DNA of 64,000 nucleotides from Arthrobacter sp. YN (GTDB lineage: Bacteria > Actinomycetota > Actinomycetes > Actinomycetales > Micrococcaceae): contig NZ_CP022436.1 of the NCBI RefSeq assembly GCF_002224285.1, positions 496,001 to 560,000 of the forward strand, written 5' to 3'. Positions 1 through 64,000 of this stretch are shown here, piece by piece. The notes beneath the pieces were generated by a model. It searched no databases, was not told the DNA's origin, and saw only the letters and a list, made by a program, of their open reading frames with translations. Position 1 is the stretch's first letter. The number at the start of each line of letters is the position of its first letter. Position numbers and translations under genes: made by a program.

Positions 1-344
1 GTGAACTCGGCAACCTTGCCCACCCGCTCCTTCAACAGGTAACCCAGTCCGGCCGCACCCTCGGACAACAGGTCACCGGCGTAGCGGTCCTCCACATACG
101 CGGAAAGGACCAACACCGGAAAACCGGGCCTGCGGCGTCGAGCTTCACGTGCTGCCACAAGGCCTTCATTGGTGAATGTGGGAGGCATCCGCACATCCAG
201 AACGGCGGCGTCTGCGTCGTCCAGGACAGCCAGGAAGTCGACGGCGTTGTCCACGGCAGCGATCACATCGAAGCCTTCGCTCTTGAGGAGAAGTGACAAG
301 CCTTCCCGGAGGAGCGCGTCATCCTCGGCAATCACAACCCGCAC
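1..344 (-). CDS. NarL-type response regulator (3' end outside window)
   Basis: Reading the minus strand from a GTG at 344 gives 114 residues of a receiver domain that runs off the window edge. It begins VRVVIAEDDALLREG, with the acidic pair Glu7-Asp8-Asp9, the phospho-acceptor Asp50 in AVLDVRMPP, the conserved Ser in VLVLSAY and the Lys in YLLKER. The start overlaps the end of the upstream histidine kinase gene by 13 bases, so the two are translationally coupled. Receivers paired with this kinase type normally carry a C-terminal LuxR/NarL DNA-binding domain. That part lies outside the window and is inferred. Confidence 0.88.
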   Translation of the reverse strand, partial: MRVVIAEDDALLREGLSLLLKSEGFDVIAAVDNAVDFLAVLDDADAAVLDVRMPPTFTNEGLVAAREARRRRPGFPVLVLSAYVEDRYAGDLLSEGAAGLGYLLKERVGKVAEF

Positions 345-1573
345 GGCAGCTCCACCTTTACCGTTGTTGGTCCGTTGGCCGGGCTCTGAAAATCGAGGAT
401 GCCCTCAAAAGCAGCCGCCCGGCGTCGAATTCCTGCGAGCCCGCCACCCGGACGTTCCACGGCTCCGCCATGGCCGTTGTCCTCCACCGAGATCAGGAGG
501 CGATCAGCAGAGGGGTCCCGTTTGACCACCACGGACATGCGGGTGGCGGAACTGTACTTATTGGCGTTGGTCAAGGCTTCGGCAACGATGAAGTAGCTGG
601 CTGATTCCAGTGCAGCCGGTACTCGGTGCAGATCCGAGACCATCAAATTGCAAGGGATCGCTGAACGTCCCGTCAACGCAGAGAGCGCGCCTTCAAGGCC
701 AAGTTCCTCCAGGATCGGCGGGTGAATATCGTGAACCGCCGTCCGTAACCCCGCCAGAGCCTCGGTGGCCGCTTGCTGGGCCCTACGGACGTGGGGGAGT
801 GCGTCGTCGGGACTCTTTTCAAGAGTTCGCTCGGCCAGCCCCAGCATCATGACCACGCCCACCAAGCGATTTTGCGCGCCGTCATGCAAATCGCGCTCAA
901 TCCTTTTGAGCTCTGCTGAATGCGCATCCAACGCAGCGGCACGGCTGGCAGTCAACGCCGTCACCCGCTCGGCCAGGTACGAGCTCGCAGGTAGGGACAG
1001 CATCTTCCCCTGCACCCAGGCAAGCCCAGCGGCGGCTCCCGGAATCAACCACCAGGAGATTACTGCGTACCCGGCTCCGATCAACAGCATCCACCAAGCA
1101 CCGCCCCACGACGTCACGGGATAGAGGCTGACCACAGGTTGATCCGCGGGAAGGAGGTACCAGTAGGCGGGAATGAGCAGCGAGTTCACAGCGGCAAAAG
1201 GGAATCCGATACACAGGAGTGCGACGATCGGCATTCCCAGCCCATGAGCCACCAGCCATAGCAAGTCCCGGCCAGTGCTGCGGGAAAAGACCAAACGGAG
1301 GCGCTCTTCGAACGACGGGTTGTTGGGAATGGGAACGTAGCTTTCGGTTACGGGCTTAGCTGTGTAGCTGAATGTTCGACGGCGGGCCAACGCCGCCCAC
1401 CAGCGCAAGCCGGCTACCGCCTTGGGCGCGACGAGCCATCCTCCACTGAAGAGGAACAGCGGAATGAGGAGCGCAGAAACCATGAACATGCCCATGGAAA
1501 TGATGCTGGTGAACAGCTCGCCAACAAGATAACCGTAGGCACGCAGCCATGGCCGAAAACGGGGTTTGATCAT
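332..1573 (-). CDS. Sensor histidine kinase, NarL/DesK type
   Basis: The 413-residue protein has hydrophobic segments in its first 185 residues (about 20-43, 105-140 and 155-180), consistent with a membrane sensor. The HisKA_3 dimerisation segment follows with ERDLHDGAQNR, placing the phosphorylated His at residue 230. An HATPase_c domain follows with EDNGHGG and the glycine-rich GGGLAGIRRRA near the end. Kinases of this class phosphorylate NarL-type receivers, and its gene overlaps such a regulator directly downstream. The signal is not evident: no PAS, GAF or extracellular ligand domain is visible. The start is the ATG at 1573. Confidence 0.9.
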   Translation of the reverse strand: MIKPRFRPWLRAYGYLVGELFTSIISMGMFMVSALLIPLFLFSGGWLVAPKAVAGLRWWAALARRRTFSYTAKPVTESYVPIPNNPSFEERLRLVFSRSTGRDLLWLVAHGLGMPIVALLCIGFPFAAVNSLLIPAYWYLLPADQPVVSLYPVTSWGGAWWMLLIGAGYAVISWWLIPGAAAGLAWVQGKMLSLPASSYLAERVTALTASRAAALDAHSAELKRIERDLHDGAQNRLVGVVMMLGLAERTLEKSPDDALPHVRRAQQAATEALAGLRTAVHDIHPPILEELGLEGALSALTGRSAIPCNLMVSDLHRVPAALESASYFIVAEALTNANKYSSATRMSVVVKRDPSADRLLISVEDNGHGGAVERPGGGLAGIRRRAAAFEGILDFQSPANGPTTVKVELPCGL

Positions 1574-1684
1574 GACCCCAAGTCTGCCGCAGCGGCAGGA
1601 GACCTGTCGGTATAGCCAGCTCCACCTTTAAGTGGGTGGCCCACACCATCGTGATCGGTTTCGCCGCTCCGTAGCGTCGAAGAC

Positions 1685-3061
1685 ATGAAAAGCAACGCAA
1701 CTGCACCAGCAGTTTTACCGGCGGAAACGGCCCTTGGAACCGTCGGGGTTTCGAGCAACAGGGACCTGTGCGGCCCAGCGAATAAGTCGACGCGGGATGT
1801 GAGTGTGGATGTCATCCGAAGCTTCTGCCTTCTGGTGGTGGTTGCACTTCACGCCCTGATGGTTGGAGTGAGCATAGGTCCCCAAGGGCCCGTTTTCGAG
1901 AATGCCTTGGACGGAAATCCTTGGTTCGCCTCTTTGTCCTGGGCGGTCCAGGTCATGCCGCTGTTTTTCATTGCGGGCGGGTTCAGTTCAATCTCGCAAT
2001 GGCGTCGCATGCAGCTTCGGGGTGGCACTGCCGGCGACTACATCCGGCTTCGGGTGGTCCGGCTCCTCGTCCCCGCAGTGGTGGTGGTGGCATCGGTAGG
2101 AGTGGGCCTGGTGGTTCTGACGTTGGCCGGGGTACCTTCAGGGATTGTTGAAACGGCCGGGTACCGGATTAGCCAGCCTTTGTGGTTCCTGGCCGTCTAC
2201 CTCGGATGTTCAGCGCTTGTTCCCCTGCTGGCATTCGCTCACGGGAAGGCGCGTCTCCGTACGCTGTTGGGGTTGGGGTTGGCTATCGCCGCGGTAGATG
2301 CGGGGCGTTTGAGCCTGGAACTCCCTGTCCTCGGGTACGCCAACCTTGCCTTTGTGTGGCTCTTCATCCAGCAACTGGGCTTCTGGCTTGCCGATGGTTC
2401 GGTGGGCCGGATCTCCGGTCTGGTGCGGAAATGGGCCGCAGGGCTGGCGCTGATGCTGATGGCGTACCTCTTCGCCTCTGGTTGGTACTCAGGGGACATG
2501 TTCAGCAACCTGAACCCACCAACAGGGGCCCTTGCGCTCCTGGCAATCGCGCAGCTCATGCTCTTCTCCCTTGCTCAAGAGCGGATCAGGGTGTGGGCCG
2601 CAAAGTCCGGCGCCATGTCCCTTGTGGGCCTGGTGGGTTCCAAGGCGATGACCATCTATCTCTGGCACATGCCGGTGATGGTGTCGATTGCGGGTCTGCT
2701 GCTGGTGATACAGATGCACCTGCCTACTCCCGGCAGTGCGGAGTGGTGGCTGAGCCGGCCCTTATGGCTTGTGGCTGTTGCGTGTGCGCTTGTACCGGTT
2801 GTGAGGTGGCTGGGGCGTCTTGAACGAGTGAGCGCCTCGAGCCGAGCTTCTTTCACCCATCTGAGGACCGTGCTGAGTGCCGTGAGCGGCGTGGGGGGAG
2901 TGGTGGTTCTCCTCGTTGACGGCATCACTCCGGGCACGGCCATTATCAGCGTGGTTCTTTTCCTCTGCGCGCTATGGAGCCACCTCGATCTGCGGAGACC
3001 ACAGATGACCCGCCCCGGCGAGACAAACAGGGAACAGGGCGGCCGCGGTGTGGCGGGCTGA
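1685..3061 (+). CDS. Membrane acyltransferase, acyltransferase-3 family
   Basis: The 458-residue protein starts with about 35 polar residues and then DVSVDVIRSFCLLVVVALHA. This is the first transmembrane helix of the acyltransferase-3 family, with its conserved Arg and the His that is thought to be catalytic. About ten further hydrophobic helices follow, including a late TIYLWHMPV segment typical of the family. Such enzymes move acyl groups onto sugars or other cell-surface molecules across the membrane. The acceptor cannot be told here. The gene is divergent from the histidine kinase and no glycan synthesis genes are adjacent. The ribosome binding site is weak (GAAGAC). Confidence 0.85.
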   Translation: MKSNATAPAVLPAETALGTVGVSSNRDLCGPANKSTRDVSVDVIRSFCLLVVVALHALMVGVSIGPQGPVFENALDGNPWFASLSWAVQVMPLFFIAGGFSSISQWRRMQLRGGTAGDYIRLRVVRLLVPAVVVVASVGVGLVVLTLAGVPSGIVETAGYRISQPLWFLAVYLGCSALVPLLAFAHGKARLRTLLGLGLAIAAVDAGRLSLELPVLGYANLAFVWLFIQQLGFWLADGSVGRISGLVRKWAAGLALMLMAYLFASGWYSGDMFSNLNPPTGALALLAIAQLMLFSLAQERIRVWAAKSGAMSLVGLVGSKAMTIYLWHMPVMVSIAGLLLVIQMHLPTPGSAEWWLSRPLWLVAVACALVPVVRWLGRLERVSASSRASFTHLRTVLSAVSGVGGVVVLLVDGITPGTAIISVVLFLCALWSHLDLRRPQMTRPGETNREQGGRGVAG

Positions 3062-3218
3062 TTTAAAAAACTTTTTCAATCCGCACCCATCCACCCCGTC
3101 CCACCCTCCGAATAGCTGGTGAGACACAAACCGCCGGTGAAGCAAAAGCAGCATCAGCAGCCAGTGTCCCACCACCCAATGGACCCAACGCCCTGGTTCC
3201 AAAAACAAGGAGAATGAC

Positions 3219-3905
3219 ATGTTGTCCACAAAGCGCCCCGCCCTCGCCTTCGTTGGCCTCACTGCAGCCGCCCTTCTCGGTCTCACTGCCTGTGGTGGTT
3301 CCAGCACCTCCACTTCGCCTTCCTCGGCATCTGCCGCTCCGGAGACGTCCTCAGCCATGCCGTCTGCTTCGCCGTCGGCCTCCGCCATGAGCAGTGCCGC
3401 CATGGATCCGGCCGCCAACCTTGTTGGCCCCGGCTGCGCCGGTTACGCCGCACAGGTTCCGGATGGTGCCGGTTCGGTAACGGGCATGGCTAAGGATCCG
3501 GTAGCCGTAGCAGCATCGAACAACCCGCTGCTCAAGACCCTGACCGCCGCCGTTTCCGGTCAGCTCAACCCCAAGGTTGACCTGGTTTCCACCCTGAACG
3601 GCAGCGAATTCACGGTGTTCGCACCGGTTGACGATGCCTTCGCCAAGATCGACGCCGCAACAATCGAGACGCTCAAGACGGACGATGCCCTGCTGAGCAA
3701 AATTCTCACCTACCACGTAGTCCCCGGTCAGCTGACCCCGGACCAGATCGTCGGCACCCACAAGACTGTCCAGGGTGGCGAAGTGACGGTTGCCGGCACC
3801 AAGGATGCCCTCACGGTTGACGGAGCTTCCAATGTGATCTGCGGTGGCGTCCAGACCGCCAACGCCACGGTCTACCTGATCGATTCAGTGCTGATGCCCA
3901 AATAG
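3219..3905 (+). CDS. Fasciclin-domain surface lipoprotein
   Basis: The 228-residue product has a lipoprotein signal peptide ending LGLTAC, with Cys25 as the lipidation site. A Ser/Ala/Pro-rich linker spans about residues 28-65, and a single fasciclin (FAS1) domain runs from about 85 to the end. Typical FAS1 boxes are visible: [15 protein letters not shown], the YHVVPG motif, and a closing [12 protein letters not shown]. The arrangement resembles the mycobacterial MPT70/MPT83 proteins. It is probably anchored on the outer face of the membrane and may act in adhesion. AAGGAG lies before the ATG. A strong terminator hairpin follows at 3945-3977. Confidence 0.92.
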
Positions 3906-3944
3906 GCCATAGGGCTTTAGAGACACCACACAAAAGACACACGA

Positions 3945-3977
3945 CAAAGCAGGCGCCGGAATCCGGCGCCTGCTTTG
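3945..3977. terminator. Bidirectional terminator hairpin
   Basis: A perfect 15-bp inverted repeat (3945-3959 and 3963-3977) is separated by a 3-base loop. AAAG on one side and TTTG on the other give A/T tails on both strands. It sits between the convergent fasciclin gene and the small minus-strand gene, so it probably ends transcription from both. Confidence 0.85.
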
Positions 3978-4004
3978 TTGTGTTGCGGAGCGTTGTGGTG
4001 AGGC

Positions 4005-4199
4005 CTAGCGGCCGAAGTCACTGTCGACGTAGGAGCCGGCCCTGTTGTGTTCCGATCCGCAGGGGCAGTGGTCAACCTCAATCCGGACTGTCATTGGCTT
4101 GGATGAGTCCAAAGTGAGGGTCACATCCTCGTTGGCTCGGGTATTGCGACTGGCCCGGGTGTTGAGACGGAGCGTACCTTGGTCCGATGTCTTGGGCAT
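4005..4199 (-). CDS. Small Cys/His protein, function unknown
   Basis: The frame encodes 64 residues and is preceded by AGAAAGG about 8 bases before the ATG, which supports real translation. The middle is threonine-rich and basic. The second half contains VEVDHCPCGSEHNRAG-like spacing (His-Cys-x-Cys-x3-His), which could bind a metal. It lies 42 bases downstream of the BCCT betaine transporter on the same strand and upstream of the terminator at 3945-3977, so it is probably the last gene of that transcript. I do not recognise the family. A role linked to betaine uptake would be a guess from position only. Confidence 0.6.
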   Translation of the reverse strand: MPKTSDQGTLRLNTRASRNTRANEDVTLTLDSSKPMTVRIEVDHCPCGSEHNRAGSYVDSDFGR

Positions 4200-4241
4200 G
4201 GATCAGCCTTTCTGATGTGTGAAGGGGGCAGTCAAAGCTGG

Positions 4242-6272
4242 TTACTTGGTGTTGGAGTCCTGGGGTGGCTTGCCAACCAGGGGTATGGTTCCCGTGGGTG
4301 TTCCCCCGGAGCAGTCGGACTCCGTGCATTTTTCAGCGCAGTCGTGCCTGGTGACGAGGTCAAACTGAACGCCGCCGTGCTGCTCGACGCCCGTCCGGAT
4401 GGCTCGTTCCACCACGGAGGTGGCCAGACGCTTGTGCAGTTGCAGGGGATCACGGCGAAGGTCCTTGACCAGGGCGAAACAGAGCAACAGCATGACGATC
4501 ACAAATGGCAGGGCAGCCACAATGGTCACTCTTTGCAGGCCGGACAACGCTTCCGATGGTTTATCGCCGCCGGCAAGCAGCATGACCGCTGCCACTGCGC
4601 CGGTGAGGCTTCCCCAGAAGATGACCACTCCTCGACGCGGGTGCTCGGCACCATTGGAGCTGAGGGATCCCATCACGATCGAAGCTGCGTCGGCACCGGT
4701 GACGAAGAAGATCGCCACCAGGACCATGGCCAGGACAATGACGGATGCTGTCAGCCAGCCGGGCATGCCCAGGTTCTTGACGAGGTCGAAGAGGGCGCCA
4801 TCGAAGTTGATGGAGGGAGCGCCGTCCACCATGGTCACAAGCCCGGGAGTGCCGGCCTTGTCCGCTTCCTGTTGCACGTGGAAGGCGGCGCCGCCGAAGA
4901 TGCCGAACCAGATCACGCTGACTACGCTCGGCACCAGCAGGACACCAGTGACGAACTGGCGGATGGTGCGGCCGCGGCTGATGCGGGCGATGAACATTCC
5001 CACGAAGGGCGTCCAGGAGATCCACCAGGCCCAGTAGAAGATGGTCCAGCTGGTCATCCAGCTACGCAGGGAGTCGTCTCCCACAGCTTCGGTACGCGAG
5101 GACATTTCGGCCAAATCCCGGGCGTAGTCACCCACGGCTGAGGGGATCAGGTTGAGGATGAACAAGGTGGGTCCTGCGACGAACACGATCAGGGCCAGAA
5201 CAACGGCCAGGACCATGTTGATGTTGGACAACCACTGGATGCCGCGGCTGATGCCTGAAACAGCTGATGCCACGAAGCAGAACGTCAGGATGGCGACGAT
5301 GACCACCAGCACCGGGGTGCCGATTTCACCCAGCCAACCGTTGGACGTCATGCCGCTTCCGATCTGGAGGGCGCCGAGGCCCAGCGAGGCGGCAGTTCCG
5401 AAGAGCGTGGCGAAGATGGCCAGGATGTTGATGAACTTGCCCAGCGGGCCTTCCACCATGCGGATGCCGAACAGTGAGGTGAAGGCGGCAGAGACCAGCT
5501 GCTTGCGGCCCAGGCGGTAGGTGCCATAGGCCATCGCGATGCCAACTACGGCGTACATGGCCCAGGGGTGCAGGGTCCAGTGGAAGATCGAGGTAGCCAT
5601 GGCGGTCTGGATGGCCGCGGGCGTGCGGCCGTCCACGGTTCCGGGTGGCGGTGAGATGTAGTGGTACAGCGGTTCGGCAACACCGTAGAACATGAGGCCG
5701 ATGCCCATGCCGGCGGCGAACATCATGGCCACCCAGGAGATGGTTCGGAACTCGGGCTTCTCTCCGTCCTTGCCCAGCGGGATATTGCCAAACTTGCCGA
5801 GGGCAAGCCACAGGACGAAGACGACGAACAGGGAGGCGAGGACCATGAAGAGCCAGCCCGTGTACTCCATGACCCAGTTCAGGGCGCCCTTGGAGGTATC
5901 GGAGAGGCTGTCCCGTCCAACAAAGCCCCAGACCACGAAGGCGACGGCGACGGCGCCCGTGATCCCGAAGGTGACTTTGTCGAGGGTAAGTTTGCGGTTC
6001 CGGCGGGCCGAGACGGCCTGCTCGGTCTTGGCGTGGCGCAGCTCTTCCATGATCTGTTCGTGTTCTACAGAATCGGAGAGGGGATCTACGCCTCCGTCCT
6101 CAGCGTTGAGGGCTGCCAGGTTGGTGTCGTCGGGGGAGACTCTGATGACGGCTTCAGGGTTCTCCGCGTGTGCGGGGTTGGTCGGGCTGGCTGCACCCGG
6201 GGTACCTGCAACGTGATCGTCGGCAGGTAATTCCTCGGGTGTCAGCGGTTTTGTGTCACTGTTTGTAGCCAT
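4242..6272 (-). CDS. BCCT-family glycine betaine/choline transporter
   Basis: The 676-residue form (ATG at 6272, with AAAGGA 8 bases ahead; an ATG at 6299 is also in frame) has about 80 acidic N-terminal residues, twelve predicted membrane helices and a soluble C-terminal tail of about 90 residues. The glycine-rich stretch GMGIGLMFYGVAEPLYHY is the betaine-type signature of the BCCT family. The tryptophan-rich FYWAWWISWTPFVGMF forms the substrate-site helix. Family members such as BetP are Na+ symporters for quaternary amines. Position next to the betaine catabolic operon suggests a feeding role rather than, or in addition to, osmoprotection. A perfect GATATATC dyad lies about 300 bases upstream. 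Confidence 0.93.
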   Translation of the reverse strand: MATNSDTKPLTPEELPADDHVAGTPGAASPTNPAHAENPEAVIRVSPDDTNLAALNAEDGGVDPLSDSVEHEQIMEELRHAKTEQAVSARRNRKLTLDKVTFGITGAVAVAFVVWGFVGRDSLSDTSKGALNWVMEYTGWLFMVLASLFVVFVLWLALGKFGNIPLGKDGEKPEFRTISWVAMMFAAGMGIGLMFYGVAEPLYHYISPPPGTVDGRTPAAIQTAMATSIFHWTLHPWAMYAVVGIAMAYGTYRLGRKQLVSAAFTSLFGIRMVEGPLGKFINILAIFATLFGTAASLGLGALQIGSGMTSNGWLGEIGTPVLVVIVAILTFCFVASAVSGISRGIQWLSNINMVLAVVLALIVFVAGPTLFILNLIPSAVGDYARDLAEMSSRTEAVGDDSLRSWMTSWTIFYWAWWISWTPFVGMFIARISRGRTIRQFVTGVLLVPSVVSVIWFGIFGGAAFHVQQEADKAGTPGLVTMVDGAPSINFDGALFDLVKNLGMPGWLTASVIVLAMVLVAIFFVTGADAASIVMGSLSSNGAEHPRRGVVIFWGSLTGAVAAVMLLAGGDKPSEALSGLQRVTIVAALPFVIVMLLLCFALVKDLRRDPLQLHKRLATSVVERAIRTGVEQHGGVQFDLVTRHDCAEKCTESDCSGGTPTGTIPLVGKPPQDSNTK

Positions 6273-6657
6273 GAGCGGGTCCTTTGCTCGGCGTGTCATG
6301 AGCCTGAATTTCTACGAGGCCTTGGTGAATGGGTCGGTGGGAAGGTTGGGTCTTCCTCCGATCCGATGGTCATGGCGGGCCGTGGCGCCTCCCCGGGTGC
6401 GCGGTCACGGAGCGGGCAGGCGATAGGGATGATGCACCTCTTCTGGTTCGTGGGACGGGGGCGGTTGAAGGCTCCAAACCGTGTTCCGCAGGAATCAACA
6501 ACATCCGCGCTATGCAACAGAGTGCGCTCCGTCACATCCAAAGTCAAGGGATCCGCGCTCTTTAACAGCAGATTGATATATCAATTGGCTGGAAGTAAAA
6601 CGTTGCGTATCATGGGTTGCGTTGCGAATAGCGCGTCCCCAGCAAGGGAGGGTAGCG
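6273..6657. other. Gene-free region upstream of the BCCT transporter
   Basis: This 385-base stretch lies between the BCCT start and the IclR stop. I see no convincing gene in it. It presumably holds the transporter promoter. The only clear structure is the palindrome at 6572-6585, listed separately. No riboswitch-like fold was recognised. Confidence 0.5.
6572..6585. promoter_or_regulatory. Palindromic GATATATC operator (site A)
   Basis: ATTGATATATCAAT is a perfect 14-base palindrome in a GC-rich background. The same AT core recurs upstream of fdhA (10320-10329), purU (17806-17816 and 17830-17839) and pdxS (18660-18670). The best candidate binder is the GntR-family regulator encoded at 17915, because two copies lie in its own divergent promoter region. 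It would place the betaine transporter in the same regulon. Confidence 0.55.
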
Positions 6658-7464
6658 CTAGCGCCGCCTGTAGCCCATCCGGGTACTGATAGTCAGTCCG
6701 GCTTCCCGGAGGCCCTCAATAAGCCCAGGCTGGTCCTCCGGTGAGAACCGGAACGCCGGTCCGGAGACGCTGACGGCGGCAATTACGCTTCCGGCGTGGT
6801 TGAAGATGGGCACGGCGATGGCAGTGAGGCCAATTTCAAACTCTTCGTGGACAGTGGCGTACCCGTTGCGGGCCACGTCCAGCAGCTGCTTTTCCAGCTC
6901 TCCACGGTTGGTGACGGTCCGCGGCGTACGCGCGGGCAAGCCCACGGCCTTGAGAATCTGGTTGCGTTCGTCGGCGGTCAGCGCGGCAAGAAGGACCTTG
7001 CCACTGGACGTGGCGTGCAGCGGCGTCAGGCTGCCCACCCAGTCGTAGGTGGCCAGGGTTGAGGGTCCCATGGCCTGGTCCACGTTGACGGCGTAGTTCG
7101 ATCGCAGGACGGCCAGGTTGACGGTCTCCTTGTACTCGGCCGCCAGCGCCTCCAGGACTTCCCGTGCTTCATGGACCACGCTCAGCCTGCCGGGAATGGA
7201 GGATGCCAGGCGGAGGATCCCAAAGCCCAGCTGATACTTGCCGCGCTCACTGTTCTGCCTGACGATGTCCCGGTTGACCAAGGAGCCCACCAGCCTGGAC
7301 ACGGTGGATTTGTGGATGCCCATTTCTTCCGCGATTTCACTGACTCCGGCGTCCCCTTCGCGGGCCAGGATTTCCAGGATCTGGAGCGCACGGTCCACAG
7401 ATTGGACGCCGCCGCCTTGGGCGTCTGCGTCCTTGTCGATCTCCGGGTTGCTGCGTGCGGCCAT
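6658..7464 (-). CDS. IclR-family transcriptional regulator
   Basis: The 268-residue protein has an N-terminal winged helix-turn-helix at about residues 22-80 (SVDRALQILEIL, then EIAEEMGIHKSTVSRLVGSL). The C-terminal IclR effector domain includes TSSGKVLLAAL and AIAVPIFNHAGSVIAAVSVSGP. Such regulators bind a small metabolite and control an adjacent catabolic gene. Here it lies between the MoeA homologue and the BCCT transporter, all on one strand, so it may respond to a betaine-pathway intermediate. The ligand cannot be read from sequence. GAGG precedes the ATG. Confidence 0.92.
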   Translation of the reverse strand: MAARSNPEIDKDADAQGGGVQSVDRALQILEILAREGDAGVSEIAEEMGIHKSTVSRLVGSLVNRDIVRQNSERGKYQLGFGILRLASSIPGRLSVVHEAREVLEALAAEYKETVNLAVLRSNYAVNVDQAMGPSTLATYDWVGSLTPLHATSSGKVLLAALTADERNQILKAVGLPARTPRTVTNRGELEKQLLDVARNGYATVHEEFEIGLTAIAVPIFNHAGSVIAAVSVSGPAFRFSPEDQPGLIEGLREAGLTISTRMGYRRR

Positions 7465-7591
7465 GATGCCTCGTGTCGTTGTCCAGGCAGGCCGACCTGG
7501 GCTGGTTGCGCTGTCCGGCCTGCACGCTCGTCTTTCCTCATCCTAGACGGAGTTTTGCACGGGCCCTTTCACGCCTGGGGCCTCGCTTCAT

Positions 7592-8827
7592 CTATGCGCT
7601 GGGAGCTGTCCATGGAAGCGGCAAGACGGAAACAGGCGCGCCGGCCGCCACCCCTTCGGGGGGAACAGCCATATAGCCGTCAGCCCAGGCAAGCCCACGC
7701 ATCATCCCCGGACCCGTGCGGGACGTGGGGAACGCGAGGTCGTGGATGGAAGTGCAGGGCATCAGCCGCGTCCGCCCTGGACAAGGATCGATGTCCGCCC
7801 CGGACGTCACCAGGCGGGCTGCCCGAAGAGGCCGGTTTCCCAGTGCTGCCAGCAGGGGTTCGCCGAGGGTCATGAGCGCCATCATGGCGGCCAGCGGATT
7901 CCCCGGGAGTCCGATGACGAATCGGCCATCTGGAAGTTCAGCCAACACGGCAGGGTGACCGGGTCGCATGGCAATGCCGTCCAGGAGGAGCCTGCCGCCG
8001 AGCGCAGCAATGGCATCGCGGAAATGGTCTGTCCCGGATTTGCCTGTCCCGCCGGTGGTGATGGTGACGTCCGGCCGTAAGCCCCCAGGGGCATCTCCCA
8101 GCGCTGCCAGCCATTCCTCATAAGAGTCGCCAATCCGGAGTTGGCCAGTGGGCTCTGCGCCCAACTGCAGGATGACCGCATCAAGTTGCGGTCCGAACGC
8201 GTCGCGGACCTGCCCCGGTGTCGGCTCGCCCGAGGTCACTACTTCCGAACCGGTCAGTACGACGGCGGCCCTCGGCTTGCGCTGTACCTGGAGGTAATCA
8301 TGGCCCGCGACGGCGGCCAGGGCGATGTGTGCAGGGTTGAGGTGTGTGCCGGCGGGGATCAGGACGTCGCCGGGTGAGGCTTCTTCCCCCGCTGGACGGA
8401 TGTGCCGGCCGGGACGTGCCTCGTCCGGCGTCGCATCAGCTGTCAGCGTGAGGCGTTGGATGCCGGATCCGTCCCCGGAGACGTGGCCGCTTTCCTTGCG
8501 CAGGACTGCTGTGGCGCCGGTGGGTATGAGGCCGCCGGTGGCAATGACGCTGGCTTCTCCGGGGGAGAGTTGCTGCCCTGGCGCGGTGAGGGTCCATGGA
8601 CCGCTGCCATGGGTGGCCCAGCCGTCCATGGCTGACGACGCATAGTGGGGAAGGTTCCGTTGCGCGGTGACTGCGCTGGTCAGGGTTCGTCCGATAGCTT
8701 CCCGGAGGGTGACGTTCACGGGAGGGAGCGGGCCGCCGCAGTGGTAGGCCAAGTGGCGGGCTTCGGCCCAGGTGGGTGCGTGCCGCCGGAAAACGGAAGT
8801 GCCGGCGGCGACTTCTTGGGTAAGCAT
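7592..8827 (-). CDS. moeA: MoeA-like molybdopterin molybdenumtransferase
   Basis: The 411-residue protein follows the MoeA layout. An N-terminal domain contains NLPHYASSAMDGWA, where the conserved Asp after the Ser-Ala-Met helps in molybdate insertion. A MogA-like central domain follows with VLTGSEVV and TGGTGKSGTDH, then GLPGNPLAAM and a C-terminal beta domain. MoeA inserts molybdate into adenylylated molybdopterin. The TGG motif reads TGGTGKSG rather than the usual TGGVSVG, so this is a divergent paralogue. It sits immediately downstream of the formate dehydrogenase and formaldehyde dehydrogenase genes, which suggests dedicated cofactor supply to the molybdoenzyme at 10369. AGGAAG precedes the ATG. 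Confidence 0.85.
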   Translation of the reverse strand: MLTQEVAAGTSVFRRHAPTWAEARHLAYHCGGPLPPVNVTLREAIGRTLTSAVTAQRNLPHYASSAMDGWATHGSGPWTLTAPGQQLSPGEASVIATGGLIPTGATAVLRKESGHVSGDGSGIQRLTLTADATPDEARPGRHIRPAGEEASPGDVLIPAGTHLNPAHIALAAVAGHDYLQVQRKPRAAVVLTGSEVVTSGEPTPGQVRDAFGPQLDAVILQLGAEPTGQLRIGDSYEEWLAALGDAPGGLRPDVTITTGGTGKSGTDHFRDAIAALGGRLLLDGIAMRPGHPAVLAELPDGRFVIGLPGNPLAAMMALMTLGEPLLAALGNRPLRAARLVTSGADIDPCPGRTRLMPCTSIHDLAFPTSRTGPGMMRGLAWADGYMAVPPEGVAAGAPVSVLPLPWTAPSA

Positions 8828-8869
8828 GGATCTTCGCTTCCTGAGGTGGTGCTGCTGTCTTAACGCAGA

Positions 8870-8920
8870 TACCGGGGACTGCCCGGCCTTCCCGTAATGC
8901 TTGCCGCGCAGTCCCCGGTA
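8870..8920. terminator. Hairpin between fdhA and moeA
   Basis: Arms of 13 bases (8870-8882 and 8908-8920) are perfectly complementary and enclose 25 bases. The structure lies in the gap after the fdhA stop and before the moeA start. There is no T-run, so it may act as a partial terminator, or as an mRNA-stabilising hairpin, rather than as a full stop. Confidence 0.55.
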
Positions 8921-8951
8921 CCCGTGTGGTGCGTACTGAGCCGGTGGTGAA

Positions 8952-10169
8952 TTAGGCCTTCACGTAACCGTTGGGGTTCAGTACGAACTTTGTTGCCGCT
9001 CCGGCGTCGAATTCGGCGTAGCCGCGGGGAGCGTCCTCGAGCGGGATGGCCTGGGCGTTGACTGCCTTGGCGATCTGGACCTTGTCATGCAGGATGGCCA
9101 TCATCAGTTGACGGTTGTATTTCATGACCGGGCACTGGCCAGTGGTGAAGGACAAGGACTTGGCCCAGCCGGTACCAAGAGACAGCGAGAGGGAGCCGTG
9201 CTTGGCGGCGTCGTCGATTCCGCCCGGGTCGCCGGTGACGTAGAGCCCGGGGATGCCCAGGGATCCGCCGGCGGCCGTGATGTCCATGAGGGAGTTCAGC
9301 ACGGTGGCGGGGGCTTCGTGGGAGGCATCCTTACCGTGGCCGCGGGCTTCGAAGCCCACCGCATCCACGCCGCAGTCCACCTCGGGAACGCCGAGGATCT
9401 GCGCGATCTGTTCCTTCGGATCGCCATTGGACACATTGACGGTTTCGCAGCCGAAGGAGCGCGCCTGCGCCAGCCGGTCCTCGTTCATGTCGCCCACAAT
9501 CACGACGGCGGCGCCCAGCAGTTGAGCGCCGACGGCGGCAGCAAGGCCCACGGGCCCGGCACCTGCGACGTACACCGTGGAGCCCACGCCGACGCCGGCA
9601 GTGACTGCGCCATGGAAACCCGTGGGGAAGATGTCCGAGAGCATGGTCAAGTCCATGATCTTTTCCAGGGCCTGATCGCGGTCCGGGAAGCGCAGCAGGT
9701 TCCAGTCGGCGTAGGGAACCAGCACAAACTCTGCCTGTCCACCCACCCAGCCTCCCATGTCCACATAGCCGTAGGCGCTGCCGGGGCGGTCAGGGTTGAC
9801 GTTGAGGCAGATGCCGGTCTTCTGCTCCTTGCAGTTCCGGCAGCGGCCGCAGGAGATGTTGAACGGCACCGAGACGATGTCGCCCACCTTGATGAACTCG
9901 ACGTCGGGTCCCACCTCCACCACTTCGCCGGTGATTTCGTGGCCGAGCACCAGGTCCTGTGGAGCTGTGGTGCGGCCACGGACCATGTGCTGGTCCGAAC
10001 CGCAGATGTTGGTGGTCACGGTGCGGAGGATCGCGCCGTGCGGTACTTTCCGCCCGACGTTTGCGGGGTTGACACCCGGTCCGTCCTTAAGCTCAAACGT
10101 TGGGTAGTCAGTGTCAATGATTTCCACGACACCGGGTTCCTTGTAGGCGACTGCTCTGTTTCCTGACAT
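8952..10169 (-). CDS. fdhA: Glutathione-independent formaldehyde dehydrogenase
   Basis: Starting at the ATG at 10169 (AGGGAGTG just ahead) the protein has 405 residues, close to the roughly 400 of Pseudomonas putida FdhA. It is a zinc medium-chain dehydrogenase. NICGSDQHMVRGR and GHEITGEVVEVG mark the catalytic zinc site, SCGRCRNCKEQKTGIC is the structural zinc loop, and VYVAGAGPVGLAAA is the NAD-binding Rossmann motif. It oxidises formaldehyde to formate with NAD and no thiol cofactor. In this locus it would remove the formaldehyde released by the Rieske betaine demethylase GbcA. A longer in-frame start at 10277 is not needed to match the family. Confidence 0.93.
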   Translation of the reverse strand: MSGNRAVAYKEPGVVEIIDTDYPTFELKDGPGVNPANVGRKVPHGAILRTVTTNICGSDQHMVRGRTTAPQDLVLGHEITGEVVEVGPDVEFIKVGDIVSVPFNISCGRCRNCKEQKTGICLNVNPDRPGSAYGYVDMGGWVGGQAEFVLVPYADWNLLRFPDRDQALEKIMDLTMLSDIFPTGFHGAVTAGVGVGSTVYVAGAGPVGLAAAVGAQLLGAAVVIVGDMNEDRLAQARSFGCETVNVSNGDPKEQIAQILGVPEVDCGVDAVGFEARGHGKDASHEAPATVLNSLMDITAAGGSLGIPGLYVTGDPGGIDDAAKHGSLSLSLGTGWAKSLSFTTGQCPVMKYNRQLMMAILHDKVQIAKAVNAQAIPLEDAPRGYAEFDAGAATKFVLNPNGYVKA

Positions 10170-10319
10170 GGTCACTCCCTGTTCTTTGGCTGTTGCTGAA
10201 ATCTGCTGCCCAATGGTCCGAAAGTGGTGCTTCGGTGAAGAAATACCTCCCCAGGTTTCAGGCCACCGAAGCACCATTCACGGACAACCGGACAGCTGAT
10301 ATTTTCATGAAGTCCTTAT

Positions 10320-10329
10320 AGATATATCA
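10320..10329. promoter_or_regulatory. GATATATC-core operator upstream of fdhA (site B)
   Basis: AGATATATCA contains the perfect 8-base palindrome GATATATC at 10321-10328, about 150 bases upstream of the fdhA start. It matches site A core base for base. This gap between the formate dehydrogenase-like gene and fdhA is the largest in the minus-strand cluster, so a separate fdhA promoter under the same regulator is plausible. Confidence 0.5.
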
Positions 10330-10368
10330 GTCATCCTATGTGACACAGCTCATGCTGTACAGCGCGGC

Positions 10369-12687
10369 CTAAGCTTTCTCCAGCCTGATGATCACGGATT
10401 TGGACGTGGGCGTTCCGCTGGTATCCGCTACGGAATCGAGGGGCACCAGGACGTTGGTTTCCGGGTAGTACGCGGCGGCGCATCCCTTCGGCGTCGAATA
10501 GGCCACGAGACGGAAGTTCTCGGCGCGTCGGTCTGTTCCCTGGAATTCGGAGATCAGGTGGACCATGTCCCCGTCGGAAAATCCCAGCTCGGTGATGTCC
10601 TCAGCGTTGATGAGCACCACGCGCCGTCCGCCGTGGATGCCGCGGTAGCGGTCGTCCCTGCCATAGATGGTGGTGTTGTACTGGTCGTGGGAACGCAGGG
10701 TTTGAAGGACCAGCCGGCCGGGCGGGATCTTGATGAACTCCAGTTCGTTGCCTGTGAAATGTGCTTTACCGGAGGCGGTATCGAACTTCCTGGCATCGCG
10801 CGGCGGGTGGGGAAGCACAAAGCCGCCAGGGTGCTGGATCCGCGCTTCGAAGTCCTCAAAACCGTCAAACACGGCTTCGATGTGTTTGCGGATCAGTGCG
10901 TAGTCGTCCCGCATGGCCAGCCAGGAAGCCTGCGGCGTGTTGGGCAGGCGGCTGTGCCCATCCGTGAACAGCCTGTCCGCAAGGTTGCAGACAATGGCTA
11001 CTTCGGAGTGGAGGTGGTCGCTGGCGGGCTTGAGGCGTCCCCGTGATGCATGGACGGCGCTCATGGAATCTTCCACGGTGACCCGTTGATCGCCTGTGCG
11101 CTGGGTATCTTTCTCGGTGCGTCCCAGGGTGGGCAGGATCAGCGCCCGGCGGCCGGTGGACAGATGCGAGTGGTTTAGTTTCGTGGAGATCTGAACACTC
11201 AACCGGGTGTTGGCCAAGGCCAGCTCGGTGACCTCCGAATCAGGGGCGGCCCTCACGAAGTTGCCGCCCATCCCCATGAAGAAGCGGACTTTCCCGTCCC
11301 GCATGGCACGGATGGCTGCCACGGTGTCAAAGCCGTGCTCGCGGGGAGAGCGGAATTCGAATTCCTGGTCCAGCCGGTCGTGGAAGGTCTCCGGCATCTT
11401 TTCGAAGATGCCCATGGTCCGGTCACCCTGGACGTTGGAGTGGCCGCGCACCGGGCAGACGCCTGCGCCGGGCTTACCGATGTTGCCCTGGAGCAGCAGG
11501 ACGTTGACTACATCGCGAAGGGTAGGAACGGAATGCTTGTGTTGGGTCAGTCCCATGGCCCAGCACACGATGGTGGCGCTGGAAGCGAGCATCCGCTCAC
11601 CCGTTGCATGAATCTGTTCCAGGGTGAGGCCTGTTGCCTCCACGATGTCATCCCACTCCACCTTTTCCAGGAAACGCAGGTAGTCATCGATGCCCACGGT
11701 GTGGTTGTCAATGAAGTGGTGGTCCAGGACCGTTTGCAGGCCCGGGGTTTTCCGACCGGCAGCTTCGGCTTCCAGCAGGTATTTGCCCAAGCCTTGGAAG
11801 AGTGCCTGGTCCCCGCCGGCACGGATCTGCAGGAAGTCGTCCGTCAGCTGGGTCCCTTGAATCATTCCGGCCACATGCTGCGGGTTCTCGAAATGCAGGA
11901 GCCCGGCCTCGGGAAGGGGATTGACGGATACGATAACCGCGCCGTTTTTCTTCGCCTTCTCCAGGGCGCTGAGCATACGCGGGTGGTTGGTGCCGGGGTT
12001 CTGTCCTGCAACGAAAATCAGTGACGCCGTTTCCAGGTCCGTCAGGCTGACAGAGCCTTTGCCGATGCCAATGGTTTCCACCAGGGCTGAGCCTGAGGAC
12101 TCGTGGCACATGTTGGAACAGTCCGGGAGGTTGTTCGTACCAATGCCCCGCACCAGGAGCTGGTACACGAACGCTGCCTCGTTGGACGTCCGGCCCGAGG
12201 TATAGAAAACCGACTGATCAGGGTGGTCCATGCCCCGGAGCTCTTCGGCCATGAGGTCATACGCTTCGTCCCAGCCGATGGGCGTGTAATGCGTTGCGCC
12301 TTCGTCCAGGAACATCGGGTGGGTGATCCGGCCTTGCTGGCCCAACCAGAAATCATCGCGGGTCTTGAGCTCGGCAACGGAATGCTGAGCGAAAAACTCG
12401 GGCGTGACGCGGCGGCGGGTGGCTTCCTCGGCTACTGCCTTGGCGCCGTTCTCGCAGAACTCTGCCGCATTGCGCTTCTCATGTTCAGGCCAGGCGCAAC
12501 CCATGCAGTCGAACCCGTCCAACTGGTTCACTGCCAGCAGGGTCTGGACACTGCGGAGCGGCCCCATCTGTTCCAGCGAAATTTTCAGGGCGTTGGCAAC
12601 AGCCGGGATGCCTACGGCCTTGGTCTTGGGTTTGGTGACGGTCAGCTTCGACTCGTCAATGTTCTCGCGCGGAGCTTTGGAATGCAT
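10369..12687 (-). CDS. FdhF/YdeP-type molybdopterin oxidoreductase, likely formate dehydrogenase
   Basis: The 772-residue protein matches the FdhF/YdeP branch of the molybdopterin oxidoreductases. Cys61-x2-Cys64 and Cys78 near the N terminus resemble an iron-sulfur site, but I see no clear fourth cysteine. The active-site pair is Cys194-His195 in NMCHESSG, aligned with selenocysteine-His of E. coli FdhH, so cysteine replaces selenocysteine. FVAGQNPGTNHPR and the C-terminal molydopterin-binding domain are also present. Formate oxidation is inferred from context: PurU and FdhA both make formate beside it. The true electron acceptor is unknown, and no FdhD or beta subunit is nearby. AAGGG precedes the ATG, and folD ends 10 bases upstream. 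Confidence 0.82.
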   Translation of the reverse strand: MHSKAPRENIDESKLTVTKPKTKAVGIPAVANALKISLEQMGPLRSVQTLLAVNQLDGFDCMGCAWPEHEKRNAAEFCENGAKAVAEEATRRRVTPEFFAQHSVAELKTRDDFWLGQQGRITHPMFLDEGATHYTPIGWDEAYDLMAEELRGMDHPDQSVFYTSGRTSNEAAFVYQLLVRGIGTNNLPDCSNMCHESSGSALVETIGIGKGSVSLTDLETASLIFVAGQNPGTNHPRMLSALEKAKKNGAVIVSVNPLPEAGLLHFENPQHVAGMIQGTQLTDDFLQIRAGGDQALFQGLGKYLLEAEAAGRKTPGLQTVLDHHFIDNHTVGIDDYLRFLEKVEWDDIVEATGLTLEQIHATGERMLASSATIVCWAMGLTQHKHSVPTLRDVVNVLLLQGNIGKPGAGVCPVRGHSNVQGDRTMGIFEKMPETFHDRLDQEFEFRSPREHGFDTVAAIRAMRDGKVRFFMGMGGNFVRAAPDSEVTELALANTRLSVQISTKLNHSHLSTGRRALILPTLGRTEKDTQRTGDQRVTVEDSMSAVHASRGRLKPASDHLHSEVAIVCNLADRLFTDGHSRLPNTPQASWLAMRDDYALIRKHIEAVFDGFEDFEARIQHPGGFVLPHPPRDARKFDTASGKAHFTGNELEFIKIPPGRLVLQTLRSHDQYNTTIYGRDDRYRGIHGGRRVVLINAEDITELGFSDGDMVHLISEFQGTDRRAENFRLVAYSTPKGCAAAYYPETNVLVPLDSVADTSGTPTSKSVIIRLEKA

Positions 12688-12697
12688 GGGAAACCCT

Positions 12698-13582
12698 TCA
12701 GATCCGGGAAGTGGAAGCAGTCAGCAGTGCGGCGGGGGACTGCTGCCGGGCGGCTTCCGCTGTGTGCAGCAGCAACAGTGCGGTGGTCACTGACCCCACA
12801 CCGCCTGGAACCGGACTCAGGCCGGCGGCGACGCCGGTGACGCTGGCTTCGTCGACGTCACCCACCAGGGAACCGTCGGGCAGGACGTTTGTTCCGACGT
12901 CGATCACTACCGTCTCCGGTGAGACATCGCTGCCCTTCAGCAGCCCGGTGCGCCCCGCAGCAACAACCACGACGTCGGCGGGCCGGGTATGGCGTTCCAG
13001 CGGCCCCGACTTGGAATGGCAGATGGTGACGGTCGCGTCCCGCTCCAGAAGGAGCAGGGACAGCGGCTTGCCCACCACGGCGGAACGTCCGACGACGGTG
13101 ACGTTCCGGCCCGCAACCGGGATCTCAAAGTGGTCCAGCAGTTCCACCACCGCTCGCGCAGTAGCGGGTGCGAAGGCCGGTTGGCCCACAGCCAAGCGGC
13201 CGAGGCTGAGGGGATTGGCGCCGTCGATGTCCTTCTCCGGGGCGATGAGCCCCACCAACCGGTCTGCCCGAACGGCTGCCGGCAGGGGAGTTTGGAGGAT
13301 GATGCCGTGGACGGTTGGCTCCGCGCTGAGGTCCGCCAGGACACTGGCCAGTGCTTGTTCGCTGGCGTCGTGGCCAAGATCGACAATCCTGCATCCAATG
13401 CCTGCGCGTTCGGCTGAACGCTCGATCGAACGGACGTACCAGAGCGTTGACTCGTCCTCCGTGGCCACCACAACAGCGAGGGTGGGCCGCATTCCATCGG
13501 AGCCAAGGCTTTGGGCCTCATCCTGGGCTTGCTGCCGGATCAGGGAGGCGAGTCCCTTGCCGGAAAGAACTGCAGTGGTCAT
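12698..13582 (-). CDS. folD: FolD-like methylene-THF dehydrogenase, probably lacking cyclohydrolase
   Basis: The 294-residue protein has the FolD fold: TLAVVVATEDES, the active-site Tyr49 in WYVRSI, EKDIDGANPL, the NADP loop VVGRSAVVGKPLS and PVPGGVGSVT. Aligned with E. coli FolD (YVASK), the lysine essential for cyclohydrolase activity is Ile53 (codon at 13424-13426). The PCTPxG and GPMT motifs are also altered. In homologues, loss of that lysine abolishes the cyclohydrolase while the dehydrogenase remains. The gene overlaps fchA by 4 bases (ATGA), whose product can supply the missing step. It would oxidise methylene-THF made by dimethylglycine oxidase. A housekeeping FolD is probably encoded elsewhere. 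Confidence 0.88.
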   Translation of the reverse strand: MTTAVLSGKGLASLIRQQAQDEAQSLGSDGMRPTLAVVVATEDESTLWYVRSIERSAERAGIGCRIVDLGHDASEQALASVLADLSAEPTVHGIILQTPLPAAVRADRLVGLIAPEKDIDGANPLSLGRLAVGQPAFAPATARAVVELLDHFEIPVAGRNVTVVGRSAVVGKPLSLLLLERDATVTICHSKSGPLERHTRPADVVVVAAGRTGLLKGSDVSPETVVIDVGTNVLPDGSLVGDVDEASVTGVAAGLSPVPGGVGSVTTALLLLHTAEAARQQSPAALLTASTSRI

Positions 13583-14205
13583 GAGAGGATCCTTTCGCGG
13601 ACACGCTTGACCAGGGAGTCGGCGGCCAGGACAACCTTGTCCTCAAGGCCGTCTGTCTGGTCCGCCAAACGTGTGCGGGCTGCGGTGTCTTTGATGGCCA
13701 CCACGTTGATGTCGATGTTGACCCGGGCGGTGGTGGCGGCAGCGCGGGCTGCATCTGCTGCCGCTGCGACGTCGCTGATGACGTTGGGGTTGGCTACGTC
13801 GAAAAGTTCGGTTGCGAGGTCCACCACCTCACCGGAAACCTTGATGAGCTGGGCAGGCGTGTGGGCGGCCTGGACCAGGGCGTCCCGGATGGCGGCGGCC
13901 TTTGTTGCCTTGAGCTGCTCGGTGTCGGAGGGCAGCTTGTAGGAGTCGATGACGGACTGGAAAGCGTGTTCGTCGGCGTCCGCCAGCCGCAATGCCTCAA
14001 CGATCAAGTGGTCGGCTGCGCTGGTGATCCTGGCGACGAGCGCCGCGTGCTGCTCATATTTTGGTCCGGTGGTGTATCTGGCCACCATCGCCACCAAGGC
14101 AGCACCCTGTGCCGCATGCAGTGCCGCAGCTGCGCCGCCACCGGGGGTCGGCTGACGTGAGGCGAGCCGGGAAAGGTAGTCATTGATGGTTTCTGAGCTG
14201 ATCAT
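13579..14205 (-). CDS. fchA: Formiminotransferase-cyclodeaminase family protein (methenyl-THF cyclohydrolase)
   Basis: The 208-residue protein matches the cyclodeaminase/cyclohydrolase (FTCD_C) family over its full length. It begins INDYLSRLASRQPTPGGGAAA, where the glycine-rich TPGGG segment is the family hallmark for binding folate. Helical segments with IDSYKLP and many Ala-rich helices follow, as in FchA. Members hydrolyse methenyl-THF to 10-formyl-THF or deaminate formimino-THF. No histidine or purine degradation genes are nearby, so the cyclohydrolase role fits better. It is translationally coupled to folD (ATGA overlap) and follows dimethylglycine oxidase. AGGACGG precedes the ATG. Confidence 0.88.
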   Translation of the reverse strand: MISSETINDYLSRLASRQPTPGGGAAAALHAAQGAALVAMVARYTTGPKYEQHAALVARITSAADHLIVEALRLADADEHAFQSVIDSYKLPSDTEQLKATKAAAIRDALVQAAHTPAQLIKVSGEVVDLATELFDVANPNVISDVAAAADAARAAATTARVNIDINVVAIKDTAARTRLADQTDGLEDKVVLAADSLVKRVRERILS

Positions 14206-14217
14206 GTGCCGTCCTGG

Positions 14218-14250
14218 CTGAACTGGGGGAGAAAGCTGAACTGGGGAGAA
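14218..14250. repeat. Short tandem direct repeat upstream of fchA
   Basis: GCTGAACTGGGG-AGAA occurs twice in tandem (14218-14234 and 14235-14250, differing by a base or two), followed by a third fragment GGCTGAGGGG. It lies just upstream of the fchA ribosome binding site. It is probably a slippage product; no function is evident. Confidence 0.5.
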
Positions 14251-14267
14251 GGCTGAGGGGCAAAAGC

Positions 14268-14316
14268 TGCGGCCCGGACCCTCCCGGCCGCGAAGGAGGA
14301 AGGGGCCCGGGCCGCA
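14268..14316. terminator. GC-rich hairpin between dimethylglycine oxidase gene and fchA
   Basis: Fourteen-base arms (14268-14281 and 14303-14316) pair with one mismatch around a 21-base loop. They lie in the gap after the dimethylglycine oxidase stop. There is no T-run. The hairpin may attenuate transcription into fchA-folD, or protect the upstream mRNA, giving more oxidase than folate enzymes. Confidence 0.45.
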
Positions 14317-14338
14317 TGCTGTAGCGAACTACGGGGTG

Positions 14339-16879
<2,541 letters not shown>

Positions 16880-17794
16880 TTAGCGGAAAACCACGGTGCT
16901 GGTCTGGTCCAGCAGCACGCGGTGTTCGCAATGCCACTTGACGGCGCGGGACAATGCCAGGGCTTCGGCATCCTGGCCCACGGTTGAGAGGGTGGTGGGG
17001 CCGTAGCTGTGATCGACGCGGATGACTTCCTGCTCGATGATCGGCCCCTCGTCCAGGTCCGCGGTGACGTAGTGGGCAGTGGCACCCACCAGCTTCACGC
17101 CGCGGTCATAGGCCTGGTGGTAGGGGCGGGCGCCCTTGAAGCCAGGCAGGAAGGAGTGGTGGATGTTGATGGCGCGGCCCTCAAGGGCGCGGCAAAGATC
17201 GTCGGAGAGGACCTGCATGTAGCGTGCCAGCACCACGAGGTCCGCGTTGTACTCCTCCACCAGGTCAAGAAGGCGCTGTTCAGCCTCTGCCTTGGTGTCA
17301 GGGGTGACGGGAATGTAGACGAAAGGCAAGCCTGCGGCTTCAGCCATGGCCCGGTGGGTCTCGTGGTTGGAAGCAACCACGACGAGGTCGCCGCCAAGGC
17401 TGCCGCCTCGCCAGCGGAAGATGAGGTCGTTCAGGCAGTGCCCGAACTTGGACACCATCACCAGGACCCGCTTTTTGGTCTGGTCATGGAAGCTGAACTT
17501 CATCTTGAAGCGGTCGGCAATCGCGCTGAACTCCTCTTCAAGGCGCTCCGGCGAGTAGGACAGCGGGCCCGAGAAAGCGGTCCGCAGGTGCAGCGTTTGG
17601 CGGAGGCCGTCGTCGAACTGTTGGTGCTCTTCGATGTTGAAGCCGCGCTCAAACAGAAAGGTGGTGACTGCCTGCACGATCCCGGCGCGTTCGACGCACG
17701 ACAATGTGAGTACGAACTTCTGTGCTTGCTCTTCGTTGAGCAATTCGGGCTTGGGTAGTGTGCTTACCGGTGAGTCTGTAGCCACGAGGGTCAT
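16880..17794 (-). CDS. purU: Formyltetrahydrofolate deformylase
   Basis: The 304-residue protein has an N-terminal ACT domain (about residues 26-105, FVLTLSCVERAGIVQAVTTF). A formyltransferase-fold domain follows with the PurU motifs VLARYMQVLSDDLC, INIHHSFLPGFKGA (catalytic Asn and His) and LDEGPIIEQ (catalytic Asp). It hydrolyses 10-formyl-THF to formate and THF. This regenerates free THF for dimethylglycine oxidase and drives the folate branch towards formate. It is the first gene of the minus-strand cluster. AGGAGG lies at the start, and operator-like AT motifs lie immediately upstream at 17806-17839. The ACT domain suggests feedback by an amino acid such as glycine, inferred from the family. 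Confidence 0.95.
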   Translation of the reverse strand: MTLVATDSPVSTLPKPELLNEEQAQKFVLTLSCVERAGIVQAVTTFLFERGFNIEEHQQFDDGLRQTLHLRTAFSGPLSYSPERLEEEFSAIADRFKMKFSFHDQTKKRVLVMVSKFGHCLNDLIFRWRGGSLGGDLVVVASNHETHRAMAEAAGLPFVYIPVTPDTKAEAEQRLLDLVEEYNADLVVLARYMQVLSDDLCRALEGRAINIHHSFLPGFKGARPYHQAYDRGVKLVGATAHYVTADLDEGPIIEQEVIRVDHSYGPTTLSTVGQDAEALALSRAVKWHCEHRVLLDQTSTVVFR

Positions 17795-17805
17795 GTCTCC
17801 TCCTT

Positions 17806-17839
17806 TAGATATATTCCTGGGTCCTGAACTGATATATTA
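17806..17839. promoter_or_regulatory. Paired GATATATT operators in purU/gntR region (site C)
   Basis: TAGATATATTC (17806-17816) and TGATATATTAG (17830-17840) lie between the divergent purU and GntR genes, 24 bases apart centre to centre. The reverse complement of the second, CTAATATATCA, is identical to the 11 bases at 18660-18670 upstream of pdxS. They lie next to the purU ribosome binding site, where bound repressor would block transcription. A possible minus-strand promoter (TTGACC at 17875-17880, TATACG at 17854-17859, short 15-base spacer) lies just upstream. Confidence 0.55.
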
Positions 17840-17914
17840 GGATTGGGATTCAGCGTATACTGGTGACTCAGGCAGGTCAATAGGTTTTCTGGTTGTGAAG
17901 AAGGGGAGGGCGCT

Positions 17915-18595
17915 GTGGCTTTTGGAACTTTGGCAATCGCCGGCGAAGATACGAGGAAGTCTTTGGCTGACCTCGCCTACGAACGCCTCCGGGATCGGCT
18001 CTTGATGCTGGACATCAAACCCGGCGACCTCCTCAATGACGATCAGCTTGCCAAGGACCTGGAGATAGGTCGGACTCCGGTGCGTGAGGCCCTGAAGCGT
18101 CTGGAGTTGGACCGGCTGGTCATCACCTATCCGCGGCGGGGCACGTTTGCCACCCGCGTGGAAGTAACTGACCTGGCTTTCATCTCCGAGATCCGGGCGC
18201 AGTTGGAGCCCCTCGCTGCCGCCAGGGCAGCCCGGGTCGCTTCGCCCGCCACCAGGCAGCACCTGCGGGACGTTATGCAGGCCGTGGAAGCTTTCGATGT
18301 CAGCGCGGCTTCAGTAGTGGAAACGCTGCGGCTCGATGCCAGTGTTCACCAGGGGATCTACGCGGCTGCTGCGAATCCCCACCTCGAAGACGTCCTGATC
18401 CGCTATGACAACCTGGCCACGCGCATCTGGTGCATGGTCCTGGACCGGCTGCCCAACCTTGAGCACCATGTGCGCGAACACCTGGATCTGCTGCGGGCCG
18501 TCATCGACGGCGATGAGGAGAAGGCTGCTGAGTTGGCCCGGGTTCACGTGAGTGGTTTCGAGCAAGCAGTGCGTCAGGCACTTTTCGCGGCCTAG
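17915..18595 (+). CDS. GntR-family (FadR/FCD type) regulator of the betaine cluster
   Basis: The 226-residue protein starts at GTG 17915 behind GGGGAGG. The N-terminal winged helix-turn-helix spans about residues 15-80 (LADLAYERLRDRLLMLDIKPGD, then LEIGRTPVREALKRLELDRLV). An all-helical FCD ligand domain follows, with conserved Asp/His metal-site candidates in RLDASVHQGIYAAA and HVREHLDLLRAV. FCD regulators usually repress nearby operons and release DNA on binding a metabolite. It is divergent from purU and upstream of pdxS, and AT-rich dyads occur at both. I infer it controls the C1 part of betaine catabolism. The inducer might be a betaine-pathway amine or formate-level metabolite. Confidence 0.9.
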   Translation: MAFGTLAIAGEDTRKSLADLAYERLRDRLLMLDIKPGDLLNDDQLAKDLEIGRTPVREALKRLELDRLVITYPRRGTFATRVEVTDLAFISEIRAQLEPLAAARAARVASPATRQHLRDVMQAVEAFDVSAASVVETLRLDASVHQGIYAAAANPHLEDVLIRYDNLATRIWCMVLDRLPNLEHHVREHLDLLRAVIDGDEEKAAELARVHVSGFEQAVRQALFAA

Positions 18596-18659
18596 CGCCG
18601 TCGGTGCGTTTCCCGGTTGTTGACTCTCTGGTTGGCCGGTTGCATACTGAACACTCCAA

Positions 18660-18670
18660 CTAATATATCA
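18660..18670. promoter_or_regulatory. CTAATATATCA operator upstream of pdxS (site D)
   Basis: This 11-base sequence is the exact reverse complement of the second site-C element at 17830-17840. It lies 85 bases before the pdxS start and 64 bases after the GntR gene. A GGATATC lies 3 bases further on. It would place pdxS in the same regulon as purU. Confidence 0.5.
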
Positions 18671-18755
18671 TCCGGATATCAGACTGTTGTGGGTTGCCGC
18701 TGGTCTGTCCGGGCGCCTGTGATGCAATCACAGCCTTCAGCCCTTGGAGTATTGC

Positions 18756-19670
18756 GTGACGACAAGACCCCTCCTTTTTGAACACATCCCACTGATGGGC
18801 AGCAGCCGCGTTAAGCGGGGCATGGCTGAGATGCTCAAGGGCGGCGTCATCATGGACGTCGTTAACGTCGAGCAGGCCCGCATCGCCGAGGATGCCGGTG
18901 CCGTGGCTGTCATGGCGCTTGAGCGTGTCCCGGCCGATATCCGCGCCCAGGGCGGCGTGTCCCGCATGTCCGATACGGACATGATCGATGCGATCATCGC
19001 TGCCGTGTCCATCCCGGTGATGGCCAAGGCCCGCATCGGCCACTTCGTCGAAGCCCAGGTCCTGCAGTCCCTCGGTGTTGACTACATCGACGAGTCCGAG
19101 GTCCTGACCCCGGCTGACTACATCAACCACATCGACAAGTGGAACTTCACCGTCCCCTTCGTCTGTGGTGCCACCAACCTCGGTGAGGCCCTGCGCCGCA
19201 TCAACGAGGGCGCGGCGATGATCCGGTCCAAGGGCGAGGCCGGCACCGGTGATGTTTCCAACGCCACCGGGCACATGCGCAAGATCCGTTCGGAGATTGC
19301 CAAGCTTGCCGCCCTTCCGGAGGACGAGCTCTATGTTGCGGCCAAGGAGTTGCAGGCCCCGTACGAGCTGGTCAAGGAAGTTGCCGCTACCGGCAAGCTC
19401 CCCGTTGTGCTGTTCACCGCTGGTGGCATCGCGACCCCGGCTGATGCTGCGATGATGATGCAGCTCGGCGCCGACGGCGTGTTCGTTGGCTCGGGTATCT
19501 TCAAGTCCGGCAACCCGGCAGAGCGCGCCGCCGCCGTCGTGAACGCCACTGCCTACTACGACGATCCTGATGTCATCGCCAAGGTCTCCCGCGGACTCGG
19601 CGAAGCCATGGTCGGCATCAACGTCGACGACATCCCGCAGCCCCACCGCCTCGCAGAACGCGGTTGGTGA
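18756..19670 (+). CDS. pdxS: Pyridoxal 5'-phosphate synthase lyase subunit, orphan copy
   Basis: I choose the GTG at 18756 because GGAG lies 6 bases ahead; a TTG at 18744 overlaps that site. The 304-residue protein is a complete PdxS. Asp34 (GGVIMDVV), Lys91 (MAKARIGHF) and Lys159 ([11 protein letters not shown]) correspond to the three catalytic residues of the Bacillus enzyme with a constant offset of ten. PdxS builds PLP from ribose 5-phosphate, glyceraldehyde 3-phosphate and ammonia. The glutaminase partner PdxT normally follows in an operon but is absent here; a small Sm-like gene follows instead. PLP is needed by serine hydroxymethyltransferase, which acts downstream of sarcosine, so this may be a pathway-linked extra copy. 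Confidence 0.93.
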
Positions 19671-19675
19671 AGGCC

Positions 19676-19894
19676 ATGACGGACCTGGTCAAGACCGTTC
19701 ACGGCCGTGGCCTCCGCATGGATTGGGCGCAGCTGACAGGGCACACCGTGGAGGTGTGGCTTTCGGGCGATCACGTCCTCACCGGGGTGGTGGAGCAAGC
19801 CGCCGATGACGATTCGGTGCTCTGGATCGCGGCAGAGGGACTCTCCACCAGGAAGCTGTTCGATAAATCGACGGGCTACCAGGTGTGGGCCTGA
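19676..19894 (+). CDS. Small protein with Sm-like (LSm) sequence pattern
   Basis: The ATG at 19676 (GAAGG just ahead) is 5 bases after the pdxS stop, so the two are co-transcribed. The 72 residues include MDWAQLTGHTVEVWLSGDHV followed by LTGVVEQAADDDSVLWIAAE and STRKLFDKS. The alternation of short strands, with a glycine and hydrophobic positions, recalls the Sm1/Sm2 pattern of Hfq/LSm-like small beta-barrels. I do not recognise a named family, and nucleic-acid binding is inference. Its tight linkage with an orphan pdxS is the main clue. Confidence 0.72.
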   Translation: MTDLVKTVHGRGLRMDWAQLTGHTVEVWLSGDHVLTGVVEQAADDDSVLWIAAEGLSTRKLFDKSTGYQVWA

Positions 19895-19926
19895 GCCGCC
19901 CCTGTCCGTGCTTGCCCGGGCGACGC

Positions 19927-20859
19927 TCAGCGGTCGTCCTCGGGGCGGGCCGTGAGGATCCGATGAGCGCTCTCCTGGAGAATGCCGAGCGACTCCTGGA
20001 TGAGTGGTGAGGCAATACTGCCTCTGCGCGCCGCAGCGATGATGCGGCGGGTGGGCTTCCCCTTGCCGGTGATACGCAGCCGAACCACGTTCTCCGTACT
20101 GTGCAGGGGTGCCAGCCGCGGCAGCAGGCCTACGCCCAGTCCCGCCCCCACAAACGCTATCTGGGTTTCCCACTCAACGGCCTCATGCGCAATCCGGGGT
20201 GTCACCCCCACCGCCGTGAACGCTGCCGTAAAGAGGGAGTGGTAGGTGGAGCCGGCAGCTTCGGTGATCCAGGGTTCCGAGGCAAGCTCTTCGAGCGTCA
20301 CCGTTTCCCGCTGTGCCAACGGATGGTCAGCGGGAATGATCACGTCCAGGGGATCGTCCAGCAGCACGGTCTGTTCGAACCGGGGATCGTCCTCGCCGTA
20401 GGTTTCGGACTGCATGGCGACGATGACCGCGAGGTCGATTCGTTCTGCCACCAATAAGTCGAAGCAGCGGGCCGGGTTGGCCTCGAGCACCTGGACCTCC
20501 AGCAAGGGGCGCGTGGAGCGCAAGGTGGCCGCCAGAGGCGCCAGCAACTGCGCGGCCGCCGTCGAGAATCCGCCGAGCCCAAAATGTGACTGAACCTGAT
20601 CGCCGGCCTCCATGGCTGCTGCGCGCAGGCTCTCCCATTCGGCAATGAGGGTGTCCGATCCCGTCACAAGAAAGCGGCCGGTGGCGGTCAACCGCACGCC
20701 CCGTCCGTCCTTGGTCAGCAGTTGCATTCCCAGCATGCGTTGGAGCTCCCGCAGCTGTGCGGAGACAGCGGACGGGGAGTAGCCGGTGAGCTCCGCAGTG
20801 GCGCCGATGGTGCCGCAGCGGGCAAACACCCTGAGTGTGATGAGCCTCGCATCGATCAT
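19927..20859 (-). CDS. LysR-family regulator, likely of gbcAB
   Basis: From the ATG at 20859 the protein has 310 residues, a normal LysR length; the open frame continues upstream to 21000 but without family similarity. MIDARLITLRVFARCGTIGATA and GYSPSAVSAQLRELQRML form the N-terminal helix-turn-helix. The rest is the periplasmic-binding-like effector domain (DRGVRLTATGR, then VQVLEANPA and AEAAGSTYHSLF). The gene is divergent from the betaine demethylase genes, the classic arrangement for a LysR activator of its neighbour. Betaine or dimethylglycine would be natural co-inducers, but this is inferred. Confidence 0.9.
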   Translation of the reverse strand: MIDARLITLRVFARCGTIGATAELTGYSPSAVSAQLRELQRMLGMQLLTKDGRGVRLTATGRFLVTGSDTLIAEWESLRAAAMEAGDQVQSHFGLGGFSTAAAQLLAPLAATLRSTRPLLEVQVLEANPARCFDLLVAERIDLAVIVAMQSETYGEDDPRFEQTVLLDDPLDVIIPADHPLAQRETVTLEELASEPWITEAAGSTYHSLFTAAFTAVGVTPRIAHEAVEWETQIAFVGAGLGVGLLPRLAPLHSTENVVRLRITGKGKPTRRIIAAARRGSIASPLIQESLGILQESAHRILTARPEDDR

Positions 20860-20920
20860 GCACCTATTGTGCACGGTTATCTTCTGAATCTTGCGCTTTT
20901 GTTGCGGTTCAATGATCCCT

Positions 20921-20940
20921 AACCTCATGACTATAAGGTT
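20921..20940. promoter_or_regulatory. Candidate LysR box upstream of gbcA
   Basis: AACCT and AGGTT (20921-20925 and 20936-20940) form an inverted repeat with 10 bases between, giving the T-N10-A spacing near the T-N11-A LysR pattern. It lies in the intergenic region between the LysR gene and gbcA, 81 bases before the gbcA start. The short arms make this tentative. Confidence 0.35.
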
Positions 20941-21020
20941 TTCGACACCGCTGCCGCCCCCAACGCAGCAGTGCTCCCCACGAAACACACTCTGACCCAT
21001 GCCTTCCGGGAGGAAAACAA

Positions 21021-22322
21021 ATGTCTGCTCCAGTCGTGCCCCTCAATTCACGCGGAAAACTCGCTTCATCTTTGCCTGCAGAGCAGCTGGCGGAGATCAG
21101 CAGTTTGTTCGAGTTCCGGCGCAAGGGATATTCCCTCGATGCGCCCTTCTACACCGACGCCACGATCTTCAAGATCGACATGGAAGCCATTTTTGGCCAG
21201 CACTGGATCTTTGCCGGCAGCATCGCCGAACTGCCGGAGCCGGGCGACTACATCACCGTCGACTATGGTCCCTACTCCCTGATCGTGCTGCGCAATGACG
21301 ACGGCGGCGTGAACGTCCTGCACAACGTCTGCCGCCACCGCGGTGCCCGCGTCCTGACCGAGCCCGCCGGGTCAACCGGAAACCTGGTCTGCGGCTACCA
21401 CTCCTGGACGTACTCCCCGGAGGGCAACCTGATCCACGCCTCGGCGCCGGGCGAGACCAAGTTCGACAAGGGCTGCTTCGGCCTCAAGCGTGCTCACAGC
21501 CGCGTGGTTGCCGGACTCATCTTCGTCTGCATCGCCGACGAGCCGCCGGCAGATTTTGACGAAACGTCCAAAATCTTCGAGCCGTACCTCGCGCCGCACG
21601 ACCTCTCCAAGACGAAGATTGCCTACCAGCAGAACATCGTTGAAGAGGGCAACTGGAAGCTCGTCATGGAGAACAACCGTGAGTGCTACCACTGCGATGG
21701 CCACCCTGAGCTGGCCTGTTCCCTCTTCCCCACCTGGGGCCTGACGGAGGGACTGATTCCGGCCCACCTTGAAGAAGTATGGGACCGCAACAAGGAAGCA
21801 CAGTCCTCGCTGGAGGAGCGTTGCCGCCGCTACGGCCTGCCCTATGAGGTGGTGGAGGAGCTCGATACCCGCATTGCGGGAATCCGCATCTCACGTGAAT
21901 CGCTCGACGGCGAGGGCGAGTCATTCTCGGCCGATGGCCGCCGGCTTTCCAAGAAGTTGCTCGGCGACTTGCGGGACTTCCGTCTGGGCCGTTGCTCGAT
22001 GCACCTGCAGCCCAACAGCTGGTTCCACTTCCAGAGCGACCACGTCATCACGTTCGGTGTCTTCCCCATCAACGAACACCAGTCCCTGGTCCGCACCACG
22101 TGGCTGGTAGCCGACGACGCCGTGGAAGGCGTGGACTACGACCTGGAAAAGCTCACCTACACCTGGAAGCAGACCAACCTGCAGGACAAGGCGTTCGTGG
22201 AGCTGTGCCAGACGGGCGCCGGCAGCCCCGCCTACGAGCCCGGCCCCTACATGAAGAGCGAATACCAGGTGGAGGCCTTCATCAACTGGTACGTACAGCG
22301 TGTCCAGGAGCACTTGGCATGA
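21021..22322 (+). CDS. gbcA: Rieske-type glycine betaine demethylase, oxygenase component
   Basis: The 433-residue protein is a ring-hydroxylating-type oxygenase alpha subunit. The Rieske [2Fe-2S] ligands are Cys104, His106, Cys124 and His127 in NVCRHRGA and VCGYHSWTY. The mononuclear iron site lies in NNRECYHCDGHPEL. In GbcA enzymes this centre removes one methyl group of glycine betaine as formaldehyde, leaving dimethylglycine. The stop overlaps the gbcB start (ATGA), and dimethylglycine oxidase and formaldehyde dehydrogenase are in the same locus, so the assignment is well supported. GGGAGG precedes the ATG. Other quaternary-amine demethylases (stachydrine, carnitine) are similar, but their partner genes are absent. 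Confidence 0.93.
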   Translation: MSAPVVPLNSRGKLASSLPAEQLAEISSLFEFRRKGYSLDAPFYTDATIFKIDMEAIFGQHWIFAGSIAELPEPGDYITVDYGPYSLIVLRNDDGGVNVLHNVCRHRGARVLTEPAGSTGNLVCGYHSWTYSPEGNLIHASAPGETKFDKGCFGLKRAHSRVVAGLIFVCIADEPPADFDETSKIFEPYLAPHDLSKTKIAYQQNIVEEGNWKLVMENNRECYHCDGHPELACSLFPTWGLTEGLIPAHLEEVWDRNKEAQSSLEERCRRYGLPYEVVEELDTRIAGIRISRESLDGEGESFSADGRRLSKKLLGDLRDFRLGRCSMHLQPNSWFHFQSDHVITFGVFPINEHQSLVRTTWLVADDAVEGVDYDLEKLTYTWKQTNLQDKAFVELCQTGAGSPAYEPGPYMKSEYQVEAFINWYVQRVQEHLA

Positions 22323-23734
22323 CCGAACTCCTCACTGAGACGGTAGTCCAGGAGCCACATCGGATCCGCGGCCTTGAGATGCCGTGGAACAGGGTAATGG
22401 GCAGCACGGAGGGTCCAGCCAGTGCAGCCCGCGCCTTGGGACCGTGGCATCCGCAGGAGTTCATGGCCGAATGCGTGGAGATTGTTCCCGAAGTGGGCGG
22501 CATGATGACCTTCGTGTTCCGTCGCTCCGACGGTGCGCCCCTGGCTTTCCGTGCCGGCCAGTACGTGAGCGTCGCCTTCCCCGTGAACGGCGAGGACCAG
22601 GATCCGGCGGACCGCAGCTACTCACTGTCCAGCGCGCCCACCAAGCCGTGGACCTTCGACATCACGGTCAAGCGCGATCCCACGGGCTTGGTCTCACCGT
22701 GGGTGCACGAGAACATCAAACCAGGGACTGTTTTGGAGATGCTCGGGCCGGTGGGCGCGTTCCACCTGCCCGACGCCGACCGGCGGGCACGGTACCTCCT
22801 GTTGGCCGCTGGAGCAGGGATCACGCCCATCATGTCGATGGTGCGGACCATCCACTCCCTGCCGGGAGAGGCCGACGTAGTGGTGCTTTATCACGGAGCG
22901 GCGGCGGAGGGCTTTGCCTTCAACAAGGAGCTCGCCTACATCGCCTCCGTCGACTCGCGCATCAAGGTCTTCTATTCCCTGGGCGATCGCGGCAAGCCCG
23001 ATGATTGGGAAGGACTCAGCGGAAGGCTGACGGCGGCCATGCTGGACCAGGTTGCCCCCGATGCCAACGGCCGGCAGGTCTATGCCTGCGGCCCCGAAGG
23101 GTACCTGAACACGGCCACCGAGCTCCTGGGGAAGGTGGGCGTCGACGACACCTCCATCCACATGGAATTCTTCACCGGAGACCGCCAGACCATCCTCGAA
23201 TATCAGGCGGAACTCGCCCTGGCGGCCGACATTGCGGAGGAAATCGCGGAGGAGATCGCCGATTCTGCCGAGGATTACTACGAAAGCCAGCCCACGGCGT
23301 TCGGACTCTACGAGCCCGGCTACGACGCAGGGGGAACCTTGAAGGCCACGGGCCTGCCGCTGGAAACTTCCGATCCGGACGGGTCCGGGTCGGATGCCGC
23401 CGACGGCGGTGCGGACGTGGAGCAAGAAGCTGTTACTCCTGATGCCTCGAGCTTTGAGACAGTAGGAACGGGCAGCCTCACCCTGTCCTTCATGCGAACG
23501 GGCATCAATGTGCGCGTCGACCCCAGCGAGCACATTCTTGGTCCCGCCCAGCGTGCGGGCGTCAGGATCGGCGCCAACTGCAAGGAGGGCATGTGCGGCT
23601 CGTGCAAGATCGTCAAGCTTTCCGGTGAGGTGGAGATGAACCATCAGGGAGGGATCCGGGCCCGGGAAATCGACGCGGGCAAGTTCCTGCCGTGCTGCTC
23701 CACCGCGCAGACCGATATGGTGATCGATGCCTAG
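22319..23734 (+). CDS. gbcB: Glycine betaine demethylase, reductase component with long acidic linker
   Basis: From the ATG at 22319 the protein has 471 residues. It has an FAD-binding domain (RAGQYVSVAFPV, RSYSLSSAP), an NAD(P) domain (LLAAGAGITPIMSM, YACGPEGYL) and a C-terminal plant-type [2Fe-2S] domain (NCKEGMCGSCK plus a late CCS). This order passes electrons from NAD(P)H to the GbcA Rieske centre. Between residues about 290 and 385 lies a segment rich in Glu, Asp and Ala (for example AEEIAEEIADSAEDYYES) that the shorter Pseudomonas GbcB (about 366 residues) lacks. Its role is unknown. The gene is translationally coupled to gbcA and abuts the convergent debranching gene. Confidence 0.92.
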   Translation: MTELLTETVVQEPHRIRGLEMPWNRVMGSTEGPASAARALGPWHPQEFMAECVEIVPEVGGMMTFVFRRSDGAPLAFRAGQYVSVAFPVNGEDQDPADRSYSLSSAPTKPWTFDITVKRDPTGLVSPWVHENIKPGTVLEMLGPVGAFHLPDADRRARYLLLAAGAGITPIMSMVRTIHSLPGEADVVVLYHGAAAEGFAFNKELAYIASVDSRIKVFYSLGDRGKPDDWEGLSGRLTAAMLDQVAPDANGRQVYACGPEGYLNTATELLGKVGVDDTSIHMEFFTGDRQTILEYQAELALAADIAEEIAEEIADSAEDYYESQPTAFGLYEPGYDAGGTLKATGLPLETSDPDGSGSDAADGGADVEQEAVTPDASSFETVGTGSLTLSFMRTGINVRVDPSEHILGPAQRAGVRIGANCKEGMCGSCKIVKLSGEVEMNHQGGIRAREIDAGKFLPCCSTAQTDMVIDA

Positions 23735-25888
23735 CTAAGGCTCAGCCCGCCGAAGCTCCGCCCGTTCCACCAGCTCCGTGATCCACGGCCGTTGTGCGCG
23801 GTGGAGGGTCATGCCCTCGGGTAGTCCCTCCACCTGCGCCGACGAGCCATCGATGTCTATGGTGATGCGTCCGCTTCCCATGGGGGCGTTGCTGATGTGC
23901 AGGTCGCCAAAGGACGCCGGCAGGACCGGGTCCAGCCAGAGCCCTCCCAGGGAAATGTGGGCGTCGTACCGCATGAGTCCGGTGATCAACTGGATGGGGG
24001 TGGTGGCGGCCCAGGCTTGTGGGGAACACGCCGTGGGGTAAGGCACCGGTTCCCTGAACTGTTCGCGGGGAAAGCCGCAGAAGAGTTCCGGGAGTCTTCC
24101 GCCCGAGGACTCCGCAGCGTCAAGAAGGGCAGTGGCAATACGTTGGGCTTCCTCCACGAATCCGTAGCGGAGCAGTCCAGCCACTATCAGCGCATTGTCG
24201 TGGGGCCACACTGATCCGTTGTGGTAACTGGCCGGGTTGTAGGCGCCCATGTCCGTGGCCAGCGTCCGAACGCCCCATCCACTGAACATCTCCGGAGACA
24301 TCAACCGTTCCACCACCAGGGGTGCCTTGTCTTCATCCACCAGGCCAAACCACAGGCAGTGCCCCATGTTTGAAGCACATGCGTCCACGGGCCGCTTGTC
24401 CTTATCAAGGGCCACGGCGTAGTAGCCCTTGTCCGGAAGCCAGAACTCTTCGTTGAACTTCTTCTTCAGGCGATCAGCGCGTTCCCGGAGCTCGGCCGCC
24501 AAGGTGAGGTCGCCGTCGTCGTACGCCATCCAGGCGCGCGCCATATAGGCGCCATGCACGTACGCCTGGACCTCGCACAGCGCCAACGGTGGTTCAGCGA
24601 TGGTGCCATCGGCAAAGTTGATGCCGTCCCAGGAATCCTTCCACCCCTGGTTGATGAGTCCATGTTGGTTGGGCCGTCCGTACTCCACGAAACCGTCGCC
24701 ATCGCGGTCGCCGTAGTCCCTGATCCAGTCAAGGGCACGGTCTGCGTTGGGGAGGAGCTCCGAAATGACGTCCTTGGCGAAGCCCCACCGGCTGACGGAG
24801 CCCAGGACAATCACGAAAAGGGGAGTGGCGTCCACGCTCCCGTAGTACGCGGACTTGCCGCCCAAGGCCAGGCCGCTGGAAATATCCAGCCGGACTTCAT
24901 GCAGGATCTTCCCCGGCTCCTCCTCGCTGGCAATGTCCACCACCGTTCCCTGCCGGTCAGCGAGGGTACGGAGGGTTCCCAAGGCCAGCGACGGGTCAAC
25001 CGGCAATGCCATCTCTGACGCCCATAAGGAATCCCGGCCGAACAACGTCATGAACCACGGGGCGCCGGCGGCCACCACCACCCTGTCCGGATGGTCCGGG
25101 TCCTGGATCCGCAACGCCCCCAGGTCTTCGTAACTCCGGCTGAGAGTGCGTTGGATGGAACGGTTTCCCACCTGCAGACGAGGAATCTTGGCCACCCATT
25201 CCTGCCGACGGCGATCGCTGGGGGACATCTCGCCGCCGGACGGGTGGGCGAACGGCGCTCCTGCGCCGTCCCCGGCGGGAACAACACTCACACGGGTGCT
25301 CCAGCGTCCCGACGACGGAATCTTTGCCGTGAAGCCCAAGGCCCGTGCTCCGGCGCCCGCGCCCTCAGCCCGGATCACCACGCCCTTACGGATTCCCTCC
25401 CACTTTCCACGGATCACCAGGGAATCGCCCTCCGGGACGCGGGTTTCCTTCCATTCACGGGTGATGCGGGCTTCCTTCACTTCAAAGAGGTCTGCAAAAT
25501 CCGACTCGGCCGTCAAGAGAATCCGGCACTCCACAGGGTGCTTGGAGTAGTTGCGGACCGTGATTTCCTCAAAGATGCCTGCCCCGACTTCCCTGAGCCT
25601 CTCCACCAGCAGGGGGCTGTCCGCATAGCCATCGGAGCGGGGAACCCGGCCTGCGAACAGTGCGCGGTAAGGTTCCCGGATTTCTGCGGCCAAAGGCTCC
25701 ATCACCTGGCCGTTGATGGTCAGTTCCCACCGCGAAAGAATGCGGGTATCCAGATGGAAGACTCCGTGGGGCAGCTCGGGATGGATGTCTCCGTTGGAGG
25801 AGGAAATGCAGAAGGACGAGCCTTCCACCAAGGTGACCGTGCCCGACCCCAAAGGCCCGGCCGCGGTGTCAGCATTCCAACCAACCAC
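23735..25888 (-). CDS. Glycogen debranching-like glycoside hydrolase (amylo-alpha-1,6-glucosidase family)
   Basis: The 717-residue protein begins at GTG 25888 behind AAGGAG. Residues about 12-200 form a GDE_N_bis-type N-terminal domain (SNGDIHPELPHGVFHLDTR). An (alpha/alpha)6 barrel follows with WFMTLFGRDSLWASEMAL, GLINQGWKDSWDGINFADG and NPASYHNGSVWPHDNAL, motifs shared by amylo-1,6-glucosidases and related inverting hydrolases. The likely substrate is a glucan or oligosaccharide, but it cannot be fixed. It has no signal peptide, so it acts in the cytoplasm. Its stop abuts that of gbcB; the two are unrelated neighbours on opposite strands. Confidence 0.88.
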   Translation of the reverse strand: MVGWNADTAAGPLGSGTVTLVEGSSFCISSSNGDIHPELPHGVFHLDTRILSRWELTINGQVMEPLAAEIREPYRALFAGRVPRSDGYADSPLLVERLREVGAGIFEEITVRNYSKHPVECRILLTAESDFADLFEVKEARITREWKETRVPEGDSLVIRGKWEGIRKGVVIRAEGAGAGARALGFTAKIPSSGRWSTRVSVVPAGDGAGAPFAHPSGGEMSPSDRRRQEWVAKIPRLQVGNRSIQRTLSRSYEDLGALRIQDPDHPDRVVVAAGAPWFMTLFGRDSLWASEMALPVDPSLALGTLRTLADRQGTVVDIASEEEPGKILHEVRLDISSGLALGGKSAYYGSVDATPLFVIVLGSVSRWGFAKDVISELLPNADRALDWIRDYGDRDGDGFVEYGRPNQHGLINQGWKDSWDGINFADGTIAEPPLALCEVQAYVHGAYMARAWMAYDDGDLTLAAELRERADRLKKKFNEEFWLPDKGYYAVALDKDKRPVDACASNMGHCLWFGLVDEDKAPLVVERLMSPEMFSGWGVRTLATDMGAYNPASYHNGSVWPHDNALIVAGLLRYGFVEEAQRIATALLDAAESSGGRLPELFCGFPREQFREPVPYPTACSPQAWAATTPIQLITGLMRYDAHISLGGLWLDPVLPASFGDLHISNAPMGSGRITIDIDGSSAQVEGLPEGMTLHRAQRPWITELVERAELRRAEP

Positions 25889-26105
25889 TTGGTGCTCCTT
25901 GCCACTGGGCTGTGACCGGCCGCTGTCCCGGCCGCTGTGACCGGCGGCTGCTGTGAGGGCCGGTCGGTTGCGTGGATATAGTCGACGCTACGCCGGAGAG
26001 GGTGCCGGCACCAGAGCCGTTCGGGACCTCGGTCCAGGGTGGGGAAATTCGTGTCCGCAACCCAGAGTTAACCTGTTTTCCAGTTACTCCGCGGTATAAG
26101 GGGGC

Positions 26106-26111
26106 TATAAT
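26106..26111 (+). promoter_or_regulatory. Candidate -10 element
   Basis: TATAAT is a consensus -10 box in the 288-base gap between the debranching gene and the small gene at 26177. A TTACTC at 26084-26089 gives a 16-base spacing as a weak -35. It would drive the gene starting at 26177 with a leader of about 60 bases. Confidence 0.4.
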
Positions 26112-26176
26112 GGGTATAGGACATTCGCTGATGCAGCCCGGCGGCCCGCTTTTCTTCCGACGCCGGAGGCCCCGCA

Positions 26177-26518
26177 ATGACCGACACCCAAATCAGCAGC
26201 TTTATCCGCGACTGCGTGGTGTTTGAGGACGACACTGAGAACGGCTTGGATTTTGATACTTTCTATGGCCTGTACATCAGCTGGTGCGTTCTTGGACGTA
26301 AAATCCCCATTCCCGACTCCGCCTTCAAAACGGCCCTCGAACTTGAAGGTTTCAGGCCCATCAAGGAAAACGGCCGCAGAATCTATCCCGGCATGAGCAT
26401 GGTGGGTGCGGCCGCAAGGGACTACGTAGTGAACAGTGTTCCTTTGTGGAGCGAGTCGGAAACCAACGTGCCGGTTCTTTCCGACTACGCCGAGGAACCT
26501 GTTCCGTCCATCGCCTGA
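26177..26518 (+). CDS. Small protein resembling the C-terminal domain of phage-type D5 primases
   Basis: The ATG follows GGAGG by 6 bases and encodes 113 residues. The central part (residues about 28-75) reads FYGLYISWCVLGRKIPIPDS, then FKTALELEGF and NGRRIYPGMSM. This Y-x2-WC...F-x3-L-x3-GF...G-R-x-Y-x-G pattern is like the winged-helix tail of virus D5-like or phage/plasmid primase-helicases. No helicase or primase domain is attached, and no phage genes are nearby, so it stands alone. It may bind DNA. I have no further function to offer. Confidence 0.75.
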   Translation: MTDTQISSFIRDCVVFEDDTENGLDFDTFYGLYISWCVLGRKIPIPDSAFKTALELEGFRPIKENGRRIYPGMSMVGAAARDYVVNSVPLWSESETNVPVLSDYAEEPVPSIA

Positions 26519-26614
26519 TTTCATTCAAACAGCCAGCGTCCAGCCCGTGCCCCTAGGATTTCATGAGGGGGCATGGGCTGTTCCTGTTTCCGGGGTGTGC
26601 GCTGAAAGGAATTG

Positions 26615-28006
26615 ATGAAACCGTCCATCGTGTGGTTCCGCGACGACCTAAGGGTCGCAGACAACCCGGCCTTGCGGGCCGCCGTCGACGACGGCGAAGC
26701 CGTGGCCCTGTTCGTCCTCGACGAAGAATCTCCTGGCATCCGCGCCCATGGTGGCGCTGCGCGTTGGTGGCTCCACCATTCGCTGACGGCGCTGCGTGAG
26801 GACCTGGACAAACTCGGCATACCGCTGCTGCTCCACCGCGGACCTGCCGCAGACGTTGTGCAGGAAACCGCGACGGCGGTTGGTGCGGGCGCGCTGTACT
26901 GGAACCGCCGGTATGGTGCGGCTGAGCGAACGGTCGACGCCGGACTCAAGACCTGGGCGGGCGAGGCTGGGCTCCACGTAGCTAGCTTTCAAGCTTCCCT
27001 GCTTCATGAGCCGTGGAATGTCACCACCAAAACGGGTGGGCAATACAAGGTCTTCACACCTTTCTGGCGGACGGTGTCCGCACAGGAATTCCGCGAGTCG
27101 TTGGCCCTTCCCGCGAAAGGCCATGGCTACACCGGAAAACTCCCGTCTTACGAGGAGTTGGACTCCTGGAACCTCCTGCCCACCAATCCGGACTGGTCCG
27201 GGGGATTGGCCGGGATGTGGACGCCTGGAGCGGCTGCCGGCCACCAGCGCCTCGCTGCGTTCGTGGAGAAGGGGCTCTCCAACTACAGCGAGGGCCGGAA
27301 CCGTCCGGATACCGATGGCAGCAGCTGCCTGTCGCCTTACCTGCGGTGGGGTGAGCTGAGCCCGTTTGAGGTGTGGCATGCCCTGGGTTCCAAGCGGTCC
27401 GAAAGCGCCTCGATCTATGCTTCTGAGCTGGGTTGGCGTGAATTCTGCTGGCACCAGTATTTTCACAACCCGGAACTCGCCACCGCGAACCTTCGCTCCG
27501 AGTTTGATCGGTTCCCGTGGGCGTGGCCCGGCAGCAGCGGAGGCAATGGAAAACATCCCGGCCACGAAAGCGCGCCGGAGGAGTTCCGGGCCTGGCAGCA
27601 GGGTCGCACCGGTTTCCCCATGGTGGACGCCGGGCAACGCCAGCTATGGCACACGGGTTGGATGCACAACCGTGTACGCATGGTGGCCGCCAGCTTCCTG
27701 GTGAAAAACCTGGGTATCCACTGGCAGCTCGGGGAGCAGTGGTTCTGGGACACCCTGGTGGATGCCGATCCGGCGTCAAATCCCGCCAACTGGCAGTGGG
27801 TGGCAGGCTCCGGGGCAGACGCCTCGCCCTTCTTCAGGATCTTCAACCCTGAGGCCCAGCGGGTTAAGTTCGATCCCCAAGGGAAGTACATCGCCCACTG
27901 GATCCCCGAATTCGGGACGCCCGAGTACCCGGAGGGAATCGTGGATCTCAAAACCACGCGGGCGGAAGCACTGGAAGCGTACAAGGGGATGAAGGAAGTC
28001 CACTAG
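26615..28006 (+). CDS. phrB: Deoxyribodipyrimidine photolyase
   Basis: The 463-residue protein starts at ATG 26615 behind GAAAGGA; an in-frame TTG lies one codon earlier. The N-terminal alpha/beta photolyase domain opens SIVWFRDDLRVADNPAL and binds the antenna cofactor. The C-terminal FAD domain contains ELGWREFCWHQYFHNP, GRTGFPMVDAGQRQLWHTGW, MHNRVRMVAASFLVKNL and QWVAGSGADASPFFRIFNP, the hallmark class I CPD photolyase motifs with the tryptophans of the electron chain. It repairs UV-induced cyclobutane dimers in a light-driven reaction. It stands alone, with no linked antenna-cofactor genes. Confidence 0.95.
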   Translation: MKPSIVWFRDDLRVADNPALRAAVDDGEAVALFVLDEESPGIRAHGGAARWWLHHSLTALREDLDKLGIPLLLHRGPAADVVQETATAVGAGALYWNRRYGAAERTVDAGLKTWAGEAGLHVASFQASLLHEPWNVTTKTGGQYKVFTPFWRTVSAQEFRESLALPAKGHGYTGKLPSYEELDSWNLLPTNPDWSGGLAGMWTPGAAAGHQRLAAFVEKGLSNYSEGRNRPDTDGSSCLSPYLRWGELSPFEVWHALGSKRSESASIYASELGWREFCWHQYFHNPELATANLRSEFDRFPWAWPGSSGGNGKHPGHESAPEEFRAWQQGRTGFPMVDAGQRQLWHTGWMHNRVRMVAASFLVKNLGIHWQLGEQWFWDTLVDADPASNPANWQWVAGSGADASPFFRIFNPEAQRVKFDPQGKYIAHWIPEFGTPEYPEGIVDLKTTRAEALEAYKGMKEVH

Positions 28007-28040
28007 GGAGCCACCGCGCCCAAAAACACCCCTCTGGAAA

Positions 28041-28061
28041 TTAGTAGGAAGTCCGAGTATA
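28041..28061. promoter_or_regulatory. Imperfect dyad upstream of the valine operon
   Basis: TAGTAGGA-AG-TCCGAGTA (28042-28059) is an imperfect palindrome 110 bases before mmsA. It shares the core TAGGANNTCCNAG with 43067-43083 in the acyl-CoA synthetase/dehydrogenase promoter. It is a plausible operator for a common regulator of branched-chain acyl-CoA breakdown. Confidence 0.4.
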
Positions 28062-28167
28062 TTCGGGTTCAGAGATGACCTGGATCACAGTTGGTCACGT
28101 GTTCCCCGCAGCGGTCCCAGCACCCGGCGGCACGGCAGTCATTCACGATGCAAAGGAGCATTCCACC

Positions 28168-29667
28168 ATGGTGCGCGAGCTTTCACACTACGTAGACGGC
28201 CAGAGGATCGACGGCACGTCCGGCCGGTTCAGCGATGTCTACGATCCCTGCACGGGCGAAGTCCAGGCCCGGCTTCCGCTGGCCAGCGCCGACGAGGTCC
28301 GCAACGCTGTCGCAAATGCCGAGAAGGGCCAGCTCGAATGGGCGGCCATGAACCCGCAACGCCGGGGACGCATCCTGCTCAAGTTCGTGGACCTGGTCAA
28401 CGACAACCTGGACGAGCTCGCCACGCTCCTGTCCTCCGAGCACGGCAAGACGTTCGCGGACGCCAAGGGCGATATCCAGCGCGGCATCGAGGTGGTGGAG
28501 TTCTCCGCCGGCGCGCCGCACCTCCTCAAGGGCGAATTCTCGGACAACGCCGGCCAAGGTATCGACGTCCACTCGCTCCGCCAGCCGCTCGGCGTGGTCG
28601 CGGGCATCACGCCCTTCAACTTCCCGGCCATGATTCCGCTGTGGAAGTCCGGTCCGGCGCTCGCGGCCGGTAACGCCTTCATCCTCAAGCCCTCCGAGCG
28701 GGACCCGTCCGTTCCGCTGCGTCTCGCCGAGCTGTACAGCGAAGCCGGGGTTCCGAACGGCGTCTTCAATGTCATCAACGGCGACAAGGAAGCCGTGGAT
28801 GCACTGCTCGAAGATCCGCGTGTAAAGGCCATCGGTTTCGTGGGCTCCACGCCGATCGCCCAGTACATCTACGCCACGGCAGCCGCGCACGGCAAGCGTG
28901 CACAATGCTTCGGCGGGGCGAAGAACCACATGGTGATCATGCCCGACGCCGATCTGGACATGGCAGCCGACGCACTGATGGGTGCCGGGTACGGTTCCGC
29001 GGGCGAACGCTGCATGGCCATCTCCGTGGCCGTGCCGGTGGGACAGGAAACCGCCGATGCCCTGGTGGCCAAGCTGACCGAGCGCGTCAAGGACCTGAAG
29101 GTTGGCCACAGCCTGGACAAGGACTCGGACTTCGGACCGGTCGTCGCAGCCTCTGCCAAGGAACGCATCGAGGGGTATATCCAGTCCGGCGTGGACGAAG
29201 GCGCAACCTTGGTCACCGACGGCCGCGGACTCACTGTGGACGGCTACGACGGCGGCTTCTGGGTTGGCCCCACCCTCTTCGACAACGTCACCAAGGACAT
29301 GAAGATCTACAAGGAAGAGATCTTCGGGCCTGTCCTGAGCGTGCTGCGCGCAGCTGACTACGACGAAGCGCTCAGGCTTTGCAGCGAGCACGAGTTCGGC
29401 AACGGCGTCGCGATTTTCACCCGCGACGGCGACTCCGCCCGCGACTTCGCCAGCCGCGTGGAGGTAGGCATGGTGGGCATCAACGTGCCGATTCCCGTGC
29501 CGATCGCGTACTACACGTTCGGCGGCTGGAAGGCCTCCGGCTTCGGCGACCTCAACCAGCACGGCGCCGACGCGTTCCGGTTCTACACCAAGACCAAGAC
29601 CGTGACGTCGCGGTGGCCCTCCGGCATCCGCCAGGGCGCCAGCTTCATCATGCCGGCAGGCAGCTGA
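28168..29667 (+). CDS. mmsA: CoA-acylating methylmalonate-semialdehyde dehydrogenase
   Basis: I choose the ATG at 28168, preceded by AAAGGAG at 9 bases, giving 499 residues, the usual size. Family motifs include GITPFNFPAMIPLWKSGPAL, NAFILKPSERDPSVP, the FGGAKNHMVIMPDAD loop typical of MmsA, and the catalytic Cys282 in SAGERCMA. It converts methylmalonate semialdehyde to propionyl-CoA, the last special step of valine degradation, using CoA and NAD. It is the first gene of a four-gene operon with a 3-hydroxyisobutyryl-CoA hydrolase and mmsB, which make its substrate. The downstream start overlaps its stop (TGATG). Confidence 0.94.
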   Translation: MVRELSHYVDGQRIDGTSGRFSDVYDPCTGEVQARLPLASADEVRNAVANAEKGQLEWAAMNPQRRGRILLKFVDLVNDNLDELATLLSSEHGKTFADAKGDIQRGIEVVEFSAGAPHLLKGEFSDNAGQGIDVHSLRQPLGVVAGITPFNFPAMIPLWKSGPALAAGNAFILKPSERDPSVPLRLAELYSEAGVPNGVFNVINGDKEAVDALLEDPRVKAIGFVGSTPIAQYIYATAAAHGKRAQCFGGAKNHMVIMPDADLDMAADALMGAGYGSAGERCMAISVAVPVGQETADALVAKLTERVKDLKVGHSLDKDSDFGPVVAASAKERIEGYIQSGVDEGATLVTDGRGLTVDGYDGGFWVGPTLFDNVTKDMKIYKEEIFGPVLSVLRAADYDEALRLCSEHEFGNGVAIFTRDGDSARDFASRVEVGMVGINVPIPVPIAYYTFGGWKASGFGDLNQHGADAFRFYTKTKTVTSRWPSGIRQGASFIMPAGS

Positions 29668-30740
29668 TGCGGGCTGAGGAGGTAGAGGAAGAGGTCCTGT
29701 TTGAGCGTCGCGGCCACCTCGGCATCGTGACTCTCAACCGCCCGAAAGCCGTCAACGCACTGAACGCGGGAATGGTGCAAGCCATGTTCCGGCAGCTGAC
29801 GAATTGGGCCGCCGACGACGCCGTTGCCACCGTTTTGGTGCGCGGCGCGGGAGACCGCGGGCTGTGCGCCGGTGGCGACATTGTGGCCATCTATAAGGAC
29901 ATGCTGCACAGCGGAACCGAAACCGCGGAGTTCTGGGCGGACGAGTACCGGCTGAACTCCTTGATTGCCCACTATCCCAAACCGTATGTGGCGTTCATGG
30001 ACGGGCTGGTTCTGGGCGGCGGCGTTGGCATCTCGGCCCATGGCTCAGTGCGCGTGGTCACCGAACGGACGCGTACCGGCATGCCGGAAACCACCATCGG
30101 TTTTGTGCCCGACGTCGGCGGCACCCTCCTGCTGTCGCGCTCGCCGGGGGAGGCGGGAACCCACGCGGCCCTGACGGGAGCACACCTGTCCGGTTCGGAC
30201 GCGTTGTTCCTGGGGCTCGCGGATCACTTTGTGCCGTCCGAAAACCTGCCCGCGCTGGCGGAAGCGCTGGAAAGCTCGACGCCGGAAGCCGCCGTCGAAC
30301 GCTTTACGCAAGCCGCGCCGGACTCGGCCCTGGCGGCCCAGCGCGGGTGGATCGACGCCGCGTACGTGTATGACGACGCCGAAGAGATTGTCCGGAGCCT
30401 GCGCTCCGCCGGGGCCGAAGCTGCTGCCGCGGCGGACACCATTGAGGCGAAGTCGCCCACATCCGTGAAGGTCGCTTTGGAATCGCTGCGCCGGGTGCGG
30501 GGGCATTCCCTGGAGGAGGCTTTGGACCAGGAGTATCGCGTGGGGCTGCGCTGCCTTGCCGGTCCTGATTTCCGGGAGGGCATCCGTGCGCAGGTAGTGG
30601 ATAAGGACAGGAATCCGCAATGGAAGCCGCCTTCCCTGGCTGACGTTCAGGCGTCCGACGTCGAGGGCTACTTTGCGCCGCTCGGCGAACGGGAACTGGG
30701 TCTGGCCGGGCTGGGCAGCGAGTCGAAGGAGACGGTATGA
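29667..30740 (+). CDS. 3-hydroxyisobutyryl-CoA hydrolase
   Basis: The 357-residue crotonase-fold protein has GIVTLNRPKAVNALN, RGLCAGGDIVAIY, LVLGGGVGISAHG (oxyanion hole) and GFVPDVGGTLLLSRSPG. The length and long C-terminal region (to about residue 345) are those of 3-hydroxyisobutyryl-CoA hydrolases rather than of plain enoyl-CoA hydratases of about 260 residues. The conserved Glu in PETTIGFVPDVG fits. It releases 3-hydroxyisobutyrate, which MmsB oxidises next. The gene overlaps mmsA by one base and mmsB by four, so all three are translationally coupled. Confidence 0.9.
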   Translation: MRAEEVEEEVLFERRGHLGIVTLNRPKAVNALNAGMVQAMFRQLTNWAADDAVATVLVRGAGDRGLCAGGDIVAIYKDMLHSGTETAEFWADEYRLNSLIAHYPKPYVAFMDGLVLGGGVGISAHGSVRVVTERTRTGMPETTIGFVPDVGGTLLLSRSPGEAGTHAALTGAHLSGSDALFLGLADHFVPSENLPALAEALESSTPEAAVERFTQAAPDSALAAQRGWIDAAYVYDDAEEIVRSLRSAGAEAAAAADTIEAKSPTSVKVALESLRRVRGHSLEEALDQEYRVGLRCLAGPDFREGIRAQVVDKDRNPQWKPPSLADVQASDVEGYFAPLGERELGLAGLGSESKETV

Positions 30741-31678
30741 CAGAGAATGCAGCCATGTCAGATATCCAAGGCCCGGCAACGGGCCTCATCGCGTTCCTCG
30801 GACTGGGACACATGGGTGGGCCGATGGCGGCCAACCTGATCAAGGCCGGGCACGACGTCATTGGCTATGATCCTGTTCCGGCGGCCGTGGAAGCGGCTGT
30901 GGCGCACGGGATTCCCATGGCATCCTCCGCCCACGAGGCTGCAGCGGAAGCGGCCGTGGTACTGACCATGCTCCCCAGCGGCAAGCATGTCCTGGATGCC
31001 TACCGTGGAGTTGACGGCCCGGGGTTGCTGTCAGTTGCCAAGCCGAACACCCTGTTCCTGGACTGCTCCACCATCAACGTGGACGAAGCCCGGGAAGCCG
31101 CGGCCATCGCGGTGGAGGCGGGTCACCGATCGGTGGACGCGCCCGTGTCCGGTGGCGTGGTGGGGGCTGAGGCCGGAACCTTGACCTTTATGGTGGGGGC
31201 ATTGCCGGAGGATTTCGAGACCGTGCAGCCGATCCTGGAATTGATGGGCAAGAGGATCGTCCACTGTGGAGACCACGGGGCCGGGCAGGCTGCCAAGGTC
31301 TGCAACAACATGATCCTGGGGGTGTCCATGATTGCTGTTGCCGAGGCATTCGTACTGGGGGAGAAGCTGGGCCTCACGCATCAGGCGTTGTTCGATGTCG
31401 CGTCCAACGCATCCGGGCAATGCTGGGCGCTCACAACCAACTGTCCTGTTCCGGGCCCCGTACCCACCAGCCCGGCAAACCGCGACTACCAGCCCGGTTT
31501 CGCTGGAGCGTTGATGGCCAAAGACCTGCGCCTGGCCCTGAATGCACTGGAAAGCACGGGTGTTGCGGCGGAGATGGGGCCGCTGGCGTCACGAATCTAC
31601 GACGCTTTTGCAGCGGGCGAGGGCGCCGGCAGGGACTTCTCCGGCATCATCACGGAGATCCGGGACAAGTCCGTGTGA
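30737..31678 (+). CDS. mmsB: 3-hydroxyisobutyrate dehydrogenase
   Basis: The 313-residue protein has the beta-hydroxyacid dehydrogenase layout. The N-terminal NAD-binding FLGLGHMGGPMAANLIKAGH follows about 18 extra residues. The substrate motif DAPVSGGVVGAEAGTLTFM comes next, and then the catalytic Lys in GAGQAAKVCNNM. It oxidises 3-hydroxyisobutyrate to methylmalonate semialdehyde, the MmsA substrate. The start ATG lies in an ATGA overlap with the upstream hydrolase gene. Confidence 0.94.
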   Translation: MTENAAMSDIQGPATGLIAFLGLGHMGGPMAANLIKAGHDVIGYDPVPAAVEAAVAHGIPMASSAHEAAAEAAVVLTMLPSGKHVLDAYRGVDGPGLLSVAKPNTLFLDCSTINVDEAREAAAIAVEAGHRSVDAPVSGGVVGAEAGTLTFMVGALPEDFETVQPILELMGKRIVHCGDHGAGQAAKVCNNMILGVSMIAVAEAFVLGEKLGLTHQALFDVASNASGQCWALTTNCPVPGPVPTSPANRDYQPGFAGALMAKDLRLALNALESTGVAAEMGPLASRIYDAFAAGEGAGRDFSGIITEIRDKSV

Positions 31679-31731
31679 GAGGTTGGAACTGAGTGGTTAT
31701 GGGTTTGTTGGGCTTGGCGGAGAGGGAGATC

Positions 31732-32511
31732 ATGACGGAGCAGTACCAGAACATTGTGGTGGAACGGCGGGGCCGGGTTGGACTGGTGACCCTGAACCGG
31801 CCGGAAGCGTTGAATGCGCTGAACACCGCACTCATGAATGAGCTCGTTGACGCTGTTTCCGCCATGGATACTGACCCGGAGGTGGGGGCCGTGGTGATCA
31901 CGGGCTCCGCCAAGGCGTTCGCAGCCGGGGCCGACATCAAGGAAATGTCCTCCAACAGCTACATGGACATGTACGCCGCAGACTGGTTCCGGCGATGGGA
32001 GGACCTCACCCGCCTACGCATTCCCGTCATTGCTGCGGTTTCCGGTTTTGCCCTTGGTGGTGGCTGCGAACTGGCCATGATGGCGGATTTCATCATCGCC
32101 GGGGACAACGCCAAGTTCGGCCAGCCGGAGATCAACCTGGGCGTCATCCCGGGCATGGGTGGCTCGCAGCGGCTGACCCGCGCCGTGGGCAAGGCCAAGG
32201 CGATGGACATGGTCCTGACGGGCCGGTTCATGGACGCGGACGAAGCCGAACGGTCCGGCCTGGTCTCCAGGGTGGTTCCCGCCGCTGAGGTCATCGACGA
32301 AGCAGTCAAGGCAGCAGAAGTCATCGCGTCCAAGTCCAAGCCTGCCGCCATGGTGGCCAAGGAAGCAGTCAACGCGGCCTTCGAGATGGGACTGTCCCAG
32401 GGGGTTGTCTTCGAACGGAGGGTGTTCCATTCGCTCTTCGCTACCGAGGACCAAAAGGAGGGCATGGCCGCCTTCAGCGAGAAGCGCCAACCGGACTTCA
32501 AACACCGGTAA
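31732..32511 (+). CDS. Enoyl-CoA hydratase
   Basis: From the ATG at 31732 (GAGGGAG just ahead) the protein has 259 residues, the typical hydratase size; an in-frame GTG 39 bases earlier is less likely. Crotonase motifs are [37 protein letters not shown] with the first catalytic Glu region, and [17 protein letters not shown]. It hydrates methacrylyl-CoA or other enoyl-CoA. As the fourth gene of the valine operon its likely substrate is methacrylyl-CoA. The isobutyryl-CoA dehydrogenase step is not in the operon; the enzyme at 43122 is a candidate. Confidence 0.92.
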
Positions 32512-32573
32512 TTCGCGCGTGTTTTCGGGTGTGTCGGGGATAGACTCGGTGCACTTACCTATGGGGAGAGAAC

Positions 32574-32867
32574 ATGTCAACGGAGATCGTTCAGGCTAAC
32601 CACACTGAAGCATCCACCCAGCCGATCAACCGGCAGGCCCTCGTGGCCGCCGCGATGGCCGTACTTGCCCTCGTCGGGCTGTTTTTCGCGGGCATGGCAG
32701 TCATCGCGGTATTCGTCGTTGGGGCAGGCCATGTGGCCTTGAACCAAATTCAGCAGCGCGGCGAACGGGGACGGGGCTTTGCCATTGCCGCCTTGGTGGT
32801 GGGCTACGGCATTGGCGTCCTGTCCTTGGGCTCGGCGTTGATCTTCGCGTTCACCTCCGCAGGCTGA
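32574..32867 (+). CDS. Small DUF4190-type membrane protein
   Basis: The 97-residue protein starts behind GGGGAGAG. It has two hydrophobic segments (about residues 27-53 and 68-92) separated by LNQIQQRGERGRGFAIAAL. The pattern helix, then HVALNQI-type polar turn, then Gly-rich helix is that of DUF4190 proteins, which are common in actinobacteria and of unknown function. It lies 62 bases after the enoyl-CoA hydratase and is probably separate from that operon. Confidence 0.8.
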   Translation: MSTEIVQANHTEASTQPINRQALVAAAMAVLALVGLFFAGMAVIAVFVVGAGHVALNQIQQRGERGRGFAIAALVVGYGIGVLSLGSALIFAFTSAG

Positions 32868-32979
32868 TCCTCGCTTCGGCAGGTAAATGGGGCGTAGCTC
32901 ACGGTCCTTCCCTCGTCACGTTCCGACTGCTCGCGTGTCCTATCTATGGACACACGAACAGGCGACAATGAGGGAAACC

Positions 32980-33120
32980 ATGACTTGGCAATTTTGCGAC
33001 AACGATCACTGCCCCGAGAGCTGGCATTGGACCACCCTTGCAGGAATTCCGGAGTCCTGCGGTGGCTCCGACGAACAGGAGAACCCCACTGGGGTTGTCC
33101 GCTCCTACTTCGCGGCGTAG
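32980..33120 (+). CDS. Possible small protein, 46 residues
   Basis: An ATG at 32980, preceded by GAGGG at 6 bases, opens a 46-residue frame beginning MTWQFCDNDHCPESWHW and ending SYFAA. It contains three Cys and two His residues, so metal binding is possible. No family is recognised. It lies between the DUF4190 gene and the RibD-like gene on the same strand. It could be chance. Confidence 0.33.
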   Translation: MTWQFCDNDHCPESWHWTTLAGIPESCGGSDEQENPTGVVRSYFAA

Positions 33121-33158
33121 GCTCCTGCGGGCCACCACCCGCATTCGAGGAGTGAGTC

Positions 33159-33737
33159 ATGGGACAGCTGATCGTGCAGGATTTTGTGACCGCAGACGGT
33201 TTCGCCGCCGACACCAACAACGAGTTCAAGGCCTACGAGTTATTGGAGGGCGGAACGGCCGAGTTTGACCGGGCCCAACTCGAATGGCTTGGCAGCGTGG
33301 AAGCCATGGTTCTGGGTGCCAACACGTACAGATACTTCGTGGAGTTCTGGCCGACGCCCGCGTCGGAGGGCGAGATCATCGCACCAGCCTTGAATGGCTT
33401 GCGCCGCCACGTGTTTTCGCGCCAACTGAAGGAAGCCCCTTGGGGCGACTTCCCGCCGTCGAACGTTGAATCCGGCGACGCGATCGAGGCGATCCGCCGG
33501 ATCAAGCGCGAGTCCGACAAGGACATTGTGCTGTGGGGCAGTCTGTCCCTCGGTGAGACGTTCTTCGCGGCAGGCGAGGTTGACGCGGTCCGGTTGGTGG
33601 TCATGCCGGTAGGCCAAGGCGCCGGCAGGGGCGTGTTCCCCGCCGGACACGACCCCGCCCTTCTGAAACTCGTGGACGTGAACAGCTACGACCAAGGCTT
33701 GGTGGAGCTCAGTTACACCGTCCGGAAGCAGGGCTAG
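33159..33737 (+). CDS. RibD C-terminal/dihydrofolate reductase-family protein
   Basis: The 192-residue protein follows AGGAG. It begins LIVQDFVTADGFAAD, the first strand of the DHFR-like fold, with MVLGANTYRYF, HVFSRQL, DKDIVLWGSLSLGETFF (NADPH loop) and VMPVGQGAGRGVFP. This is the bacterial RibD_C family of NADPH-dependent reductases. Most members are uncharacterised and lack a riboflavin context, as here. It overlaps the convergent TenA gene by 4 bases at the stops. Confidence 0.88.
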   Translation: MGQLIVQDFVTADGFAADTNNEFKAYELLEGGTAEFDRAQLEWLGSVEAMVLGANTYRYFVEFWPTPASEGEIIAPALNGLRRHVFSRQLKEAPWGDFPPSNVESGDAIEAIRRIKRESDKDIVLWGSLSLGETFFAAGEVDAVRLVVMPVGQGAGRGVFPAGHDPALLKLVDVNSYDQGLVELSYTVRKQG

Positions 33738-34396
33738 CTAATGGCGGCGGGGATCAGGGCTGCGTCGAAGAACGCCCGCTCCAGCTGCACTGCCTCCGCG
33801 AAGACCGCAGCAACGCGCTGCCGCTCCTGAGGCAGTGAAGGCTCGACGGCGTCGAACTCGTCGCGCAGCCACGTCACCCACGCGTTGTACTCGGGGTTGT
33901 TGTGGAGACGGATCCACTCGGCGTGCTTTGCTTCGGCCGGCCACTGGGTGGGCTCTCCGGCACGGGCAGCCCACTCTCCGTACAGCCACTCAGCAACCAG
34001 CAGAACGGCGAGGACCTCCGGGTAGGAACGGGAAGCGAGGGCGCTCCGCATGAGGGCGTCGAAGTCCTGGGTGGCCGTTCCGAGAGCGGGCGCAGTCCTC
34101 TCTGCTTCCGGAACGTCCAGTTCATTGAAGCAATCCTGGAAGTACGTGTTCTCGTCCGATGCGAAGGCCCCGAGGACGCCAGCAAACACAAGCCGGGACG
34201 GCAGCGAAGGTGCCGAGGCTACGGCTTGGCCCAGGAGGGCTGTGAAGGCATCGCAGAACTGGTAATCCTGCACAAGGTAGTGGCGCAGCTGCTCATCGGG
34301 GAGGGTCCCGTCCAGCAGGTGGTCCACGAATGCATGGTTGACGGCGGCGTCCCAATCCCCGGCGGACTGGTTCCTGAGTTCTTCGGCAAAGCCCAC
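33734..34396 (-). CDS. TenA-family aminopyrimidine/thiaminase-type protein
   Basis: From a GTG at 34396 behind AGGAGGAAA, the 220-residue all-helical protein has LRHYLVQDYQFCDAFTALLG and ASDENTYF, then LAVLLVAEWLYGEWA near the middle and WVTWLRDEFDAVE late. These are the TenA motifs; Asp, Tyr and Glu lines form the pyrimidine pocket. TenA proteins hydrolyse thiamin breakdown products to recover the pyrimidine, though some relatives have other roles. The catalytic Cys usual in TenA-C types is not obvious, so it may belong to the TenA-E type. No thiamin operon or TPP riboswitch is seen nearby. Confidence 0.85.
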   Translation of the reverse strand: MGFAEELRNQSAGDWDAAVNHAFVDHLLDGTLPDEQLRHYLVQDYQFCDAFTALLGQAVASAPSLPSRLVFAGVLGAFASDENTYFQDCFNELDVPEAERTAPALGTATQDFDALMRSALASRSYPEVLAVLLVAEWLYGEWAARAGEPTQWPAEAKHAEWIRLHNNPEYNAWVTWLRDEFDAVEPSLPQERQRVAAVFAEAVQLERAFFDAALIPAAIS

Positions 34397-34503
34397 GGTG
34401 TTTCCTCCTGAAGTGTCAGCATCGGAGCCTAGTAGCCTACCCGCTCCGTGGCGGCGAGGATTACGCTATGGTGCCGCTCCCGGGGCCGGCGTAGGCTCTG
34501 GCC

Positions 34504-35373
34504 ATGACGAACGAGGGCGCATCCAAGACGATCGTGGTTGGCTATGACGGGTCCGAAGAATCACACCGCGCCGTTCAGTGGGCCGCCAAACATGCGATCC
34601 TGCGGGACTGTTCCCTCCACGTGGTGCACTGCTCCTTGTGGGTCCTGCTGTCCCACAACAGGGGACCCGTTCCGGGGGTTGCCGATAGCGGTCTGGAAAG
34701 GGCGGCCCAGAAAGTCCTGGAAGAAGGTGTTGCCCTCGCCAAGGAGACCGTCCCCGAACTGGACGTCCACACCACCTTGTTGCATGGGATGCCCCGCGAT
34801 CACCTGGCCCACGTTTCGGCCGGTGCTGCGATGTTGGTGCTCGGAAGCCGGGGACTTGGCGGGTTCATGGGTTTGCTGGTGGGATCCGTCAGCCTGGAGT
34901 TGGCCGCGACGGCAGAATGTCCTGTGGCCGTGATCCGTGCTGACGACAACCCTGAAAGCTTTGTGTTGCTTGCCGTGGATGACTCGGGATCACCGGCAGC
35001 ACTTGAGGATGCCTGCCATTTCGCTGAAGCAACAGGCGCTGATCTCAAGATCGTGCATGTGCTCCACGAACCTGCCGGGTACCGGCGGTTGCGTGATCCC
35101 GTAGAAGACTATCCCGAAGCCGAAGCCCTCCTGGATTCCGTCATGAGCCGCGCCCGCCACAAAGCACCTGGGATCACGGTGGACGGAGAATTGCTGGTGG
35201 ATGCTTCCTTCTCCCGGGCTGTGGTCAAAGCCTCACAAGGGGCACGTCTTACAGTGGTGGGGACCAAAGGGCACGGGGTCATCAAGGGCACCATCGGTTC
35301 CACGGCGCACGCTGTCCTGCACCATGCCCACAGTCCCGTACTGGTGTCCCGACGAAAGGCCGAGCCTGCATAA
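34504..35373 (+). CDS. Universal stress protein with two Usp domains
   Basis: The 289-residue protein has two tandem Usp folds, at about residues 7-146 and 153-287. The first opens TIVVGYDGSEESHRAVQWA and ends with the ATP-loop motif GSRGLGGFMGLLVGSVS. The second opens SFVLLAVDDSGSPAALEDAC and ends GTKGHGVIKGTIGSTAHAVL. Both domains keep the G-x2-G-x9-G(S/T) pattern for ATP binding. Such tandem proteins accumulate in stationary phase and hypoxia in actinobacteria. The gene is divergent from the TenA gene. The ribosome binding site is weak. Confidence 0.93.
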   Translation: MTNEGASKTIVVGYDGSEESHRAVQWAAKHAILRDCSLHVVHCSLWVLLSHNRGPVPGVADSGLERAAQKVLEEGVALAKETVPELDVHTTLLHGMPRDHLAHVSAGAAMLVLGSRGLGGFMGLLVGSVSLELAATAECPVAVIRADDNPESFVLLAVDDSGSPAALEDACHFAEATGADLKIVHVLHEPAGYRRLRDPVEDYPEAEALLDSVMSRARHKAPGITVDGELLVDASFSRAVVKASQGARLTVVGTKGHGVIKGTIGSTAHAVLHHAHSPVLVSRRKAEPA

Positions 35374-35432
35374 GCCGGTGGAGGCCCTCTCAGGGACTCC
35401 CTCCCGCCGTGGCCCGGAACTAGTGTGAAGAT

Positions 35433-36323
35433 ATGGACAATCGGGCAGAAGTACGCGAATTCCTGATCTCCCGGCGCGCCCAGGTGTCACCCGAGCAGGT
35501 GGGGCTGCCGGCCGGTTCGAATCGACGGGTCAGAGGACTGCGTCGCAGTGAGGTGGCCACCCTTGCGGGGCTGAGCGTGGAGTATTACACGCGTTTGGAG
35601 CGCGGCGCCATCAGCGGAGCCTCCCCACAAGTTCTTGAGAGCCTCGCGAGGGCGTTGAACCTCGATGATGCCGAGCGGGCCCACCTCTTCGATCTCGCTC
35701 ACGCTGCCAGTCCGGTAGCGCGGCCGCCGAGGCGACGGAACTCGAAGACCTATGTGCCGCATCAGAGCCTGCAATGGGCGCTTGATGCGGTGACGGCCGG
35801 ACCCGCATTCGTCCGCAACGGCCGGATGGACCTGCTGGCGGTAAATCCGTTGGCCCGGGCGTTCTACAAGGATTGTTACGACATGCCGGGCCAGGCACCG
35901 AACATCGCGCGGTTCACGTTCCTGGATGACCGTGCCCACGAGTTCTACCCGGACTGGGATGCCTTCGCGGAGGTGACCGTTTCCATCCTGCGCACGGAGG
36001 CTGGGCGGGACCCGCACAACAAAGAGCTTCACGATCTCATTGGCGAACTCAGCACCCGCAACGAGGAATTCCGCACCCGCTGGGGCGCCCACAACGTCCG
36101 CCATCACGGCACTGGATTCAAGACGTTCAACCATCCGATCGTGGGCGAGATGACGCTCGCCTTCGAGGGCCTGGAGATGGCCGCAGAACCCGGATTGACC
36201 CTGACCATCTACGCTGCGGAACCCGGATCGCCGTCGGCCGAGCGTCTGCAGCTGTTGGCATCGTGGGCGGCCAGTGAATACGCCGTCGAGTCCGCTGCCG
36301 AAAGGACCCGCGCGGACAGCTGA
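35433..36323 (+). CDS. XRE-family regulator with MmyB-like ligand domain
   Basis: The 296-residue protein begins with an Xre helix-turn-helix (residues about 8-82: RRSEVATLAGLSVEYYTRLERG, longer than shown only by flanks). A C-terminal MmyB-like LBD follows, with AVTAGPAFVRNGRMDLLAVN and NIARFTFLDDRAHEFYPDW, the pattern common in actinobacterial regulators of this type. The ligand is often a fatty acid. No clear Shine-Dalgarno lies before the ATG, so the transcript may be leaderless. Its target is unknown; such proteins often control a divergent reductase, but here the neighbours are not divergent. Confidence 0.9.
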   Translation: MDNRAEVREFLISRRAQVSPEQVGLPAGSNRRVRGLRRSEVATLAGLSVEYYTRLERGAISGASPQVLESLARALNLDDAERAHLFDLAHAASPVARPPRRRNSKTYVPHQSLQWALDAVTAGPAFVRNGRMDLLAVNPLARAFYKDCYDMPGQAPNIARFTFLDDRAHEFYPDWDAFAEVTVSILRTEAGRDPHNKELHDLIGELSTRNEEFRTRWGAHNVRHHGTGFKTFNHPIVGEMTLAFEGLEMAAEPGLTLTIYAAEPGSPSAERLQLLASWAASEYAVESAAERTRADS

Positions 36324-36379
36324 CTGCAGGACGCCTGGCGAGCACCGCCGTTTCAAGTCCATCGTGCTCCCACAGTGTT

Positions 36380-37249
36380 TCAGAGGAGCGGCATGAGATT
36401 CTCACGGATCCAGACCCGCAGTTGGGTCTGAGTGGTGGTGATGATCGAACGTTCCTGCTCGGGCACGAAGCCCTCTCGCAGCCCGGTAGACATCCCCAGC
36501 ACCGCGTCCGCCGTGGCGGGCGGCATGCCGGCCTGGAGGTACTGCTCGCGCATCTGCTCGTCGGCGATCCGCTCGACACGCACCTCTCGACCCAGCTCGT
36601 CCGCGAGGATCTCGGCGACCTCCGTCCATGTCAGGTCTTCGGGGCCGTGGACGGCCTGGACGCGGCGTCCGCTCCACTCGTGATTCAACAAGCTGAGAGC
36701 GGCCACCTCGGCGATGTCCCGCGGTGCGACCCAGCTCATCGGGGCATCGACGGGTTGAACGGTCTGGAGCAGCCCGGTCTTCACTGACTCCGCCTCGAAC
36801 AGCAGGTTGGTGAAGAAGTAGCCGCACCGCAGGTACATGACGTCCGCGCGGCAGCCGTCGAGGGCAACTTCCGTCTCTGCGAGGCCGTCGATCTCGCCCG
36901 CGCCGAGCCGCTTCTCCGCGCCGACGCTGCTCTGGAAGACGACCCGTCCGATCCGGTTCGCCTCAACTGCGGCGACAACGGACTCCGTCGCGCGGCGATA
37001 GTCGGCCATCGGGTCGGGGGACTCAGCGGGCGGATCGACCCAGTAGATGGCGTTGACGCCGACGGTGGCCGAAACGACCTGACCCGGCTCGCGCGAGTCC
37101 GTCGCCACCAGATCGACGTGCGCGGCGAGGGCCGCGGGGACGTTCTCCGGGTGGCGGGTGAGCAGCATCGGCCTGACGCCGGCCCGGATGAGCATACGCG
37201 TCAGATGTCGGCCGACGTTGCCTTGAGGCGTTGTAACGGCGATCTTCAT
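36380..37249 (-). CDS. NmrA-like NAD(P)-binding protein
   Basis: The ATG at 37249 follows AAGGGAAC, giving 289 residues. It opens MKIAVTTPQGNVGRHLTRML, an NmrA/SDR-type nucleotide-binding loop (GNVGRHL). VVFQSSVGAEKRLGAGEIDGL and YLRCGYFFTNLL, typical of atypical SDRs, follow. Members act as redox sensors or quinone-type reductases. No catalytic Tyr-x3-Lys is evident. The divergent WYL regulator at 37333, with the intervening inverted repeat, suggests that regulator controls this gene. Confidence 0.87.
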   Translation of the reverse strand: MKIAVTTPQGNVGRHLTRMLIRAGVRPMLLTRHPENVPAALAAHVDLVATDSREPGQVVSATVGVNAIYWVDPPAESPDPMADYRRATESVVAAVEANRIGRVVFQSSVGAEKRLGAGEIDGLAETEVALDGCRADVMYLRCGYFFTNLLFEAESVKTGLLQTVQPVDAPMSWVAPRDIAEVAALSLLNHEWSGRRVQAVHGPEDLTWTEVAEILADELGREVRVERIADEQMREQYLQAGMPPATADAVLGMSTGLREGFVPEQERSIITTTQTQLRVWIRENLMPLL

Positions 37250-37288
37250 GGAGTTCCCTTCTTCCGCTCGTTCTTCCACGCTATAAGC

Positions 37289-37315
37289 AGATGCGGCCGC
37301 ATAGTGGCCGCATCT
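37289..37315. promoter_or_regulatory. Inverted repeat operator between NmrA-like and WYL genes
   Basis: Arms AGATGCGGCC (37289-37298) and GGCCGCATCT (37306-37315) are perfect over 10 bases with a 7-base spacer. They lie 40 bases from the NmrA-like start and 18 bases before the WYL regulator start. TATAAG at 37282-37287 may be a -10 box. This is a likely binding site of the WYL regulator for both genes. Confidence 0.6.
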
Positions 37316-37332
37316 TGGGCGATCATGGATCC

Positions 37333-38040
37333 ATGGACTCACCCTCGACACGGTCGCTGGAGTTGCTGGCACTTCTCCAGTCGGGGCGGGCGTGGACCGC
37401 ACACGACCTCGCAGCCCGCCTTCGGGTGAGCGCGCGCACCGTACGCCGGGACGCGATGCGTCTTCGCGGCATGGGTTACGACGTCAGCTCCCGTCCGGGT
37501 CCAGGGGCTCTCTACGCACTGCGGCCGAGTATGAAGATTCCACCGCTGCTGCTCAGCGCGGACGAAGTCTCGACGATCATCACGAGCCTCCTGATCCTGG
37601 AAGCGTGGCTGCCGGATGATTCCACAGCTGCGACCGCGCGCACGAAGCTCGAACAGGTGCTGCCCGGCGGCCTGCAGCGGCGGGCCGCAGCAGTAGCTCT
37701 GTCGACACAGGTTCTACGCGAACCTCCTGCGTCCGTGGACTGGGAGCTTGTCGGCACGATCGCAGACTCCGTCGCAACGGGCGAACGCCTGGGGTTCGAC
37801 TACACCGACCAACATGGCCGCCATTCGCGCCGCACGGTCGAGCCCTATCGACATCTCCTGCGGCAACAGGACTGGTACCTCGTCGCCTTTGACCTTGACC
37901 GTGACGACTGGCGTCTCTTCCGACTGGACCGGATGGAGGCCTCCACAATTTCGCCCGGGCCACATGCTCGTCGCACCTTCCCCTGGAATTCAATTGAGGA
38001 CTGGCTCACAAGCGACTTCGGCGCGAGCGACGCACAGTAG
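37333..38040 (+). CDS. WYL-domain transcriptional regulator (YafY type)
   Basis: The 235-residue form starts at ATG 37333. An upstream in-frame ATG at 37291 lies inside the inverted repeat and is less likely. An HTH_11/DeoR-like helix-turn-helix (SLELLALLQSGRAWTAHDLA, then VSARTVRRDAMRLRGMGYDV) is followed by a WYL domain (about residues 125-210). In the latter, LRQQDWYLVAFDLDRDDWRLFR replaces the W-Y-L core, bearing WYL as Trp-Tyr-Leu. WYL domains bind small ligands or nucleic acid. Divergent placement points to control of the NmrA-like gene. Confidence 0.9.
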   Translation: MDSPSTRSLELLALLQSGRAWTAHDLAARLRVSARTVRRDAMRLRGMGYDVSSRPGPGALYALRPSMKIPPLLLSADEVSTIITSLLILEAWLPDDSTAATARTKLEQVLPGGLQRRAAAVALSTQVLREPPASVDWELVGTIADSVATGERLGFDYTDQHGRHSRRTVEPYRHLLRQQDWYLVAFDLDRDDWRLFRLDRMEASTISPGPHARRTFPWNSIEDWLTSDFGASDAQ

Positions 38041-38044
38041 ACCT

Positions 38045-39241
38045 TCACGCCACACCGCGTTCCTTCCGATCCTTCAGCATCAGCACCGTGAGCGGCAGGA
38101 AGTAGAGCGCGGCGACCCCAGTGCCCACCAGCACCGGACCGCTGGCTCCCAGCGCAGATTCCAACGCGAAGCCAGCCATCCAGGAACCCACCGCCGTACC
38201 CAGATTGAATGCCGAAGTGCTGAGCGCCGAAGCCAGGGTTGGAGCTTGCCCGGCATATCCCACCGCCTTGCCGATCAATATCGGGTTGGTTGCCATGCCG
38301 AAGAGGCCCAGCAGGAAGATCAAGACCACTGTCACCACGGCGTAGTGGGAGAACAGGAAGAGGGCACCGAGAACCAGGAATGTCATTCCTGCTGAGATGA
38401 ACAGTGCAGGGTATGGGCGGTGGGCCCCGAAGTGGCCGCCCAGGGTGGAACCAATAAAGGCCCCGACGCCGTAGGCCATCAGCACCAACGGCACAGCCGC
38501 AGCGGCAAGCCCGGTGTTCTCAGTGAGCAGCGGAGAGATGAAAGTGTACGCAGCCAAGGAAGAGCCGCACACGATCGCGCAGCCTGCCAGGACAAGCCAT
38601 ACCCTCGAATCCCGCATGCTCGCCAGCTCCGCACGGACGGACGGGGTGCGTCCGGAAGCGGGATCCGCGGCAACCAGCCGGTACACGGCCACTGCACCCA
38701 CCAGTGCCAACGCGGCGAGTATCCAAAACGGCCCCCGCCAACCAATCGCCTGACCGGCAAACGCTCCCAAGGGAACACCCACTACGTTGGCGAGCATTCC
38801 GCCGCCCAAAACAACACCCAACGCGCGGGACGCGGAAGCCGCGCCTGCGGCTTTTGCACCCACGACGGCGGCTACCGCCCAGAAAGCGCCAGTCGCCAAG
38901 GCCGTGAGGAAACGCGCACCAAGAATGAGGGTGAAATCTGAGGTGAGCGCCACGATGACGTGACCCACGGCGAAGACCACCAGTGCGAGGCTCAGCGTCA
39001 GGCGGCGTGGCAGCTTGAGGGTCAGGATGGACATCGTGGGGGTGCCCACGATCATCCCCACCGCGAAGACCGTGATCATGAGGCCCGCGTTGGCGACGGA
39101 TGTGCCAAGATCTGTAGCGATCTCCGGCAGGATGCCCGCAACAATAAACTCGGTGGTTCCCATCAGGAACACACCCGCTGCGAGAACGTAGGTCACCAAG
39201 GGTAAACGCCGGGTCTTGGTGCTGGGGAGAGTTGTGGTCAT
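38045..39241 (-). CDS. MFS efflux transporter, DHA1 type
   Basis: The 398-residue protein has twelve hydrophobic helices with the first running TYVLAAGVFLMGTTEFIVAG. That GTTEFIVAG motif is typical of DHA1-type drug or sugar exporters such as the Cmx/AraJ branch. The conserved loop after helix 2 (LTLKLPRRLTL) and the antiporter-like LGGGMLANVVGVPLG in helix 5 are present. It probably exports a drug or metabolite; the substrate is unknown. A GGAG lies close to the ATG. It is divergent from the HNH gene. Confidence 0.88.
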   Translation of the reverse strand: MTTTLPSTKTRRLPLVTYVLAAGVFLMGTTEFIVAGILPEIATDLGTSVANAGLMITVFAVGMIVGTPTMSILTLKLPRRLTLSLALVVFAVGHVIVALTSDFTLILGARFLTALATGAFWAVAAVVGAKAAGAASASRALGVVLGGGMLANVVGVPLGAFAGQAIGWRGPFWILAALALVGAVAVYRLVAADPASGRTPSVRAELASMRDSRVWLVLAGCAIVCGSSLAAYTFISPLLTENTGLAAAAVPLVLMAYGVGAFIGSTLGGHFGAHRPYPALFISAGMTFLVLGALFLFSHYAVVTVVLIFLLGLFGMATNPILIGKAVGYAGQAPTLASALSTSAFNLGTAVGSWMAGFALESALGASGPVLVGTGVAALYFLPLTVLMLKDRKERGVA

Positions 39242-39389
39242 GACTCCAGAACATCAGGGTTAAGGACTGGAAGGGAGTCCCGCTTAAGGGAGGTTCTCCG
39301 AGGGTCTCCTTCAATGAGCGGCCCGCTCAATGGTCTTGGCCTGGGATCACTGAGGTTATTTTGTCGGTGCCTGCTGCCAGAGTTAGTGC

Positions 39390-40694
39390 ATGGAGCGAAG
39401 TGGGGAGAGGCTAACGGGCGCAGTAGTGGCGCTCGGGCGCGCTCCCGTCCTGGTGGATTCCGTTCAGGCCGGCGGGGGTACAGCCAGCACCGTTAGCAGT
39501 GACCTGATCGAACAGTTGCGGGTCCTGGAGGAGATGAAGTCTGCGATCTCCGCTTTGCAGGCGCGGGTTGCTGTGGCTTTTGATCTTGCCCAGCGCGCCG
39601 AGCAAGCCGAGGCAGGCGTCCCTGCGTCCGAGCGTGGACAAGGGGTGGGAGCGCAGGTTGCGTTGGCCCGGCGCGAGTCACCAAACCGTGGGTTCCGCCT
39701 CCTGGGCTTGGCGAAAGCCCTTGTCACGGAGATGCCCCGCACCTTGGCGGCCCTGAAATCGGGGCACTTGAATGAATGGCGTGCCACGCTTCTTGTTAAG
39801 GAAACGGCCTGCCTGTCTGTCGAGGACCGTTGTGCTGTGGACCAGGAGCTCGCCCCCGACACCGGGACCTTTGACGGCAAGGGCGACAAAGCGATCATTG
39901 CTGCCGCGAAAGCTGCCGCATATCGGCGGGATCCGCGGTCGGTAGTCGGGCGTGCCAGCCGTGCTGCCGCCGAACGGAATGTCAGCCTGCGCCCGGTCCC
40001 GGACACTATGACGTACCTGACGGCCTTGCTTCCGGTTGCCCAGGGAGTGGCGGTGTACGCCGCGCTGACTCGAGCGGCTGATTCGGCCCGTTCCAGTGGG
40101 GATGCACGAGGTCGGGGCCAGCTCATGGCCGACACCTTGACCGAACGCATGACGGGCACCCCGGGCGGGATTTCGGGGATCAACCTGGACCTCGTTATGA
40201 CTGACCGCACCTTGTTCCAGGGTGACAGCGAACCAGCCCGGCTCAAGGGCTACGGAACCGTCCCGGCTGAATGGGGAAGGGAGATGCTCGGATCGGGGCA
40301 GACAGACCATGACCAGGACCTCACCGTTTGGCTTCGCCGGCTCTACACGGCTCCAACTACGGGAGAGCTCCTTGCCACCGATTCCAAGGCCCGGCTCTTC
40401 GCTGGTGGGCTCCGGCGCTTCATCGAAACCCGCGACGACACCTGCCGAACGCCGTATTGTGATGCGCCCATCCGGCATATTGACCATGTAGTTCCGTGGC
40501 GTTCCGGAGGGAAGACCAGCTTGGCTAACGGCGCCGGCTTATGCGAGGCGTGCAACCACACCAAGGAAAACCCCGGCTGGAGCACCAAAGCCGTGCCCGG
40601 CGACGTTCACACCTTGGAAATCAGTACCCCCACCGGACACTCGTACCAATCAAAGGCGCCGCCCATGCCGGGGCACCGCCCCTCCAGAACGTAG
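39390..40694 (+). CDS. DUF222/HNH endonuclease-domain protein (13E12 repeat type)
   Basis: The 434-residue protein has an N-terminal DUF222 domain (residues about 40-330) with [17 protein letters not shown] and [18 protein letters not shown]-terminal HNH nuclease domain follows with [40 protein letters not shown]. The His-Asn-His metal residues are evident as HIDH, N and H in CNHTKE. These proteins occur in many copies in actinobacteria and their role is unsettled. They are suspected selfish or defence-related nucleases. No partner genes are adjacent. Confidence 0.9.
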
Positions 40695-40718
40695 GGGCTT
40701 CATTGGGGACGAATCCGC

Positions 40719-41228
40719 TTATTCCTCGGTGAAATCTCCGGCATCCCTGCGGAAGGTGCCCAGTACGCGGATGAGGTGATCGACGTCGTCGGGCCCGAAG
40801 CCTGACTGGCCGAAAACCTCGGCGTTGAGTGCCGCCGTCGCCTTCTTGGCGAGGGTGCGGCCTTCTGCGGTGAGCTCAATCAGGGTGGTGCGGCCGTCGG
40901 TCGGGTGCGGGGAACGTGCCACCAGGGCGGCTTTTTCCAAGCGGTCGACGGCGTTGGTCACGGAGGTGGGATGTACCTGCAGGAGCGCGCTGGCTTTGTT
41001 CATGGGCAGCGCGCCGCTGCGGGCGAAACTCAGGAGTGCCAGCAGTTCGTAGCGTGCAAAGGTCAGCCCGAACGGTTTGAGCACCGTTTCGATGCGGGCC
41101 AGCAGGATCTGCTGCGTCCGCATGATCGCGGTGATGGCGGCCATGGGCGCGGCAACGTCGCCCCAGCCATGCCGTTCCCAGTTGCGCTGGGCGTCGGCGA
41201 TGGGGTCTCGGGGGAGTGGCGTGCCCAT
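40719..41228 (-). CDS. MarR-family transcriptional regulator
   Basis: The 169-residue protein has the winged helix-turn-helix of MarR at about residues 55-120: FARYELLALLSFARSGALPM, ALLQVHPTSVTNAVDRLEKA and ARSPHPTDGRTTLIELTAEG. It lies 42 bases downstream of the acyl-CoA synthetase gene on the same strand, so it is co-transcribed. An obvious target is the divergent promoter region at 42990-43121. MarR proteins in such operons often respond to acyl-CoA or carboxylic acids, inferred here. Confidence 0.92.
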   Translation of the reverse strand: MGTPLPRDPIADAQRNWERHGWGDVAAPMAAITAIMRTQQILLARIETVLKPFGLTFARYELLALLSFARSGALPMNKASALLQVHPTSVTNAVDRLEKAALVARSPHPTDGRTTLIELTAEGRTLAKKATAALNAEVFGQSGFGPDDVDHLIRVLGTFRRDAGDFTEE

Positions 41229-41270
41229 GGGCCTCCTTCGGTTGCTTGGTTGGCCTAGTGACCCGGTTGG

Positions 41271-42989
41271 CTAGTCTTTCAGATTTGGGAACTCTTCCTC
41301 GGTGTATTCCACGCCCAAACCAGCGGGCAGCGGCCCCTCGCCGTGCCGGGCGACTTCCGTGCCGCGCAGTTCCACCCGCCGGATCTTGCCGGAGATCGTC
41401 TTGGGAAGCTCGCCGAATTCCAGCCGCCGGATGCGTTTGAACGGTGCCAGATGCTCGCGGCAATAACGGAGGATGTCCTCCGCGACCGCCGGTCCGGCTT
41501 CATAGCCGGCAGCCAGAACCACAAACGCTTTCGGAACCGACAGCTTCACGGCGTCAGGTGAAGGCACGACGGCGGCCTCCGCCACTGCGGGGTGTTCGAT
41601 CAGGACGCTTTCGAGTTCGAAAGGAGACAAACGGTAGTCGGAGGACTTGAAGACGTCGTCGTCCCGGCCGACGTACGTAATGACGCCGTCGGAGTCCCGG
41701 CTGGCCATGTCTCCCGTGTGATAGTAGCCATCGCGGAAGGCCTCGGCCGTTTTCGCTTCGTCGCCGAAGTAACTCTTCATGAGTCCCACGGGCCGGGGGT
41801 CCAAGCGCAAGCAGAGCTCGCCGTCGTCGGCTTCCTGGCCGGTGACGGGGTCCACCAGAACAACGTCGTACCCGGGGAGCGGCCGTCCCATGGAGCCGAT
41901 CTTCACCGGCTGGGCCGGAGTGTTGGCGATCTGGACGGTGGATTCGGTCTGGCCGAAGCCATCCCGGATGGTGACTCCCCAAGCTTTCTCCACTTGTCCG
42001 ATGACTTCGGCGTTCAGTGGCTCCCCGGCCGAGACCACCTTGCGCGGCGGGCTGGTGAGCTGCGTGAGGTCAGCTTGGATGAGCATGCGCCACACCGTGG
42101 GAGGGGCGCAGAAACTGGTGACGCCTTCGCGGCCCATTTGCTCCATGAGGGCCACGGCGTCAAAGCGCTGGTAGTTGTAAATGAACACCGTGGCCTCAGC
42201 GATCCACGGCGTGAAGACGTTGGACCAAGCATGCTTGGCCCAGCCGGGGGAGGCGACGTTCAAGTGGACGTCGCCCGGTTCCAAGCCGATCCAGTACATG
42301 GTGGACAGGTGGCCCACAGGATACGAGCTGTGGGTATGCTCCACCAGCTTTGCCCGTGAGGTGGTGCCGGAGGTGAAGTAGAGCAGCAGTGTTTCATCTG
42401 CCTTGGTGGGGGCGTCGGGCGTAAAGTCCGTGCCGGCGTCGTACGCATCTGCGTACTGTTTGGCGTCCGCGTCGTTTTTCCCTGAGCCGACCTCGATCAG
42501 GGTGTAATCGCCCTCGACGTCGGCGAACTTGCCGATGTTGGCACTTCCGACCGCCACCCAGGCCGCCCCGCCGCGTTCAACGCGGTCCTGGAGATCGCGG
42601 GCACCCATGAGGGTGGTGGTGGGGATCATGACGATGCCCAGTTTGATGCCCGCGAGTATGAGTTCCCACAGTTCAACCTGATTGCCGAGCATGATGATCA
42701 TGTGGTCGCCTCGCTGGACGCCCTGGCTCCGCAGCCAGTTGGCTACCTGGGATGAGCGTTCCGCGAGGTCTTTGTAGCTGCGGCGGGTGGAACTCCCGTC
42801 CTGTTCCACGATGACCAACGCGGGCTTGCTGCCCCTGGCCGGGTCCGCCGCGATCTGATCGAACCAATCCAAGGCGAAGTTGAACTCCTCAAACCGCGGC
42901 CATTCGAATTCGGCGTGCGCCGCCTTGTAGTCCTCACGCAGTTCCAACAGCCGGTCGCGGGCCGCACGGAAGTCTTCTGTGACTGTCAT
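41271..42989 (-). CDS. AMP-forming acyl-CoA synthetase
   Basis: From the ATG at 42989 behind AAAGGCGG the protein has 572 residues. Its ANL-family motifs are LLYFTSGTTSRAKLVEHTH (P-loop; the usual Gly-x-Pro-Lys is here SRAK), DGFGQTESTVQ, GYYHTGDMASRDSDG and, at the end, LPKTISGKIRRVELR with the adenylation Lys. The nearest family members are medium-chain (ACSM-like) synthetases. It activates a short or medium-chain acid to its CoA thioester. It is followed by a MarR regulator and is divergent from an acyl-CoA dehydrogenase, which points to one catabolic unit. The acid is not identifiable. Confidence 0.9.
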   Translation of the reverse strand: MTVTEDFRAARDRLLELREDYKAAHAEFEWPRFEEFNFALDWFDQIAADPARGSKPALVIVEQDGSSTRRSYKDLAERSSQVANWLRSQGVQRGDHMIIMLGNQVELWELILAGIKLGIVMIPTTTLMGARDLQDRVERGGAAWVAVGSANIGKFADVEGDYTLIEVGSGKNDADAKQYADAYDAGTDFTPDAPTKADETLLLYFTSGTTSRAKLVEHTHSSYPVGHLSTMYWIGLEPGDVHLNVASPGWAKHAWSNVFTPWIAEATVFIYNYQRFDAVALMEQMGREGVTSFCAPPTVWRMLIQADLTQLTSPPRKVVSAGEPLNAEVIGQVEKAWGVTIRDGFGQTESTVQIANTPAQPVKIGSMGRPLPGYDVVLVDPVTGQEADDGELCLRLDPRPVGLMKSYFGDEAKTAEAFRDGYYHTGDMASRDSDGVITYVGRDDDVFKSSDYRLSPFELESVLIEHPAVAEAAVVPSPDAVKLSVPKAFVVLAAGYEAGPAVAEDILRYCREHLAPFKRIRRLEFGELPKTISGKIRRVELRGTEVARHGEGPLPAGLGVEYTEEEFPNLKD

Positions 42990-43066
42990 AGTCCGCCTTT
43001 CGCCTTCGGGCTGCCCTGCACCTTTGCCGGACATGCCGCCTAGTGATCCACATCACCTTGCAATAT

Positions 43067-43083
43067 ACTAGGACATCCAAGGG
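43067..43083. promoter_or_regulatory. TACTAGGA-CA-TCCAAGG dyad in acyl-CoA promoter
   Basis: TACTAGGACATCCAAGG is an imperfect palindrome between the divergent acyl-CoA synthetase and dehydrogenase genes. Its core TAGGANNTCCNAG recurs at 28041-28061 before mmsA. It is a candidate site for the MarR regulator of this unit or for a shared catabolic repressor. Confidence 0.4.
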
Positions 43084-43121
43084 TTTGGAAGAGCCCGTGC
43101 GGGACATGACGAAGGGGTCTA

Positions 43122-44339
43122 ATGCTCGACGACAAAGCTGCCGGCACCGTTACCAGCGGTGCGGCACCAGAACGCGTCCTCCCTCCTTATCCGGAGGCGG
43201 ACCTGATGCACGTAGTGGACCTTCTCCCGGCCGGAGAGCGCTTGCGGTACCTGGAGATCAGGGAGTTCCTGCAAACCCGCATTCGTTCGGCCAGCATTGA
43301 GTACTGGAACCGGGAGGAGTTCCCGTTCGGGCTGCTGGCCGACATGGCCAAGTTCGGCCTGGGCGGGCTGCAAACGGATGGCTCCTCCAAGCTCTTCAAG
43401 GGCCTCATGTACACCGAGGTGGCCCGGGCGGATGTGTCACTCTCGGCGCTGGTGGGCATCCACAATGAACTCATCGTGGGCATGATTGACGAACTCGGAT
43501 CCCCTGAGCAGAAGCGCAAGTGGCTGCCTGGGCTGGAAGCTTTCACCCAGCTCGGCGCCTTCGCCCTCACCGAACCGGACCACGGCTCGGACATCGCCGG
43601 AGGACTTTCGACGACGGCGCGGCGCGACGGCGGCGAATGGGTCATCAGCGGTGCCAAGCGCTGGATCGGTGCAGGCACGATTGCCGACTTCGCATTGGTG
43701 TGGGCCCGGGACGAATCCGACGGCCACATCAAGGGCTTCATTGTGGAGACAGATCGCCCCGGTTACTCGGCCACCAAGATCTCCAACAAGATCGGTCTGC
43801 GCATCATGCAGAATGCCGACATCGTGTTGGACGAGGTGCGTATTCCTCTGGAGAACCTCCTTCCGGGTGCCACCGAGTTCTCGCGGGCCAACGATCTCCT
43901 GCGCGATTCCCGGGCGTGGGTGGGGTGGCAGGCCGCCGGGATTCAATTGGCAGCTTTTGATATTGCCCGTTCTTACGCCTTGGAACGCACGCAGTTCGGT
44001 AAGGAGTTGGCCCGCTTCCAACTGGTGCAGCAACAGCTTGCCGACATCCTGGGCAACGCCAACGCGTCCTTGTCCATGATGGTTGAGCTCGCCCGGATCC
44101 AGCAGGCCGGGAAACTCCAGATGGTGCAAGCGGCCATGTGCAAAGCCACCACCACCCGGCTGGCCCGTTCCTCCGTTGCGATGGGTCGTTCCTTGCTGGG
44201 CGGGAACGGAATCACCACGGACTATGAGATGGCCAAGCTCTTTGGCGACGCCGAAATCCTGTACACCTACGAGGGCAGTTACGAGATCAACTCCATGATC
44301 GTGGCCCGCGCGGTGACAGGGAAATCGGCGTTCGTCTAA
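43122..44339 (+). CDS. Acyl-CoA dehydrogenase
   Basis: The 405-residue flavoprotein has ALTEPDHGSDIAGG, WVISGAKRWIGAGTIADFAL (FAD-binding middle domain) and GNGITTDYEMAKLFGDAEIL. The C-terminal YTYEGSYEINSMIVARAVTG matches the late YEGT-type motif with its Glu. The last motif and the length resemble the glutaryl-CoA/short branched group of the family. It desaturates an acyl-CoA. The divergent acyl-CoA synthetase probably makes its substrate. It could also supply the isobutyryl-CoA dehydrogenase step missing from the valine operon, but that is speculative. Confidence 0.9.
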   Translation: MLDDKAAGTVTSGAAPERVLPPYPEADLMHVVDLLPAGERLRYLEIREFLQTRIRSASIEYWNREEFPFGLLADMAKFGLGGLQTDGSSKLFKGLMYTEVARADVSLSALVGIHNELIVGMIDELGSPEQKRKWLPGLEAFTQLGAFALTEPDHGSDIAGGLSTTARRDGGEWVISGAKRWIGAGTIADFALVWARDESDGHIKGFIVETDRPGYSATKISNKIGLRIMQNADIVLDEVRIPLENLLPGATEFSRANDLLRDSRAWVGWQAAGIQLAAFDIARSYALERTQFGKELARFQLVQQQLADILGNANASLSMMVELARIQQAGKLQMVQAAMCKATTTRLARSSVAMGRSLLGGNGITTDYEMAKLFGDAEILYTYEGSYEINSMIVARAVTGKSAFV

Positions 44340-44347
44340 GTAGCGGG

Positions 44348-45925
44348 CTAGGAGTTCTGGGTTACCACTTGGGGAGAGTCCTCGGGAGTGACCAAGGCGG
44401 CGTGCTCGGCCAGGACTCCGGTCTTGTGCCTGATGCGGAGACGGTAGAGCAGCGTTCCGCCAATGATGACCGTGCCAACGAAGATCACGCCACCCCATTG
44501 CAGGTACCATTCGAACGGCGGCACCGAGTTGTAAATCTCCGGCCGCGGCCACACAAGGTTCAGCGTCATGGCCCCGCCCCACAGCACGGCCAGGATGTTC
44601 ACGGGCAGCCCCCATTTGCCGAGGCTGAATCCCGGTTCCGATCCGTCGTCCTTCAAGGGCCACTTCTTCAAGAACCGGCGACGCAGCATAGGCACCGTCA
44701 CCAGCAGGTAGGACAGGTAGATCAGGACGATGCTGATGCTGGAGAGGATGGTGAAGATGGCCGGCTGGGAGATGTTGACGATCAGCGGGATGACGGCAAC
44801 GATGCCGATGACGATGGCGGCAACGGTTGGCGTTTTCCGGGTGGGGTGTACTTTGCTGAGCTGACGGCTGAAGGGAAGGTTGTTGTCCCGGGCCATGGCG
44901 AACATCATCCGGATGGCTGCTGCATGGACGGCGAGGGTACAGACCACCACGGCTACCACGATGCACGCCAGGAAGGCCTTGCCGAAGGGGCCGCCCAGTA
45001 CTGAAAGAACGATGTATTGCAGCCCGCCATCAGCGGCTCCGAGCTTGGGATCCGAGAGATCGGGCGCGGCCAGGATTCCGCCGAGGAGGAGCAAACCTCC
45101 CAGGAGGAAGGAAGCCGCGACAGCGCGTAGGATCGCCCTGGGCGCCGTCTTCTTGGGGTCTTTGGTTTCTTCGCCCAAGGAGCTGGCGGTGTCAAAGCCG
45201 TACATGACGTACCCCGAAGCCATGGCAGCAATGAGGAACACTCCGAAGAAGCCCAAGGGATGTTCTTCACCGAATCCGGCGGTATCCAGGAGGACTTCCG
45301 GCCCCCGCACGGAGTGCCAGAGAAGCGCCGCAATGAGCAGGACGGCCGCAACCAGTTCCACGAACACGCCAACGCTGTTGATCATGGTCATGAGTTTCAC
45401 GCCAAACGCGTTGATGAGTGTGGAAATGCCGATCATGATGCTGGCCAGGATGACCCCGTTGACGGCGAAGTCGTAAGGACCTGTTCCGTCGCCCACCAAC
45501 TGGAAGCCGCTCCAGATTTGGGGGAGGGTGATTTGGAGGGCCAAGGCAACGGACCCCAGAGCCATGATGGAGGAGAGCAGCAGCAACCAGCCCGCCAACC
45601 AGGCCCACGTTCCGGTGGAAAGCCTCTTGGCCCAGTTGTACACCGACCCGGCCACCGGATAACGCCCGGCCAACTCCGCAAAACACAAGGCGACCATCAG
45701 CTGGCCGACGAAGACGATGGGCCACGACCAGGCGTAGGCGGGTCCCGCCGTCGAGAATCCGAAGTAAAACAGTTGAAAAACGCCGGTGAGAATGGAGATG
45801 TAGCTGACGCCGGCGGCGAAGCTGGCGAACTTACCGATGCTGCGGTCCAGGGTTTGGGCATAGCCAAACTCGTCCATGCCGCTTGCATCGCTCTTGCAGG
45901 GTCCTAATTTGCTGGGTTCTGACAT
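44348..45925 (-). CDS. APC-superfamily permease, likely choline or amine uptake
   Basis: The 525-residue protein has about twelve hydrophobic helices. It opens with FGYAQTLDRSIGKFASFAAGVSYISILTG and has SSLGEETKDPKKTAPRAIL in the first loop, hallmarks of the amino acid/polyamine/organocation (APC) family of GABA-permease type. AGGAG precedes the ATG. It is the third gene of the betB-codA transcript. I therefore infer that it imports choline or a related amine for CodA, though family members carry many substrates. Confidence 0.88.
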   Translation of the reverse strand: MSEPSKLGPCKSDASGMDEFGYAQTLDRSIGKFASFAAGVSYISILTGVFQLFYFGFSTAGPAYAWSWPIVFVGQLMVALCFAELAGRYPVAGSVYNWAKRLSTGTWAWLAGWLLLLSSIMALGSVALALQITLPQIWSGFQLVGDGTGPYDFAVNGVILASIMIGISTLINAFGVKLMTMINSVGVFVELVAAVLLIAALLWHSVRGPEVLLDTAGFGEEHPLGFFGVFLIAAMASGYVMYGFDTASSLGEETKDPKKTAPRAILRAVAASFLLGGLLLLGGILAAPDLSDPKLGAADGGLQYIVLSVLGGPFGKAFLACIVVAVVVCTLAVHAAAIRMMFAMARDNNLPFSRQLSKVHPTRKTPTVAAIVIGIVAVIPLIVNISQPAIFTILSSISIVLIYLSYLLVTVPMLRRRFLKKWPLKDDGSEPGFSLGKWGLPVNILAVLWGGAMTLNLVWPRPEIYNSVPPFEWYLQWGGVIFVGTVIIGGTLLYRLRIRHKTGVLAEHAALVTPEDSPQVVTQNS

Positions 45926-46070
45926 GCGAACTCCTAGTTCAGACGTGCACGAATGGTGATAACCTGCGGCCGCCGTTGGTCGCAGTCGAAATCAAAGGCC
46001 GGGCACCACGCTGTGCCTCCGGCTGTTTCCCCCATTGTTTGTTGCGTGGGTCTAAAAGCAGGGTGCCTGT

Positions 46071-47723
46071 TCAGGCGACAGACAAGCTGAAGCCGGCTTC
46101 CGCCGTCGTGGATTCCTCCGTTCGGCTGTTGATGAGATCGGCCTTGATGAAATCGGCGCAGCGCTCGCCGATCATCATCACGGTGATATTCGGGTTGACG
46201 GTGACGTGTTCCGGCATGACGGAGGCGTCCGCCACGCGCAATCCGGTAACGCCCTTGACCCGCAGTTCGGGATCCAGGGGCGACATGTCGTCGTTCACCG
46301 GTCCCATGCGGACGGTGCCGACCGGGTGGTACACGGTGTTGTGAGTTTTGCGGATGTAATCCTGCAACTCTTCGTCGCTCTGTGCCTCGATGCCGGGGGA
46401 GAGCTCCCGTCCGGTCCACTCAGCCATGGCCGGCTGTGCAGCGATTTCCCGGGCCTTGCGGATACCGGCCACCATGACGCGCATGTCGTGGCCGTCGGGA
46501 TCGGTGAAGTAGCGGGGGTCCACCATGGGCTTGTCCCGGAAGTCCCGGCTGCGCAGCCGAACCGTCCCGCGGGAACGCGCGTGGGTGACGTTCGGAGTCA
46601 GGCTGAAGCCGTTCTCCGTGGTGGGGTAGCCGTAGCGCAGGGTGTTCATGTCGAACGGGACGGAACCGTAGTGCATCATCAGGTCCGGGCGGTCCAGACC
46701 CTCTTCGGTGGGAGTGAAGATGCCGATCTCCCACCACTGGGTGGAAGTCTGAACCATGGGCTGCTTGGCCTCGAACTGCACCACGCCTTCCGGGTGGTCC
46801 TGCAGGTGCTCGCCGACGCCTGGGGAATCCACCAGGACCTCGATGCCATGCGCGGCCAAGTGTTCGGCTGGTCCGATCCCGGAAAGCATGAGCAGCTTGG
46901 GCGAGTCGATGGCGCCGGTGGACAGGATGACCTCGCGATGCGCGTTCAGCCTGAGCGTGCGGCCGAAAGCCGAGTCGACGACGTCGACGCCGGTGCAGCG
47001 CTTGTCCGCGTCGAACACCAGCTGGCGGGCACGCAAGCCGGTCAGCAGCGTGAAGTTTTCACGGTCCATGATGGGGTGGATGTAGGACACCGAGCTGGAG
47101 GAACGCGTCCCGTCCGAGCGGCGGTTGATCTGGAAGAAGTTGGCGCCGTTGATCACGGTGGTGCCGTCATTGAACTTTGCGCGGGGGATGCCGGTCTGCT
47201 CACAGGCATTAAGGAGCGCGACGCCGGCGGGATCGTTCGGAGGAACGTTCATCAAGTGCACCGGACCGTCGTGGCCGTGGTGTGGAGCTTCCGGTCCAGC
47301 GTCCTCGTTGCTTTCCAGGCGCTGGTACAAAGGCCAGGCGGCAGCAGCGTTCCAGCCGGTGGCACCATACTTTGACTCCCACTCATCCAGGTCCTCGCGG
47401 GGAGCCCAGAAAGCAATGCAGGAGTTGTGGCTGGAGCAGCCGCCCATGACCTTGGCACGGGCATGGCGCATGAAGGAGTTGCCGTTTTCCTGCGGCTCCA
47501 CCGGGTAGTCCCAGTCGTAGCCGGATTCCAGCAGCTCCATCCAGCGATCCAGTTGCAGGATCTCCGGCAGGTTGCGGTCATCCGGGCCCGCTTCCACCAA
47601 GGCCACGGTGACGGCAGGGTCCTCGCTCAGCCGGGCGGCGACGGCAGCTCCGGCAGATCCTGCGCCAATGACGACGTAATCGAACCCGCGCTCGCTGAGG
47701 TTCTCAATGGTGTCAACGTGCAT
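46071..47723 (-). CDS. codA: Choline oxidase
   Basis: The 550-residue GMC flavoprotein has the FAD fold FDYVVIGAGSAGAAVAARL. Several active-site residues match, at identical positions, those known from Arthrobacter globiformis choline oxidase: His99 (covalent FAD, GGCSSHNSC), Ser101, Glu312 (trimethylammonium contact), His351, His466 in VYHPVGTVRMG and Asn510 in TVNPN. It oxidises choline through betaine aldehyde to glycine betaine with O2, making two H2O2. Being an oxidase, it needs no separate electron acceptor. AAGGAG precedes the ATG. It follows betB by 35 bases. No catalase is nearby. Confidence 0.97.
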   Translation of the reverse strand: MHVDTIENLSERGFDYVVIGAGSAGAAVAARLSEDPAVTVALVEAGPDDRNLPEILQLDRWMELLESGYDWDYPVEPQENGNSFMRHARAKVMGGCSSHNSCIAFWAPREDLDEWESKYGATGWNAAAAWPLYQRLESNEDAGPEAPHHGHDGPVHLMNVPPNDPAGVALLNACEQTGIPRAKFNDGTTVINGANFFQINRRSDGTRSSSSVSYIHPIMDRENFTLLTGLRARQLVFDADKRCTGVDVVDSAFGRTLRLNAHREVILSTGAIDSPKLLMLSGIGPAEHLAAHGIEVLVDSPGVGEHLQDHPEGVVQFEAKQPMVQTSTQWWEIGIFTPTEEGLDRPDLMMHYGSVPFDMNTLRYGYPTTENGFSLTPNVTHARSRGTVRLRSRDFRDKPMVDPRYFTDPDGHDMRVMVAGIRKAREIAAQPAMAEWTGRELSPGIEAQSDEELQDYIRKTHNTVYHPVGTVRMGPVNDDMSPLDPELRVKGVTGLRVADASVMPEHVTVNPNITVMMIGERCADFIKADLINSRTEESTTAEAGFSLSVA

Positions 47724-47758
47724 CTATTTCTCCTTGCCGTGGTCTGCGAACCAGCCGG

Positions 47759-49234
47759 TCACCTGGGGCTGGTGTTCTGGTAGATGTGCTTGGCTTCCTG
47801 GTACTCACCCAGCCCGGTGGGGCCGAGTTCACGGCCGACGCCGGACTGGCCGAAGCCGCCCCACTCGGCCTGAGGAAGGTAGGGGTGGTAGTCGTTGATC
47901 CAGACCGTGCCGTGCCGCAAACGGCCCGCTACCCGCTGGGCCTTGCCGGCATCCTGGGTCCAGACGGCGCCCGCCAGCCCGTAGATGGTGTCGTTGGCGG
48001 TGGCCACGGCTTCGTCCTCCGTGCGGAAAGTTTCCACTGTTACTACCGGGCCAAAGGCCTCGTCGATAACAACCGACATTCCTCTTTTGACGCGGTCCAG
48101 GACGGTGGGCTGGTAGTAGAAACCGGCGTCGAACGCTTCGCCTTCAGGGGCCGCGCCGCCGCACCGCAGCCGCGCGCCTTCGGCAACACCGCGCTGAACG
48201 TAAGCATCCACCTTCTCCCGGTGTGCCGCGGAAATCAGCGGTCCGGTTTCGGCAGACTCATCGAACGGGCCGCCGAGGCGGATGCCCTTGGCCTTGCGGA
48301 CCAGTTCATCGACGAAACGCTCGGCGATGGATTCCTCCACCACCAGCCGCGCCCCGGCGGAGCAGACCTGGCCTGAGTGCACAAAGGCGCCGTTCAGCGC
48401 ATTGTCGACGGCGGCGTCGAAGTCAGCGTCAGCGAACACGACGTTGGGGTTCTTGCCGCCGAGTTCCAACGCGACCTTCTTTACGGTGCCGGCTGCGGCC
48501 GCGGCAATGCGCTTGCCGGTTTCCAAGCCGCCGGTGAAGGAAACGAGGTCAATGTCGGGGTGCTCCGAAAGCGGTGCGCCCGCTTTTACTCCGGGGCCGG
48601 TCACCAGGTTGGCGACGCCGTCCGGCAGGCCCAGGTCCTGCAGCAACTGCATGGTGAGGATTGCGGTGGAGGGGGTCAGCTCGGCGGGCTTCAGGACGAA
48701 GGTACAGCCGGCGGCCAGTGCGGGCGCGATCTTCCACGCAGCCTGCAGCAGCGGGTAGTTCCACGGCGTGATCAGACCGCAGACTCCGACGGGTTCGTAG
48801 ACGATTTTGCTGACGACGGCGGGGTCCCCGGCGTCGACCACCCGGCCCGCCGACTGCCCGGCGAGGCGTCCGAAATATTCGAAGCAGGCCGCGATGTCAT
48901 CGATGTCGATGCGGCTTTCGATGATCCGCTTGCCGGTGTCCAGGGATTCTGCGCGGGCGAACTTCTCCCGGCGTTCGCGAAGTTCCGCGGCGACCTTAAG
49001 CAGGAACGCGCCGCGCTCGGGAGCGGGGACGTTCGCCCAAACGCCGGAATCGAAGGCCTTGCGGGCTGCGGAAATGGCGCGCTCGGCATCTTCACGGTCG
49101 GCTTCGGACACCGTGGCGACCAGTTCGCCGTCGGCCGGGTTGTGGATCTCGCGCACCGCGCCGGACGCTGCCGGCTCCCACCGGCCGTTGATGAAAAGGG
49201 TGGAGGCGGAATCGGAAAATGTGGCTTGGGTCAT
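47759..49234 (-). CDS. betB: Betaine-aldehyde dehydrogenase
   Basis: The 491-residue aldehyde dehydrogenase starts at ATG 49234. Motifs are GLITPWNYPLLQAAWKIAPAL, CTFVLKPAELTPSTA, LELGGKNPNVVFADAD with the general-base Glu and FVHSGQVCSAGARL, where Cys291 is the nucleophile. It oxidises betaine aldehyde to glycine betaine with NAD. It leads the betB-codA-permease operon. CodA can do both steps itself, so BetB may pull on the intermediate. Two inverted TGAACA-type sites lie 20-60 bases upstream. The ribosome binding site is weak. Confidence 0.92.
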   Translation of the reverse strand: MTQATFSDSASTLFINGRWEPAASGAVREIHNPADGELVATVSEADREDAERAISAARKAFDSGVWANVPAPERGAFLLKVAAELRERREKFARAESLDTGKRIIESRIDIDDIAACFEYFGRLAGQSAGRVVDAGDPAVVSKIVYEPVGVCGLITPWNYPLLQAAWKIAPALAAGCTFVLKPAELTPSTAILTMQLLQDLGLPDGVANLVTGPGVKAGAPLSEHPDIDLVSFTGGLETGKRIAAAAAGTVKKVALELGGKNPNVVFADADFDAAVDNALNGAFVHSGQVCSAGARLVVEESIAERFVDELVRKAKGIRLGGPFDESAETGPLISAAHREKVDAYVQRGVAEGARLRCGGAAPEGEAFDAGFYYQPTVLDRVKRGMSVVIDEAFGPVVTVETFRTEDEAVATANDTIYGLAGAVWTQDAGKAQRVAGRLRHGTVWINDYHPYLPQAEWGGFGQSGVGRELGPTGLGEYQEAKHIYQNTSPR

Positions 49235-49254
49235 ACGAAGCAGGCTAGTGCATC

Positions 49255-49293
49255 TTGAACATCTGTTCAAGGAAAATTATGAACAGATGTTCA
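49255..49293. promoter_or_regulatory. Two TetR-type dyads upstream of betB
   Basis: TTGAACA-TC-TGTTCAA (49255-49270) is a dyad with perfect 7-base arms. TGAACA-GA-TGTTCA (49280-49293) has 6-base arms. Their centres are 24 bases apart. The second is also the reverse complement of the first. They occupy the region just before betB and just after the lipoprotein stop. Such dyads are typical of TetR-family repressors such as BetI, but no TetR gene is in the window. Confidence 0.68.
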
Positions 49294-49300
49294 AAAAGAT

Positions 49301-50032
49301 CTAGCGTGCGTTAATGCTGATGTTGTCGTGAATCTCGGGAAGGGTGGACTTGAGGGTCTCGAGAGTGGGGCAGAGCGCTTCGACCTTGAGGGTGACGGCC
49401 GGCTTGCTGAAGGTCCGAACCGCGGTATAGCCGTAGGAGTCTCCCGAAGTGTAGGTCAGCGACAGCATGTCCACACCACGATTGCCCGCGATGCCGTAGC
49501 CCAAGGTCGCGTCCTTGACGTTTGAGGCGAGGTCCGTCTTGCCCGGGATGAGGATGGCGAGGACCTTCAAGGTTGATGCCCTGTCGTCGCCGGGCACCAG
49601 TTCGGAGGGTTGGTTGCGCACCTGGAGCGTTCGGACCTTGCATTGCGTCTTGTCGGAGGTAAAGGTCATCATCCCGTCTGTCGCCATGCGGCTGTAGTCG
49701 GCCTGCCACCCAGCGTTGGGATTCGTCAGAGAGCTGGCAATATCAGGAGTGTGTCCACCGTTTTCGTCCCCCATGATCCTGTTGCCATTGGCCCAGGAAA
49801 GATCTTCCGTGGCCGCATCGAGCCTTCCGCCGGCGCTGCCGTTGCCAGCTTCCGCCTCCGCCGTGGGTGAGGCGGCGCTTTGGCTTTGGCTCTGGCCTTG
49901 GCTCTGCGATGGGGTGGAGGAGCTGTCGTTGGCGGCCGGGGCGCCGATGCTGCAGCCTCCCAGTGTCGCGATGGCAAGAGTGGACACGAGCAGCGCAAAG
50001 AGCGGCGTGCGGCAGGGGTTTGGGGTGTTCAT
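49301..50032 (-). CDS. Hypothetical lipoprotein
   Basis: The 243-residue protein has a lipoprotein signal with lipobox LGGC at about residues 24-27. It then has a Ser/Gln/Pro/Ala-rich linker (roughly 35-70) and a globular domain with three cysteines (Cys near 124, 220 and the signal). SLTYTSGDSYGYTAVRTFSK and VKDATLGYGIAGN are the more structured stretches. I do not recognise the domain; it has no DUF4232 hallmark that I can support. It ends just before the betB operator, so is likely a separate gene. AAAGGATCC precedes the ATG. Confidence 0.8.
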   Translation of the reverse strand: MNTPNPCRTPLFALLVSTLAIATLGGCSIGAPAANDSSSTPSQSQGQSQSQSAASPTAEAEAGNGSAGGRLDAATEDLSWANGNRIMGDENGGHTPDIASSLTNPNAGWQADYSRMATDGMMTFTSDKTQCKVRTLQVRNQPSELVPGDDRASTLKVLAILIPGKTDLASNVKDATLGYGIAGNRGVDMLSLTYTSGDSYGYTAVRTFSKPAVTLKVEALCPTLETLKSTLPEIHDNISINAR

Positions 50033-50154
50033 GAGGATCCTTTGATGTGTGTGGCCTGAAGCTCGCCGGTCCGGATATATCTATCGACTGGATTAATCTA
50101 CCAGTTGAGGATGCTTAGACCCATCCCTGCCCCCTGCCGCTACGAACCACTGAC

Positions 50155-51741
50155 ATGAAAAAGCTCGGACTCCGGACCAAAGGCCCCGAAACCATGGCAG
50201 CGCTGGCAGGCGTGGTGTCGGCCGCCGTCGTGCTTGCCGTCGCCGAGCTGATCGGCGCCTTCTTCACTGCCAGGGCCACCCCGGTGTTTGCCTTGGGATC
50301 GACGTTCATCGACTTCACGCCGTCGTGGATGAAGGACTTTGCGATCGCCACGTTCGGCACCAATGACAAGGCTGCGCTGTTCGTGGGCATGGGCCTGACC
50401 ATCGCCCTGCTGGCCTGCGTCTTGGGCGTTGTGGCTTACAAGAAGTGGGCCCTGGGCGTCCTGGGTGTGCTGCTCATGGGCGTGGTAATAGTGGCCAGCG
50501 TCCTGACTCGAGCCGGGGTTGGACCCGCCGACGCCATCCCTTCCATTCTGGGAACCATCTCCGGCCTCATTGTCCTGCGTCGACTCATCGTGCCGCTGTG
50601 GGGGTTGAAGGCATGGCCGGAAGCCCCTGCCGACATAGCCGCCGACGCCGATACCCAGGTAGGCGGAGCCGGCACCAGCCGCCGTCGCTTCTTTGCTGCT
50701 GCCGGGATTACCGCCGTCGCCGCCGGCATCGCGGCGACCGGTGGGCGGCTCCTGGGTGCCGCACGCAACAATGTTGCGCAGGCCCGGGATGCACTCCGGC
50801 TGCCGGCACCTGTCAGGGCCGCGGCTGCCGTTCCGGCTGGCGTCCAGTCCCCGGTTCCGGGAGTCTTCCCCTGGCTGACACCAAACAACGAGTTCTACCG
50901 CATTGATACGGCGCTGAGCGTCCCCGAGATCAACGTCAATGATTGGTCACTGCGGGTGCACGGAATGGTTGAGGAAGAGGTCACCCTCACCTTCCAGGAC
51001 CTGCTCGACGCCGATCTGATCGAATCGCACGTCACCCTCACCTGTGTGTCCAACCCGGTGGGCGGAAAGCTTGCTGGGAACGCCAAATGGCTGGGCCTGC
51101 CCATCCGCGAAGTCCTGAAAAGGGCCAAGCCGAAGGACGGCGCGGACATGGTGCTCTCGCGATCCATCGACGGCTTCAGCGCCTCCACTCCGCTGGAGGT
51201 CCTGCAGGATGACCGCGATGCCATGCTGGCGATCGGCATGAACGGTGAGCCGCTTCCGGTGGAGCACGGGTACCCCGTGCGCATGGTGGTACCGGGGTTG
51301 TACGGGTTCGTCTCAGCCACCAAGTGGGTGGTGGAGTTGGAGGTCACCCGCTTCGCGGACAGCAAGGCCTACTGGACGGAGCGCGGCTGGTCAGAGCGCG
51401 GTCCCATCAAAACCATGGCACGAGTGGATGTACCCACGTCCTTTGCGAAGTTCCCGGCAGGGAAGGTCGCCGTGGGCGGCACCGCATGGGCCCAGACCCG
51501 GGGAATCACCAAGGTGGAAGTCCAGATTGACGACGGCGATTGGGTGGAAGCAACCCTCTCCGACGAAGCCTCCACCATCACCTGGCGCCAATGGTCTTAC
51601 GAATGGGATGCCACGCCTGGCATGCACTACGTCAAGGCCCGTGCCACCGACGCCACCGGCGAAACCCAGACCGAAAAGCGCGCCGATCCGGTGCCTGACG
51701 GAGCCTCGGGCTGGCCGTCGGTGATGGTGACGGTGGAGTAG
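50155..51741 (+). CDS. Membrane-anchored molybdopterin oxidoreductase of the sulfite oxidase family
   Basis: The 528-residue protein has four hydrophobic helices in residues about 12-155. A twin-arginine-like SRRRFF at 175-180 is followed by a hydrophobic segment. The SUOX-fold domain (about 250-400) comes next and ends with a Mo-co dimerisation domain. Cys297 in HVTLTCVSNPVGG is the molybdenum ligand. It resembles the membrane-fused family of YedY/SorA-like proteins in actinobacteria. Substrates may be sulfite, methionine sulfoxide or others; none is certain. The RRRFF motif sits inside the protein rather than at its start, so Tat export would involve a hybrid membrane topology. Confidence 0.85.
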   Translation: MKKLGLRTKGPETMAALAGVVSAAVVLAVAELIGAFFTARATPVFALGSTFIDFTPSWMKDFAIATFGTNDKAALFVGMGLTIALLACVLGVVAYKKWALGVLGVLLMGVVIVASVLTRAGVGPADAIPSILGTISGLIVLRRLIVPLWGLKAWPEAPADIAADADTQVGGAGTSRRRFFAAAGITAVAAGIAATGGRLLGAARNNVAQARDALRLPAPVRAAAAVPAGVQSPVPGVFPWLTPNNEFYRIDTALSVPEINVNDWSLRVHGMVEEEVTLTFQDLLDADLIESHVTLTCVSNPVGGKLAGNAKWLGLPIREVLKRAKPKDGADMVLSRSIDGFSASTPLEVLQDDRDAMLAIGMNGEPLPVEHGYPVRMVVPGLYGFVSATKWVVELEVTRFADSKAYWTERGWSERGPIKTMARVDVPTSFAKFPAGKVAVGGTAWAQTRGITKVEVQIDDGDWVEATLSDEASTITWRQWSYEWDATPGMHYVKARATDATGETQTEKRADPVPDGASGWPSVMVTVE

Positions 51742-51885
51742 TTGTTGGGCCGTGCATAGTCGAATTCCAACGTGACGCCGCTAGGCTGCTAAAGGAGTGG
51801 CACCACACAATCCAGAAGCCGTCCTCCGGGGCCCCGCCGGGACTGTGGATCCTAATGGCAACCATCATCGAGAGGACGGAATGAC

Positions 51886-52110
51886 ATGAAGTGGTACCGA
51901 TACGCACATTTCGTCTTGTTCGTCGCTTCCTTCCTCCCGCTTGTGCTCTCTCTATGGCCCTTCTGGCAGGGAATCCTGTTGCCTTTGATCGTCCTGATCC
52001 CATTCTCAATCAACGAGGTCGTGATCGACCGGCGAGAGAAGCGGGCCGGGCAAAGCAGGTCAGCCCAGGCCAGACGGCAATCCACGTTGGCGCACGCCTA
52101 CCGTGACTAG
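51886..52110 (+). CDS. Small membrane protein, function unknown
   Basis: The 74-residue frame follows GAGAGGACGG. It has two hydrophobic stretches (about residues 7-24 and 28-45: HFVLFVASFLPLVLSL, then WQGILLPLIVLIPFSI) and a basic tail (REKRAGQSRSAQARRQ). It looks like a two-helix inner-membrane protein. It is not tied to a known operon. Confidence 0.6.
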   Translation: MKWYRYAHFVLFVASFLPLVLSLWPFWQGILLPLIVLIPFSINEVVIDRREKRAGQSRSAQARRQSTLAHAYRD

Positions 52111-52463
52111 CTGAATAGAAGGACCCTGAACGGATTAAGGGCGGCATCTCGTTTTGCCTAGGCCAAGCGTTCAGCGGCGGACTGCATGACCGGGGCAATG
52201 ACGCGCCAGTCCTCTGCAGTGCGCGCGGCAGAACGCTCCGTGTACTCCGCCCACTGGGGCGAGTCCGCCCACCGTTCACGCGCAGCCGGTGTCCAAGAGC
52301 TGTCCAGTTCTTCCCGAAAACGTCTTCCTCAGAAGACGGACGTCCGGTGAGGGATCCTTTGCCGGAAGGTTTGACCGGCCAATGGTCCGGATAGGCCGCG
52401 TCACGAAATTCCAATGCGCAGTTTGTCGAGACGATGCGAGCTGGGCCGTGCCTTTTGAGCTGC
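52111..52463. other. Gene-poor gap with a broken regulator fragment
   Basis: This stretch between the small membrane protein and the LysE-family gene holds only the degraded TipAS-like fragment listed separately. No intact gene or promoter was recognised. Overlapping frames in it are not supported. Confidence 0.5.
52158..52328 (-). pseudogene. Truncated MerR/TipAS-type regulator remnant
   Basis: A 56-codon open frame on the minus strand has no start codon but ends in a TAG. It reads RFREELDSSWTPAARERWAD, then SPQWAEYTERSAARTAEDW. That pattern (R-W-x-D-x-x-x-W-x-E...R-x-A-x-x-T-x-x-D-W) is like the C-terminal TipAS ligand domain of MerR regulators. An in-frame TGA precedes it at 52329-52331, and SEEDVFG-type sequence continues in another frame upstream. 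This looks like the surviving tail of a dead gene. Confidence 0.42.
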
Positions 52464-53114
52464 TTATGTTTTGTTGCCGGTGAGGGCGAGACTTCCGCCG
52501 AGGCCGATCATCATGACGCCACCGCCGGCGCTCATGCGGGCGAGACGTTTCGGGTTTCGGGCGAACCAGGCGCGCGCGGTGCCTGCGGTGATGGCCCAAA
52601 TGGTGTCGCTGGCGAGGGCGATCGTGAAGAAGATCATTCCGAGGGCCGCCATTTGGAGGGGGATGGCGCCGTGGGCGTAGTCGACGAATTGGGGGAGGAC
52701 TGCGACGAAGAAGACGATGGTCTTGGGGTTGGTCACGCCGACTATGAATCCTTCGCGTAGGAGCCGGAAAGAGGACGGCGGAGCCTTGGCTGTGGAGGAG
52801 GTGTCGGTGTCGTCCTTGCGGTGACGAAAGGCTTGGATGCCGAGATAGACCAGGTAGGCCGCACCGATGAACTTGATGACTGTGAAGACGACCAACGATT
52901 CAGCGACGATGGAACCCACGCCGAGGGACACGAGGGCGACGGCGGGGAGCATGCCGAGGGCGTTGCCGAGCACACTTAGGACGCCGCTCTTTCGTCCGAG
53001 GGCGAGCGAGCGTCCGATCACGAAGAGCACGCTTGGACCCGGGACGACGATGATTGCGAACGACGCAAGGGCGAAGGCCCAGACGCTGGCTGCGGGTAGC
53101 AAGTTGAGCTCCAA
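52464..53114 (-). CDS. LysE-family amino acid exporter
   Basis: The 216-residue protein has about six hydrophobic helices. ASVWAFALASFAIIVVPGPSVLFVIGRSLA near the N terminus carries the PGP motif of LysE/RhtB proteins. Later segments include GAAYLVYLGIQAFR and FIVGVTNPKTIVFFVAVLPQF. LysE-type carriers export amino acids such as lysine, threonine or homoserine lactone. The substrate is not predictable. Its start at 53114 lies alone, with no regulator next to it. Confidence 0.92.
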   Translation of the reverse strand: MELNLLPAASVWAFALASFAIIVVPGPSVLFVIGRSLALGRKSGVLSVLGNALGMLPAVALVSLGVGSIVAESLVVFTVIKFIGAAYLVYLGIQAFRHRKDDTDTSSTAKAPPSSFRLLREGFIVGVTNPKTIVFFVAVLPQFVDYAHGAIPLQMAALGMIFFTIALASDTIWAITAGTARAWFARNPKRLARMSAGGGVMMIGLGGSLALTGNKT

Positions 53115-53220
53115 TCGACGGCAGGATTAAGTAAGCCGAATGTAACGCGTCCGTTGAGCCATCACCTGGTGGAACGCCAGCATGTCTGTGCGCCACGTGA
53201 CGGTGAGTCGCAATGGACTC

Positions 53221-53994
53221 CTATCCCCTTAGGCAGAAATACGCCATCCCGAGTACGCCTCGGTAGCCCTCTTCATATGCAGCGCGCTGTTCCTCATATT
53301 GCCGACGAACCTGCTCTGCGGCGGGATGGTCGTCATCATGTGCTTCCAGCCAACGGGTAAACCTGTCGCGATACCCGGCCTCGAAGACGTCCCACTCCTG
53401 AACGGTTGCCTGGTCGTCGTCCACCACCTCAAAACCAGCGGCGCGGATCTGCTCGCGTAACGCATCTACTGTCAGGAACTCGTCATCACGTCCAGCCAGA
53501 GGGGCAGTGGCAGCCGGATGAGGTGTTGCTGACCAGATCGCCTCGCCGTAGACGAGCCGGCCGCCGGGAAGCACCAGGGCTCGAAGGGCACACAGGGCTG
53601 CGGCGTAGTCGAGCGGCTGCGCGTCCTCTACCGGCGGCCCCCAAATCTGGCTCGCGCCGATGCAGATGACAGCGTCTGCGAGGCGATGCTGGGCTTCCAT
53701 CCCAGGCATCGAATCAAACGTCGCTCTATTGAGCAGCCCCCGAGCCATTGCCTGTTGCCTCGCTCGGTCGATGGACACAGAGGCACTGTCCACGCCGCGT
53801 CCCCGTGCCTGCGGGGCCGACGTCAAAACCCGAAGTAGTAGTTCACCCCATCCACACCCCATGTCCAGAACCTCAGCCGGCGCCGGGTCGGACAAGAACG
53901 CCACAAGGTGTGCAGCGCGTTCTTCGGAGAGCGGGGTAAGCCAGGTCAGGGACTCGTAGAGAGGCGGCAGTTCAAGCGGAGTACTGTCGGTCAC
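53221..53994 (-). CDS. SAM-dependent methyltransferase, class I
   Basis: The 257-residue protein has the Rossmann motif EVLDMGCGWGELLLRVL at about residues 36-52, followed by GVDSASVSIDRAR (motif II-like) and an IGASQIWGPP acid-like loop. It then has LVLPGGRLVYGEAIWS. These mark a class I methyltransferase. The substrate is not predictable; the neighbourhood contains no biosynthetic cluster. It starts at 53994. Confidence 0.88.
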   Translation of the reverse strand: MTDSTPLELPPLYESLTWLTPLSEERAAHLVAFLSDPAPAEVLDMGCGWGELLLRVLTSAPQARGRGVDSASVSIDRARQQAMARGLLNRATFDSMPGMEAQHRLADAVICIGASQIWGPPVEDAQPLDYAAALCALRALVLPGGRLVYGEAIWSATPHPAATAPLAGRDDEFLTVDALREQIRAAGFEVVDDDQATVQEWDVFEAGYRDRFTRWLEAHDDDHPAAEQVRRQYEEQRAAYEEGYRGVLGMAYFCLRG

Positions 53995-54259
53995 TTAATG
54001 ATGTTCTCACGATTCACAGAAGCAACTGCTTGTCCGTAAGCCTGTGGTGCACTCGGCCGGGCAGGCCAAATATTCGCCGGTTCGTTCGTTTTGACCCAGT
54101 AACGAGACATGCGGGGTAAGGGATCCCCACGCGGGCGCTTGGACGCCACATGGACCATCGTCTTTCGGGCACCGCTATGCACCGCGGACGTAGTCCTCTG
54201 TATCCACTCGACGCTGTAGAGACTCTGTTGGCTGAGCTGTCTGCGGTGCGTGCTCGTGG
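53995..54259. other. Gene-free gap between methyltransferase and DinB genes
   Basis: This 265-base stretch between two minus-strand genes has no convincing open frame with a ribosome binding site. I see no hairpin or operator of note in it. Confidence 0.45.
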
Positions 54260-54877
54260 CTATTGGACGTGGTGAACGTAGAGGTCGCGGAGCAGCGCGA
54301 TCTCGGCTCCGTGGTGCAGGATCTCCTGGTTCTCCCACCATACGATCGTCGGAAAGGTCTCCTCGGCATCGCTGCCGTACGGGTAGCTGCTGAGCCCGAT
54401 CCGGTCATAGTCGGACTCATCGACACTTAGTAGTACCTGGCGCCAGTCGGCTGCAGCGTGACGGAACCTTTCGATGGCGCCGGCAGCATCTGGTCGTGAT
54501 TCGTACATCGCTCTATCGAACGTTCGGTCGCCCCCGAGATAGTTGGTTCGGCCCAACAGCGTCTCGGAGATGTGGTCAAGCCGCCAGGCGATCGTCGTTA
54601 CGGGCGGAGGCCACGGACTTTCGGGGGCGCCGTCTCGCCCCCACTCACCCGCGCCGATGAGCTTGATGGCGCCCGGTCCGGGCCCATCGGCGCGCCTCCG
54701 CACCGACCAGCATGCGTCGACCGGTTCCCAGAGGTACTCGGCGTCCGTCAGTACCGGTACGTCGACGTCGCTGCCATCACCCGAGTTGCTGGTAGGCCCG
54801 GCGAGGCGAGTGAGGAGTCGTTCCGTCGCCCAGTCGTACTGCTCAAGCAGGGGCTCAAGTCGCTCATTGGTCATCAT
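54260..54877 (-). CDS. DinB-family protein
   Basis: The 205-residue protein begins LEPLLEQYDWATERLLTRLA. It contains IAWRLDHISETLLGRTNYLG, the first His of the DinB metal triad with a late pair HHGAEIALLRDLY near the C terminus. DinB/mycothiol-dependent enzymes are four-helix metalloproteins; some are bacillithiol- or mycothiol-transferases. The enzyme's substrate is unknown. TTGGTC-type start context is poor, and the ATG at 54877 is followed by a second ATG one codon later. Confidence 0.85.
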   Translation of the reverse strand: MMTNERLEPLLEQYDWATERLLTRLAGPTSNSGDGSDVDVPVLTDAEYLWEPVDACWSVRRRADGPGPGAIKLIGAGEWGRDGAPESPWPPPVTTIAWRLDHISETLLGRTNYLGGDRTFDRAMYESRPDAAGAIERFRHAAADWRQVLLSVDESDYDRIGLSSYPYGSDAEETFPTIVWWENQEILHHGAEIALLRDLYVHHVQ

Positions 54878-54972
54878 GGCATAGAGCCTAGCCTCCGGGA
54901 GAGGCCGTTTTCTCCGGCTAAGCGCTCGAAATCAAGATACGCAGTGGCCGGACATTTCGCCCATCGGCCAAG

Positions 54973-55664
54973 TTAAAGGGATCCTTCGACGAGGCGAAGA
55001 GGCAATTCCGCAAGGCTATGGATGGTCCCCTTCCGCATTGGGCCCTTGCGGTTAAGATGGAGGGTTTTTAGCCCCGCGTTCCGGGCTCCTTCGATATCGA
55101 CCCGGTAGTTATCTCCGACATAAAGGGTCTCGGTCGGCGAAACGTTCATGCTTCTGCAGGGCTGTAAGAACGCCTCTTGTGCCGGTTTGGCGTGGTTCGT
55201 AAGTTCGGAGCTGAATACCCGGTCCAGGAGAGGTGCAAGCCCTATTCTCTTGACTTTGGACGTTTGCTGGTCGTGGTTCCCGTTAGTTATGACGCCCACT
55301 GGCATGCCGATGACTCGGAGGCTCTTCAATGCCGGCGCCGCGTCTGGAAAGGCGATCCAGGCGTTCTCGTAGTTCTCAAGATAGGTGGTGAATAGCTCAT
55401 CGATTCGGGTGTCCGTTTGGGGACTAAGAGTCCGGCTAACGGGAGGAACTGGCGGAGTCGCTCACGGCGTTGTTCCTGGAAAGTGAGTTCCTTTGCGAGG
55501 AACCGGTTGTAATTGACTTCCTCGATGTGAAACCAGCAACGAGTCAGTTCGTCGGAAGGCTCTGTTCCAAGGTGTTGAAGGAAAGCGTCCACGCCGGCAC
55601 GGGCGGATGACGGATGATCGAACAGAGTGTTGTCCAGATCGAAGAGCACGGCTCGAATTTGCAC
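54973..55664 (-). pseudogene. HAD-family hydrolase broken by a frameshift
   Basis: The N-terminal part (55664 downward) encodes VLFDLDNTLFDHPSS, with the HAD motif I DxDxT, and the first helical cap. The reading frame then changes near 55428-55443: the continuing sequence is LSPQTDTRIDELFTTYLENY and on to the motif II ITNG and YVGDNYRVDIEGARNAG in a different frame. One missing base, around the minus-strand sequence CCGTTAGCCGGACTC, would restore a single 230-residue protein. Both halves are otherwise good HAD sequence. It could be a recent mutation or a sequencing error. The protein would be a phosphatase. Confidence 0.72.
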
Positions 55665-55859
55665 CCGCCCAGCGTAGCCCGTTGTTCTTCAGTGCTTGTG
55701 ACCGAAAGCTGGAGCACTCACGCCGCAGTTGATCCTCCACGGATTGATTCAACGTCCAGAGAAGGACCCTCTTACGGACACCGGCCTGCCATCGAGCGCT
55801 CCGGTTTCAAGGAAGTGGGACTCTCAATTAGTCACCAAACAGTTCGATAAGGTATATCC

Positions 55860-56108
55860 ATGGCTACTACAAACAAGTCACTGCTGATTCGTCAGAGCCG
55901 CATGCAGAAAGCACTGGGTTTGATGTTCTGCATGTCGATGGTGGGCTTGTTGGCTTCGATCTTCCTGACCGGTCGCAACCCGCTCTTCCCGGGGATGTCG
56001 GGTCCACTCCTGGTGCTGTTCTTCTTCCTGGCAGCAGCAGGCAGCGTTATCGGACTGGCAATCATTAGGTCCCGACGAGGTGCCACGGAAATCGCAGATA
56101 AGGGATAG
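55860..56108 (+). CDS. Small two-helix membrane protein
   Basis: The 82-residue frame is preceded by AAGG 8 bases before the ATG. Two hydrophobic segments are visible: ALGLMFCMSMVGLLASIFL (about 18-36) and LLVLFFFLAAAGSVIGLAII (about 49-70). The tail is basic (RSRRGATEIADKG). It resembles small actinobacterial membrane proteins of unknown role. The neighbouring stretch has broken genes, so its activity is uncertain. Confidence 0.6.
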   Translation: MATTNKSLLIRQSRMQKALGLMFCMSMVGLLASIFLTGRNPLFPGMSGPLLVLFFFLAAAGSVIGLAIIRSRRGATEIADKG

Positions 56109-56288
56109 CTCCGAAAGGCTCCCTCACTGTGCGCGGGTTAGCGTCGCCGTAAACGAGTTAAGTCGCCTGGCTAATGGTCACCGCGTGACATGTCCACGAA
56201 CAGGCGTGGCAAGGACGAACCCCGCGCCCACGATGATCCCGGTGCACGCCCACCCATTCTCCGGCCCGGTCCTCGTCGATGGTCTCGA

Positions 56289-56471
56289 TCAGGGTGCAGG
56301 CTGGCTGGACTGGTGCGGAGAGATCCGTATCGCTGACGCCGTCTCGTCGGCGCCGAGCCGCGAATACCAGCCAAGGTCTTCAGGATGCAGGTGGACGGGG
56401 CCGCCATCCAGCTGCCATCGAGCAAGTGTCTCTCCAAGCTGCGCGAGCCGTGAAGCATCGGGCATGTTCAT
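56289..56471 (-). pseudogene. Possible GNAT acetyltransferase N-terminal remnant
   Basis: A 60-residue minus-strand frame begins MNMPDASRLAQLGETLARWQ and continues DLGWYSRLGADETASAIRI. This resembles the N terminus of a GNAT-family acetyltransferase common in Arthrobacter, but the frame then stops abruptly at PHQSSQPAP. The catalytic core does not continue in frame; other frames downstream hold only short unmatched pieces. A degraded gene is the best reading, and the assignment comes from memory of the family. Confidence 0.38.
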
Positions 56472-56520
56472 CTCTGCCTCCTCATCGGGTTCGTACCCCT
56501 TGATCGAGTCCCGACAGGAA

Positions 56521-56553
56521 GACGACGACGGCGGTGCTGCCGCCGTCGTCGTC
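56521..56553 (-). terminator. Terminator hairpin downstream of repeat protein gene
   Basis: GACGACGACGGCGG (56521-56534) and its complement (56540-56553) form a 14-bp perfect stem with a 5-base loop, 44 bases beyond the stop of the minus-strand repeat protein gene. The tail on the minus strand has TTCC but no run of Ts, so it is a factor-aided or weak intrinsic terminator. Confidence 0.65.
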
Positions 56554-56597
56554 TCCTAAATCCCGTCACTAACGTCAGTTAGCTCCGCCGCTGATGA

Positions 56598-57947
56598 TCA
56601 GCCGATCAGGGCAGTGGCAGCTGAGTAGCGGGCCAGTGCGGTGTACGCAGTTTTGGTGCCTGTCACGCGAACTTTGATGGCACTTCCCTTGTCCGCGGCG
56701 ACCAGTTTGTACGTCTGGGCGGTGGCGCCCGAAATGGCGGTGCTTCCGCGGAACCACTGGTAGGTCAACGTCACCGGAGCCGGCCCCCACACGCCGGGGG
56801 TCGCGGTGAGCGTGCTGCCTACCGTTGCGGTGCCCGCGACAGTGGGAGTGGGCCCGGTCAGCGTGCCCGCCGCCACGGCAGCAGTCGCTACGGAAGTCTT
56901 GGCCGCCGTCGTGAATCCGGTCTTTGAGCCCGTGACCCGAACGGTCATGGTCTTGCCCAGATCAGCGGCAGCCAATGAGTAGGTAGCTGAAGTAGCACCC
57001 GTCACCGCAACGCCACTCCGGAACCACTGATATGCCAACGTCACAGGGGCAGGACCCCACGCGCCTGGCACAGCCGTGAGGACCGAACCAACCTTCACCG
57101 TCCCGGACACCGTCGGCACCGGCGCGGTCAACGTGCCCACCGCCACGGCGGCAGTGGCTGCGGAGGTTTTCGCCGCCGTCGTAAATCCGGCCTTCGTGCC
57201 TGTGACCTGAACGGTCATGGTTTTACCCAGGTCGGCGGCTGCCAACGTGTAGGCAGCTGAGGTGGCCCCGGTGATCGCGACGCCACTCCGGAACCACTGG
57301 TACGCCAGCGTTACGGGAGCTGGTCCCCATGCCCCGGGAACCGCCGTGAGCACAGAACCAACTTTCGCTGTCCCGGTCACCGTCGGCACCGGCGCGGTCA
57401 ACGTTCCCACCGCTACGGCCGCAGTTGCAGCGGAAGTCTTCGCCGCCGTCATGAACCCGGCCTTGGTGCCCGTGACCTGAACGGTCATGGTCTTACCCAG
57501 ATCGGCGGCTGCCAGCGAGTAGGTAGCTGACGTAGCCCCGGTGATCGCGACGCCGCTCCGGAACCACTGGTAGGTCAACGTCACGGGGGAAGGTCCCCAC
57601 GTCCCGGGAGCTGCCGTCAACACCGAACCAACCTTGGCTGTCCCCGATACCGTGGGTACCGGTGCCGTCAACGTGCCCGCCGCGACGGCTGCAGTTGCAG
57701 CGGAAGTCTTCGCCGCCGTCGTAAACCCCGCCTTGGTGCCCGTGACCCGAACGGTCATGGTCTTACCTAGATCCGCGGCAGCCAGCGAGTAGGTAGCTGC
57801 CGTGGCACCTGTGATCGCGACGCCGCTCCGGAACCACTGGTAAGCCAACGTCACAGGGGCAGGGCCCCATGCACCGGGAATCGCCGTGAGGACCGAGCCG
57901 ACTTTCGCCGTTCCCGTCACCGTGGGAACCGGCGCGGTCAACGTGCC
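56598..57947. repeat. Five tandem 270-bp repeats
   Basis: A unit beginning GGCGCGGTCAACGT recurs at exactly 270-base steps (anchors 56851, 57121, 57391, 57661 and 57931). Five units fill 1350 bases. Each encodes one 90-residue domain of the protein at 56598. The units are close to identical in amino acids but differ at synonymous sites, as expected of repeats kept by selection or occasional conversion. Copy number may vary between strains. Confidence 0.9.
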
Positions 57948-59588
57948 CGCCGCAACTGTGACAGAGGCCTGGCCGTAGTAGGGCTGGAGCGGCCAGTCGT
58001 GGACGCTGAGTCGTACGGTGACTTTTTTGCCGGCGTCGGAGGTTTGCAGAAGGAACGCGGGCCCGTTTGTCCTGTAGTCCTGGACACCGTTGACGAACCA
58101 GTCGTAATAGGGGCCAAAATCAGGGGCGGGGGTCAAAGTGCCGTGGTCAACGGTCAGGGTGTTCCCGGCGCTGGGCGTGCCCAGCAGGGTGAAGGGCTTG
58201 GACGACGTGACAGCCTCGGCACCGGATTTGCCGCCGTGAACCGAGGTGGTGTGCGGGGCATATCCGGTCTTGGTCCCGGTGACCTTTGCCCAGATGTCGT
58301 ACCCGGCATCAGCGGCGGTGGGGGTGTAGACAGTGGTGGTGGCGCCGGGAATGTCCTGGAGGGCCGCGTTGTCCTTGGAACGCTGCCACTGGTAGGCGAG
58401 GGTCACCGGAGACGGTCCCCAAACGCCGGGATCGACGGTCAGTTTCTGTCCTGCCTGGGCAGAACCGTAAACGTACGGCCGGTCAGGTGTCAGCGACAGC
58501 CCTGCAACGTCCAGCTGCATGGTCAGCTTTACCCGCTGGCCGGCAGCAGTTGCTGTCAAAACGGTTGCCGTGTCCTTGGTGGCCGTGTTGTCGTAGCACT
58601 CGGCCTTGTACCGCTTGTCGCGTGGCGTGCCTTCATAGACAGTGTCCGAGACGCAGAGCTTGTATTTCTTGCCCACTGTCATTCGCCAGTAGATCTTTCC
58701 TTGCACATTCGAAGTGAGCGGGCCCATCTGGGGTCCCTCCCAGGCTGCCGTTGCGTCGTTGTAGACCCAGGGGATATACCCGACGTCGGCAATCGGCGCA
58801 CCCGCCGGATCGACGACGGTGGCTTCCATGAGGGTTTCATCCTTGAGGACGAAGTTCACGTTGGTCCATGCGACTCCGGCCGGGACGGTAGCCACCGTGT
58901 AGGTGTCCACGGTGCCCGTGCCGGTCCAGTACTGCTCCAGGTAGAGGCGCTGGCCCGACTCGTCCCGGACACTGATGTAGGCCTGGTTGGGCGGGATCTT
59001 GGTGAGGGTGAAGTAGCCGTTGGCATCGGGCTTGGTGCTGCTCACTTGTCCGCCGTTGTTGGGTGAGGCTGAAACGGACACCGCTGTCAGCGGCTGGCCG
59101 GCCTTGTTGGTGACCCGGCCGCTCATGCTGCCAAAGGCTTCCAACTGCGGGTTGTACGTGGTGGTGGGAGCAGCATCGGTGACGGCAACCGGCGTCGAAC
59201 CGTAGGAGCTGGACTGGTTTGAGTTCCACTCGGAGGCGTACGTGGCGGAGCAGGGTCCGCTGCTGCAGGTGGTCCATATCTTGTAACTGCCGGACGCTGG
59301 CACGGTGAAACTGTAGGAGCCATCGGGAGCGGACCATGCACCGGCAACGAAGTCGGCCCGGTCGTCATTGGTATACGCACCCACCCACACGTCGCCCAGC
59401 GCAGTGGCCGTTGCGGTGGCTGTCAGCTTTCCCTTGACCACTCCCTTGAAGGTGTAGGTCGCGGCAGAGGCGGGCGCGATCCCGGCGAAGAGACCCGCGG
59501 CCACCAAAGCGACAGCCGCCAGGATGGCCCACACCCCCTGCCGTGTTCTCTGAAGTGGATGGTCGGCGGCAGGTCGCGGCAACGGCAT
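56598..59588 (-). CDS. Secreted protein with Ig-like tandem repeats
   Basis: I choose the ATG at 59588, with AAAGGACC 9 bases ahead, giving 996 residues; another ATG lies 57 bases upstream. A signal peptide (QGVWAILAAVALVAAGLFAG, ending near APASAA) is followed by carboxypeptidase-regulatory-like beta-sandwich segments (SGRVTNKAGQPLTAVSVSAS, then YFTLTKIPPNQAYISVRDES). Two divergent Ig-like domains come next (VDPGVWGPSPVTLAYQWQRS) and then five near-identical 90-residue repeats, each containing a GAWGPAPVTLAYQWFRSG-type core. The repeats look like cell-surface or adhesion modules. No sortase motif or membrane anchor ends the chain. Confidence 0.88.
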   Translation of the reverse strand: MPLPRPAADHPLQRTRQGVWAILAAVALVAAGLFAGIAPASAATYTFKGVVKGKLTATATATALGDVWVGAYTNDDRADFVAGAWSAPDGSYSFTVPASGSYKIWTTCSSGPCSATYASEWNSNQSSSYGSTPVAVTDAAPTTTYNPQLEAFGSMSGRVTNKAGQPLTAVSVSASPNNGGQVSSTKPDANGYFTLTKIPPNQAYISVRDESGQRLYLEQYWTGTGTVDTYTVATVPAGVAWTNVNFVLKDETLMEATVVDPAGAPIADVGYIPWVYNDATAAWEGPQMGPLTSNVQGKIYWRMTVGKKYKLCVSDTVYEGTPRDKRYKAECYDNTATKDTATVLTATAAGQRVKLTMQLDVAGLSLTPDRPYVYGSAQAGQKLTVDPGVWGPSPVTLAYQWQRSKDNAALQDIPGATTTVYTPTAADAGYDIWAKVTGTKTGYAPHTTSVHGGKSGAEAVTSSKPFTLLGTPSAGNTLTVDHGTLTPAPDFGPYYDWFVNGVQDYRTNGPAFLLQTSDAGKKVTVRLSVHDWPLQPYYGQASVTVAAGTLTAPVPTVTGTAKVGSVLTAIPGAWGPAPVTLAYQWFRSGVAITGATAATYSLAAADLGKTMTVRVTGTKAGFTTAAKTSAATAAVAAGTLTAPVPTVSGTAKVGSVLTAAPGTWGPSPVTLTYQWFRSGVAITGATSATYSLAAADLGKTMTVQVTGTKAGFMTAAKTSAATAAVAVGTLTAPVPTVTGTAKVGSVLTAVPGAWGPAPVTLAYQWFRSGVAITGATSAAYTLAAADLGKTMTVQVTGTKAGFTTAAKTSAATAAVAVGTLTAPVPTVSGTVKVGSVLTAVPGAWGPAPVTLAYQWFRSGVAVTGATSATYSLAAADLGKTMTVRVTGSKTGFTTAAKTSVATAAVAAGTLTGPTPTVAGTATVGSTLTATPGVWGPAPVTLTYQWFRGSTAISGATAQTYKLVAADKGSAIKVRVTGTKTAYTALARYSAATALIG

Positions 59589-59681
59589 GGGTAAGGTCCT
59601 TTTCCCCAAAAAAGTGACTGAAGGGACCGAGCGGTCCACTGCCATCGTAGGCGTCGTCCCGCAGCAGTGCCATGGGGAGTT

Positions 59682-60638
59682 CTATACGGCGGCGAGCGGC
59701 TGCTGTTTGAGTCCTTCCAGCCGCGCTTGAAGTTCGTCGGAGGTCGGGGGGTTGGCGCCGGGCCGGCTGACGGTGATCGCTGCGGCCAAGGCTGCGGTCT
59801 GTCCGATGCTTTCGAGGGCTGGTGCAGCAAACGCCTTTTCGCCTCTGGCCAACAGTTCAAAGATGAGGGCGGCCATGTAGGAGTCGCCGGCGCCGATGGT
59901 GTCTGCAACGTGGGTCTTCGCTGATGGGACGTTGAGGCGTGTCCCCGGTGCAGCAAGGAGTGCACCTTCTGAGCCCCGGGTGATGACAGCCAGCCGGGCC
60001 CCATGATTCAGGAGCCGGGAGGCGACGTCGTCCAGGGAGGATGCGGGGTACAACCAGTGCGCATCTTCGTCACTGAGTTTGATGACGTCGGTGAGGGGGA
60101 GCAGGTCCTCGAAAATCTGCTTGGCTTCAGAATGGCTGCCAAGGAGGGCCGGGCGGATGTTGGGGTCGTAGGTGACCAGGCAGGAGTCGTGGCTTTGTTC
60201 CAGGAGGGTACGCACGGTGGCGGCTCCCGGGGCCAGGAACGTGGCGATGGATCCGGTATGGAGGACTTTCGGAATCGTGGCCGGTGCTACGGGTGCAAGT
60301 TCCCAGCGGATGTCGAACTCGTAGCTGGCCGAGCCGTCCGTTGCCAGCGTTGCGGTGGCCGTGGCGGTGCGCTCCAAGGATGTTGATCCGGGAAGCAGCC
60401 GGACACCTGCGCTGTGGAGGTGGGTGGTGATGGCGGTGCCGTGTTCGTCCTCGCCGATCGCTGTGAGGAGCCCGGTCGGTACCCCGAGGCGGCCCAGGCC
60501 GTAGGCGACATTGGCGGGGGAACCGCCAGGGTAGCTGATGGTTCCTTCCCGGGTGTTCACAATATCGACCAGGGCTTCGCCGATGACGAGGACGTCCAGT
60601 TGGTTATGGGCGAAGTCGTTTGGGTGAAGGTTGCGCAT
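59682..60638 (-). CDS. PfkB-family sugar kinase, probably fructokinase
   Basis: The 318-residue protein opens with VLVIGEALVDIVNT and carries SYPGGSPANVAYGLGRLG, the N-terminal PfkB signature. Near the end the second signature, VADTIGAGDSYMAALIFEL, holds the catalytic Asp and anion hole. It phosphorylates a sugar with ATP. Being last in a transcript after frcB-like, frcC-like and frcA-like genes of a sugar transporter, fructose is the likely substrate; ribose kinases of this family look similar. A strong hairpin separates it from the transporter genes. Confidence 0.88.
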   Translation of the reverse strand: MRNLHPNDFAHNQLDVLVIGEALVDIVNTREGTISYPGGSPANVAYGLGRLGVPTGLLTAIGEDEHGTAITTHLHSAGVRLLPGSTSLERTATATATLATDGSASYEFDIRWELAPVAPATIPKVLHTGSIATFLAPGAATVRTLLEQSHDSCLVTYDPNIRPALLGSHSEAKQIFEDLLPLTDVIKLSDEDAHWLYPASSLDDVASRLLNHGARLAVITRGSEGALLAAPGTRLNVPSAKTHVADTIGAGDSYMAALIFELLARGEKAFAAPALESIGQTAALAAAITVSRPGANPPTSDELQARLEGLKQQPLAAV

Positions 60639-60683
60639 CTCGGTTCTTTCGTCGGGCTAACGGTGGGACGTTGGAAGTATGGG

Positions 60684-60719
60684 TCCGTCCGCAGACCTGT
60701 TGGCAGGTCTGCGGACGGA
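60684..60719. terminator. Sixteen-bp perfect hairpin between ATPase and kinase genes
   Basis: A 16-bp perfect stem (60684-60699 and 60704-60719) with a 4-base loop TTGG lies in the gap between the ABC ATPase stop and the kinase start. There is no T-run. It may be a partial terminator that lowers kinase expression, or a protective mRNA end for the transporter transcript. Confidence 0.7.
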
Positions 60720-60772
60720 GAAAAGGGGTTCCGATGGGACGGAAGGCCCGGACGGAAGGTCCGGCGTGGCCG

Positions 60773-61567
60773 TTAGGCTTTGGCCGCACCGGTCATGATG
60801 GCGACGGCGTCGGTCATCGTGTGGGATTGCGGGGTGATGGTTGCCGCGCATTTGCCGAGGCGCTGGATGTGGATGCGGTCTGCGACGTCGAACACGTGAG
60901 GCATGTTGTGGCTGATCAGGATGACCGGCAGCCCTCGGTCGCGAAGGTCCCGGACCAGCTGGAGCACCTGGTTGGATTCGCGTACTCCCAAAGCAGCTGT
61001 CGGTTCGTCGAGAACCACCACTTTGGATCCGAAGGCCGCTGCACGGGCCACGGCGACTGCTTGGCGCTGGCCACCGGAGAGATTCTCGACCGGAACGGTG
61101 ACGTCCTGGAGAGTGGAGATGCCCAGCCGGGTCAGCTCTTCCTTGGCTTTCCTGCGCATGCCCTTGGTGTCGAGGATTCGGAAGAGGCTTCCCAACGGTC
61201 CGGGGAGCCGCTCTTCGCGGCCGAGGAACAGGTTCGAGGCGACATCGAGGGCCGGTGAAACGGCAAGGTTCTGGTAAACGGTTTCGATGCCGTGGACGCG
61301 GGCGTCCTGCGGCCGTTTGAAGTGAACCTGCTGTCCTGAAACGAAGAGTTCGCCGGTGTCGGGAACTTCGGCGCCGGTGAGGCATTTGATGAGCGTGGAC
61401 TTGCCGGCGCCGTTGTCGCCGATGATGGCCAGAACTTCGCCCGGGTAGAGGTCCAGGCTGACGCCGTCGAGACCGACGACGCGGCCGAAGGTCTTGACGA
61501 GGTTCCTGGCCTTGAGGATGGGCTCACGGGTTTCGGTGCGGGGGGCTTCAAAATCTGTGGTGGTCAT
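60773..61567 (-). CDS. Sugar ABC transporter ATPase (FrcA-like)
   Basis: The 264-residue protein starts at ATG 61567 in an ATGA-type overlap with the permease stop. Walker A is GDNGAGKST, the signature LSGGQRQAVAVARA and Walker B VVVLDEPTAAL; the switch His lies in LISHNMPHVFD. It has one ATPase domain. Ribose-type RbsA proteins have two fused domains, so this fits the FrcA-like single-domain form. It powers sugar import with the permease and binding protein upstream. Confidence 0.92.
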   Translation of the reverse strand: MTTTDFEAPRTETREPILKARNLVKTFGRVVGLDGVSLDLYPGEVLAIIGDNGAGKSTLIKCLTGAEVPDTGELFVSGQQVHFKRPQDARVHGIETVYQNLAVSPALDVASNLFLGREERLPGPLGSLFRILDTKGMRRKAKEELTRLGISTLQDVTVPVENLSGGQRQAVAVARAAAFGSKVVVLDEPTAALGVRESNQVLQLVRDLRDRGLPVILISHNMPHVFDVADRIHIQRLGKCAATITPQSHTMTDAVAIMTGAAKA

Positions 61568-62610
61568 GACTTGACCTTTCGGATCCATTGATCGACGGAT
61601 ACGGCAATGATGATCAGGATGCCTACGGCGAGGGTCTGGTAGAGCACGTCCAGGCCAGCGAGGGAGAGGCCGTTGCGGAAGACGCCAACGATCAGAGCTC
61701 CGAGCAGCGAACCCCAGATCGAGCCACGGCCGCCGAAAAGGCTGGTGCCGCCAATCACGACGGCGGTGATGGAGTCCAGGTTCAGGTCGACGCCGGCGTT
61801 GGGGCTGGCGGCATTGGTACGGCCGATCTGGATCCACGCGCCGACGGCGAGGACTGCGCCCGCGGCAAGGTAGACGCTCATCAGGACGCGGTTGACGGGA
61901 ATGCCGGCCAGGCGGGCTGCTTCCTTGTCATCTCCCACCGCGTAGACGTGCCGTCCCCAAGCGGTCCTGCCCAGAATAAACGCTACGGCCACGTAGAGGA
62001 GGAGCATCATGACCACGCCAGTGGAGATCCGGACGGGTCCGATCGGGAAGGTGCTTCCCAGCCAGGTGAGCATGTCCGGCATGGCGGAGCCACGCACGGT
62101 GCTTCCGCCGGAGTAGAGCAGCGTCAGAGCGATGAAGATGTTCAAGGTTCCCAGCGTCACGATGAACGGCGGGAGCCGGAATCTTGTGACCAGGAAGCCG
62201 TTTAATGCTCCGGAACCAAGGCCGACGACGAGACCGGCCAGCAGCGCAACAGGCCCCGGAATGCCGTTGCTGACCGCGAGCTGGGCGATCACCATTGAAG
62301 ACAGGATCATGACCGCGCCCACGGAGAGGTCAATGCCGGCTGTCAGGATGATCAGCGTCTGGGCGATCGCCAGGGTGCCCACCACGGCAACCTGTTGAGT
62401 AATCAGGGACAGGTTCTCAACGCGCAGGAAACGATCATTGAGGAGCCCGAAGACCACCACGGCGATCAGCAGCACAATAGCCGGGCTGAGGGCTGGGTAT
62501 CGGTGGAGGAGGTTACGGATTCTGCTGAGAGGCGTCTGGCGGTCAAGGAATTCCTCGGCCAGGTCAGCATGCCCCGCGCTCGGGGGGCCGGCGGTCTGTT
62601 GCTGGGTCAC
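61564..62610 (-). CDS. Sugar ABC transporter permease (FrcC-like)
   Basis: The 348-residue protein starts at GTG 62610 behind AGGAGC. It has about ten hydrophobic helices and motifs typical of BPD_transp_2 permeases: TAGIDLSVGAVMILSSM, GLGSGALNGFLVTRFRLPPFIVTLGT and GGTSLFGGRGSIWGSLLGALIVG. This class serves ribose, xylose, fructose and galactose. The gene is coupled to the ATPase by a 4-base overlap. Confidence 0.92.
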   Translation of the reverse strand: MTQQQTAGPPSAGHADLAEEFLDRQTPLSRIRNLLHRYPALSPAIVLLIAVVVFGLLNDRFLRVENLSLITQQVAVVGTLAIAQTLIILTAGIDLSVGAVMILSSMVIAQLAVSNGIPGPVALLAGLVVGLGSGALNGFLVTRFRLPPFIVTLGTLNIFIALTLLYSGGSTVRGSAMPDMLTWLGSTFPIGPVRISTGVVMMLLLYVAVAFILGRTAWGRHVYAVGDDKEAARLAGIPVNRVLMSVYLAAGAVLAVGAWIQIGRTNAASPNAGVDLNLDSITAVVIGGTSLFGGRGSIWGSLLGALIVGVFRNGLSLAGLDVLYQTLAVGILIIIAVSVDQWIRKVKS

Positions 62611-62657
62611 TTAGGTTGCTCCTGAACTTCCATGTTCTGATAACTGCTGGGTATGCG

Positions 62658-62685
62658 GGGGAGACGCTGGTTGGAGCGTCTCCCC
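62658..62685. terminator. Intercistronic hairpin after the binding-protein gene
   Basis: GGGGAGACGCT (62658-62668) pairs perfectly with 62675-62685 around a 6-base loop between the binding-protein stop and the permease start. Such hairpins often protect the upstream mRNA and raise binding-protein levels over those of the membrane parts. Confidence 0.55.
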
Positions 62686-62698
62686 GCGTCGGAACGGG

Positions 62699-63811
62699 TT
62701 ACTTGCCCCAGCAGATCTGGGATGCTTCGGTGGTGGTGATGCTCTTCACGCCGTCGGCGGGCTTGTCAGTGACGAGCTCGACGCCGGTGTTGAAGAAGTC
62801 AAGACCCTCAGAGTTGGCAGGCTTTTTGCCGGTCTTTGCCAGCTCAACGATGGCTTTTACGCCCAGCTCGGCCATTTTGACGGGGTACTGCTGCGCCGTT
62901 GCGCCGATCACGCCGGACTTGACGTTGTTCACACCTGAGCAGCCGCCGTCAACGGAGACGATCAGGACGTCCTTTTCCTTGCCCGCGGACTTCAGAGCCT
63001 CGAAAGCACCTGCGGCAGCGGGCTCGTTGATCGTGTAGACAACGTTGACATTGGGGTTCTTGGCCAGCAGGGTCTCCATCGCGGTACGTCCACCGTCTTC
63101 GGCTCCCTGGGAAGCCTGGCTGCCGACGATTTCGTAGTCGCCGCCCTTGCCGCCGGTGTACGTTCCCGTCTTGGCTTCGTCACCGTTCTTCTTCTTATCC
63201 GCGGTGTCGATGCCGAGGCCGGTCAGGAAGCCCTGGTCGCGGTTGTAGTCCACCGAGACCACCTTGTCGTCAAAGAGGTCGATGAGGGCGATGACGGCCT
63301 TCTTGCCCGCCAGTTGCTGGGCGGTCCACTTGCCGATGAGCTCTCCTGCGTTGAAGTTGTCCGTGGCAAACGTGATGTCAGCGGCGTCGGCCGGGTCCGG
63401 CGGGGTGTCCAGTGCAATGACGAACAAACCCGCGTCCTTGGCCTTCTTCAGGGCATCCACTACTGAGGGACCGTTGGGGGTAATCAGAATGCCCTTGTCA
63501 CCCTTGGAGATTGCATTTTCAATGGCCTGGATCTGGGTGTCCTCGTCGCCGTCGGCCTTGCCGGCCGCAAGCTTAAGGTCGACGCCGTCAGCCTCGGCGG
63601 CCTTCTTCGCGCCATCCTGCATGGAGACGAAGAACGGGTTGGAGGTGGTCTTGACGATCAGCGAAACGCCGATCTTTTCATCGGAGCCCCCGCTGGATGA
63701 AGGGGAGGAGCTGCCTCCGCAGGCGGTTAGGCTCAGCGCGCCGAGCGTCAGGACTGCGCCGGCGGCAAGAAAACGGGTCCGGGCGGACCGAGTTACTTTG
63801 GAACTCAACAT
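62699..63811 (-). CDS. Sugar-binding lipoprotein of the ABC transporter (FrcB-like)
   Basis: The ATG at 63811 follows AGGAGTTTC, giving 370 residues. The signal peptide ends LSLTAC with Cys31 as lipid anchor. The mature part is a Peripla_BP_4 sugar-binding protein: KIGVSLIVKTTSNPFFVSMQ, then AIENAISKGDKGILITPNG and VVYTINEPAAAGAFEALKSAG. This class binds fructose, ribose or related sugars. The operon continues with the permease, the ATPase and a PfkB kinase. A LacI-type operator lies upstream at 63857-63870. Confidence 0.92.
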   Translation of the reverse strand: MLSSKVTRSARTRFLAAGAVLTLGALSLTACGGSSSPSSSGGSDEKIGVSLIVKTTSNPFFVSMQDGAKKAAEADGVDLKLAAGKADGDEDTQIQAIENAISKGDKGILITPNGPSVVDALKKAKDAGLFVIALDTPPDPADAADITFATDNFNAGELIGKWTAQQLAGKKAVIALIDLFDDKVVSVDYNRDQGFLTGLGIDTADKKKNGDEAKTGTYTGGKGGDYEIVGSQASQGAEDGGRTAMETLLAKNPNVNVVYTINEPAAAGAFEALKSAGKEKDVLIVSVDGGCSGVNNVKSGVIGATAQQYPVKMAELGVKAIVELAKTGKKPANSEGLDFFNTGVELVTDKPADGVKSITTTEASQICWGK

Positions 63812-63856
63812 TGAAACTCCTGGTTTTGTGGCTGTTGGCGGCGCATTTTCTGCGTC

Positions 63857-63870
63857 TGACAACGTTGTCA
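63857..63870. promoter_or_regulatory. LacI-type operator upstream of the sugar operon
   Basis: TGACAACGTTGTCA is a perfect 14-base palindrome of LacI-family type (central CG), 46 bases before the binding-protein start. A second copy, TGACAACGATGTCT, at 63935-63948 (12 of 14 bases the same) overlaps the start of the divergent LacI gene. Confidence 0.8.
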
Positions 63871-63933
63871 TGGAACATGTAAGCAAGCTCACACGATAGA
63901 GTCAAGTAGTAAATCGAGTTGAGGAGCAGCAAG

Positions 63934-64000
63934 TTGACAACGATGTCTAATCGTTACCAGTCCGACTCCGGACGCAAGCGCCCCACCATGAAAAATGTTG
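63934..64000 (+). CDS. LacI-family regulator (5' end only)
   Basis: The frame opens with TTG at 63934, 7 bases after GAGGAG, or with ATG at 63943; it runs off the window after 22 codons. The residues MSNRYQSDSGRKRPTMKNV match the start of LacI proteins, where the Met-Lys-x-Val precedes the helix-turn-helix. It is divergent from the sugar ABC operon, so it is its likely repressor. Only the first residues are visible. Confidence 0.75.
   Translation, partial: MTTMSNRYQSDSGRKRPTMKNV
63935..63948. promoter_or_regulatory. Second LacI-type operator copy
   Basis: TGACAACGATGTCT matches the operator at 63857-63870 at 12 of 14 positions and overlaps the start of the LacI gene. It would allow autoregulation, and looping with the first site. 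Confidence 0.55.

Follow-up and report, generated by a model that had tools for sequence, protein, structure and literature searches.

A FolD without the catalytic lysine overlapping an FchA-type gene in Arthrobacter sp. YN: a probable split folate module in a betaine-type operon

In Escherichia coli FolD the active-site motif reads YVASK, and in yeast MTD1 the position of this Lys is taken by Thr. The FolD of Clostridium perfringens is reportedly a dehydrogenase only, and FolD and FchA are said to be needed together to replace the E. coli folD. The occurrence of FchA as a separate protein in some microbes is mentioned in the available part of PMC7219735, with reference to the C. perfringens work of Aluri et al. 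2016, and for acetogens and syntrophs the accessible text of PMC3584212 describes fhs-fchA-folD loci in which fchA lies near folD. A dimethylglycine oxidase gene cluster of Arthrobacter is credited to Meskys et al. 2001 in the accessible portion of PMC3534580. In the window, by which we mean the whole stretch of 64,000 nucleotides of Arthrobacter sp. YN analysed here, the product of a folD gene has Ile at the position of the catalytic Lys, and this gene adjoins an fchA-type gene. Judging from the sequence comparisons described below, the two genes very probably represent a bifunctional FolD that has been split into a dehydrogenase-only FolD and a separate cyclohydrolase.

The folD-fchA pair and its surroundings

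Residues 49-53 of FolD read YVRSI, so that the protein lacks the YxxxK catalytic motif of bifunctional FolDs. In four PDB alignments Ile53 stands opposite Lys without gaps, at the position that corresponds to K54 of the E. coli enzyme (PMC5688156, available part). The PCTPxG and GPMT motifs are replaced by PATARA and GSVT, respectively, and Tyr49, Gln97, Lys117, Asp118 and Asp120 do not vary across 26 aligned FolDs, 24 of which are Lys-less. A preliminary description of the locus had already reported the Ile codon at the Lys position, the two changed motifs, the retained Tyr49 and a 4-base overlap between folD and fchA; the sequence, together with the alignments, bears out all of these features, and the bases shared by the two genes are 13579-13582. 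Ile occupies the Lys position in all of the 120 best-listed FolD relatives among 6983 scored (119 YVRSI and one YVHSI), and purifying selection acts on FolD (dN/dS of 0.097-0.131 in six pairs), so that Ile53 represents more than chance; with Ile in all these nearest listed proteins, a chance event or a sequencing error could be ruled out as its source.

A predicted model of the protein (pLDDT 92.1) has the complete FolD fold, with a helix of residues 44-59 that carries both Tyr49 and Ile53, and membership of the FolD/MTHFD family is indicated by PF00763 (91.4 bits, gathering threshold 32.8) and PF02882 (183.5 bits, gathering threshold 27). The NCBIfam cut-off for bifunctional FolD was reached by none of the 25 models shown (30 matched), the best score being 266.3 versus 421 bits. 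Membership of the MTD1 type was considered and rejected, as the yeast structure 1edz gives an E-value of 5e-4, compared with values down to 9.1e-59 for FolD entries.

The fchA product belongs to the FTCD_C family (PF04961, E-value 8e-51, 172.8 bits against a gathering threshold of 24.5), and its nearest PDB sequence is a methenyl-THF cyclohydrolase (7vg4, E-value 8.6e-29), which we take to come from Methylobacterium. Because its score with the FchA equivalog NF045657 is 144.9 bits, below the cut-off of 275 bits, we classify the protein as a member of the FTCD_C family that is FchA-like by context. A second, distant FTCD_C homologue (31%) is found in the genome at G000:C1:1090804-1091301 (L005, L131).

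Table 1. Features of the folD-fchA region in the window
Feature	Position	Strand	Basis and remarks
BCCT-family transporter	4242..6299	-	TIGR00842, 491.7 bits, above cut-off 407.55
MoeA-type molybdenum cofactor gene	7592..8827	-	Pfam MoeA_N, MoCF_biosynth, MoeA_C
fdhA, glutathione-independent formaldehyde dehydrogenase	8952..10277	-	TIGR02819, 748.9 bits, above cut-off 636.95
FdhF/YdeP-family molybdopterin oxidoreductase	10369..12687	-	TIGR01701, 950.3 bits, above cut-off 582.15; candidate for formate oxidation, putative substrate
folD	12698..13582	-	294 aa; Lys-less (YVRSI), predicted to act as methylene-THF dehydrogenase only
Ile53 codon (ATC), replaces catalytic Lys	13424..13426	-	Sequence reading and alignments
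fchA	13579..14205	-	208 aa; predicted methenyl-THF cyclohydrolase of the FTCD_C family; shares 4 bases with folD
Dimethylglycine oxidase type flavoprotein (DAO, FAO_M, GCV_T)	14339..16831	-	Pfam; putative specific name, from domains and context
purU, 10-formyl-THF deformylase	16880..17794	-	TIGR00655, 320.5 bits, above cut-off 285.95
GbcA-like Rieske oxygenase (resembles glycine betaine monooxygenase)	21021..22322	+	NF058607, 384.6, below cut-off 670; Rieske and Ring_hydroxyl_A

The oxidase and purU genes lie upstream of fchA and folD on the same strand, and the gene for the YdeP-type oxidoreductase starts 10 bases downstream of folD (Table 1). The region looks like a pathway from betaine through dimethylglycine to sarcosine, with enzyme names taken from their families and a presumed flux. 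Most likely, the operon of PurU, dimethylglycine oxidase, FchA, FolD and oxidoreductase would convert the methyl groups of betaine to formate, and soil hosts of the Arthrobacter type probably use glycine betaine as food. Further along the window (44348-51741) there are genes for a permease, a GMC oxidoreductase, an aldehyde dehydrogenase and a BCCT-like protein, which by eye resemble a choline-to-betaine cluster.

In the proposed series of reactions, FolD would oxidise 5,10-methylene-THF, of which the dimethylglycine oxidase type protein is the likely source, to 5,10-methenyl-THF, which a Lys-less FolD would hydrolyse poorly or not at all. Hydrolysis of methenyl-THF to 10-formyl-THF would be carried out by FchA, PurU would then release formate and THF, and the YdeP-type oxidoreductase may oxidise the formate, perhaps to CO2. 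We infer both enzyme activities, the direction of the flux and the substrate of the YdeP-type protein from the sequence. The one-way flux that the preliminary description had attributed to the split is not retained, as its direction would depend on PurU and formate oxidation, and not on the split.

The 5.06 Mb genome contains three FolDs, and Lys is missing solely in the FchA-linked copy of the window. One of the others (YVGGK) adjoins a glyA-like gene, has no FchA nearby and presumably serves housekeeping. The third (YVNSK) adjoins PurU and a GCV_T protein in a cluster at 2456781, and the FchA profile finds nothing in the surrounding 11 kb, so that a second cluster of the demethylation type in this host has a Lys-bearing FolD. 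In this second cluster (L132, G000:C1:2452000-2463000) the GCV_T protein, PurU and Lys-bearing FolD are found at 4782-7816, without FchA. The two demethylation-type clusters, of which one has the split pair and the other a Lys-bearing FolD, thus offer a natural comparison within one genome. Four PurU-type genes are present (G000:C1 at 512883, 4640516, 1415576 and 2457634), with 46-100% identity to the window copy.

Lys state of FolD and adjacency to FchA

A scan of genome contigs gave 65 related loci. In 64 of these a separate FTCD_C gene adjoins folD, as in the window, with FchA immediately upstream of a Lys-less FolD. A start was detected by script for 40 of the 64, and 37 of these show the 4-base overlap. 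The oxidase and PurU are also upstream in 58/65 loci, some of the others ending at contig edges, and a YdeP-type gene lies at most 3 kb downstream in 42/64. The 65th locus, from Geothrix (L076), has a distant FolD with YQRWL. Since the 64 loci were retrieved by likeness to the query, they do not form an unbiased sample.

The survey, whose sample is free of Clostridia/Firmicutes genomes, gave 225 FolD rows, reduced to 196 by removal of identical rows. Among these distinct FolDs, 114 adjoin an FchA-type gene, with Ile at the Lys position in 90, Val in 12, Ala in five, Leu in four, Thr in one and Lys in none; the other two are frame-broken drafts (L073 and L075), for which a tblastn reading gives YVRSI. 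Hence, Lys is kept by 0/112 readable FchA-adjacent FolDs versus 77/82 non-adjacent ones, where three Leu and two Val account for the remainder. In additional rows, all 26 FolDs without FchA have Lys, and the three FolDs that adjoin FchA all have Thr. The outcome named in the preliminary description as speaking against its proposal, that Lys would be equally common beside fchA, was therefore not seen; the split that it proposed is well supported by these comparisons, although its catabolic label turned out to be too narrow.

Searches anchored on FchA gave a match in 100 of 245 genomes of the family (131 rows). A set of 59 family FchA loci from other genomes, chosen mainly among the stronger rows and not selected on FolD, includes 33 with an adjacent FolD, which is Lys-less in every case (28 Ile, 4 Leu and 1 Thr), and 26 with no FolD within the fetched stretch. 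The FchA homologues of the latter have 34-52% identity (L101-L106, L108, L109, L111, L112, L116, L117, L120, L121, L123-L126, L129, L134-L138, L141 and L142). At the level of the phylum, a match with E-value ≤ 1e-12 was obtained in 100 of 346 genomes, and 13 of the 28 new loci given have an adjacent FolD, again always Lys-less (12 Val and 1 Ile). No FolD was found near FTCD_C in the 30 loci given from the Geothrix phylum, in which 127 genomes have a match.

With FolD as the anchor, 120 family genomes yielded 15 copies at 49-100% identity, all of them FchA-adjacent by their coordinates. All other family FolD rows have at most 41% identity, and the 60 that were fetched all carry Lys. In the phylum, the 26 new FolDs among the best 30 listed matches in 346 genomes, which come from genomes without an FchA match, all have Lys and Gln, and 25 genomes picked for having FchA gave 27 FolD rows, of which 19 are FchA-adjacent (12 Val, 5 Ala and 2 Ile) and eight are not (4 Lys, 2 Leu and 2 Val). 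The five exceptions that are Lys-less and non-adjacent (L076, L241, L242, L266 and L267) come from genomes that hold an FTCD_C-type domain elsewhere, as a match inside a 622-aa frame in the genome of L076, and as FchA on other contigs for L241 and L242 (G293, G478) and for L266 and L267 (G327, G349). The choice of these last four genomes was based on their FchA, and they are therefore by themselves no test of the rule that links Lys and FchA.

The co-occurrence of Lys loss and FchA runs in one direction only. An FchA-type match is present in 49 of the 120 family genomes, 15 with a close Lys-less FolD, three with an MTD1-like FolD and 31 with neither. A FolD of 49-100% identity is thus found in 15/49 genomes with FchA versus 0/71 others (one-sided p = 3.3e-7, uncorrected for kinship). 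The FchA homologues of the 31 genomes without a Lys-less FolD are in many cases weak, and the FolDs read, from 18 of these genomes, are Lys-bearing. The perfect co-occurrence expected in the preliminary description therefore stands as far as Lys is lost in all readable FchA-adjacent FolDs, but fails in the other direction, since 31 of the 49 family genomes with FchA lack a Lys-less FolD.

The three genomes with an MTD1-like FolD (G015, G045 and G069) have one PF02882 match each, of the Thr type (YARYT or YAEYT) and adjacent to an FchA-profile match (loci L333-L335 for G069, G045 and G015). They gave no match in the FolD similarity search, the Thr type being seen by PF02882, and the MTD1-like search was limited to these genomes. 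A bacterial MTD1 homologue with YARYT also lies immediately behind an FTCD_C gene in L133 (G028:C43:50849-55460, 1869-3601), and the protein matches 1edz with an E-value of 9e-63, the runner-up giving 3e-17.

The idea that FchA is required in every catabolic folD cluster was also considered, and was rejected on account of four clusters with a Lys-bearing FolD: folD-purU of Agrobacterium (L302), glyA-folD-purU of Pseudomonas (L304), a folD next to an FAD oxidoreductase on an Arthrobacter plasmid (L305), and the cluster at 2456781 of the genome itself. No FchA-profile match was found in the stretches fetched for these four loci.

Origins and genomic settings of Lys-less FolDs

A tree of 72 FolD rows (41 Lys-less and 31 with Lys) was built without the Lys column. 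The Lys-less rows form a group of YVRSI/L and YERxA forms, a group of YRGQV and YERHV, and a group of L133 and L076, each with an SH-aLRT value of 99. The quick tree implies at least three changes of the Lys state, of which starred branches force only one. A single origin of the Lys-less FolDs is not rejected by the AU test (p = 0.687 with all rows and 0.723 minus the two MTD1-like rows), and trees in which they are held together beat the quick free tree by 11.4 and 15.0 log units, respectively. As the Lys-less rows fall into about three clades and may share a single origin, the adjacency counts reflect a small number of independent events. Of the 41 Lys-less rows, those of the YVRSI/L and YVNSL forms retain Gln97, whereas the remaining 16 have Leu, Phe or Tyr there; Gln is found in 31/31 rows with Lys.

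Val-type FolDs (YRGQV and YRRQV) adjoin FchA in L153, L157-L159 and L163-L170 and, in those rows that were checked, lack the active-site Gln as well. Their 120 nearest listed proteins are all without Lys, several of them being named bifunctional. In the two Val-type loci scanned, L159 and L170, a CooC-like ATPase is found beside FchA, and L170 also has a RACo-type gene; by their gene content, these settings appear to be as in Wood-Ljungdahl clusters. In a Saccharimonadales MAG (L074, 5363-6837), FchA and a Lys-less FolD lie amid purine-like genes (PurF-like by Pfam, the remainder by eye), and this is the single FolD found in the 0.8 Mb genome. Given that FchA is present in 1/239 genomes of the Saccharimonadales phylum sample, the pair in L074 could stem from lateral gain or from a binning error. 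Since the split pair is found also in purine and Wood-Ljungdahl-like settings, it would be a general split FolD and not a catabolic invention, and the 'catabolic variant' of the preliminary description is too narrow, the more so as other catabolic folD-purU clusters keep Lys without FchA.

We put forward tentatively, as a joint proposal that may well prove wrong in part, that the Lys of FolD signals, by a single residue, whether a separate FTCD_C cyclohydrolase is present, with the Lys-less forms wired to FchA as one module. The proposal would embrace Ile/Leu, Val, Ala/Ile and MTD1-like Thr forms, whether these arose once or several times, and roles in betaine catabolism and in Wood-Ljungdahl-like C1 flow, the pair being the sole FolD-type route to 10-formyl-THF in some genomes (the three Thr-type ones and Saccharimonadales). 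If this is true, 'bifunctional' names would be wrong across a large group. The comparisons offer a simple sequence rule (Lys present or not, FchA adjacent or not) by which to separate dehydrogenase-only from bifunctional FolDs. As many Lys-less relatives are publicly named bifunctional, C1 models of soil actinobacteria and anaerobes may assign the reaction to the wrong gene.

Alternative explanations and known systems

The preliminary description had taken Lys to be needed for the cyclohydrolase and not for the dehydrogenase, which agrees with E. coli FolD K54N, where cyclohydrolase activity is undetectable and dehydrogenase activity is about 19%, but not with silkworm MTHFD K53A, which retains both activities, with kcat/Km values of 0.097 for C (wild type 0.13) and 0.051 for D (wild type 0.043) (PMC5688156 and PMC6443876, available parts). 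Nearly full C activity in the silkworm variant means that loss of Lys need not abolish hydrolysis, and FolD of the window might thus still be a useful cyclohydrolase by means of another residue or a bound water, FchA adding capacity or acting otherwise. The Gln97 retained in the window FolD is in line with this, as is the modelling of MTHFD2, which left the role of Lys in hydrolysis unsettled (PMC9173628, available part). We nevertheless consider it unlikely, in view of the E. coli variant, of the FTCD_C domain in every Lys-less-FolD genome examined for one (25 phylum genomes having been preselected for FchA), and of the loss of the active-site Gln in other Lys-less types (16/41 Lys-less rows versus 0/31 Lys rows).

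It is less probable still that FchA is a formimino-THF cyclodeaminase or another FTCD_C enzyme, leaving methenyl-THF to the other two FolDs or to spontaneous hydrolysis, which can occur according to the available part of the E. coli FolD study (PMC5688156). The score under the NCBIfam FchA cut-off and a stand-alone FTCD_C gene within a histidine operon of Peptoclostridium would fit such a role, but the nearest solved sequence is named methenyl-THF cyclohydrolase, the six neighbouring genes scanned include no histidine gene, and FchA is constantly paired with a folate dehydrogenase. We give hardly any weight to the idea that the Ile-variant FolD is a decaying or regulatory copy maintained by the operon, which the two other FolDs of the genome could suggest: the dN/dS values, the conserved substrate residues and the whole FolD fold predicted all argue against decay, and the pair holds the sole FolD found in the Saccharimonadales genome, just as the Thr-type FolD by FchA is the sole PF02882 match in three family genomes. 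A split between a dehydrogenase-only FolD and a separate cyclohydrolase is therefore the explanation that we favour.

Loss of the FolD Lys beside fchA in actinobacteria was not found in a literature search by titles and abstract starts, with subscription journals mostly outside its range. The Arthrobacter dimethylglycine oxidase cluster comes from the same bacteria and has the same oxidase type as the window, and the accessible portion of PMC3534580 does not mention fchA or the Lys. The acetogen and syntroph loci differ by their Wood-Ljungdahl setting, whereas PurU and the oxidase of the window point to oxidation to formate. Yeast MTD1 shares the FolD fold and a single activity, being a monofunctional NAD-dependent dehydrogenase, but the window FolD is far nearer to bifunctional FolD. 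In Methylobacterium the dehydrogenase MtdA is likewise separate from an FchA-family cyclohydrolase, Fch, but MtdA belongs to a dehydrogenase family different from FolD; in M. bullatum (L081), the gene ahead of FchA matches the FolD profile no more than weakly (24 bits). Clostridium perfringens has, like the window, a separate FolD dehydrogenase and FchA cyclohydrolase, but is an anaerobe with Fhs, whereas the pair described here is part of an Arthrobacter-type betaine operon. What is new is the lineage, the sequence signature and the setting in a betaine-type operon, the principle of the split being already known in clostridia.
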